A stretch of 64,000 bases of DNA. It comes from Xiphophorus maculatus (lineage: Eukaryota > Chordata > Actinopteri > Cyprinodontiformes > Poeciliidae). A program made the translations under genes and the position numbers. Location: contig NC_036461.1 in the NCBI RefSeq assembly GCF_002775205.1, positions 13,553,015 to 13,617,014 on the forward strand, in the 5' to 3' direction. Below, in pieces: positions 1-64,000 of the stretch (within the stretch, counting starts at the first letter, position 1; the number at the start of each line of letters is the position of its first letter). Under the pieces are notes generated by a model. The model had not been told where the DNA came from and ran no database searches. It worked only from the letters and a program-made list of their open reading frames with translations.

Positions 1-3000
1 CTCAGACATTAATTAATTCTAAAACTGGAGAAGAAGGTGGAAATATAACAAAACAAGGCAGATATAAAAATCATATATCAGATAATGGACAAAATGTTGC
101 AAAAATTGAAGAAGATAAAACAAAGGAGACTGAAGCTGTAAAATTATCATTAGTGAGCACTCACGTTGAAGAAAACAATGTAAAACCTGAAGTTGAAATC
201 TCAGAGAGCTTTGGGAATGAAATTGTAACAGTTAAAAGTGAGGATGGAAAACAAAAGGTTCAGACAATCAAAACTGTTCTTGAAAAATCGACTAATCAAC
301 AAGGTCAAGTGGTGATAGTGACTGGTAATCTTGATGGAGAATCATCAGAATCTGAACATCTGAAATCTGAAATTACTGATTCATCATTGCAAAGTTTGTC
401 AAATGAGACAGAAACTCCAGGACATATTAGTAAAGACAGCAACCAACAGGTCCAGAAAATATTAACTATTGGTGACCAGAATGCAGTATCTTCAGAATCT
501 GAACAACTAAAGTCTGAAATAAGTACTTCCTCAATGCAAATTATTGTAAATGAGACAGCAGCTCCAGATCATTCAAGTGAAGTTAGCAACAAACAGGTCC
601 AGAAGCCAATAATTGTTGGTGACTATGAAGGGAAGTCAACAGAATCTGAATTTATAAAATCCGAAATCAGGATTTCATCATTGCAAAGTCTGATAAATGA
701 GACAGAAGTTCTGGATCATACAAACAAAATTATCAGTCAACGGCACCAGGCAACAATTACTGCTGGTGAACAAGATGGAATATCAACAGAAGTTAAAGGT
801 CCAAAATCTGCCAGAAGTGAGACGCCAAGAACAGAAGCGCCTGAGGTCACAACAGGAAACCATATTGAACACATACCAATACCAGGCTGTGAAAGAGATA
901 GAGATGACTCTGCAACAAAAGATACATTGACAGAACGTTTGGTGGATGAGTTAGAAACTGCTAATATAAGAAATGACCCTGGAAGTCTCCAAGAGTTCAG
1001 CCCAATAAGTGATAGAGACAAAGGCGCAGACAAATTAAAACAAGCTGAAAATGAATTGGGGGAATCTGAACATTTGAGTCACAAATCAGAAAAGCAATCA
1101 GATATCGATGCTGAAGTTCAGGATAGAAATGATACTCAAGATGCTCACTCTGTTTGCAGTACCACTGCAGTTGGAGATTTGGTGAATGAAACAACAGATG
1201 TTCAGAAGTCAAACACTGATGTGATGCAAGAAAAGGAAATCAAAATATCAAATCAAGAATCTAAATACTTTGACACAAACTTCAAGTTAAGACCAGAAAT
1301 GTTGGAAGACAAAGCTTCAGAAGAGACAAGAAAAAGTCAAATCCCAGAGGTCAAACCTACTTTGACTTTGACCACCATGGGTCAAAGTGCTAAAGAAACT
1401 AAAGACAAGACTACAAGCAAGGACCAATCAAATGACAGTTTAGTAAATGAATCAGTGAATGAAAATGTCACCAGGAAACTTGAAGTCAAGAAAGACACGA
1501 AGTCCACTATCTCTGATGACTCAAATGAAAGTTTAACAATATCAGATCAAGAAAAGTTAACAGGGTCTGAGTCAGAGACATTAAGAACTGAAGTTCAAAA
1601 GAAGAAAATACAAAACTATGACATGGATGCAACCCAAGATTCTGACAATCTACTCTCTTATAATGGTAGGAAAGAAAAAACAGAACTTCAGGATTTATCT
1701 TCTGAAAGTTTGTCGAGTGAAACAATAACTTTGAAAGACATCAGTGAAGTTTTCAATACAGAAGTCCAAAGATCCAAAACTACTAGAGAAAAAGGTGAAG
1801 ATTTACCAAACCTAGATCAAGAATTCAAAGATTCAAATTCTCTAATAACTGAAGTTGGCACAAAGGAAACCGGGATGAAGCACAGCATCCAGGATCATAG
1901 CACTGAAGATCCTAAAGATGACTGTGAAGCTAAGGTCAGGGAACCACTGCTAGTAGCTACAGAGCAGACTGAGAAGCCCTCAACTACTACAGGACAAAAT
2001 AGTGGTACAACACCAGGTCAAGACAAGTCAGCACAATCTGCCCCAAATGCAGACCTAAAAGAAAAACTGGAGTCAGTAATACCAGCAGAGTCAAAGACTG
2101 AAATTCAAGAGCTGAATGCCAGAACTGACAGAGTTAAGATTCATGATCATTCTAAAGAAAAAACAGCACCAATTGACCCATCAGTCAATCAGGCAAAGAA
2201 TATTGAAATTTACAAAGCTGACACTCAAAAAGAACAAAGTATCTCAACTGACAAAGATGGTAAAGTTGAGATTAAATCAGACATACATTCCAATGTTTCT
2301 GATGATACTGTTTCAAGAGACCTTCATGAGAAGATACCAAATGTTGTAGGAAATACAGATAACCTGACTGTTGCCAAAGAAAAACAGGATGCAAATGTCA
2401 CTGTTGTGGTTCAAAATATAGCAAACACAAGTGTTTGTGTAGACCAAAAGAAAGCACATTCCATTGGTTCAGTTCAAGTAACACTTAGGGATGATGCTCT
2501 GAAGACTGATGAGATCTTTGAAGAAAGTATTCAAAAACGTGAATCATCTGCGGCGAAGTTCACTGCAGGTGGTGGTTTGAAACAGGAGGCACACAAAATT
2601 TCAAAAAAAGTAACATCTCAATTCTTTGATTTTGACAATGCTAAGGCTCCAGGGAAACCGGTTACACCCAAACGGACTCCATCCGCTTGGTTGGACGTGG
2701 AAGACCGTCACAAAAAGAAAAAGGGACGTAGAAGAAATGAAGATGAGACAGCTAGTGATGATGACTTACTCGAGCCAGAGGAAATTGATTACTTTCTCAG
2801 CAGTGTCAGAGAAGGAGGAATACCCTTTTCAGTGCCTCGAAAGAAACAGATTCGTAAAAAACTGCAGTGCCCACCTTTTGCTATGCCAGCCATCAGGGAG
2901 GACCACTTTGAGCGGACATTTGATCCAGAGGAATTTCATTTTGGCTTAAGAAAAAATGATAGACGCATGGACCTTTCTCCAGCTATGGTAATCAAACAAA

Positions 3001-6000
3001 AAAATGCTAACAGGAATAGCAGAAGTACTGATTCTCAAGAGAACGGCACCTCAGCAGATAAACTAACTGAAGGACAGGATGAGGTCAAAGAGGAGACTCA
3101 AGTCAAAGAGGGAAAAACAGAGGGGCAAAACAATGAGCCGGGGAAGGTGGCGTCAAGACTCAAGAGGATGTCCATCCTCACAGACTTGCTTAGCTCCCCT
3201 CGGACTTCCAGGAAGACAAGAATTGAAGCTTCCTCTGCCTCAAACAGCACAGTCCCGTCTAACCGGCAGCAAGACGTTGGACCGCAGGGAGTTACTGCCT
3301 TGCCTCTGCCTGTTCCCCCTGCTGATAACAGGGGCGTGAAAGATACAGATCAAAGCTTGATTACAGAAGGTGGAATAGTTGCTGTTAGTGAGTCAGCATG
3401 CAGCTCCTCCTCTGTTCCTCCTCTGCCGGCACTCTCTGAGATGAACCTGCCTGATCATTTAGAGAAACAGCTCAAGAAAGACACACCAGAGCTAGAGGCC
3501 TCCATGGACTTTACACAGACAACTGACCTAACCCCTCCTGCTATGGAACAGTTGTCAATTACAAACATATCCATTGTGGATGTGGGCCCGAAGAATCCTA
3601 CAGTACTGCCTTCTACAACAAACTACAATCATGAGATATCTCAAAATGGACTTCAAACAACTAAAATCAAGGTAGTAGCTTTTTTGTTTCACTAACATAT
3701 TTACTAATTGCAATAGGAACATACTGATTTGACTGAGTACAAATGAGTCTGAAAGTCACAGCTGCAAAGCACATATTTGTTTCTGCTTTACTCCCATGGA
3801 GACACAAGCCTCAGGTTGTATCTTGTTCGTTTTTTTTTTTTGTTTTGTTTTTTTTGTGTGTGTGGTGAAATGAGGGGGTTTCATACTTCAAGTTGCCAAG
3901 TTGTGAATCATTTGCAAGAAAGAACAAGAAACATGAGCACATATTCAGGGTGGCACTCTACACAGGAAATATTTTGCAACATTGGTGCACATGACTTTTC
4001 CTGACTCTCGGCAAAACATTTGCATCAGTAAGCAAATAACACTGATATGAAAACTAAATGCATTCATAGTAAAAGGGTATGACACAACAAGCGGCAAGCA
4101 TTTATTTTTTTGCTACAAGGAATTTGCAAAGAGAAAAAATTAATTGAAAGAAGATGGATTGCTTTTAAATTTGTACGCATTTATTCATAGATGAATTAAT
4201 ACATGTGAAGTTAAATACAACATATTAGTGATTCAAGCAACTGTTAAATTTAATGGAAAAAATAGAGTGAAATATACCACAAAATCTTACTTTTCTAATA
4301 AAGTGCTGAAGTGTAGGTGGTGTCTTTTTGCAGAACAACTCTACCTATATAGATATATTAAATAACCATAACCTTATCCAAACTTACCAACCTGAAGTTG
4401 ACTTTTCCTTGTAGGATTGAGTTGCATCAAAAATAATTGAAGAATTGTGTCTTCATCTGTCTTGCAGAAACCTGTCGTTAGAGGACACCACAGAAGACCT
4501 GGAAAGGTAGGATTTAAAATGTTACTAGTTGCATTTTGTGAGACATTGTCTCTGTATTGCACTGATGGTTCTGTTTGTTCATGCAGATAGTCATACACGA
4601 ACATGCTCAGTTTGGTGGGGAGACATTTGAAGTCTATGGTGATGTAGAAGATTCCACCTCAATGAAACTGTCTCCTGTGATATCGATCAAAGTCATCAGA
4701 GGATGGTATGGAATTCTACTAGTAGTTTAAAAAAAAAATGTATGTTCATTAATATAAGAGGAGTAGAGAAAGCAGAGGGAAACGTATAAAGTATAGTTTA
4801 ATATGACATGTTTTATTATGGCTGACTGTTGTGACTGTTATTATGGCTACCATGACATCATGGTATGACATGTATAACATGATCACAATACTTTGCCACA
4901 TCAGAGTTGTATCCGGTCAAAAATAGGATGAGTACCTGAGGTTTGATTTCCTTTGGCATTGCTAACTGATCTACTGGAGCAAATCACTTGAGTCTGTAGT
5001 AGGGTTGTCAGGATCTGCAGTAGTTAAAATATCAAACTTAAATCAAGAAAACAAATATATTCAAGATAATGTTCAGTACTGTAGAAAATTGTTTTGAGTG
5101 TGTTTCTTTCTAACAGATTAGAACATACTATCAATAACAGTATGACAATGCTTTTCTTGTCTTAATGTGTGCAAAATCAGTAAGCATTGATCAAGTCTGC
5201 AAATATTTTGGCAAAAAACTAATTCAAAATGATGCTTTTATTCATAGCAAAACAGTAGACAAGACACCTCTTGCTAGAGGTGTTAATAACATTGATGAAA
5301 ATATTTACCTTGGAATCAGTTATCGATCAAGTCCATAGAAATTTATTCAGCAGTAGCCCAGTTCAATCTCCATGTTTATGGTAATTTGTCATCATAACTA
5401 ATTGAATGATCAACTGAAGTCAGCAGGGTAGGGTGCCACTGATTCAGATTTTTTTTGTGAACGTCTTTCTCTTACTTATGATGTAGTGTCATCTTCTTAC
5501 TCTGTTTTCAGCTGGCTTCTCTATGAAAAGCCTGGCTTCCAGGGCCGTATCCTTGCCCTGGAAGAGGGTCCCATGGACCAGCTAGTGAACATGTGGCCAG
5601 AGGAGGGAACTCCAGAGAAGCTAAATGAATTGGGTCAACCTGTTCCAACAGCACCAATGGTTGTAGGTTCCCTTCGGCTGGCAGTCAGAGTGAGTCATGA
5701 TTCATTTTAGCTCATTCCATCAGTCCAACTCACTACTTCTATATTAACACTGTCCTGATATCTATATTGGTGTAGAGTGTGGAATGAAAAGTCAGTCTTG
5801 ATAATCAAACTATAATCAAAAACTCTACAACTCACTAAATGTGTGGGAACTTATATTTTTGTCAATAGTTTAGAAATATTCAGTCATCTACATTTAAAAC
5901 CAAAAAAATCTTTGTCATGTTTTGTGTGCTGTGACAATGTACAGAACTCTATAGTCACAAGTGTTAGCACTTCTATGTGGTAAACGGTGTTAAAACTCAT

Positions 6001-9000
6001 ATTTTATTGCAGCAGAAAAATCTCCCAATGAAAATTTGGAAAAATGTACTATTTAATTGGAGCACTGGTACATTAATTCAGATTCATTTGTTTAAATTTC
6101 TAACGAAATGAATGGTGGCACTGCGACAGACTGGCGACCTGTCCAGGGTGTACCCCGCCTCTCGCCCAAAACGTTCGCTGGAGATAGGCACCAGTATCCC
6201 TCCTGACTCCACTAGGGACAAAAGTGTACAGAAAATGGATGGATGAATGGTGGTACTTTATTTTGCACCCATGCAAACAAAGGCAGCAAAAGCAAAGCTG
6301 TTCTTTATATTTTACCTTTGTAAGTAATTCTTCATGTTAGCCTGGGGAGTCAGAGGCCTAATATTCAGATCCACTCTTAGAAGTGTGACAAGATTGGACT
6401 TCTTGATGTTGGAGAGTTGCAGCAAACACTGGCATAATACGTCTTTTTAAAACATTTTCACCAGTGATTACAATAATTGTGGATGTTGTAATTCTTCAGT
6501 CGATTAAATTCAATTGATAATTTGATATGATCGATTTGTTAGGCTGTTTCCTGTGACCTATAGGTGCACAGAATTGATTTAAGATTGGAATAAACCAGTT
6601 TATGAAAATGTTCTATATTTGAATGAATTTAACTTTGAGTAGGTCTTAAAAAATGTAGCTGATAAATGTTTTTTAACTGGTGGCACATGACTAGGCTTAT
6701 GTGACCTATATTATACCAAAAGCTTGAACAAAAAGCACAAGTTATTGTATTTTAAAAACCTTTTTCTTTTCTTTCTGTAGGACTACAGCATTCCCAGGAT
6801 TGACCTGTACTCAGAGGTGAACGGGTTAGGGAGGATGTCATCTTATTGTGAAGACACGCCAGAGCTCAGTTCATACGGGATCCCACAGACCACTGGCTCG
6901 ATTAAGATTCACTCTGGAATGTAAGTTTTGACGACATATAAACTCACTGTGCTGGGAAAATTTTCATGGGTGTAAATACAGTGCCTTGCATACATTTGAT
7001 CAAATTTTAAACCACAGACTTTAATGTATATAATTTGGCAAATAAAAAGTTGAAAATTGTGGCATATTTCTTCAGCCCCCTTCTCTCCAATACTCATAAA
7101 TAAAATTCAGTGCAAAAACCACCTGATTAGTAAATTATTCTATGTGTATTATAATCTCAGTTAAACAATAACAGCTCTGTGATGGCTTCAAAAGCGAGTG
7201 AACATCCATCCATCCATCCATCCATTTTCTTCCTCTTATCCGGGGTCAAGTCGCGGGGGTAGCAGCTTAAGAAGGGAGGCCCAGACTTCCCTCTCCCCAT
7301 CCACTTGTTCCAGCTCTTCCCTTGGAATCCCAATTCGTTCCCAGGCCAGCCGAGAAACAGTCCCTTCAGCATGTCCTGGGTCTTCCCCGGGGCCTCCTCC
7401 CGGTGGGGCGTGCTCGGAACACCTCACTGGGGAGGCATCCAGGAGGCATCTTAACCAGATGCCCAAGCCACCTCAACTGGCTCCTCTTGACGTGAAGGAG
7501 CAGCGGCTCTACTCTGAGTCCCTCCCGGATGACCGAGCTTCTCACCCTATCTCTAAGGGAGAGCCCAGACACCCTACAGAGAAAACCCATTTCGGCCACT
7601 TGTATTCGTGTGAGTGAACATTTGAGGATAAAAGATATGGCTGAAGGAACTCAAGGAACTTTTCAGACAAGTCAGAGATAAAGTTCTGGACTAACACAGA
7701 AAACCTCCCAAACAGAATCTTGCTATTGCAATGCTTCTTTTGTGCAGGGATAAGAAAGCTGGGTGGAGCTAAATAAAGGGGAATACTGGAAGAAAGGGTG
7801 GTGGTTCACCTCTTAGGATAGTGAGCCTTAGCACACAAATAGATCAGAAATGGAATTGATTAGAACAAAGCATATTCATGTGTTAGAATGATCCAAAGTC
7901 CAGACATAAATCCAACTAAGAATATTTGACAAGATGTGAAAAAACAGTCTCCATTCAATCTGACTAAGTTTCAGCAAATAAAATAGAATATGCAAAAATA
8001 TCTCCCAATGTGCAAATATTGTAGAGACGTATCTCAAATGATTTGTAGTTGCAGTGAAAGGTGGTTCTGCAAATCTTTGGCACAAAGGGGCTGTATACGA
8101 ATGCATGTCACTCTTTCCAAATTGTTACTTATAAACATTTGAAAACCATGCATAATTTTCTTTCCACTTTACAACTATGGACCACTTTGTGTTGACTTGT
8201 CAAATAAAATCCCAATAAGAAGACTTTGATGTTTGTGGTGGTAATGGGAGATAATTTGAACAAGTCCAAGGGGTGTGAATTCTTGTATGGGTATGAATGC
8301 AACACTCTACGTTGAATAATCTTTCTTGAGAATTGGAAAAAATTTTATGTGAACATCATCTGTGTTGTGTCTGTGGAGGAATGCGAGCAGCAGGCCACAG
8401 CTTGTGGTTGTCATAGTTGAACTGCTGTGGATTATTGATGGTTGATGCTGCCTCATGATTTAGACAGTGCAAGTGTTCATGTTATAACTATCATTAGCCT
8501 TTGCTTGGGAGCTTTAACTCAAAATTATATACATTTGTCTGATTTAATCTCTGCCTTTATGTGTAGCTGGTTGGTGTACTCTGATCCAGGATTTGATGGA
8601 CTGCTTGAAGTGCTAGTGGAGGGAGAGTATCCCCACCCACAGAGTTGGGGTTTCCCTGAGCCTTTCATTGGCTCTCTCAGACCGCTCCGAATGGTAAAGT
8701 GTATTACATATTTGTAATTCTGCAAAAATGTATTAGCTGTGTTTGGTTAATATTATATGTCTCAATTTCAGGGACCAATAAAGGTGGAGCATCCAACAGA
8801 TGTTAAGGTTCGTCCCAGTTTCTATCACATCTTACTTATTCGACCTGTTGTTGTTTTACCACAAACATGCTGAAGTGTTGAGTCTTTGTTCGGTTTTTTC
8901 TGTAAATACCTGAAAGAACTCACTTTTAGAGGCAAAGATTGCTGCTGATAAGCAGAATAACTGAAAATCAGCCTCTGCATATTTGCCTGATGCTTAGCGG

Positions 9001-12000
9001 TGCTGATGGCCTGGCTCAGATTCAGAAGGTTAGGAAACTCTGTGATTTATTGAAGCATGCATAACAGCCTAACAACAACCTAACAATAGAGCATATGATA
9101 AATAATCAGGGATTTTCCTGTAAAATAATGATTCCAAACATGTAAAATGAATTGAGAAAAATTGATAACAAGAACTCTTTTGGTCTTATTAGGCAAGAGG
9201 TTCTTCAATAAACTTAACAATAGGTTTGCAATAGGTTCTTTGCCTTAACTTCCCATATCAGTCAGGAGATAATTAAAAGTTATGAAAGAACTAAACCAGA
9301 AAACATACGGCTCAATTTGAGCTCAAATCTTCGCTATTATAAACATTTGTTGGAGGTACAAATCTCTGAAGCTTAGTGCAAGATAACTTCAGACAAAACT
9401 TCCATGTCAGGGAGGAGTGTAGCATATAGGTAGAGGCTATAAGTCCTTGATGCAGCCGTTAGGTTTGTTTTTTGACGCTGGGATCTTTGCTGCATGTCTT
9501 CCCCTTTTCTCTTTGTGCCCATTTCCTGTCTAATCTACTGTCAATAAAGACTACCAGTACCAGACAAACCTAAAAAAAAACATGTCTGTTGTTAAGTGCA
9601 GTGGAAGATTTGTGAGGTTATGGACCTGTTTCCCTACCAAAGGCACAAATGCACTAGGCACCCTATTAGAATGCATGGCATCATGGACTTTTTAAAATAC
9701 CAAGCCATTTTATATTGAGTTTTACCAGAAAACTGGCAATGGTTTGTCGTTTGACTTTTCAGCAAGATTGGGTACAAAACATATGGCCAAATTACACATG
9801 TTTAACAAATATGAGAAACAACCAAAAAACATCAACTTGCACTAAGCTTTAGCTCCCTATTCTCATTTTCTACTCTAGGCTCTTGTGTTTGAAAAGCCAA
9901 ACTTTGATGGACAGTGTTTGGAGTTAGATGGTGATGTCTACAACTTGCTGGAGCAACAAAAAACAGATGGGAAGAACACAACTCTTTGTTCAGTTGGCTC
10001 TATAAAGATCCTTGGGGGTCTGTAAGTACTGTGTTGGAGTGAGCAGCCAATCATTTTATACTTAAAGTTACCGAATAATTTTGAAATAGTGTCTCTAAGA
10101 TGCTCTTGTTTTGTCTTGAAGCTGGGTTGGCTATCAGGGGACCGACTTTGAAGGCCAGCAGTACATCCTGGAGGAGGGGGAGTATCCTCACTGCAGTGAG
10201 TGGGGAGGATCTGAGGATGGCCTACAGTCACTGCGGCCTATACTTGCAGTAAGCATCTTTTGAAGAATTTCAGGTTTAACATGGGTGAATATTTACTTTT
10301 GATGTGAACACACTTGTTATTTCATTCTATATTATGCTGTTCCCCAGGATTTCCAGTCGCCACACCTGAAACTGTTCAGTGATCCTAATTTTAATGAGCG
10401 GGGGGGCCACATGGACTTGGTGGGTCCCGTCATCAGCATGGAAGAAGTTGGCCGTAGTACTAAAACACAGTCAGTCACCGTCACAGGAGGAGTGTAAGTT
10501 AACCGGTTTCTGCTAAACGCAGTAAAGTTCAGCTCACCAACACAGGGAGGAAACTGTATCTGTTGTGTGCTCTGAAAGATTTGGGCGTGCTTCTCATCTT
10601 ACAGCCAAGACTAAGACTTGCAAACATGCACACTTGCAGACAAAACATGCACACCTAGTCGCTCAAAAATACTAATACTTTTTTTTTTTAATGGGTTGTT
10701 TTAACTAATATGGCAGGACATACAAAAGATTTTTAAAAGACTCTTAATGTTCCTTGAAGGCAGGTATTTCTACTGGTGACTCAAGAAATTCAGAAGACTA
10801 GATGGTACTTCTGTTACATTACCTTAACCTGTGAAATGATGGAAATGTTTGAGTTTCCAAAAAGTAAAAATATATTTCTTAATAGCTATTTTGCACATAG
10901 CTAAGTGAATCAATAACAATAGATGGGCAACATAACATTTAGGTCATTTTAGGTTATCATTTCCATTTCTTGTATGCCTCCATCTAAACATAAAGCACCA
11001 CGTTCAGCTGCTTGCAACAACTCTATGCACTTTTCTCTGACTGGCATGCCTTCTATGGTTATTTGTCTTGTTTAACTGATTTTTTGCAGAATCTAATTAA
11101 AAACAAAGTGTGCACCACTGATATATTAATAGCTATTTTGCACCACATCATATATCAATGGTTCAGACAACAAGGTGATGATGTCAAACTAGTTGTGTCA
11201 AACTCAAAGTAAATCACCCCAATTGAAGTTTGCACAAAAAGTTACTTTTTTACTTTTAACTTGAAGGAGCTGTTCCCAAAGCATTTTAACTTTCTCATAG
11301 CTTTTCTTACATAGTACAGTGGGTTACTTATAATGATTTAAATCATTCAAAATTGCTTATTTCCAAACAGAATGTTGATCTCATTTCGAAACAACCGTTC
11401 CCATTAACTCTATGCATCTTGCAGGCCACATCCCTGTCTGCTTTGCTTCAGCTCTTCTTTTTTTCAAAGTCTGGCTTTCTCTCTAAAGCCTTTCTCTGCA
11501 GAAGAATTTATATAGCTCATATTCAACTTTCAATTAACACTAACATGAGTCACCTTTCAAGAAGAGATTGTCATTAGTTGTACTGTAAGAACTTAAAAGA
11601 CTAAAATCAAGTCTTAAGCTTGAGCTGTGTGCTGTTTCTGTGCTATGTCACACTTAGAATGTGGTTAAACTTTAGCTGATTTTATATATTTTTCTGTTTG
11701 CTTTAAATCTGTGTCACCTGCAGTTTTACAACCTCTCAGTCATGAAGAGCTATTTTTTTATGATGCAGTAAAGTCAGAGATTCATTTGGAGAACCGATCC
11801 CAGCAGCTCACAGTCTCTGCATCACTACTTAAAATTGCTGTTTGTTGTCTCCAAAATCAACATTTTAATCTAATGTTTAAGACTTATAAATGCAAGAAGT
11901 TATTCATCCATTGTGTGTTTGTTGTCTCTGTACAGTTATAACATTGTTATCAATCCTCCTTGACTCTAAAGTTCCCCATTTATACTGATCATGAAGAAAT

Positions 12001-15000
12001 TTAACACTCTTTTTATCTTGTAGCCATTCCCCTTCAACCATTAACCTTCAGCCCTAAACTTTACTTTATTGCAAAAATAAAGACAGATCTGCTTATGAAT
12101 AAGTTATTGTGTAACTGAATTGGTGTCTTGTTTGGGAAACCTGCAGCTGGGTGGCGTTTGAAGAACCTGGCTTCAGCGGAGAGCTCTATGTCCTAGAGAA
12201 AGGCATGTACTCAAACCCAGAGGACTGGGGAGCACAGAACTTCAGAATTTCATCCATTCAGCCCATCTTCCATGTGAGGATCCATTATTTTCTGGGTGTA
12301 ACGTCATTTTCTGGTTGATTATTTTAAACAAAAACCTCTAATAGAGCCCTTTATTTTGTTCTGCAGGACATGCTGATGGGAACAACACGGTTTAAGGTAT
12401 TATCTCTTCTTTCACAGATTTTTATTAAAAAGGCATCATGAAGAGTATTGATATGGTTTTCTCCCTCAGTTGCTAAACTTGTTTGAATATTTTACAGATC
12501 CAGTTGTACTCTGAACCAGAGTTTCAGGGAAGGCTGCTGGCTCTGCTCGACAGTACAGATGCTCTGGATGCTGATTTCACACCGAAGTCATGTAAAGTCC
12601 AGGCCGGCAGGTAAACATGCCAGAATGAAGAGATCTACATCATTTTAATTTTTTTTATATTCCAAAGTGTAACACGTTCTCTACTGTAGTCAGGAATGGT
12701 AGTTAATGTTTTTTCAGTAACAATAGTTTTAAGTTCACTCAGTTGTTTCCAGTGAGAAATTTTGTCATTTGATGTACATTTTCCACAATAGAAAACAATT
12801 ATTACTTTATGGTCTTGTTGCATAAGATCACCTCTTTGCAGACTATAAAGGAGCTCCTTTTATAATATGTCACATGTGCAATAAGCAGTGTAACAAGTTA
12901 GTTTTCCATATAATAGGCTCATCTGTACATGTCCATCTGTAAGAATATCCCTCTTGTTCTTTGGCTTCCTTCTAGAAAACTATCAACTTAACTTAATATT
13001 TCTCGTTGATATTCTTCCATGGCATTTCCATCGATATGTTATATGTAGCAAAACCAAAAATCAATGTTAAAACTAAAACAATAAATGTTATGTTTCAGCT
13101 GGGTGGCGTATGAGGAGACTAAGTTCAAAGGGAACAAGTATGTCCTGGAGCAAGGAGAGTACCCTAACACAGAGGCCATGGGCCTCTTATCGTCAGACTC
13201 CATCATTCGATCAGTGCAGACAACTGGACATGTGTGTATTATCTTTAAAACTGAAGTGAAATGTCTAATAAATGTTTCACATGCATCAGTTATTAAGTAA
13301 ATATTTAATCTGCAGGAGTTCTCTCTGCCCTCCATCATCTTGTTCAGCAAAGTGGGCTGCAAAGGTCGCAGGGTCGCTTTGACGAGCGGAACGGTAAACC
13401 TGCTGCAGACTGGCATGGATTCACGCATACGCTCCCTGCTGGTGGAGGGAGGAATGTACGTAGAATCTGATTTTAAGTTGGGTGTTGGTGTAAATATTAA
13501 TTCCTCCTATACATTTGTTTTCCAGGTCCAGATAGTTATGGCAATTAAAGATCTGTCATTCCCTTTTGTCTGTACATATTTCCTTTTTTGTATCCTACTG
13601 TTCTTTCTTCCTATTGTCTCTTTATTCATTACTTCCGTCTTTTGTACTTCCCTCCTTTTAGTTTTTTCCTGGTACTATATTTTAATCCAGTCCACTAAAG
13701 AAATATCTGCTAGAAAGTTATCATGAGCTATATTGATATATTTTATAATGTTTGAAAATTAACATAAAGGACTAATAACTCAGAGAGCTGAGTCTGGAAA
13801 AGTCTTAAAATAAATACAGAGGCTAACCTCACACATCTACTGGCATTCTCTGCAGGTGGGTGCTGTATGAAGGAAACAACTACAGAGGCCGACAGCTGTT
13901 TATCCGTCCGGGTGAAGTGGGTGACTTTTGCAAGCACAGCAACTGGCAGCGAATAGGGTCCCTCCGTCCACTGATGCAGGTGTGGAAGAAGTGATATGCA
14001 CCAATCAGAAACTGGCTTTTGCTGACTTCGATAATGAACAGAACAGCCACAAATCATGTTTTTGAGATAAGAGTTGTTTGGGGAGGGGATAATTTGGGTA
14101 ATTACTGTGTTCAGATAAATGCATCCCAGTTATTGTCATGTTTTCTTCCAACAGAAACCAATGTACTTCCGTCTGCGGAACAGGGAGACGGGATGTCTGA
14201 TGACTCTGACTGGAACGCTGGACGACATCAAACTGATGAGGATCCAAGCTGTGGAGGAGACGGGAGGAGAAGAGCAGCTCTGGCTCTACCGAGATGGACA
14301 AATATCCTGCAAGGTACATCATCATCCTCCAGAACTACTAAAATATTGATGAAGCCTTTCGTCTATTCGTATCAGTGGAAGATTCCAGTAAATTCAGTTT
14401 AAAAAAAAAGAAGAAACAAAGGCGTGTTTTAGTAATTCCACAAGGAAGCAATTATTTTAACTATGCCTAATTTTGTGTTGTTTTTAGGCAACTCCGCTCT
14501 GTATTTTTGAATTTTATGCCAAATCCATCCTCTCTGTCCCCAGCTGATGGAGGAATGCTTCCTGGAGACGGCAGGTAGCGTGGTAATGTCAGGTACACGA
14601 CTCTGCATCTCTCCAGAGCGAGGCAAAGACAACCAGTTGTGGAGTATCACCCAGGACGGACTGGTCCGCTGCCACCTTAACCCAAATCTCATCGTGGAAG
14701 TCAAAGGTCAGACACTTCCATCTCTAGAGTGTTTGATCAATATGTTCATATAATACCCTTTATCTTTCAATAAATAGTTGTACTGTGTGTGTTTAAAACA
14801 AGACAAGCTCACCAGAGACCCTTATGTGCTGTTGTGGTGATTTAGATTATGTCTTAATCCAACAGCACCATCTCCTGGTCTAAAAATGCAGTGCAGCAAT
14901 GACTAACTACAGCATCAACCCTCAGCGTTTCAAATTGTGGTTGTTGTTTAACGCATATCGCTGTTTGTCTGCAGGAGGTCATCAGTACGACAAGAACCAG

Positions 15001-15063
15001 ATCATCCTGAACGACTTGGATGAAAAGAAGTGGATCCAGAGGTGGATTTTAGAGATTCTGTGA
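1..15063 (+). CDS. crybg1: crybg1 (AIM1-like) beta/gamma-crystallin domain protein, 5' partial
   Basis: Non-lens member of the beta/gamma-crystallin superfamily; the human protein (CRYBG1/AIM1) is linked to the actin cytoskeleton. Exons: 1-3671 (frame open to the window edge, so the start lies upstream), 4468-4506, 4587-4705, 5512-5689, 6781-6920, 8567-8693, 8772-8807, 9879-10021, 10122-10248, 10348-10493, 12147-12273, 12367-12396, 12498-12610, 13099-13231, 13316-13455, 13856-13979, 14155-14313, 14544-14706, 14975-15063. All junctions are GT-AG and all phases agree, giving about 1,933 visible residues. The first exon codes a long acidic, Ser/Thr/Glu-rich region ending in a conserved basic block (for example [12 protein letters not shown] and [13 protein letters not shown]). 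Twelve crystallin motifs follow, roughly one per exon, with typical pieces such as WVAYE and EGEYP. The last three exons form a ricin-B-like lectin tail (ETGCLM...LWLYRDG...WILEIL). The domain order and the neighbours rtn4ip1 and qrsl1 support CRYBG1 over the paralogue CRYBG3. Confidence 0.93.
330..770 (+). repeat. Three tandem ~46-residue repeats inside the crybg1 large exon
   Basis: Three successive coding blocks of about 140-145 bases share one plan: SESE(H/Q/F)(L/I)KSEI, then SS(L/M)Q, then a V/I/S-NET-E/A segment, then Q-QVQK followed by (T/V)-GD/GE. The blocks start near 340, 485 and 630; a fourth, weaker echo may follow. They are in frame and diverged, so they are old protein-level repeats rather than a fresh minisatellite. 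I know of no function for them. Confidence 0.75.
6118..6242 (+). mobile_element. RTE-like LINE 3' tail, short copy
   Basis: The segment in crybg1 intron 4 carries the familiar fish tail starting ACTGCGACAGACTGGCGACC and ending in a GGATG simple repeat. It is flanked by an 11-bp direct repeat, ATGAATGGTGG, at 6108-6118 and 6243-6253, which fits a target-site duplication. It is heavily 5'-truncated and has no coding capacity. Confidence 0.7.
6979..8310 (+). mobile_element. Decayed Tc1-like DNA transposon in a crybg1 intron
   Basis: The left end begins CAGTGCCTTGCA after a TA, the usual start of a common fish Tc1-like family. The 3' half still shows family words such as CCAAAGTCCAGACATAAATCC, TGCAGTGAAAGGTGGTTCTG and AAGGGGTGTGAAT. 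The transposase frame is interrupted many times and the middle is missing or replaced. An RTE LINE is inserted at 7206-7611. It lies wholly inside the intron between the exons ending at 6920 and starting at 8567. Confidence 0.75.
7206..7611 (-). mobile_element. RTE-clade LINE 3' fragment nested in the Tc1-like element
   Basis: The minus strand codes the C-terminal end of an RTE/Rex3-type reverse transcriptase (for example [43 protein letters not shown]), now split between frames. The 3' end is a (GGAT)n tract at 7206-7224. A perfect 10-bp direct repeat, GAGTGAACAT, lies at 7196-7205 and 7612-7621, marking the insertion point. The copy is 5'-truncated and clearly younger than its Tc1-like host. 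Confidence 0.85.
9418..9580 (+). mobile_element. tRNA-derived SINE, decayed
   Basis: In a crybg1 intron. The 3' body reads TTTGCTGCATGTCTTCCCC, then a pyrimidine stretch, TTTCCTGTCTAATCTACTGTC, AATAAAG and an A-rich end. This is the body of a widespread fish tRNA-head SINE; the head is only weakly recognisable. The copy at 48,067-48,270 shares this body. Confidence 0.55.
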
Positions 15064-15577
15064 TCTGATGAGGACCAAACAATTAGCCAGCTGCTTTTAA
15101 GCACGTCTGTCGTGGATATTTTTACCTGTTCATTCTTTTAGAGAAGGAAAACTGTGAGCTGGTGTTTGCTGTTTAGATGATTTAGATTTAGATGATGATG
15201 ATCTTTTCATGTGGCGAAAACTCTGCCTTGTTCTGATGCTGCATACTTTATCACCTGTGGTACTTTTCATTACAAGAGTCATATATCTCACATTTTCCTG
15301 AGGATATGAACGTATACATATCTTACTTTAGGATGTTGCAGAAGGCATCAAGAATACACTCCAGAAATGGTTTCTTTGCATAGATCAAAATGATCTTGTA
15401 TAAAGTTTTTATATCTGTTTAGGACTTTTTGACAAACTGTGCCTTGTTCATTACACTGTACATAATTCGCCTCGATTGTACAGACTGATTTACAATTTTA
15501 AACAAAAATGCAATTAGAATATTGCCCCCTAGTGGTTGTAAATATGTGAGAAAACGTTTGATGTTACAGGCTGTTAC

Positions 15578-15583
15578 AATAAA
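15578..15583 (+). terminator. crybg1 poly(A) signal AATAAA
   Basis: A canonical AATAAA hexamer 515 bases after the crybg1 stop codon, followed by a T-rich stretch. It is the first good signal on the plus strand and would give a 3' UTR of about 0.53 kb. Confidence 0.6.
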
Positions 15584-15599
15584 ATAAAAATTATTTTTC

Positions 15600-16084
15600 A
15601 CTGTTCTCTTGGATCTGCTGTTAACTTCACCTGAAGTCAAATTTGAAGAAAATCTATTTTACAACCTTGTCTAATGTCAAAACTCTTTTTAAAAATGTTT
15701 AAAATGGTGTGAGAAAATACAAAATGTTTAAAATGTCACATTGTGTTACAAAACACCAACCTAGCTGATTTTGCAAAATCTTTGTTTTATTTAAAGCTAA
15801 AATAATTGTATATTTGTTAATGCAGCAGAAAGTTAGAGTATGACATTTTATTTAAGTGACAATGGCAAAAATTTAGAGAAGGGCATTTTCCAGACCTATT
15901 TCCTTATCTCTTTGTCCAAATGTCACACTGCAGTAGCAACAAACACCGTGACCTTGCTTAAGGTTTTGTGTTTTCTGCTATAAAAAAAAGTAGTGCCAGC
16001 TGCAGCATTTCATTTATTTTCAAGTAGTTTGTGTCATAATTGTTCAAACACATACACATTCCTGTTGAGAGTCCATTTTGTACA
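15600..16084. other. Convergent 3' ends of crybg1 and rtn4ip1
   Basis: There is no gene here. On the minus strand, AATAAA signals (TTTATT on the given strand) occur near 16,013 and again near 15,846 and 15,784. The rtn4ip1 3' UTR is therefore probably short and may come within about 200-500 bases of the crybg1 poly(A) site. Confidence 0.45.
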
Positions 16085-19000
16085 TCAAGATCCCCCTTTG
16101 CTGATTTCCACCACAGTCTTTCCTCGGGCGTGGCCCTTCTCTACCTTATTGAAGGCCTGAGGGACTTGGGAGAAGCTGAACATCTCCTCCACCACGGCAC
16201 GGATCTAACAGGAGAGCAGGAAACATGCATGTTCGTCATGTGTTCTTCCATTTATAACGTTGGCATGAACAAAGCGTGGCCTCATACCTGTCCTGCATCC
16301 ACCATTTTTCCTATCTCATCCAGAGCTGGACCACTTGGTGCAAAGAAACCCCAGCGGTAATGGACTCCTTTGACTAAATGCTGCAGAAAAACAGAATTGA
16401 GTTGATTGTTTTTACTGAAATCCTTATAATGAATCATTAGATAGTCAAGAGTTACCTTTTTAATGAAACATCTTTTTAAAAAATATCTTTATAAATGCAT
16501 ATATGAAAGGTTTGATGGGCTCAGTTCCTGCTAAAGCTTAAAATATGTACATTTCTATCATGACTTATGTTTCCCTATATAGACAGTTGCAAAATGTAAC
16601 CAAGTGAGAAGTTTTGAAAACGACGCCACATCTTCCTTCAATTTCAATATTATACATCATCTCATGTCATAGACAAAAAAGTAAAGGGTAAAAAAAAAAA
16701 CAACACAATGGTGTGGAGAGATTTAAAATGAATAGTTTTGCAAGGCGCCAGTTTGAGACAAATCCATGTATGTATCGTGTACGAGAAAGTACACAATACA
16801 CATGACACGGAATAGCTACGGTGCTCATGACAAATGGGGCTGTACCATATCAGTGCTTCCCCTGAGAGAACGCAATGTCCAATTTATGAACCACAAAGTG
16901 TCTCCAGATCAAATGACAAAAAGTTGTTTATGAAACTACTAACACATCTAAATGAGTTTCAAATGACACACTTGATACTTTGCATTGAAAAGCAGAATTT
17001 TCTAAACACATCAATATGTCAGGGCAAAACTCTTTACTTAAATGCAGCCAAATCAGTCTAGATTCAACATGAGAAGAACCAAATGTTTCTGTGGGGCTGC
17101 CCCAGCCACCCTGCAACACACGTCGTTATCACAATACAAAGGTTAGTGAGGAAACAATCCAAAAACAAAGCTTCATTCCAGCGGAAGTCGTTCAAATACT
17201 TCTTGGGAGTTTATTCCACTCATTTTCAACAGCTCAAGTCAAAAATCTAAAAAAACAAAAAAAGAGTAGCAACATTTCATCAATCTTGTACCTGCTTTTA
17301 TAAAGGTTTTAGTCTTATGTGTAGTTTTCTGTTGAGAACTCCCAGGCAAAGAAACCTTTTCAAATACTGCGCAACTTCCTGGTACTAGCTTGTCTTACTT
17401 TCAGCTCTGGTCTTCCTTCCTTGTTACCTTATAAAGAAGAATTTAGTGTAAATGATTTTAAAGTCATTACACAGAACTCTGTCGGTCCAGAAATGTTTTG
17501 TAATAAAAAATAAACATAGATCACTGTTGAAAGGTTTACAGACAACGCAGTATACAATGTCATTACAATTGTTCAATGACAAAGATAAAAAGCAAAACTT
17601 CACTTGATTAAAGAAACATCTTAGCATTATTGTTCCCCGTGGACAATTGAGCCTCAGAAATCTGCTCTGTGTAACTTAGTTCAACAAGAAATGAAAGCAA
17701 GGCATTTGGTTTTGTGCAAGTGAAGTTTGATTACAATAAATTCAGAAACAAGTAAAGGCTATACAGAATTTTATTTTACATATGTTGTGATAACTCTTAA
17801 ATTAAAGACAGTATTTTTTTCCCTTGTGACATAAATTTTCCCTAAAACATCTACTTTCACAGAGGAAAGACAAATATTTACTGCTCTTGTGATAGCAGAT
17901 AAAGAAGTCATTTTTAGCAGAATGACACTTTTGTATGTTTTAGTTCTACATTACACCTACACATGTGAGACCCGCGTCTGATGAGCTTTAAGCTGGGTGG
18001 TGCAGCGAGTGAGAAGAGACGTAACGGTGAAGTACAGATATGCAAACTGCATGGTTTGATGTTCACCACAGAGAGCAAAATGACAGGAAGTCAATGTGTG
18101 TGTGTTGCCTTGTTTTTAAGACCGTGTAAAGAGCATTTTACACCCCCGCAACAAATACTACGAACAGTCAACATGCTCCTTGGGGGAGCAGTCGCTCGTT
18201 GCTGGGAGCACAAAAAGTAGTGTTGTTTTGGGAAATGGGTTAGGTTTAGGACTAACAAATGAACAGAGTTTTAGGTTAGGTTAGGTGAGGCATGTACTGG
18301 TAATGGCTTGGTTCAGGGTATGGGGTAGGCTATAAAAAAGAATAAAAAATGAATAGTAGTCAATGCAAAGTCCTTATCTTAATAGAGAGACATATGGATT
18401 TGTCCAAAACTGGACAGATAAAATGAAAGCTGCTTCTTCTTCAATGTGAAAGGAAATGACCAAAATACTCCCTACAGCTTTTTTATACACCATCTGTAAA
18501 CTGCAATTAATCACACATTAAAATAAAATAAACATGATCTGATGCTTAAGATTTTTTTAAGGGCAATTTTGTTTACAAACACCATGATCCATCTCGGTTA
18601 TAATTTCGGTTGTGTGCAATTTTTATTTTAGTTTTATTTATTGTTTTTGGTTGTTGTGTTTTATTTTGGTTATTTAAAATATCGTACAGTCCCAGTGTTA
18701 ATCCCAAAATTATTGTTTTTTTTTTGTTTTTTAAGAGGGTGAATGGGATTAATCATGCTTTTATCAATATATTAATTGAAAATGGTCTCTAAACAGCAGT
18801 CACTTATCGCAATAATTACTGGCACAATTTATCATCAAGTAATATTTGTGGCAGGCCTACTGATATATTCTTGAGAATAATCCTAATTGACTTCTCTTTC
18901 TCAGTCATGACTGTTTTTCTGCCAAACGTGTAGCATCAAGTAGTAGCAGATCACTAATCTACCGTAAATATACAACTATAACATTTTTAATATTTTTATT

Positions 19001-22000
19001 TATTTATTTTCTTGACAGGAGTCGGTTCAGATAAAGAGGTAGTGCAGTAGAGACTGTTTACACAGTGTCAGAAATACCTTGATGACTTTGGTGGCGACTG
19101 TGGCAGCTGTCTGCAGCATGCCGTCAGCTACACCCAGCTGGTCTGTGTTCCGAAGAAAAGGTGTAACAAGAGTGACGTATTTGGCTCCAGTCCATGGTTT
19201 AAGCAGGCCCAGGGCCCATTGCTCAGTGTCGCCCCCTATGTTATCAAGGACCAGGTCAAATCTAAGAGTGCAAGAAACAAAGACAGAGATAATGAGTGAG
19301 GAGTGATCATAAAAAGTGGGACAGAATTGGTTCAGATAGTCAGAAAATCAAAGGTAGGTCAAAAGTGATTTACTTCTCAAGCGCACTTAGCAGCTCTTCA
19401 ACAGGTCCAGCTGTGTAGTCGACCACATGATCTGCCCCGAGTCCTTTTACGAACTGCTCGGCATTGTGGGAGCAGGTAACTGTCACATGAGCTCCCCACG
19501 CCTTCAGCATCTGGACAAAAGTTTAAGCCTCAAATGGGATTGAATTTATAGGGTTTTTCCAGTTATTCCCATCACTCATAGTGCTTTTACACTGCATTCC
19601 GATTCATTCACCTTCATCCAGATTGGAAAGCAACATGGGATTAAATGCTTTGTCCAAGGACACATCATAGGTGGCAGTGGAGGAAACTCCATTGTCACAG
19701 TGGAGTTTTATCCACAACTATATCCACTTAACCAAGTCTAAGTCATCCATTCATCCATTATCCATCCACCAACTATGAAGTAAAAACTTTTCAAAACAAA
19801 CAATTCAAAATCAGTCTACAAACAAAACAAACAAGAAAATGATTATGCCTGTTTGAAAATATTGACCATTTCCTGATGAAAAAAAAAAACAATGTACTAT
19901 GCTGTATAATTTAAGCACTTTTATAAGAAACAAATCCTAAACACTGGGAGTTTTAATTCAGATGCCGATCTGGATATTAGATTATTATCCACACAAAGAT
20001 TGGAATATTTTGACATAAGAATCAAATGAAAATAAATAAATAAAAACTTAGCCCTCATCAACATCTAAATACACACCTGGATTGCAAATGTTCCAACTCC
20101 CCCAGATCCTCCAAGGATCAAAATTCTGCAAAAAGGCGAGAGAGTGGACAAAAATACACATAAAAATGTTGATTAACCAATATCTGACAGGATTTGTAGC
20201 CTTACTGAAGCTTCATTATTAGCAAAAACAGTTTTAAATAAGACAGAGGTCTGATTTTGAATAGGGAAGGCTTAAAGGGTGGTATTGTGTATTTTCAACC
20301 TTGAAATCTGGTTTTAGCTTTGAGAGACGTAGCTTAGCATAGGAACATGGCGCCATTTCATACCACAACCTAGTCTATTCAAAAATGCTGCATATATCCT
20401 TGAATGGCAGCCACAAGATATTCAAGAAAAATGCATGAAAGAATCAAAGCAACACTCCATGTATGTTTTTAAAGATTGAATAAGAGTAGAACATAAAATA
20501 AAGCTAAAGAAAAATACATAATACCTGTATTATGTACCAACTGTTGTTGTTGTTTTCTCTGGTGCCCACAGTACTTATTTTCATTATTTTTTGTCATCTT
20601 TGTCTTTTTACGATCATCACAGATGCTTTTCTGTTGACTGAACCAGATGCATCTGTCTAAGTTAATGAAATCAACCATACAAGAGAGGTCTTAGCTCACT
20701 TTAACTCTGCTACAGATCAAATTTATCCTGGCATCATAAGGCAACCTGACCCACCATTCTGTTTGCCTAACGTGTGACAGCCAGGCTTTTGTGTGTGTCC
20801 ACGTTTCCTCACCGTTTATTGGCACAGTTGTCTTTACTGAGTCCACCCGTGTTCACCAGCGCAGACCAAGCAGTGGTCGCCACATAGGGGATGGCTGCTG
20901 CCTGTGTGTGACTTATTGACTTTGGTTTATGGGATATCTGAACAGAAGACACAAGAACACTAATTTCAGTGCAGCTTCCTAGGTTAAACTGACTTTAAAA
21001 AGAGATGGCTGTGCTCCACTTACTAACATTTCTAATAAGTTAACATACTTGAATTATGGCTTATTTATGCTTCCATGAAGAAAAAAAAAAAACTGGGAAC
21101 TGATTTCTCACAAAATTAGACAATATGTCAGAATATCTTAATACTAAGGTAATACGTTTATGTCAAGAATACTTCAGGAATTAGATTCATACCTCATTCG
21201 CACTAAGAACCACAAACTCAGCTAAACTGCCCTGTTTCCACGGTGGGATTGCTGCCCATACCTGAAAGAGAAACCCACCAACAATAGAAAGTAACAAGGA
21301 AATGCAGTACGGCACATAAGTCTTCGGTCACTGAAAACATCTTTATAACTGGCTTTTGACAAGTTATTTTTTCTTGTAACCTATCAAATTAGTCACTAGA
21401 CTAATGACTAATTAATCTAGACTTCACCTGAAGATTTTCTTTCTTCTTTGAGTCCAAGTCAACTAAGAACTAGTAATGAATTTTAAATATCTAGGATTTT
21501 TCACTGATGTCAGTTTGACGTTTGGTTTAAAAACTTATGCCTGTATCATAGTTTTATTATGGAAAATCTCCTGCTTTTCCTTTGTTGTTAAATCAAAATA
21601 GTTGTCGAGTTGATTTACAATGAATATACTCCACATAAATGCATCTGCTTACTAGCTTTGCTTGTTGCATAGCGTATATCAGGGGCACTGAAAATGTATT
21701 ATTAATTGTGATTACTGACACTAAAGTAAACTGGTCATCTTTACTAACTCATCTACTCAGTATGTATTTACATGCAAAACTATTCCAACTTACAACATTT
21801 TGAGAGTAGTGCTTTTAGGTTTTGGCATCTGACACTTTGAACAATCTGCAAATCTTTTACAATTAATAAGAGTGATACACCACCTTTTTAAAAATGTTTT
21901 TTAAAGTTGGATTTCCCTGAGATTGTTAATTCTTATTTTCTTTTAATGAAAGTCTTTTACAGGATTCTGCTTGCTCAAAAAATATGATGCATTATTGACT

Positions 22001-23892
22001 ATTATTATTGCATGTTCTACATGGAGCTGTAAAAACTTTAGCAGATGCAAAAACTTCCTGTGAGGCAACACATGAACTAGAAAAATGGTTTCAATTCATG
22101 TTGACATACTTCTGGTAGGAGGCTCATTCTTGCAAAGCATGATGGTGTTGTGATACGATTAAGTGGTACTTCTTTTGTCACACAACTCTATCTCCATCTG
22201 TTCTTACTAACATCACTTCTACCAAAAACTAACTATGTAATCAGAAACCCAATTTTCCTGTATTATAAGACATTTTTCCCATTTTATTAGTGAAATAATC
22301 TTTCAGTGGAACTAGACTTTTTTTATATATATATTAAGGATTTATTGATGAAGTCAGAGTTTAAAAAAACTCCTACTTCTACCAAGCTAGTTTTGTCTTA
22401 TTTCAAGTGTACCAATATATTTGCACTAGAAACCAGACCAAAATTACTTAGCAAGATTTTGTGTTTTTGTAGTGAAGGAATTCTCATGGAAAGCCAAGCT
22501 ATCTGTGACCATTCAAGAAAAACTAAATAAATAAAAATCACCCCCTTTTTCAGCTATTCAGGCAAAACAAAAAAACAGTCAAGGTATTGGGACAGATGTT
22601 ATATTTCTTCTATTTTCCATGCCGAACAATAACCTATACATAAATGAGATAAAGCTACTCATGTATTACAACTAAACTCATTTAACACTGGGTTAACATT
22701 CAGAACTCTCATAAAAAGTTTTGTTTCTGTCCAAAACACAAAAGCTTGTTTTTCTTACCTCATCTCTCTCTCTGAAGTACTTCACATCCAGGCCACATTC
22801 CATAATGACACCAGAAACGTCTCTTCCCAGAATGAGAGGAAACTCGCTGCCTGTCTGTTTGATATTCAGAGGATCTCTTTTCATAGCCATCGTAGCAGAG
22901 CCATAGCCACCTAAATCGGACAAAGTCGTTTTATCACTTTAGAGAAAAAAAACTCTTATTTACTACAGTGGAGACACGAAGACAATACCAAAACAATCTG
23001 GAACAGGAGTACAGTAGCTCAAAACCAGATTTTTCTCCTCCACATTTTTTCTATTACCACTGCAAAAATAAAGCCATAAGCTCAAATCTAAGATGTGTAT
23101 ATTTTTCAGTTCAGGGGTAGATTTAAAATACCCCTGAATTCAGACACAAAAATGAACATAAGTTATTCCACAAAAAGAAGACAGCAACAAATCAATTTCA
23201 TTGGCAAAGAATCCTATAGACCAAAAAGTATTTAAAAAACATCAGAGATATTCTGTTTTGCATGACTCTGCTGTCACAATAAAAAATGGAAAAAAAGGTA
23301 TATTAAAGATATAATAATCAAAAGAACAAGGCAAAAACAAAAACAAACAAAAAAAAACCCCGAATGTAAACATTTTAACCAAACAATCTGAGGATTCTCT
23401 CAGTTTAGCCCACAGTCATGCCACTTTTCAAAAACACAAATTGTCATTAGAAGCTGTGGCTAAATCTGAGATGTCGATTCCTTAACTGAAAAGACGAATA
23501 CAACCACGGGAAACATGAGATACTCAGTTCTGATGTCCTCTCTAAAACAGAACACAAGTTAAGGAAGTCCTCCAAGTATTCATTTTCATCGGTCTCGATT
23601 TAAACTGACCTCTCATGCTGACGTCAAGCGGGTTCAATCCAGCTGCAAACACCTTTATAATCACTTCATTGGGGTAATTGATGATGGGGAAGCTGGCGTT
23701 ATTTGTGAAACGCAGTACGTCATTATTTCCATATTGATCAATAACCCAAGCAGGCATGATGGTCATGGCTTTGCTGGAGGTCCGGATCAGTCTGCTCTGG
23801 TTTCTTTGCCAGCCATGGAGTCTGTGCTCACACACGGATTTACTGAGGTGTCGAAGCAACCTTCTGTGCATCAAATATCTAACACAACTCAT
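16085..23892 (-). CDS. rtn4ip1: rtn4ip1, mitochondrial NAD(P)H oxidoreductase (NOGO-interacting protein 1)
   Basis: Zinc-free MDR (quinone-reductase-like) oxidoreductase. The human protein works in the mitochondrial matrix, is linked to coenzyme Q synthesis, and causes optic atrophy when mutated. Nine exons in gene order: 23892-23610, 22910-22759, 21261-21193, 20937-20813, 20125-20077, 19510-19374, 19261-19078, 16380-16288, 16204-16085, all GT-AG and in phase, giving 403 residues (human 396). Clear family blocks are [47 protein letters not shown], the nucleotide-binding loop [29 protein letters not shown] and [11 protein letters not shown]. The N-terminus is Arg/Leu/Ser-rich and fits a mitochondrial presequence. 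I chose MSCVRYLMH at 23,892; an in-frame Met eight codons upstream (23,916) is the alternative. The gene is head-to-head with qrsl1. Confidence 0.96.
19590..19745. repeat. Degraded fish interspersed repeat in an rtn4ip1 intron
   Basis: The stretch contains words such as TTACACTGCATTCCG, CATTCACC, GTCCAAGGACACATCA and GGTGGCAGTGGAGG. These match the common fish repeat with a CATTCACACACTGGTGG core, a better copy of which lies at 47,500-47,660. It is too decayed to classify. Confidence 0.4.
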
Positions 23893-24274
23893 GTTTACAG
23901 ACTCGATACAAATCAAATGTTCGTCTGTTAAACGGAGAGCTAAAGCAGTTAATCCGTGCAGCTGTAAACTATTCTATGTCCTTATCTTTCAAACTGTACG
24001 TTATTATAAAACATGCATAATATTTGCAGAAAACTTAAGAATTAAAATATTTGAACCATTTCAAAACCACGTCCTATTCTTCGGTAACTTTCTTCCTGCT
24101 ACCTGACACGGCGAGTAACTTCACCAATCACAACGCTGTTTCTTCAGCAGCCAGCCAATCACAGACAGCGCTGTTAGCAGTCGATTGTAGACCCAGACAT
24201 GGCGGCTTACAGGTGGAACACACTCTGCTAATGTTGATGGTAATTTGAAGGGTGACCGGAGAAAATCAGCAGAT
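23893..24274. promoter_or_regulatory. Bidirectional rtn4ip1/qrsl1 promoter
   Basis: Only 382 bases separate the two start codons of these head-to-head genes. Two CCAAT boxes lie at 24124-24128 and 24155-24159, the second in the NF-Y-like context CAGCCAATCACAG. A YY1-like ATGGCGGC lies at 24199-24206, a motif common in genes for mitochondrial proteins. There is no TATA box. The ATG in the YY1-like word also opens a ten-codon ORF ending at 24231, upstream of the qrsl1 start. Motifs were seen directly; shared use is inferred. Confidence 0.7.
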
Positions 24275-29474
<5,200 letters not shown>

Positions 29475-29582
29475 GGAGCGCTTTCGATACCATCAAAACT
29501 AAAACAACTCCTGATATCCTTATAGGAAGTTTTATATGGAGTAATTGGATCACAAATTACAGATGCTTTATAAAGTACATTT

Positions 29583-29588
29583 AATAAA
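29583..29588 (+). terminator. qrsl1 poly(A) signal AATAAA
   Basis: A canonical AATAAA begins 109 bases after the qrsl1 stop codon. It would give a short 3' UTR. Confidence 0.6.
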
Positions 29589-31199
29589 CTACAGAATGTT
29601 AAAACCTGACTACTGTTTAACTGGGATGTTGCATCACATCCTATTAAATGGACATAATGTAAGAGCCGGCCATTCTCGTTAAGCTTGTATGTATTCACAG
29701 AGCCAAAGTTCTTCCATACTAGAGTACAAGTCTATCTTTAGAGCTCTTTTCTTTGTCGTTGACTATGAAATTCATTTTGAGAAACTCCACTTATATCGTA
29801 CGTAGAGAACATAGATTTAATCCTAAATACTTATTTTTTAGGCACAGCTTAGTCGGGAATCACGTGTCTGATTATTAAAACACAGCAATGTGAATAGAAA
29901 CTGAATTTAAAAACTTTTTTTCTAATCTCTTGTTTTGATGAGGCAGTCATTTTACAAAGAACAAAAAGTAGCAGGACATTTATAGCTAATTTACTAATGA
30001 TATTTAGCCACATTACAAGCATTAGAATCAAAACAGAGATAAAGAAAAAAAGGAGTTTCCTCTTCTAGGTAGAAACCAGACTTGCACTATTTTACATTGA
30101 AGGGTAAAACATAAACATCTTCATTATAGATTTCTGATTTATTCTTTCAGGAACTCCTATCAGTAAATACAAAGGTCAAGCCACACCACTGGCTTCCTTA
30201 AAACTGGAGGCCTCTGGAAACTGGAAACTACAGTATTTTCATCATGGAAATAACTTGTCGTGAATATTATGACTTCTATGAGGTAAAAGCAAATAAGGAT
30301 GCTAATTTTATTAAACACAACACATCCAGTGTTGCACTTTTCATGTCACTGCTAGCAGCAGCAATGCTCTTGGGTTTTTGCCATATAAAGCTCAAAGCAG
30401 AAGGGTGTGACCTTCCTGTCTTCTTAGGTATTGTCTCAACTGCAGTTTGTCTTTACTAACTTTCATTCTCGTACATCTAAAAGCACCTAATCTTCATTAT
30501 TTTTTTAGTAGGAAATGAAAAGCAAGTATACTGAAACGATTTTCTTCATGATCATATTGTTCAAGCCGGTTCTGATGTCTCCTGTTGGTGTTGTGCAACA
30601 ACTTCAGTGTGACAAATTCAAACTATGTTCTCATATTTATTCAGAAACCAAAAGTAAAAGACATTTAACAATAATTTCAGCTTAAAGTCTTCTCTGTGAT
30701 ATGCATTTACAACAGTTTGAAACAAAAAATGAAAAGGCTTTTGTGTCTAGGCAACATAATAGAGTGCCTTTTTAAATGGTAGCCCACATAAGGGTTAATT
30801 TGCAGTTGTGGGGATGAAATGTGGTGAGCAGTCTCACAGCACAATGATATATTTGGAGACAGACGTGACTATATTTATTATCTCAAAAGCAAAGGGGAGC
30901 TTCTTGAAAGCTGATTGGACAGAAGTACGGTCCTTTAATGGCTTCTGTTGTAACTCAATTGTTGAACTAATTATTTTCCTAATTTTAGTTGGCATTGTCT
31001 TTCAATAATCTGCATACCTCTTGAGTTTGTTTTTTTTTCTTAGGCACAAACTTTAATATATCTTTTAGGGATTTCATGAGATAGTTGCTGTGATGTGGAA
31101 CCAAAACATATTTCAAGGAAACATTTTAAAAGTATGAAGCCCATACTCACAAATGACCATGACAAAGAGCATTTGTGAAAAATAATTTTTAATTCTTGT

Positions 31200-31470
31200 C
31201 CCAGATGCTTAGTTTGATTTAGATCTGGATTTTAACTAGACCATATACCAAATCTATACCATTCCATTGCATCTCTGGCTGTATGTAATGTGTATATGGT
31301 GTGTATTTTGTTGTCCTGTCTCAGTTTTAAGTTTTCTGTGTTTCATCATAAGGATAGTGTGTTTAGGACATGTTTAATAATAGCTTCCCTCCACACACAG
31401 CATTTTTTAGAATAAAAAACCAAACTATTCAGTCTTCTTTTCACAAGAGCACTTAATAGTGTCTCCAAAA
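31200..31470 (-). mobile_element. Tc1-like transposon remnant
   Basis: Read on the given strand, the order TTTGATTTAGATCTGGATTT, ACCATTCCATTGCATCTCTG, GGCTGTATGT, GTTGTCCTGTCTCAGTTTTA and CCACACACAGCATTTT follows the antisense of a fish Tc1-like transposase gene. It is an internal piece with no terminal repeats found. Confidence 0.6.
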
Positions 31471-32399
31471 TTTACAATTATACACTGCTTTGTGTTTCTT
31501 TGATACTTAACTTCCACAGAAAAGTCTGTGGTTGTGGCGTGACTTGATGCAAAAAAGACATGCAAAATATTCTCACTGTGTATGTTTGGGTTTCCTGTTG
31601 GTTTCCACCCATCATCCAAAAAATAGAATCTTCCCTAACTGCAGATCATGAGCTGACATTAGTCGTACATGTGCATGGTTGCTAGTGATCAAGTTTGACT
31701 GCCTTTCTGTCCACAGTATAACCTTGGAATCCATAACCCTGAAGAGAAAAACACGTTTATTTATGTTACTTAAATACTTCCTGTTTTCCACTTCGTACAT
31801 AAACAAGGATGTTGTCATGGCTTGACCATGGCATATGTAAATGATGTCTGAAGCTTTAGATAAACTGATCACTGGCGCTTTGTGCTAGAGAAGAGAATTT
31901 TACATAATTTTCATGATGCTTCCTAAGGAAAAAAATCCCCAGTGTTCTTTTCCATGTGACTTGTACTCTTTCCTTTTTGCCGTATACGTGTGAAAGCCGG
32001 CTGGACATGTAAATATGTAGTCTTTTTTTAAAAAAAATTTTAGTCTCAGTTCTGTCTAAATATGAATACAGTAGTACTGTATTCCCAGCAGGTGAGTTCT
32101 AGTTGGTAACTCAACCCAGCCTTATTGAACATCTCTGATCAATGCAAACGTTGGGTCAATTTTGTAAAGAAAAGTGAAACATTCAGAATAATGCCAGCTT
32201 TAGCACAACTTATTTGTGCCATAGGAGTTATAAATTGTTACCCTGGTCACCAAGAGTATGAAATAGATTTTTTTTTTTACCATCGAATTAAAGTGTGATG
32301 TCATTCCCTGAATCAAGTTTCATCTACAGAGAAAAAACATCACGTCCTGTGTTGCTATTATCTACTTCATTATTAGAAAATATTTAATATTCCTAAATA

Positions 32400-32640
32400 A
32401 AGAAAAGAGAAGCAGCAAATAACTGCATGAACTTACTCCTATTTAAATCTAAAGAATATTTCAACTACTGACCTGTAGAGTTGTATATTCACACTGCAAT
32501 TAAGTGGTACAAATATTTCTCATTGAGCACCACAAAAGACAACCGAGGGACCACCATCTGTACTTGTACTGCAGTTTGAGAAAATAATGGGGGGTATCAA
32601 AATTCAGGTACAGAGCACAGGAGATCCCATTGGAAACATG
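32400..32640. repeat. Local duplication, first copy (second copy at 33,495-34,035)
   Basis: Two blocks recur about 1.1-1.4 kb apart: AAAGAGAAGCAG...TGCATGAACTT...CTCCTATTTAAAT (near 32,405 and 33,503), and AATAATGGGGGGTATCAAAA (near 32,585 and 34,007). The order is kept but the spacing differs, so one copy has gained or lost sequence since the duplication. No coding content is seen. Confidence 0.6.
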
Positions 32641-32654
32641 TTTTTTTTTTTTTT

Positions 32655-33240
32655 TTTTAAGGTATTTGGTAGAGAAGAATGGGCAAAACTTTCAGTCTGC
32701 AGATGTGGAAAACAGATGGAGACAGTTATATATTCCTTTATTTATCCAGGTAAACCCCATTGAGATCTCATTTTCAAGAGGGACCTGAGCAAAAAATTGC
32801 AATACATAGCAACCTGGTTACAAGATAAAAACAATTAATACATATGCACAAGTATAAAACAATAAAAACAATTTAAAAACAATAACACTGTTTCATAGAA
32901 TCCTGTTGCCTATCTTTAAGAACTGCTCAAAATAAGTCCAGTGAAATCATTTCCGACATCTTAAGTTCAGACTGCAACTGATTCCACGCTGTGGGGGCCA
33001 ACACACTGAATGCCAGCTTCCCTTTTTCAGTTCGAAAGCGTGGGACATGCAGAAGTTAAAGATGGTTCCACAAAGTACTGCCTCAGCAGCACTATGAATG
33101 CCACACTTTTCAGACTAACTCATTTATCATTTTCCTTTCACGTCACAATGACGTCCTACTTATTGCTGGTCTTTCTCAAAAATCCTAGAAGACTTAATCA
33201 ACTTTGTGTATATCAAGTGAAAATGTGAGAAAGTTTAATG
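32655..33240 (+). mobile_element. Tc1-like remnant split by a LINE fragment
   Basis: The left part shows AGAAGAATGGGCAAAACTTT and CAGTCTGCAGATGTGG. The right part, after 33,055, continues the same family with GATGGTTCCACAAAGTACTG and GAATGCCACACTTTTCAG. Between them sits LINE-derived sequence (32,731-33,055). An A/T-rich run at 32,640-32,658 precedes it. Confidence 0.6.
32731..33055 (-). mobile_element. LINE 3' end inserted in a Tc1-like remnant
   Basis: On the minus strand the end of a reverse transcriptase-type ORF can be read (about F-RTEKGKLAFSVLAPTAWN), followed by a 3' tail that contains TGAGATCTCAATGGGGTTTA and ends at TTTACCTGGATAAATAAAGG. The tail is a common interspersed fish sequence. 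The exact clade is uncertain. Confidence 0.5.
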
Positions 33241-34884
33241 ATTGTTAATACATGTTTTAAAAAAAAATCAAGCAGCATCACGTTCATCAAATGAAGCCCA
33301 ATTCTATTTCTGCATGCTAACAGAGATTATGCTAGTATGTACTTGTTGGTTTTTTACCTGTGTGAACAATACTTTGTGCTTAATAAGTTACAGTAATTAA
33401 TACCTTGGTTGATTAATATGTATGAATTTACCACTGAACAGGAGACATTGCGTGTTTTTAGAACGATTATGATGAGTTCCAGTAGTAGTTCCTTTTTAAA
33501 GAAAAGAGAAGCAGGAAATACCTGCATGAACTTTCTCCTATTTAAATGTAATGCATTTTTTCAACTACTGATCTGCAGAGTTGTATATTTTTCACATACA
33601 TACTGTTTGCCTCTATTTCTTTTTGGACATTAAGGGGTAAATTATATTTAAAAGAGAGTCTATATTCCTCATTGAAAAACAAGCGTCAGTGTGCATTGTT
33701 TCCTTGTTCACAAATGAGTAAATAGAAATATGCAAGGAAAGAGTAACTCTAGTACTTTTTGTACATCATAAGTAAAATTTATATTGATATTCAAACTGTG
33801 GGCAAAACTGTCAAAGACTGTTATTGTTGTGTCATGCAAGATTGTGGTCAGGTGCGTCCTGTTTTCTTCAACTTAAGTTTTAATTTAATCTAGTTCATTT
33901 TTAAATTCTAATGTACAATAAAGTACAAAAACAATCCAGGCAAACCAGAAACAGTTAGCAAATGTCCAGCTTTACAATATTTTTATTTTATTTTTTTTTT
34001 TACAAATAATGGGGGGTATCAAAATTTAAGTACAAGTTTGTGTAATATAATGCCAAGAAGAAACGCTACCAGCAGTGACCTTAATGAAACAACTTTTACT
34101 ACCCATCACTCTAAACTCATTTCAAACTGTTTAAAATCCGCCAATCTACATGAAATACCAATGAAATTTAGTTGATAACCAAATGAAATCAGTCAGTCAC
34201 TGTTGCAAAATTCAGTTTAACTGAATAAGATCAAAGAAGCTGCAAGGCAGGAAGTGAAAAACAGGAATCCGAAACCAAACAAGGCAGAAACAAGACCAGC
34301 ATGAGGTAGAGCAAGGATGTGGCAAAGTGAGCAATGTACTAAAGAAAACAGCACAGATGTCCAACACAATCTAGATTAAAAAAAGTCACCCAAGAGCACA
34401 AAAAAAAAGAGAGAAATAAAGAATAAAACCAAGGTTAAATCAACAAACCTAAATACAATTAAGGAAAACAATAGAAGATAAAACACACGTCATTTATCTT
34501 ATTTAATGTAATGTGAACATATTTTCTAGTTAACAAAATCCCTTCAAGGAGCAACTTACTGCATACAACCTCCTTATTGTTAAACTTGGAAAAGATGAGT
34601 AAAAATCTTAAAATAAAAGGATATTTTTCTACAATAATAGTTCATTGGATAATGACCTATGTATTCATAAAAAATAATCTGGTGATTGGGGTCAGGCCAT
34701 TATCCTGTAGCATTCACAGAAAACTGAGTGGAAAAGTTGTGTGGTGAACCAAAGATCATAAGAGAAGACCCAGCCTCAGTGGGGGGTCGATAGGGCGTCA
34801 TATGTTGGTGCTTCTTCACTATTTAACATCAGATGATTTTGGTTTAAAAGTGTTTGATTGTATATAATAGCATTGTGTATTTAA

Positions 34885-34920
34885 AAATTGTAATCAAGTA
34901 AAGGTCCTTGATTACAATTT
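34885..34920. repeat. Perfect 14-bp inverted repeat
   Basis: AAATTGTAATCAAG at 34885-34898 is exactly complementary to 34907-34920, with an eight-base loop. It lies in gene-free, AT-rich sequence and may be a relic of a small DNA element. Confidence 0.7.
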
Positions 34921-36649
34921 AAGCAGAATTTTCAGTACTGAATGGGAAACGTCTAAATGTGGTTTGTCCATTGTCCTTTCAAGTTACTTTTCACAGTAAT
35001 TAAATCAGAAGACATACATATATTGTCTAATAGTATGACAGCATCCACCTTTCTGTTAAACATATCTCTTTGCTCTATTGTTTCCCTTTTCGTAAAAACC
35101 GAAACTGTGCAGACTGACTGCTTACTTAACACTTGAATTGCAAAACAGATTTTTACATAATCTATACAAGTTTGTACTGGACAGTTGTTAGAGATGTTTC
35201 GTAATGAACAAGGTTGGATTCTTGGTTTATTTGTTCTAAATGCAATTTTGTGCTAAAACACATATGAGGTGAAAATTATCACTGAGCAACTAAGCAGAAA
35301 AATCATCCAAAGTTTTAACTAACTTGAGCATACAGCAGCCAAATGTTAGTTGTGTGGTGAAATATTCAAATAAATAGCTTTTTTTGTGTGTGCGTGCGCT
35401 CATTTTACTTTGCGTGTTGTGACAGACTCGACTTCTGCTTTGCAATTCTCCATGTGCATTTGTGTGCCTCAGTACTCGCAGTTCTGAACATATCCCACAC
35501 AGCGGCTCGAAGCAAGCACGGGGAATATTTTTAGAAAACTAACTCCATGTTTCAAAAATTTGCACAATTTCATCACTCTGTCATGGATCTGATAAAACTG
35601 GTTACTCTGACACCATTTAAACCAGACTGCACATAAACCTTTCAGCAGAACAAACTGGTAGAATAAATGCACAACTTAATGATTTAAATGTGCAAAAGCA
35701 TCAATCATTCTAATTCACAAGCTCGCACATTGATCTGACAGCTCAACGTAAGGATGTGGTTGTGTGATCTGTATTTGAAAGAAGTTCCCAAAAGTTCACA
35801 CACAATAGAAAATGAAGTGAAGCATACGAATGAGAACGAAACTGACAAAAAAGAGAGCCCATTTAAATTGGCATGGTGTTTTTATTTTCTTTCTTTTTTC
35901 TTGTGAAGTTGGGTTTAGAAATAATTCCACGAGTACAAGATTATGGCCATAGTCTTTGTTCTCATTTAACTTTTTCATGAGTACCGTTTTATTTGTACAG
36001 GATGTGGTGATAGAACTTCCTCAATATGAGAATTGTTGCCAAGACACTGCAATGATACTCATCACTGAAATAGTACAAACTTTATCGTTCTGCTACTGAC
36101 AAGTCTGTATCCTCCTCCACCTACTGAGATCACAGAGGATGATTCATGCAACACTTAAAAACAATAGTGAATGCATTGCTTTACAATGCATTCTCTATCA
36201 TTCACTACAGATTTAATCTGCAACCCAAAATTCCAAAAAATAAAAGACTTGCAAAATATAAGAGTTTGTTAGTTTATTTATTTAATTTAATCTTCTGTAT
36301 CTGTATAGGGCATACTGATAATGTCATGAATAATAGGCTGTGGCATGGACCTCTTGGAAAGAAGAAGTCCCTCCTGTTTATGTTTTTTTTTCAGCATTTT
36401 GTATTTTTGTGTCTGTGTTTATGGACAGAAATAAAGAACACATAAAACAATAATGTGTTTTGTGACTATACTAGTATTGACCAAAAGAGAACACTGAGTT
36501 CAGTAGACAAAGATTTCTCAATTGAATTTTACTCTATTATGTACTTCTTCACTTGGTTTGGACCCACTTTTGTATTAAGAACTGCCATAAATCTTTGATT
36601 CCTAGGCTCAGAAATGTACCTAAAACATTCCTATGAGATTCCGTATTCA

Positions 36650-37080
36650 AATGCTTGCATCATACAGTTGTGGGAAATTTGTTGGCTGCACAATATCCTG
36701 CTCCACCACGTCCCATAGGTGCTTTGTTAGACTTATATTTGGTTCACAGTACCACATTGGAGTACTGTGAACTTATCCCAATGTAAATGATTTAAGAAAG
36801 GATAACTCCATAGTTTCCATGCTACCTAAAAGATTTGGGCAGTAATTTACCAACCTGTTATTTTTCAGTTTTGGAGACGTGTTGTGAAATGCAGGCTAGG
36901 TTTTCCACTGTTAGCTTGAAGTGGAGGACCAGTGTGGTTTTCTGCTCTCATTGGATAGTTTCTCTCTTTCAGAGCATTGTGTGTACACCTAAGAAATGGC
37001 TGTTGGTGAAATCCCAGCAGATCACTTGTTTCTAAAATACTCAGACCAGCTCATCTGGCACCAACAAAAAAAAAACATGT
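36650..37080 (-). mobile_element. Second-family Tc1-like transposon remnant
   Basis: The given strand carries the antisense of a different Tc1-like family: CAATATCCTGCTCCACCACG, GTGTGGTTTTCTGCTCTCAT, GAAATCCCAGCAGATCACTT, TAAAATACTCAGACCAGCTC and ATCTGGCACCAACA. It contains an 11-bp inverted repeat (36,742-36,752 with 36,762-36,772). The coding frame is decayed. Confidence 0.6.
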
Positions 37081-38640
37081 AACAACATTTAAACCAATTT
37101 TCTTGCCTGACTGGTGTCAAACTGTTCTTGACACCAGTTTTACTGCATCTTACTTACCTCATTCAACCAGAACGTAGATACAGTAAAAGCTGGTTCTCAG
37201 TACTTTGAATAGCTGACGATCTGTAATGAAACTGACGTCAGTGTGAAACCTTCCCTAAAAGTGTAAAACTAGACTACAATAGATATCAGAGTGTAAGTGG
37301 AAGGCTTATGCTGGCTTCCTTCAGTTTTAAATCAACCATGTTTGTGAAGATAAATAGCTCACACTGGTTCCAAACTAACAAATGATCAGTAAAAGTAAGT
37401 GCCAAAAGACTGACTTCATAATTCAAAAATTGGCGCTGTTTTAAGCTGTTGGACCACATTAGGTTTAACCCCTAAAATGGATGGCTCTAATACATTTTTG
37501 AAATCTCCTGAATAACATAACTCACAATAAGTGAGTGCACACATCTGCTTATTGCTTTAAGATGTACGTGTAGAATAGAACTAAATTTCAGAAATAGGAT
37601 GAGTTGAACATTAATAAGTTTTAAATAGGAGACAAAAAAAAAATCAACTCAGTGCTGAATGCTCTGGAGTGTCCATCTGTCCTCCACTGCATTTCATGAA
37701 CTCACATCTACCCTACTAAAAGAGAAATGAGGAAGTAGAGGTGATGCTTTCAGTAGTTACACACTAACCGCACAAAAACACCTGAATACACTTCAAGTTA
37801 AATGACTGTTGCAGGAATCTGACTGCGGCTTCAGCAATTCTCTTTTTCTTTCACTATGTGTGACTTCAGAGGGAGAAACAGAAATTCAAGATGAACACAA
37901 ATGTCTGTTCAAAAGGTCTCTATGGTTTCTGATTTGGAACTGAGGATTGGGTAGGGTAGGGGGCTTATGGATCACGAAGCACGGGTCCTGATAGGAATCC
38001 AACAGATAAGAAGAGGTGGAGAATGGAGCCTTTGTGTGGTGATCAGAGCAGGATACAATTCCCACCCAGATTGGAAGTGGGTGCCGGGAGGAGGTGGGAC
38101 AAAGAAAAGGTGAATTCCAGCATTCTTTCAAAGATAGAGAGACCCTTTGAGGCCCCCTCGACAGGTGAAGGAGGAGAAATGGTTCGGCAGCCTCATTATT
38201 GGGAATATTGCAAAGATGACTTCAACTAAATTCTCATTGTTTTCAAGTCACAAAATGTAAATTATGTAGGACAGAATACTCAAAATTGAAAAATCAAAGT
38301 GAGAAACAGTACTTAAGGTGGAATTTTCCAAAGATGTGCTGTATCTTGGAGATACAACAATATTTATTCATATTACAGTTTGTATGCAAATCCCAACCAC
38401 TGAAGGGAAGGACGAGTTAAAAAGCATTATTTTAATAGATGGCAAATCAGCATTTTAAAGAAAGGGTCACTTGTGTTTTGGAAACCTTAAATACTACTGT
38501 CTCTCACTCCACACTGCTGCCACTTCAGTGCACAGTGTTGAATGAAAGGTTTGCTCACATTACAACAGTTGAAGCAAACCCAGGCAGCCCCAGAGGCAAC
38601 AGAAGATAAACATCACAGTATGCATTTCTTTCACTGGCAG

Positions 38641-38646
38641 TTTATT
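38641..38646 (-). terminator. cd24-like A poly(A) signal
   Basis: AATAAA on the minus strand, 367 bases past the copy A stop codon. The same signal is kept in copy B at 44,388-44,393. Confidence 0.5.
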
Positions 38647-39012
38647 TAATGGTTGATGCATCCACTTATATCTTACAATAAATCAGCAAGAAAACAATTG
38701 TCATTACAGTTTTATTCAACTGAAAGGATTTAAGGCACACCACTTAAAATCTGAAAGCATATTAAAGTGTTAAAACATTTTGACCCACCAACACATAGAA
38801 ATATAAGAATTTTCCTGAATAAGAACATCTTAAAGTCCATGACAGCACCAAGTGCTTGCTGCACCAACTAGAATTGCTAGATTGCTGTAATCCATTAAAA
38901 CCTTGATGTAGTTCCCTCCACAAAATTAAATAGGCAAACTTATTGAAAGATTTCCATTGAGGATAATGTTAGATGAGCAGATGACAACTTTCGAAACTGT
39001 CAGATTGTGTTA

Positions 39013-40403
39013 TCAGGCATAAAATTGGGAAGCTGTTAAAGCCAGAGGAAGCAGCACTGGTAGAAATTTGAAGGTTGAGGCTGAAGATGCAGTGCCCTTC
39101 AAAGCTGTGGCATTGGTTGAAGTGGGGGTTGTTGGAGCCGAGGTAGTTGTTGTAGCAGAGATGGTTGTTGGAGCCGAGGTGGTTGTTGTAGCAGAGGTGG
39201 TTGTTGTAGCCAAGGTGGTTGTTGTAATAGAGGTAGTTGTTGTAGCCAAGGTGGTTGTTGTAGTAGAGGTAGTTGTTGGAGCAGAGGTGGTTGTTGGAGC
39301 AGAGGTGGTTGTTGTAGTAGAGGTAGTTGTTGGAGCCAAGGTGGTTGTTGGAGCAGAGGTGGTTGTTGTAGTAGAGGTAGTTGTTGGAGCCAAAGTGGTT
39401 GTTGGAGCAGAGGTGGTTGTTGTAGTAGAGGTAGTTGTTGGAGCCAAGGTGGTTGTTGGAGCAGAGGTGGTTGTTGTAGTAGAGGTGGTTGTTGGAGCAG
39501 AGGTGGTTGTTGTAGTAGAGGTAGTTGTTGGAGCCAAAGTGGTTGTTGGAGCAGAGGTGGTTGTTGTAGTAGAGGTAGTTGTTGGAGCCAAGGTGGTTGT
39601 TGGAGCAGAGGTGGTTGTTGTAGTAGAGGTAGTTGTTGGAGCCAAAGTGGTTGTTGGAGCAGAGGTGGTTGTTGTAGTAGAGGTAGTTGTTGGAGCCAAG
39701 GTGGTTGTTGGAGCAGAGGTGGTTGTTGTAGTAGAGGTGGTTGTTGGAGCCAAAGTGGTTGTTAGAGTAGAGGCAGTTGTTGAAGCAGAGGTAGTTGTTG
39801 GAGCCAAAGTGGTTGTTAGAGCAGAGGCAGTTGTTGAAGCAGAGGTAGTTGTTGGAGCAGAGGTGGTTGTTGAAGCAGAGGTGGTTGTTGAAGCAGAGGT
39901 GGTTGTTGGAGCCAAAATGGTTGTTAGAGCAGAGATAGTTGTTGGTTGTGTCCAAACCACCTGCAATACAACATTATGGTTTATATGCAATTTAAAATTT
40001 TCCCCATGAACACTGGGCTCTATTCAGGATTAGACATTAGTTTTGTATGGATGCATTAGACTGTGTCCTGTTCCATTGTTTTAATACCTCCTTTGGCCTA
40101 TTAACTGTAAGCAGATAGAACTTTTATGAAAAAAATGTGCTGGAGCTAGGAAACGTCTAAAGAATCAAAGGTACTGAGCAGTATATAAGAACACTATAAG
40201 GCAGTAGGTCACTTATTTTAAACTAACAAAACACAAATACAACAGGGGCTTAAATTAAGAATATATAAACTTTGAGGAAAATATTCCAATATTGAGAAGT
40301 AAATAATCAAGTTTGTCTAATAATAATAAACACTGAAATGTAAACTAACCTGTGATGACAGATGGAAAGTGAATAGAGCAGCTGCAAAGAAACCGAACAA
40401 CAT
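39013..40403 (-). CDS. cd24: cd24-like gene A: long Thr-rich, GPI-type surface mucin
   Basis: Two exons, 40403-40350 (signal peptide, [18 protein letters not shown]) and 39960-39013, joined in phase 0 across a 389-base GT-AG intron; 333 residues. The mature part starts VVWTQPTT and continues as about 45 Thr-rich hexapeptides ([18 protein letters not shown]). It ends in a unique segment with one N-glycosylation site (TNATALKG) and a hydrophobic tail, [17 protein letters not shown], with no charged end, as in a GPI signal. Human CD24 has the same plan and a similar C-terminal run (TNATTKAAGGALQSTAS...), and it also lies just beyond QRSL1, so I call this CD24-like. It is four to five times longer than normal CD24 (about 80 residues) because of the repeat. 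The likely role is a heavily O-glycosylated cell-surface ligand. Orthology is inferred. Confidence 0.75.
39131..39955 (-). repeat. Coding minisatellite: 18-bp units in the cd24-like A mucin domain
   Basis: About 45 units of 18 bases (given-strand consensus GTGGTTGTTGGAGCAGAG and variants) make Thr-rich hexapeptides on the minus strand. The centre shows a higher-order 54-base unit ([18 protein letters not shown]) repeated about eight times almost without change, while the flanking units are more diverged. The unit length is a multiple of three, so expansion keeps frame and leaves several frames open on both strands. Confidence 0.95.
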
Positions 40404-40469
40404 CTTGATCAGCTTGGTGATTCCAGTAGGATTCTGTGTACAATGAACAATGTAGGAAACTCTGCAATG

Positions 40470-40476
40470 TTTTAAT
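40470..40476 (-). promoter_or_regulatory. Possible TATA-like element of cd24-like A
   Basis: An ATTAAAA-type word lies about 70 bases upstream of the copy A start codon. A matching word sits at about the same distance in copy B (near 45,424-45,430). The position mirrors the better TATA boxes of copies C and D. Confidence 0.3.
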
Positions 40477-41117
40477 TGCTGTGGGAATTTTCCAAGCTGG
40501 AAACCAAACCTGTTTTATCATGCATTATTCAAAGCCATCTGGATGAGTGTATGTTTGTATGTTAATGTGAATACAAATATACTCTCATATTTGACTGGGG
40601 AGGTGTTTCTATGTAGCCTAGATATGGAAATGTTCTGCATCTCTTCAAGGATTGGGTCAATATTATCAATTAGTAAAAAAATAATGTCACATTTTTCAAA
40701 TGTGTATTTAATTGTACACATGGCATTGAAAATCAGGAAATTGAAAAACAAAGATTTTACTCAAACTGACTTCAGATACACTTTGCAGGTTTCCTCAAGC
40801 CCACTTGAGGCTCATGGTGAGTTTGAGAAATCGTCATGTCAGTATGTGTTTTATCAGCGGAGCCACAAATTCTGCTCTTTAACAGAAAGAAGATGGAACA
40901 TGTAAAGCAAGCCGTAGGTTTGTGACCCTAAGCTTAAAGGTACTGCGAACAATGATCCAAACAATACCAGCAAGTCCACCCCAAAATTAGAAACACACCA
41001 TCCATGGTCAAAAACCAGGAATGGTATGTTTTCAACCACCAAGGAAGAGTTAAGCCATAGCAATTGTTGCACCCATGAATGGCACAACCAGGGCAACAGT
41101 AAGTGCAATTAGTTTTT

Positions 41118-42147
41118 CCTGTTGTAACCCACTAGCTCAGGTTACAACAGGAAATAAGATTAATTACCATAACTACGTGGATGATGCACAGCTTTACATT
41201 ATGATGTCACTGAACAGATGACTGAATCATCCATTCACTGAACAGATGCTTAGAACAAATAATGTGTGGATGTGCCAAAACTTTCTACAGCTGAACAGAA
41301 ACAAACTGAAGTTATTATCTTTGGACCTAAACAGGAACAATCAAGAACCAATGCACAGCTTCAATTATTACAACTAAAAACTAGTGATCAGGCCCGAAAC
41401 CTGGGAGTAGTGATGGACTCTGAGCTGAACCTTCAGAGCCAAATAAAGACAGTCACAAAGTCGGCCTTCTATCACTTGAAGAACATTTCCCAGAATAGAG
41501 GACTAATATCTCAGCGAGATTTAGAGAAACCCATGTGTTTATCTATAGTCACATTGATTACTGCAACAGTGTCTTCACAGGTCTGCCTAACAAATCAGGC
41601 AGCTACAGCTGATACAGAACACTACTGCTCATGTTCTCACTAAAACTAAGAAGATACATCACACCAGTTCTAAAGTGCCTACACTGGCTCCCTGTAGCTC
41701 AGAGAATAGACTTTAAAATACTGTTAGTTTATAAGTCACTGAACAGTTTAGTGCCACAATACATTAAAGATCTGCTGTTATTGTATCAATCTTCCAGTCC
41801 TCTCAGGCCTTCTGGTTCTGGTCTGCTCTGCATCCCCAGAAACAGAACCAAATGAAGAGAAGCAGCATTCAGCTTCTGTGCACCACAAATCTGGGACAAA
41901 CTTCCAGAAAACTACAAAACTGCTGAAACACCGAGTGCCTTTAAATTTAAACTAAAAACTCACCTGTTTAGAGTAACCTTTGAAGCATAAATGATTAAGA
42001 ATTTAAAGATGGCACTTGAGTAAATGTAATGATTCAATTGTTGATTCTATGTTGAATGACTTTGTGTTTTTTGTGTTTTTACTTTGAAATGCCTTGTTGC
42101 TGAGATGTGCTATACAAATAAAAGTTAATTGATTTTGATTTGATTTT
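41118..42147 (+). mobile_element. L2/CR1-like LINE 3' fragment inserted in duplication unit 1
   Basis: It contains the reverse-transcriptase catalytic segment NYVDDAQLYI (41,171-41,200), then FLQLNRNKTEVIIFGPK-like, RNLGVVMDSELNLQSQIK and LKCLHWLPVAQRIDFKILL segments. The 3' end is TGCTATACAAATAAAAGTTA followed by a TTGATTT-type tail, as in L2 elements. It is 5'-truncated and its coding frame is interrupted. The paralogous site in unit 2 (near 45,957) is empty. A 12-bp inverted repeat (41,118-41,129 with 41,139-41,150) sits at its left end. Confidence 0.85.
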
Positions 42148-42379
42148 ACTCATGGTCCAAGTTGACTTGGATAGCTTTTATCTCCTGCTTAAATAAAATC
42201 ATTGAAAAACTGTTTTGTTTATAGTGATGTTATGTTTAGTATTAAACACTGCTCCTCAACACCTTTGCAGCAGTTAATGCTGTCATTTAAATCAGGTGCA
42301 TTGGAGCAGAGATGCATCTAAAACATGAAGGATAGTGAACAACTGAGAACCAGGATGAGGAAACACTGCTAATAATGAT

Positions 42380-43085
42380 GCCCTGACCTCTGTCTTTTAG
42401 TTACTTTTTTACCACTGTCTCCGTCTGTCTAGTTATTCCTTATTTCAGCCTCCCTCATAGTCTAGTTTTCTTATCTTGTTACCTTAGGTTTAGTTCTTCT
42501 TTATATCCATGTCCATCTTTCTTTGGTGATTCTAGTTAGGTTATTTATTTGCTTAGTCCTAGTTGTTCTAGCTCTTATTATTTTTAGAGCAGCCTTGTTT
42601 CTGTCTTGGTACTTTCATAGTTTCCCCTCTCTTTCTAGTTTATCATGTTTTCTTTTAGCGTTAGAATTAGTTACAGCTCCTTTATATTACTTTCCTCACT
42701 CTTTTGTGTTCCCCTGTATATGTATGCAATTGTCCTGTGCCACTTTCTCCCAAACCCCTCACCATGGCTCCTGCTTACCACTCTCCCCTACAATCAATTA
42801 GCTCATCAGCCCAGTCTACCTCTCTACCTCCCAGTATTTTAGCCTCTCATTCTCTCCCATTACTCATCTGATTCTTATGTCTACTCACCTCAGTCCTCTC
42901 TGTGTCCCTGTTTCTACCCCATGTCTCCTGGCTGGAAGTTATTTTGGTTTAATTTTTGCTGTTATCTATGATCTTCTATTTTTGTAAGTGTTTAGCATTT
43001 TTTCATTAGATCATCTAACTCAGTTGCTGCCTCTGCCTCTTTGCTTTTGGGTCCACACTTCAACAACCAACATCATGACAGTCTC
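42380..43085 (+). mobile_element. Probable LINE 3' untranslated tail (Rex1/Babar-like)
   Basis: A long pyrimidine-rich stretch without good open frames ends in TTTGGGTCCACACTTCAACA, then CCAACATCATGACAG. This layout resembles the long C/T-rich tails of some fish LINEs. There is no coding part, so the assignment is tentative. Confidence 0.35.
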
Positions 43086-43619
43086 TCTCCTAATCAAAGC
43101 TTTTGGCTGAAATTTTACTGCATCTAACTGTATACATTAACTGCTCTTTTTCATCCAATATACTGTCTCAGCTTATCTGTTTAGCTGTTTTTCTCTCCTA
43201 GATGAAGCCACTAAAGGTGCAACTACTGCCACCAACTTTTTACCTTTCTTGGTACTCATGGATCAGTGCTTCTGTGTCTTTTTGTGTATCTGCTCTGTCT
43301 TCTCAAACCTCTAGTTGGTCACTCACACTGCAAGCAACTGTCCACTGTAAATGCAACTGCAACTCCATGACTACGCAACTTGCTGGATTTTCTGAGACAG
43401 AAAAGCTTTTAACCAATTTGAATACACTGAACTTGACTGCACTGGTTTATAATTAGGATCATTTGGAATGTTCACTAGAAATCTGTCTGTGTGATTGTGC
43501 CTTGAGATGACATGTGTTGTGAATTTAATCTGGCAGTCATGGAATGCATATTAAAGGTCAACCAGCCAATCCACATTTACAAAACTGAGAAACACATAAG
43601 CTGGAAGTTTCCAATAATA

Positions 43620-44090
43620 ATGCATTTTATTTGACAGCATCGTTCAAAACACCCAAGGACACTTAACATTAAAAAACACAAATTAAACAGTAAAGAAATG
43701 GCTACAAAGACACAAATTAACTACACAATTAAAGTGAGAAGGCTAACTTGAACAGATGAGAATTGCGTTGTGCTTTGAAGGTCAGAAGAGAGTCAATTTT
43801 ATGGATGTCAGAGGGAAGAGTATTCCAGAGTTGGGAAGCAGAGTAAGAGAAGGCTCTTTTCCCCATGGTGATGCAACCGACAGGAAGAACACTGAGGTGG
43901 ATGGAAGAGGAAGAACGGTGGGAACGTGAATGGGTGGTGATGTGCAGAAGATCAGACAAGTAAGGAGGGCCAAGGTTGTGAACTGAGTGTAAACAACAAG
44001 ATTTTAAATTAAATTCTGAATGTGACAGGTAGCCAGTGAAGTCGTTTCCAACAATGCAAAGTTTCCAAAAATGAAAGATAAATGTGATGT
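43620..44090 (-). mobile_element. LINE-like ORF2 C-terminal fragment next to duplication unit 2
   Basis: The minus strand codes a segment typical of the end of fish LINE ORF2 proteins: GPPYLSDLLHITTHSRSHRS, then FSYSASQLWNTLPSDI and FKAQRNSHLFKLAF, stopping at 43,729. It stops exactly where unit 2 homology begins (about 44,090), so it may lie at the duplication breakpoint. Confidence 0.55.
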
Positions 44091-46189
44091 AACTAGGAGA
44101 TACAAAAATATTCATTCATATTACAGCTTGTTTGCAAATCCCAACCATTGAATGGAAGGATGAGTTTAAAGCATTATTTTAATAGATGGCAAATCAGCAT
44201 TTTAAAGAAAGGGTCACTTGTATTTTGGAAACCTTAAATACTACTGTCTCTCACTCCACACTGCTGCCACTTCAGTGCACAGTGTTGAATGAAAGGTTTG
44301 CTCACATTACAACAGTTGAAGCAAACCCAGGGAGCCCCAGAGGCAACAGAAGATAAACATCACAGTATGCATTTCTTTCACTGGCAGTTTATTTAATGGT
44401 TGATGCATCCACTTACATATATCTTACAATAAATCAGCAAGAAAACAATTGTCATTACAGCTTTATTCAACTGAAAGGATTTAAGGCACACCGCTTAAAA
44501 TCTGAAAGCATATTAAAGTGTTAAGACATTTAACCCACCAACACATAGAAATATAAGAATTTTCCAGAATAAGAACATCTTAAAGTCCATGACAGCACCA
44601 AGTAAAAATCAGGACTTGTGTAGAGCAACTAGAATTGCTGGATTGCTGTAGTCCATTAAAACCTTGATGTAGTTCCCTCCACAAAATTAAATAAGCAAAC
44701 TTATTGAAAGATTTCCATTGAGGATAATGTTAGATGAGCAGATGACAACTTTCCAAATTGTCAGATTGTGTTATCAGACATAAAGTTGGGAAGCTGTAAA
44801 AGCCAGAGGAAGCAGCACTGGTGGAAATTTGAAGGTTGAGGCTGAAGATGCAGTGCGATTCAAAGCCGTGGCATTGGTTGAAGTGGGGGATGTTGGAGCC
44901 AAGGTGGTTGTTGAATCTGCCCAAACCATCTGCAATAAGTCATTATGGTTTAAATGCAAGTTAAAATGTTCCTTCTAGTAGTACTTTTATGAATAAATTG
45001 TGCTGAAGTTGGGAAACATCTAAATAACACAAGGTGCTGAGCCATATGGAAGATCACTATAAGGTCATAGTCCACTCATTTCAAGCTCATAAACACAACA
45101 GGAGCATAAAATTTAGTGCTTATTAGCTTTGAGGAAAATATTTCAGATCAAAGTTTAAGAATTCTAATTAGAACAAGCTAGTCTTCCTTTCATAACTGAG
45201 GGTTAAAATTTCATGAAAGTTACCAGTCCCTCAAAAATGAGAAGCACCTAATCAAGTTTGTTTAATATTAAAAATAATAAACACTGAAATGTAAACTAAC
45301 CTGTGATGACAGATGAAAAGTGAACAGAACAGCTGCAAAGAAACCGAACAACATCTTGATCTGCTTGATGATTCCAGTAGGATTCTGTGTTCTCAAGTGA
45401 AGAATGGAAGGGACCCTGCAATGTTTTAATCGGTGTGGGAGTTTTCCAAGCTGGAGACCACACCCGTTTTTTCATGCATTATTCTAGCCCATTTGGATGA
45501 AAGTCTGTATTTTTCTTTTAATATGAAAGGCCTCATTTCCATATTTGACTGAGGGATGTTTCTGTGTAGCCTACATATGGAAATATTCTGCATCTCTTCC
45601 AGGATTCTGATAAACTTTGCAAGCCTCAAGTGGGCACGGTTTACATTTGCGAACATTTGAGAACTCATGTTAGTGTGTATTTAATCAGCGGAGCCACAAA
45701 TTCTGCTCTCTAACAGAAAGGAGATGGAATATGTCCTGCCATAAATTTGTGTCCTTAAGCTTAACAGTACTGCAAACAATGATCCAAATGCCAGCAAGTC
45801 CACACCAAATTTAGAAACACACCATTCATGATCAAAAATCCTCCCATGTGGTTGTTCAACCACATTCAACTACCAACAAAGAGTAAAGTCTTACTATCTT
45901 AGCAATTGTTGCACCCAAATATGGCATAACCAGGACAACGGTAAGGGAAATTAGTTGTTTAGCCATGGTCCACGTTGATTTGGATAGATATGTTCCTCTG
46001 TTTAAATAAAATCATAAAATCAATCATAGACAGTTTTGTCTATAGTGATGTTATCTTTGATATTAAACCCTGCTCCTCCACATCCATCCAGCAGTTAATG
46101 CTACCATTTGCATCAGGTGTATTGGAACAGAGATCTAAAATATGAAGGACAGCAACCCCTGTGGACCAGGATGAGGAAATACTACTAAC
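44090..46189. repeat. Segmental duplication unit 2 (contains cd24-like copy B)
   Basis: Same-orientation copy of 38,340-42,372, without the mucin minisatellite and without the L2-like LINE. Homology covers the 3' flank, both exons, the intron and about 0.8 kb upstream. It ends near GGATGAGGAAATACTACTAA. Confidence 0.85.
44774..45354 (-). CDS. cd24: cd24-like gene B: short GPI-type sialomucin
   Basis: Two exons, 45354-45301 ([18 protein letters not shown]) and 44929-44774, in phase 0 across a 371-base intron; 69 residues, close to normal CD24 length. The mature part is MVWADSTTTLAP, then [17 protein letters not shown] with two N-glycosylation sequons (NAT, NRT), then the hydrophobic anchor signal FPPVLLPLAFTASQLYV. 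It keeps a single TTTLAP hexapeptide where copy A has about 45. It is the nearest thing here to an ordinary CD24. The upstream region and poly(A) signal (44,388-44,393) match copy A. I see no disabling change. Confidence 0.72.
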
Positions 46190-46291
46190 CCATTCAATCC
46201 CAAACTTTTTCCCTATACCTTGCTACATCATTACTTTAGTGCAACATTTGCACTGTAAAGTACACATTTGACTATCTGTATATTCTAAACC

Positions 46292-46492
46292 AGGGGTGGG
46301 CAACTCCAGGCCTCGAGGGCCGGTCTCCTGCAACTTTTAGATGCATCTCTACTTCAACACACCTGAGTCAAATAATGAGGTCATTAGCAGGACTCTGGAG
46401 AACTTGACTGCACTTAGGAGGTGATTCAGCTATCTAATATATCCAAGAGTTGCAGGACACTGGCTCTTGAGGACCAGGATTGCCCACCCCTG
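46292..46492. mobile_element. hAT-type MITE 1
   Basis: About 201 bases with near-complementary ends (AGGGGTGGGCAACTCC on the left, TTGCCCACCCCTG on the right). It is flanked by the 8-bp direct repeat TCTAAACC at 46284-46291 and 46493-46500, as in hAT elements. No coding capacity. Confidence 0.8.
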
Positions 46493-46602
46493 TCTAAACC
46501 AAAGTAAATTTGAGAGCTTATGTGCTTATGCATAATTTTATTGAACTTCGGTCAGTTGTAGTGTCATCACAGCAACATAGATCATAAAGATAACTTCTAG
46601 AG

Positions 46603-46845
46603 CAGGGGTGTCAAACTCCAGTCCTCAAGGGCCAGTGCCCTGCAGTTTTTAGATGTGCCACAGGTACATAACAATGGAATGAAATGGCTTAATTACCTCC
46701 TTCTTGGGACGGTAAGAAAAACATGTAGATCAGTTCTCCAGAGCCTTGCTAATGACCTAATTATTCTATTCAGGTGTGGTGCAGCAGAGACACATCTAAA
46801 AGTTGCAGGGCAGTGGCCCTCCAGGACTGGAGTTTGACACATGTG
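46603..46845. mobile_element. hAT-type MITE 2
   Basis: About 243 bases with ends CAGGGGTGTCAAACTCCAGT and ACTGGAGTTTGACACATGTG. It is flanked by a perfect 8-bp duplication, TTCTAGAG (46595-46602 and 46846-46853). It is related to, but distinct from, the element 110 bases to its left. Confidence 0.85.
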
Positions 46846-46928
46846 TTCTAGAGTATAGGTCTTCATTTATGTTATTGAAAATCATGAACATTTGTCAGTC
46901 AAACTGTCATACAGTAATAGACTTAGTC

Positions 46929-47138
46929 CAGAGGTCTTCAACTCCAGGGATTGAGGGCCAGTGTCATACATCTTTTCCATCTATCTGCTTCAATTCACCT
47001 GAGTCAAATAATCAGGCCATTAGCAGGGCTCTGGAGAACTTGACTGCATACTGAGGAGGTGATCCATTTGATTCAGGTGTGTTGGACCAAGGACACAATC
47101 TGAAAGACACCGGACCCCAAGGCCTGGAATCAAAGGCC
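46929..47138. mobile_element. hAT-type MITE 3, decayed
   Basis: It shares internal words with MITE 1 (CACCTGAGTCAAATAAT, CATTAGCAGG, CTCTGGAGAACTTGACTGCA) and has weak ends (CTTCAACTCCAGGG and CCTGGAATCAAAGG). No clear target duplication remains. Confidence 0.6.
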
Positions 47139-47499
47139 AGTTGTATAGCTCCTTCTCACCATTTGGTGACTTTGGTATTCTTCAATTTTGGATTATTTCA
47201 TCCCTTCCATGATATTTGCAATAAAGCCTAGAATTTCTCCCAGGCATGGGTGGTGCAAAAGCAACATCTCTGGAAATGATTCTTGATTTGACTGACCAGT
47301 AAGTGGTCAGTCAATGCAAGACTGACCACTAGATCACTTATTGTAATATCTTGAAGAGAAGTGTCCATTTGAGATCTATTTCCATGACTTACTGACCTTG
47401 TGCCAAACCTTTGCATAACATAATAAGCCACAACCCATGAGAAGGTGAGCAAATCGGTCGTCCCTCCTATGACACATTTGTAAGACAATCTCTAAAAGG

Positions 47500-47660
47500 T
47501 AAATTGCCTGTACTTGTATAGTTCTTTATCAAGTCCAAATGACCTGAAAGTGCTTTTGACCACATTTAGTCATCCACCGATTCACACACATTCACACACT
47601 GATGAGAGTAAGCTACTATATTGTAGCTATAGCTTTCCTGGCACAGTTTGAAAGAAGCAA
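47500..47660. repeat. Fish interspersed repeat (CATTCACACAC type)
   Basis: The order TTGTATAGTTCTTTATCAAG, GTGCTTTTGACCACATTTAG, GATTCACACACATTCACACA and AAGCTACTATATTGTAGC follows a repeat seen throughout fish genomes. It is related to the poorer copy at 19,590-19,745. Confidence 0.5.
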
Positions 47661-47728
47661 GGCAGTCTTACACTAGCCTTGCTTGTGTAAGACTGCCTTA
47701 CACAAGCAGTGTAAGGCAGTCTTACACA
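47659..47728. repeat. Three alternating arms of one inverted repeat
   Basis: The word AAGGCAGTCTTACAC (47,659) occurs again at 47,712 and, as its exact complement, at 47,685. The second and third arms pair perfectly over at least 19 bases (47,684-47,702 with 47,710-47,728). Either of two hairpins could form, sharing the middle arm. Confidence 0.8.
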
Positions 47729-48066
47729 AGCAAAGCTATTTGGTGTCAATAAACTTCGCTACCTTTGTGCTGGTTTGTGAAGCAAACCAGTACAATTTTT
47801 AAGACTTTAATTAAAATGTTTTCAGAAGTCATCAGAGATAAACTTGTCACTCTACATTAACAAAATCCAATGTATCAACCAATTGTGCCAAGTTTGTGCA
47901 GCTAAATATTTTCATAGCACAGTTGATTGATACATTTGTTTGATTTGAAAATGTTGGGGGCTGGTTGACCCTTAAAACATTTATTAATATCTTTAAAATG
48001 ACAGCAGTGCAAGCAATTTTTATGCCAGGACAAAGCCAGGACAAACATTTGACACTAATTTAATTT

Positions 48067-48270
48067 CTTTTTTCTCCGAAGAGTTTTTGCAGCGCTAGTG
48101 GCTCGTATTTTTTCGACAGTAGGCAGACAGGAAGGAGGGTGAGGAGAGGGGGGAAGACATTCGGCAAAGGTCGTCGGGACTGGGAGTCGAACCCGCGACG
48201 GCCGCGTCGAGGACTAAGGCCTCCAAACGTGGGGCGTGCTGACCCCCTGCGCCACCACAGCACGCCCCAC
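48067..48270 (-). mobile_element. tRNA-derived SINE with target-site duplication
   Basis: On the minus strand the head has an A-box-like TGGTGGCGCAGGGGG and a B-box-like GGGTTCGACTCC. The body (TTTGCCGAATGTCTTCCC, TTCCTGTCTGCCTACTGTCG) ends in an A-rich tail, AGAAAAAAGAAA. A 16-bp direct repeat with one mismatch flanks it (48,051-48,066 and 48,271-48,286). It looks fairly young. The body matches the older copy at 9,418-9,580. Confidence 0.85.
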
Positions 48271-48957
48271 GACACCAATTTAATTTGATTTAGAGAAGAA
48301 GGGAGGGGAGGGGGTGAAACTGCACTCAGGTTAAATATAGTACTATGCACCAGCAACATCCACAAACAGCAACGGATGACAACACCGGTGTACTTGGTCC
48401 TTTGGGGATTCATTTTTGCTTTCAAAAAAATGATGTGATGGAAAATGGAATGCTGGAAAAGACTATTTTTGTGTGCATGTCGTTCAAGAAAAGAGTTTGC
48501 CCACCACTGAAGCTACTCAAGTCTAAAACACCATACCAGTGCAAAATATCTTGCACTGGGATGAAAACACTTAAAAGGGTGTGTTGAATAAGAGACAGAT
48601 ACAGAGTGAAGTATTTTATTTCTTGTGTGTTTTTGTGCAGTGGCATCTCAGCTGGAACTGATGGTGACCTGTTAAAATAAAACAAACAAATGGATGGGTC
48701 TTGTAACTGTTTGAAATACAATGAAATGTCATGTAAATGTGGCTTACCTCTGTCTCTTCCTCTGCAGGGTGTTCAGGCTAAAAGAGTCCCCAGGGGCCTG
48801 AGCACCTTATAAAGGTTCCGGAGGAGACCAATGCAGATGGAAGAGGGGGAGAGATAGAATGATGCATTTTAGAAGTTTAATGATTAGATTTATATTTATA
48901 AAAAGGTATTTTTAGAAATGAAATGGCTGCTTAAAAATGAAGAGCATTTGTTAATAT

Positions 48958-49232
48958 TGTGTTGAAGATTTGGTTGTTTGTCAAGATTGTTTCTGTACAT
49001 ATATTTTGTCCTACCCTGTTTCTTGGTGGGGTTGTTAATTAGAGCAGCCAGGAACTATAAAAACCTGCATGTTGGCCACATTGCAGGTTGGTTAGGTGTG
49101 GTTGCTGCTGAGACCCATAGCCGTAGTAAGCAGGATTGTCTAAGTGTTAAATGTTGGAGAATAAACACCCGGTTGGTCTGCACTATTTCTCTGCTTCAAG
49201 ACTTTAAACCAGCTGCTAAGGGCTATTCTAAC
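48958..49232 (+). mobile_element. Possible solo LTR (fossil)
   Basis: The stretch begins TGTTGAAG and ends ATTCTAACA. It has a TATA-type word (TATAAAA, 49,056) and a poly(A) signal (AATAAA, 49,160) about 100 bases later, the layout of a retroelement long terminal repeat. No target duplication or internal coding region was found, so this is tentative. Confidence 0.25.
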
Positions 49233-49259
49233 AGTCCCCAATGCTATTATTAGCGTCCA

Positions 49260-50225
49260 CAATCCACACTTCTATTGAAGTATTTCTTCAAAGAAGTTAC
49301 ATCAAAGATGAGCAATTTCTGAAACACTCAAAAGCTGAATGGGTATAACATTTGTGCCAATCTGATGGTTGAATAACTTAAATAGCAGCTTAAAAAATAA
49401 ATATATTTGCTGAACTCATATGTCTATTTCTTCAATAATCTAGCTGCAAAAAGGGTCTGGGTTTTTTATTATAAACTGTGCTTATTTTGCATATATATAT
49501 TTTGACTTAAATGTGATTGCTGACCCAGCAATTAACTTGATTACAAATTTTAAGTTTTGTTTAGAAAAATAGGAATCCTCATTTAAGAGTACAAAGCTAA
49601 AGATGTTTTAGAATCTGCCATCACAGCTGTATTACAACTCAGTTCACATTTGACCAATCTATGCAATGCAGTTTTCATGTCATTGTCACCTGGTCCCTTT
49701 GTCAGGGTGACAAGACAAGTTTTACCGTTGAAATAAACTCCTTTTCTGTGGCAGTTTTTGCATGACTACTGCTCCATCAAATCCCTCCTGCTCAACAACT
49801 AAATTGCAGGGTATTAAATTCTGGGATGGAATAAAATTCAATGCAGTCCAACAAGCAGCACAAAAGAAAAGCAATTTTCACAAACAATAGGCACTAGTTA
49901 TCTGGTTAACTTCCAGTATAGCCCTCAACAACTGTCACTTTTTTCTGTGCCTCTGATTGAACCTCTTCTGCATAGAGCCATCAGTGCAGGTCCTGTCAGT
50001 TGCAGTCAAGATTGCGGGTTGGGGAAGTCTGTCGAGTGACTCTTGTGCAGTTTAAAAGTAGGTAAAGTCAATGTCAGACTTTTTGTAGTGTATGCACCAT
50101 AAATATTGTCCACTCCCCCCAGCAATACACAAGAGTTTCAGCCAAGTTCTCATTGGCACTCTGGGGTAAATAAAACTGAATCAGAGTCAGATGGACTGCA
50201 AGCTGACCAACTTACAAATGTTTAG
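49260..50225. other. Gene-free stretch before the cd24-like C locus
   Basis: I see no coding exon, RNA gene or clear mobile element. Open frames are short and unremarkable. Confidence 0.5.
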
Positions 50226-50234
50226 CTTTTTTAA

Positions 50235-50385
50235 GTTTGTTACTGGGTTAGTAGGCACCCAGTAAGTGCCTACTTACTGGGTGCCTACTTACCCAGTGAA
50301 TGCCTACACCCAGTAAGTGCTTACTTACTGGGTGCCTACTTACCCAGTGAATGCCTACACCCAGTAAGTGCCTACTTACTTGGTG
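50235..50385. repeat. Short palindromic tandem repeat
   Basis: A unit of about 50 bases (TTACCCAGTGAATGCCTACA, then CCCAGTAAGTGCTTACTTAC, then TGGGTGCCTACT) is repeated about 2.5 times. Within it, CCCAGTAAGTGCCTAC and its complement alternate, so the array is both tandem and self-complementary. Confidence 0.8.
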
Positions 50386-50517
50386 TGCCTCAGCCCCAAA
50401 CACCATTGCAATTTCACCACATTAGTCAAACATTGCGATTAGTGCTTTGGCAAATTTGTTTTATGGTTAACAGAGATTCAGACAAGCAAACTGCAATAGA
50501 GTCAGGTTAGGGGAAAG

Positions 50518-50543
50518 GGGGGGGGGGGGGGGGGGGGGGGGGG
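50518..50543 (+). repeat. Run of 26 guanines
   Basis: An uninterrupted G run preceded by GGGGAAA. It lies in the 3' flank of cd24-like C, about 0.43 kb past its stop codon. The length may be inexact because such runs sequence poorly. Confidence 0.9.
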
Positions 50544-50653
50544 TCCAAAGTGGCAATTTTAACTAGCAGGATTTGAGCCAGCTGTCTCATTTCAGCAGCA
50601 GGACCTGAAATGTCTAATTTAATCTCAGTGAATGAAGGCAGACATTTTACACC

Positions 50654-50659
50654 TTTATT
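50654..50659 (-). terminator. cd24-like C poly(A) signal
   Basis: AATAAA on the minus strand, 314 bases past the copy C stop codon. If used, the transcript ends before the poly-G run. Confidence 0.45.
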
Positions 50660-50972
50660 TACTTCAAGTTTCACAGCACTTAAATAGATACAAATATTTG
50701 CAATGAAGTTGATCAGAACTACTTTCATTTTAAAATCCTCTTAATAGATACATTTTCTCCCACACCCACAAACATTTCTACACAGATTTAGTATTCTTCC
50801 TGATTTATAGCTCATAAGACACCCAGAAAGGATCAGGACGTCCAGAGAAGAAAAGGGCGAGTCCTGCTTTGGTGCGTAAAACGGATGAAAAAAAAAGTTC
50901 TTTAGGGAACTTCATCTTGAGGCGGTAGACTTTTGCATCCGCTGTCCATCTGGGTCCACAGTACGGGTGAAG

Positions 50973-51495
50973 TTAGTCCCAACCCCGGGACCAGTCGTGA
51001 AGGAGGACAGCCGCTAAAGTCAAAGGGAGCAGGAGCAGCGGGACGGCGGTGGTCATTCCACTCATGCTGGCGGTGTTGGTTGTGACAGGGGGTTTGATGG
51101 TGGTCCCGTTGGCGGCGTTTGCCTGGATAATCTGCAAAAACAGCAGCAAGTGCGTCAAGATTTAGTCCGTGCAAATCACAGCTTCACGTAGTTAAAACAT
51201 AAACCAAAACACCGATCGATTCGAGATCAATGAGGAGAAAGTAGCTCTACTTAAATCCAGCGTAAAATCAGCAGAGAAAGGTCTGATGGTACTACTGGCA
51301 CATTAAAAACGGGGTACCGTTAAAATAATAAAGCCTGAAAGAAATGCCACGCAAACATTCCCGTCAGAATAAGAACGCCAATAAAAATAGGAGAAATGTT
51401 TTCAAGGAGAAAAAAACAAAACAAAAACTAACCTGGGATGAGATGCAAAAAGCCAGCAGCAGAGCTGACAGCAAGGCGACGGGCAAATTATTCAT
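50973..51495 (-). CDS. cd24-like gene C: short surface mucin with an unusual charged C-terminus
   Basis: Two exons, 51495-51433 (signal peptide MNNLPVALLSALLLAFCISSQ) and 51131-50973, in phase 0 across a 301-base intron; 73 residues. The mature part starts IIQANAANGTTIKPPVTTNT, with one N-glycosylation sequon (NGT). A hydrophobic stretch, AVPLLLLPLTLAAVLL, follows, and then eight polar or charged residues, HDWSRGWD. GPI signals normally end in the hydrophobic part, so this copy may be a single-pass membrane protein or a less efficient GPI substrate. The signal exon ends in ISSQ at the splice site, exactly as in copy D and like LSSQ in A and B, which ties the four genes together. A TATA box lies 67 bases upstream. 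Confidence 0.75.
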
Positions 51496-51561
51496 CTTGC
51501 TGGTTGATGTTCAGGCAGCAAGTTTGCTCGTAAGTGATTCAAACAGGAGATGCTGCTGAGC

Positions 51562-51569
51562 TTTTTATA
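51562..51569 (-). promoter_or_regulatory. TATA box of cd24-like C
   Basis: TATAAAAA on the minus strand, 67 bases before the copy C start codon. Copy D has the same word at a similar place. Confidence 0.65.
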
Positions 51570-51599
51570 CTGCAAGTGACATCAGCACCATCATCATCA

Positions 51600-52790
51600 A
51601 CACAATCCTCAGCGTAACCCTAACCCATGCTGCCTTCAAGGTTTGTATGGAAATTATCAAATCAAATGATATTAATTATAATAATATATATTTAGCCGCA
51701 ACTTTAATGTTTTCAAGATAAAATATGTTGATAAATAAAACCAAGAGTTTATAATATACATGACTGTGAATGAGCTGTGTCGTTTTCCTAATAAAAAACA
51801 ACTTAATAATGACCATCACAAATGCAGGAAAATTATCCTACAAAATCTCCAATAAAACAATAAATAGTCTTTAAAGTGTATTCATTAAATACACACATTG
51901 TATTACTAGGAGGCAGAGTCACATGAAACACACAGAAAGTGCAGGTGCATTTAACTAAATTCACCAATAAATACCTAATAGAAGTAAAACATATTTTATA
52001 TATTAATTACACTCAGGAATATGTAGTCCAGATGTTCATTTTTATCCATTTTGAACAATAATTTTGTTAGTGGTGCATGTGCACTGATTTATCGACCAAC
52101 CGATTTATCAGCGCTGATTTCCATAATTTTGGTATGGGGGCAAAAGAAAAATCTCTCTCTATTTATGCCCCACTTTTCAGATTTGTAAAAAATGTTCAAA
52201 ACCATTCATTTTCTTCCTAATTGAATTGAAAAGGTGGTACTTCTTTTGTTCTGAGAATTTTAAATGTGATAAAAACATTTTTTCCTTTTCCCCAAAATTA
52301 AATGCTTAGGATTCAAACTGCAAGTTGCACATGGCCATTTCAACTGGTACCAAAAAGCTAGTGTCTGTGGGTTTAAGAACATTGAATGTAAACACACTGG
52401 CATCATATTGTGAAATGTGGTTTTGCTCAGACATTTCAAAAGCTGTGAGTGAGGTCTGTCTTTGAAAGAACAGGTTGGCTTATATGGTTCACAAGAAAGT
52501 TATGCAAAACATACTGGTGTATTTTGTAGCACTGAAAATCGTTGCTAGAACTAAAGGCGAGTTTGTAGACTTTCAATTTAAAATGCTATAAAGACAGTAT
52601 CCAACGTGCTCTCATTAACTCAGTATGTAAACTCTGACTATTTCACAAGTACTGCTTTTGTTTACCATGTTTTGATATTTTTAATCCCATTGGCAAGAAG
52701 TGCACACTTTCATTTTCCTCCCATTGTCATTATAGACTGCATTGTCTTCCATTGCGGGTTTCTAGTACACTGGTCACTTAGGTTACCTAG
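51600..52790. other. Gene-free stretch between cd24-like C and D
   Basis: AT-rich, with no coding exon. Near 52,080-52,140 there is a decayed interspersed repeat (GATTTATCGACCAACCGATTTATCAG type). Nothing else can be supported. Confidence 0.45.
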
Positions 52791-52792
52791 TC

Positions 52793-52995
52793 CAGCGTTT
52801 CCCAACCCTGGTCCTCAAGGCACACTGCCCTGAATGTTTTAGGTATTTCCTTGCTTCAGTCCATCTGATTTCAATTGATGACTGATTAACAGGCTTTTGT
52901 TGAACTGCAATCAGTTGAATCAGGCACATTAAAGCAGAGAAACTTCTAAAACATGTAGGACAGTGTACCTTGAGGACCATGGTTGGTCAATAGCA
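52793..52995. mobile_element. hAT-type MITE 4, decayed right end
   Basis: The left end CAGCGTTTCCCAACCCTGGT, then CCTCAAGGCACACTGCCCTG, is complementary to the right part, GGACAGTGTACCTTGAGGAC followed by CATGGTTGG. The outer right end is lost. No coding capacity. Confidence 0.65.
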
Positions 52996-53528
52996 CCCAT
53001 TTTAAAAGTGAAAACCCTGAATATCAGAGACTGGTTTATTTAGAGTACTTTATAATTTGTTAGTCCCACCAAGCACAGGTTATTACAGTAACGTGGCCTA
53101 CCTACTTCACAGGCTTAGTCCATGGAGATGTTTTGTAGAGAAAGTCTGTCCAAACACTTTCAGCTTCTGTGGTAGGCCATGTTTAGAAAAAAAAAAAAAA
53201 AAAAAAAAACACACTTCCCAATGGAGAGTCACAACATCTATAAACCTGCAAAGGATAAATGGGTGCAAATAATAGTTGGACCTGCACTAGTTTGACACTA
53301 AAGCTCATATCAATTCACGACAATTGAATAGTCCAACTACTGAGAAGAGGAAACCACTTTAGTCTTGGGACCATTTCAAAACAGCTTTACTGGTTTCCAA
53401 TGTAAAGTTATCCTTAAATTGGAAGATAAAACTCAAGGCAAAGCCACAGCCTTCACTCATTGATTTCTATGGTCTAGAATCTACTGCACTTACCATGGAC
53501 TCAAGTTACACATTTTTCAATGTACAGC

Positions 53529-53534
53529 TTTATT
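53529..53534 (-). terminator. cd24-like D poly(A) signal
   Basis: AATAAA on the minus strand, 291 bases past the copy D stop codon. Confidence 0.45.
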
Positions 53535-53824
53535 CTGTCAGCCTAAAAGTCAGAAATTCTTATAAATATACAAAGTTTATCAAATGAAGCATTTCAAAAC
53601 AAAGCTTCCCAAGACTGAGTTAAGTCTTGTAGCCAGTACAATTTCACCTCCCTCATACATAACTTCCATGATACAAGTTTAACCAGGACATTAGAAAGGG
53701 ACTAGTTTGTTGTAGACACTGAAAACTCAACACAAGATAGAAAGTGGAAATCCAAGTGTGCTCAAGATTGTCCAGCTTTGAAGAGCTGCAACTTAAACTG
53801 ACAGCAAGAGTCCAGTCCGGCCAG

Positions 53825-54292
53825 TCACTGGCACCAAGCATAAACAGGAACCACCAAGAGCAGAGCGAGAAGCAGCAAAGGATTGCCTGCAGTCCTCCTA
53901 GGAGTACTTCCAGAGGTAGAGTTGAAGGTGGAATTGGTCACCGATGCAGTACTGCCAACAGTTGGCGTGACACTGGCAGAGACCGAGCTGTCAGCAGTTG
54001 GAGCAACACTGGTTAAGTCTGTCTCTTCAGTAGGTGGGGTAATACTGCTGGCAGTAGGCATATTTGGATCATCTTGTGTCCAGACCACCTGCAATAGTCA
54101 GAACATTCATTACTGAAAAAAATAAATTAAAAAAATAAGCCTGCATGCAAGTTCTGAAAAGTCATTTGAAACCTATTGTCCAAACTGACTTACAAAATAC
54201 CATACCAAAGGATTTTTCAATAAACAAACCTGAGATGAAATTTGAAAAGCCAGTAGGACAGCTGTAAGGACCACACCATACACTTGCTTCAT
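53825..54292 (-). CDS. cd24-like gene D: medium-length Ser/Thr-rich GPI-type mucin
   Basis: Two exons, 54292-54230 (signal peptide MKQVYGVVLTAVLLAFQISSQ) and 54088-53825, in phase 0 across a 141-base intron; 108 residues. The mature part starts VVWTQDDP, sharing VVWTQ with copy A. It continues as a non-repetitive Ser/Thr/Pro-rich stretch with two N-glycosylation sequons (TNST, FNST), and ends with a basic break, TPRRTAGN, before the hydrophobic tail PLLLLALLLVVPVYAWCQ. Unlike A, its length comes from non-repeated sequence. It is head-to-head with iars2, about 1.1 kb away. A TATA box lies 84 bases upstream of the start. Confidence 0.75.
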
Positions 54293-54375
54293 CTTGGCAG
54301 CAGTACACCAGACCAATGTCTGCTGCACCTTTCTGATCAGTCCTGAAATGAATGTCCAAAAAGCCCATTCCCAGG

Positions 54376-54383
54376 TTTTTATA
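54376..54383 (-). promoter_or_regulatory. TATA box of cd24-like D
   Basis: TATAAAAA on the minus strand, 84 bases before the copy D start codon, in the same arrangement as copy C. Confidence 0.65.
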
Positions 54384-54864
54384 CCAACCAGTGATACCAT
54401 CAACTAATAGAGGACACCTGTTGTCTATGTGTGGCCTTCAAGGACCATGGGGGAATAACATTTTGATTTAAATGTGAACCACGTTATAGAGCTGTTGCAA
54501 AAAGTAATGTTTTTAATCTGAGGAGTCTTCTAAAACTGCATTAAAAAACCCTAATAATGAGTTTATTTGCATTTAACATGAGATCTTGAAACTTAAATCT
54601 GTAAATACTGTCTAGTAATAGAGTTAAGAGTCACTTAGACAGTAAAAACCATTTAGTCACTGGAGGAATTTTACCCTATTCAGACATGCTCTTTCATTAC
54701 TCCTTGTTTGTAAGTGTTGATTTAATGACTTTTATATTGAAAAATAAAATTGATGTGGAAAAGTGTTTTCTTCTATCTTAATTTGTTATTTTGCAATCAC
54801 GTTGTTTATTTATATGTTGTTTAGTCTTCATCTTTAAAATATCAAGATCAGAAAAGAGGAGCAA

Positions 54865-54945
54865 ACAATTGCCTGACGTCCTCTGCCAGAGGTAGAGTTG
54901 AAGGTGGAATTTGTCACAGATGTGGTGACGAATTCCACAAAATCA
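54865..54945 (-). pseudogene. Fragment of a cd24-like D second exon
   Basis: The given-strand words CCAGAGGTAGAGTTGAAGGT and GGAATTTGTCAC repeat copy D positions 53,910-53,942 (CCAGAGGTAGAGTTGAAGGT, GGAATTGGTCAC). Weaker similarity (AATTGCCTG, TCCTC) extends to the left. Only about 80 bases remain, with no signal exon or anchor, so this is a relic of a further partial duplication. Confidence 0.7.
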
Positions 54946-55379
54946 ACTCCTAAACCTCACCCAAGTGTTTACAAAATGTATGTTCAAGCTGTTTTGTAGG
55001 AAACAGTTTGTATCTTTCAAAAAAACCTATTTTCTTTGCAGTTGCTGCTGCACAAAAAGTTGATTGTTACAACAAGAATCTGGTGTAACATAGTGAGCAC
55101 TACTGAAAATAAGATTGACTATTGCCTTTACAGATTTTTTAAAATGAACTGTCAGAACTTATATATTTTTTTAGAATATTTTTGTTATTGCGAAGTATTC
55201 GGCTTCCCGACAAATCAACAGCGCACTCTTGCGGGTAATATGGATGAAAAATGTCCCAACAGGGACACCGTAGTTGTCCTTTGTTCAATTTCTTCCGGAA
55301 GAAACATAGTCAACCAGAAGGACGAAACATGACAACACATTGACTGAACTCAGCAGCAAGCCGACACAGACACGTTCAG

Positions 55380-55406
55380 TTATTTTATTTTATTTTATTT
55401 TATTTT
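55380..55406. repeat. (TTTTA)n microsatellite 26 bases before the iars2 start
   Basis: About five units of TATTT/TTTTA lie immediately upstream of the iars2 start codon, so the repeat is in or next to its promoter or 5' UTR. Confidence 0.85.
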
Positions 55407-55431
55407 GTCCACAGAGTTACCTCGCCTCTCC

Positions 55432-63590
<8,159 letters not shown>

Positions 63591-64000
63591 GTAAGAATCA
63601 CTGCAAGTCTCTCAGGTAAAAAAAATTTTTAAAAGGCCTCACTTTAGAGGAACAACATTTTTCAGGCCTCTCTTCCTTAACAATGTGGGTAAGGAATGAG
63701 TTAAAATAAATTTTAATAAAAAAGGTGAAAAAAAAATTCTATATTTGTTTTCCTTTTGTGTCAGTAAGAAAAAATGTACCACTTGTCATGTTTGCCTTCC
63801 TTCATGATAAAGAATCAAAGTAGGAACTGTACTTCCGTAAAAGACTACAACTCATTGAAGTGATGGATGGATAATTAGTGGCCACCATGTTCTTAAAGAT
63901 TTATGGGGATATTAATAAGAAATAATAAAGAATAAAGAAAACGATTAGGAAAAAGGTGATCATAGCCAATGTGGCAGACCACATTTTTAGATATGTTATT

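Follow-up and report, generated by a model that had tools for sequence, protein, structure and literature searches.

We identified an array of four small tandem genes, here termed A, B, C and D, on the minus strand between qrsl1 and iars2 in a 64-kb window of the Xiphophorus maculatus genome (the whole stretch of DNA analysed), and consider it likely that the array arose by local tandem expansion of the CD24 locus and encodes four glycosylated, membrane-anchored surface proteins. Position and design, in place of a sequence match, carry this identification, and we class A to D as a family of CD24-like genes at the CD24 locus, with orthology inferred from position. A passage of a trout B-cell study states that fish genomes contain no orthologue of CD24 (PMC8227096), for which reason the locus deserves attention. 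If the array is CD24, that statement would be wrong, and the gene would be so short and so rapidly evolving that similarity searches miss it; synteny would recover it.

The array is a real tandem family built on one plan. The earlier note had proposed four minus-strand two-exon genes with a signal-peptide exon ending in SSQ exactly at the splice site and introns of 140-390 bases, and all four models were recovered with these features. Exon 1 encodes a signal peptide and exon 2 a Ser/Thr-containing stalk, a hydrophobic tail and the 3′ UTR. Gene A (333 amino acids) consists of exon 1 at 40350..40403, with the donor CAG/GTTAGT, and exon 2 at 39013..39960, comprising a Thr/Ser/Pro-rich repeat stalk, a TNAT motif, the hydrophobic tail and the stop, while gene B (69 amino acids) joins exon 1 at 45301..45354 to exon 2 at 44774..44929, which encodes a short stalk and a moderately hydrophobic tail. 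Gene C (73 amino acids) has the signal peptide MNNLPVALLSALLLAFCISSQ in exon 1 (51433..51495), and in its exon 2 (50973..51131) a short stalk and a hydrophobic segment are followed by the polar tail HDWSRGWD. Gene D (108 amino acids) has the signal peptide MKQVYGVVLTAVLLAFQISSQ in exon 1 (54230..54292) and a Ser/Thr-rich stalk with two NST sequons and a hydrophobic tail in exon 2 (53825..54088). The introns (389 bases in A, 371 in B, 301 in C and 141 in D) are all GT..AG, with the exon join in phase 0 directly 3′ of the SSQ codons in every case. A TATA-like motif starts -73 to -91 from the ATG of each gene; it reads TATAAA in C and D, while A and B have the less strict ATTAAAA. On the 3′ side of each stop, the first AATAAA lies at 290-313 bases.

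Judged by segment-preserving shuffles (500 per pair), the four sequences are related to one another beyond composition: the observed score was reached by none of the shuffles for A-B and B-C, by 1/500 for B-D, 2/500 for C-D, 14/500 for A-D and 19/500 for A-C. A fifth partial copy, previously placed at 54,865, is a decayed and frameshifted fragment of the last exon of D (54857..54922, minus strand), matching D exon 2 (53871-53946) at 76% over 76 columns (E 9e-10), with the peptide homologous to D falling in two different frames. The pattern goes beyond chance: scanning both strands of the window for ATG...CAG/GT exons that are 15-30 codons long and strongly hydrophobic in their core, by criteria set after A to D were already known, returned five matches, four of them A to D and the remaining one a chance match. 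Searches of the whole X. maculatus genome were made with B, C and D, A being left out because of its repeat. Each query recovered the two exons of its own gene. In addition, C gave two weak matches, D gave one, and B gave three together with the two exons of A. No further family copy was found with these insensitive searches; C and D missed all sister genes and B found only A, so other diverged copies may escape them. The six weak matches had E values of 5.7 (L003), 8.0 (L004), 0.05 (L007), 0.6 (L012), 1.0 (L013) and 2.1 (one without a locus). The two of these that were read were rejected as family members and taken as chance: L007, which has one internal stop and by eye a sphingomyelin-synthase-like stretch, and L003, where overlapping frames held nothing alike and a nearby frame on the opposite strand looked WD-repeat-like.

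The order of genes in the window is crystallin-type exons on the plus strand (weak Pfam matches), rtn4ip1 (minus), qrsl1 (plus) and then A to D (minus), and the strand order at the human CD24 locus presumably agrees with this neighbourhood. The two syntenic markers are an rtn4ip1 exon (23542..23973, minus strand) that matches the solved structure of reticulon-4-interacting protein 1, 2vn8, and qrsl1 (25085..28449, plus strand), whose GatA/amidase exons were tested at 25085-25375 and 28090-28449. Beyond the array lie the first exons of iars2, encoding isoleucine--tRNA ligase (55432..56578, plus strand), of which the exon at 56426-56578 was tested and the first exon, from 55432, was placed by reading only. 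An Rfam scan of 28000-56000 gave no match at gathering thresholds. Human CD24 maps to 6q21, where RTN4IP1 and QRSL1 lie nearby (PMC6581687), and the earlier proposal that the place just after qrsl1 matches that of human CD24 is supported by rtn4ip1 and qrsl1 lying beside the array.

The design of the genes points the same way. CD24 (heat-stable antigen; PF14984), which humans carry as an immune-cell surface gene, likewise encodes a tiny, signal-peptide-led, Ser/Thr-containing protein with a hydrophobic C-terminus, and its TNAT sequon before the anchor region is also present in A and B. A short Ser/Thr-rich core with sequons is common to CD24 and the family, though A is far longer and C is poorest in Ser and Thr. 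Exon 1 of human CD24 carries the signal peptide. All four window genes have a phase-0 intron directly behind SSQ, whose Gln lies close to where the signal peptide ends, and the human intron, after PTQ, may occupy the corresponding codon. The CD24 arrangement of signal peptide in exon 1 and the rest with the 3′ UTR in exon 2 is seen in all four models, and variants of the human CD24 3′ UTR are described as lying in exon 2 (PMC4490449). The X. maculatus locus differs in holding four tandem genes and a relic where one account of the human genome gives a single intron-bearing CD24 gene, with intronless pseudogenes elsewhere, and in the 333 amino acids and tandem-repeat stalk of A against the 80 amino acids of human CD24 (PMC9604962).

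Published work describes CD52 as a paralogue of CD24 (PMC4792398), and A to D could be relatives of CD52 and not CD24 itself. We regard this as very improbable since the neighbours rtn4ip1 and qrsl1 identify the site as the CD24 locus. CD52 is a small GPI-type sialoglycoprotein with a two-exon gene and so is like A to D in plan, as judged by description only, but its neighbours (CRYBG2 and others) differ from those of the array.

Membership of CD24 was not shown by sequence. With an E limit of 10, the Pfam profile PF14984 matched no protein of the array, also when A was shortened, and scored 88 bits against human and 85 bits against mouse CD24 as positive controls. Searched against the whole X. 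maculatus genome the profile gave no match, and no control was detected there either, so this genome-wide negative is uninformative. No other Pfam family scored above cut-off for A to D, all matches being far below it, and the proteins are thus not placed in an unrelated mucin family. Direct similarity to mammalian CD24 is weak and inconsistent: the score against human CD24 was reached by 535/1000 shuffles of A, 138/1000 of B, 48/1000 of C and 164/1000 of D, and that against mouse CD24 by 14/1000, 17/1000, 110/1000 and 6/1000, respectively. The only profile-profile match to mammalian CD24 was at the TNAT motif before the anchor region, at the corresponding site in both (counterpart GLAPNPTNATTK; P 5.8e-4, probability only 29%). 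The lack of a PF14984 match and the weak, inconsistent similarity would fit a locally arisen family of small mucins, GPI-type or secreted, with no descent from CD24; their locus and two-exon plan would then be coincidental, since many short surface glycoproteins share that plan. We think this unlikely, as the neighbourhood and exon plan are those of human CD24, the sole profile match sits at the corresponding motif, and short mucins diverge so fast that a profile miss is expected.

We favour descent from a CD24 ancestor, in which case each gene would be expressed as a signal-peptide-led, Ser/Thr-containing, glycosylated surface protein with a C-terminal anchor signal, which in A, B and D would most likely direct GPI anchoring. 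The polypeptide would be mainly a scaffold for O- and N-glycans, and outward presentation would be set by stalk length and glycans, not by a folded domain, as in mammalian CD24. Such proteins may act as lectin ligands or shield the cell. The stalks, which are expected to be disordered, measure 29 residues in B, 26 in C, 67 in D and 293 in A by our chosen cuts; the earlier range of about 50 to 315 residues was right as to length variation but describes the whole exon-2 products, anchor signal included (B 51, C 52, D 87 and A 315 amino acids). Ser and Thr make up 0.69 of the stalk in A, 0.45 in B, 0.27 in C and 0.42 in D, with one N-glycosylation sequon in A, two in B, one in C and two in D. A hydrophobic anchor signal had been proposed for all four; on hydropathy only (best 11-residue Kyte-Doolittle mean near the C-terminus), values were 2.17 for A, 1.59 for B, 2.57 for C and 3.24 for D, and B and C have less distinct signals than A and D because C ends polar and the C-terminal hydrophobicity of B is modest. 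These properties of B and C are atypical for a GPI signal and were counted against the preferred explanation.

In mammals CD24 is described as an innate immune checkpoint ligand (PMC9604962), and inhibitory CD33-related Siglecs are reportedly missing from fish (PMC7226832). We tentatively suggest that fish, at least the X. maculatus lineage, may have kept CD24 in its ancestral place as a tandem, fast-changing mucin family, one member of which varies in length and may be polymorphic between individuals. The family may mark leukocytes, epithelia or gametes as self through its glycans, or shield them, and its lectin partner would differ from mammalian Siglec-10. The array offers a natural stalk-length series (26 to 293 residues) on one plan, useful for stalk-length tests in glycan-bearing surface proteins, and is a candidate hypervariable locus for population genetics.

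The length variation proposed earlier arises through an in-frame tandem repeat in A (39127..39945, minus strand), in which 6-amino-acid subunits (18 bp) form an 18-amino-acid (54 bp) higher-order unit. The repeat is Thr-rich and has elongated A about fivefold, seven copies of the 18-residue unit differing by 0-1 nucleotides, and the stalk grown in this way would reach well beyond the membrane surface. Tandem-repeat membrane mucins such as MUC1 resemble A in having an in-frame, recently amplified Thr/Ser/Pro stalk repeat; unlike them, A is a two-exon gene with no evident cytoplasmic tail and no Pfam domain, hence no SEA domain. Antifreeze glycoproteins are built of an Ala-Ala-Thr tripeptide unit, and that reading of A was dropped as its units are not of this type.

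A and B are a recent duplicate pair and the youngest in the array. The 3′ UTR and 3′ flank of A (38334..39012, minus strand) are 95% identical (ungapped columns) to 44082-44773 of B, whereas introns and upstream parts reach only about 80%. The two have probably been homogenised by gene conversion, which we prefer to constraint on the 3′ UTR because C and D share only 13-20-base matches there with A and B. Over 63 codons only, A and B differ with dN 0.069 and dS 0.080 (dN/dS about 0.86), giving no sign of purifying selection on sequence, which was likewise counted against the preferred explanation. Together with the decayed copy adjoining the array, this would suit an array in which only C, and perhaps D, is working and A and B are decaying with frames open by chance, that of A through its repeat; the repeat is without stops in three of six frames, so that the openness of A alone is weak evidence. 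We hold such decay to be quite improbable, since both genes retain an intact start, signal peptide, donor, acceptor, frame, tail, TATA-like motif and polyadenylation signal, and the repeat of A, taken in units of 18, 36 and 54 bases, has 0% indels and stays in frame.

We identified four intact minus-strand genes at 38-55 kb by reading both strands and joining exons at GT..AG sites: A (exon 1, 40350-40403; exon 2, 39013-39960; 333 amino acids), B (45301-45354; 44774-44929; 69 amino acids), C (51433-51495; 50973-51131; 73 amino acids) and D (54230-54292; 53825-54088; 108 amino acids). All four models bear out the single plan described in the earlier note, in which a signal-peptide exon ends in SSQ exactly at the splice site. 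The four genes share the donor TCATC(A/C/T)CAG, spliced before GTT(A/T)GTTT, and the acceptor TTGCAG directly before exon 2, which opens with VVW (A and D), MVW (B) or IIQ (C). A TATA-like motif precedes every ATG, at -73 to -91: A and B have ATTAAAA, C and D have TATAAA. In all four, the first AATAAA comes 290-313 bases past the stop codon. A scan of both strands of the whole 64 kb for ATG-started first exons of 15-30 codons with a hydrophobic core, ending in CAG before GT, used criteria chosen after A-D had been seen and returned five matches, namely A-D and one at 41533 in a plus-strand stretch of LINE appearance by eye; the pattern is clearly rare in the window.

The cluster is flanked by crystallin-repeat exons read as crybg1 (weak, below the Pfam cut-off), an RTN4IP1-matching exon (2vn8, E 1e-17), GatA/amidase exons of qrsl1 and the isoleucine-tRNA ligase iars2. 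We take human CRYBG1 to lie near CD24 also, and the strand order CRYBG1+, RTN4IP1-, QRSL1+, CD24- to be alike in human and in the window. The proposed correspondence with human CD24 in lying after qrsl1 holds, as rtn4ip1 and qrsl1 exons adjoin the cluster and human CD24 maps to 6q21 in the vicinity of RTN4IP1 and QRSL1 (PMC6581687).

A search with the CD24 profile did not extend this correspondence to sequence: with the E limit set at 10, Pfam PF14984 gave no match to A, B, C or D, likewise with A shortened, whereas human and mouse CD24 controls scored 88 and 85 bits. Short mucins diverge quickly, so this miss is unsurprising. Per 1000 shuffles, the score against human CD24 was reached by 535 (A), 138 (B), 48 (C) and 164 (D), and that against mouse CD24 by 14, 17, 110 and 6, respectively. 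Profile-profile comparison with CD24 aligned a single stretch of 12 columns, at the TNAT motif that precedes the anchor region (P 5.8e-4; probability of 29%). As A-D are not recognised as CD24 by sequence, we describe them as CD24-like genes at the CD24 locus. In the literature, fish genomes are stated to contain no orthologue of CD19, CD23 or CD24 (PMC8227096), and trout B cells to lack these markers (PMC8818700); the two are not independent, since the latter is a review that seems to draw on the trout study of the former. Among the matches listed in open-licence PMC literature, the portions available described no fish CD24 gene or cluster; A-D may already be named in fish genome annotation.

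Each protein has a signal peptide, a stalk that contains S/T and N-sequons, and a C-terminus that is hydrophobic, modestly so in B; these features would describe a small surface sialomucin. GPI anchoring is most likely for A, B and D, while C, which ends HDWSRGWD, might be GPI-anchored or transmembrane. Mammalian CD24 is a heavily glycosylated, GPI-linked protein that binds selectins, Siglec-10 and DAMPs (PMC9604962). In fish, reportedly, only Siglec1, CD22, MAG and Siglec15 are regularly present and inhibitory CD33-related Siglecs are missing, and CD22 has been proposed as a candidate substitute (PMC7226832); because this set differs, we infer that any receptor for A-D would differ from those of mammalian CD24.

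Local alignments among A-D were compared with shuffles in which signal peptide, stalk and tail each kept their own composition. The observed score was reached in 0/500 shuffles for A-B and B-C, 1/500 for B-D, 2/500 for C-D, 14/500 for A-D and 19/500 for A-C; taken with the splice sequences that the genes have in common, these scores are most simply read as shared ancestry. When the 704-Mb genome that holds the window was searched with proteins B, C and D, no additional copy was convincing (lowest E beyond the cluster 0.05), which is weak evidence since C and D each matched only itself and B only itself and A. The partial fifth copy suggested near 54,865 was recovered on the minus strand at 54857-54922, where a 76-column alignment pairs it with D exon 2 (53871-53946) at 76% (E 9e-10). 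Its peptide likeness switches frames, with VTNSTFNSTSG in one and a stretch resembling RRTAGNPLLLLA in another. This fragment, which lies between D and iars2, has decayed.

A and B are a young duplicate pair. In self-comparison of the window, 38334-42372 around A aligns piecewise with 44082-46188 around B, the A block having additional sequence at 41118-42144. By eye this extra stretch upstream of A resembles the 3' portion of a reverse transcriptase of LINE type; its ORF 41263-41643 had no Pfam match, nor did a minus-strand ORF of retroelement look (43729-44115) just past the 3' end of B. Identity between A and B is 93% over 138 bases at the end of exon 2 and 95% of ungapped columns across the 3' UTR and flank (38334-39012 versus 44082-44773; 0.96-0.99 mid-region), against 80% with many gaps in the intron and 79-82% in upstream DNA. 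Constraint could account for such identity; later gene conversion of the 3' half is more likely, because 3' identity significantly exceeds that of the intron (Fisher p about 5e-12, sites treated as independent) and C and D show no conservation of this UTR. Between A and B, over 63 codons, dN is 0.069 and dS 0.080, and no strong purifying selection is visible. The stalk of A holds about 45 six-residue units arranged in an 18-residue unit, seven copies of which differ by ≤1 nucleotide, a recent in-frame expansion. The array is stop-free in three of six frames, so its openness alone proves nothing; the reading frame is set by the phase-0 join and the tail common to A and B.

Other repeats lie among the genes. 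An uninterrupted 27-G run (plus strand, 50517-50543) stands ~430 bases beyond the stop codon of C, and 50242-50385 holds a tandem and inverted repeat of period 51 based on CACCCAGTAAGTGCCTA. The self-comparison also showed, at 46279-47066 and 52802-52986, several palindromic repeats that are imperfect and by eye look like MITEs.
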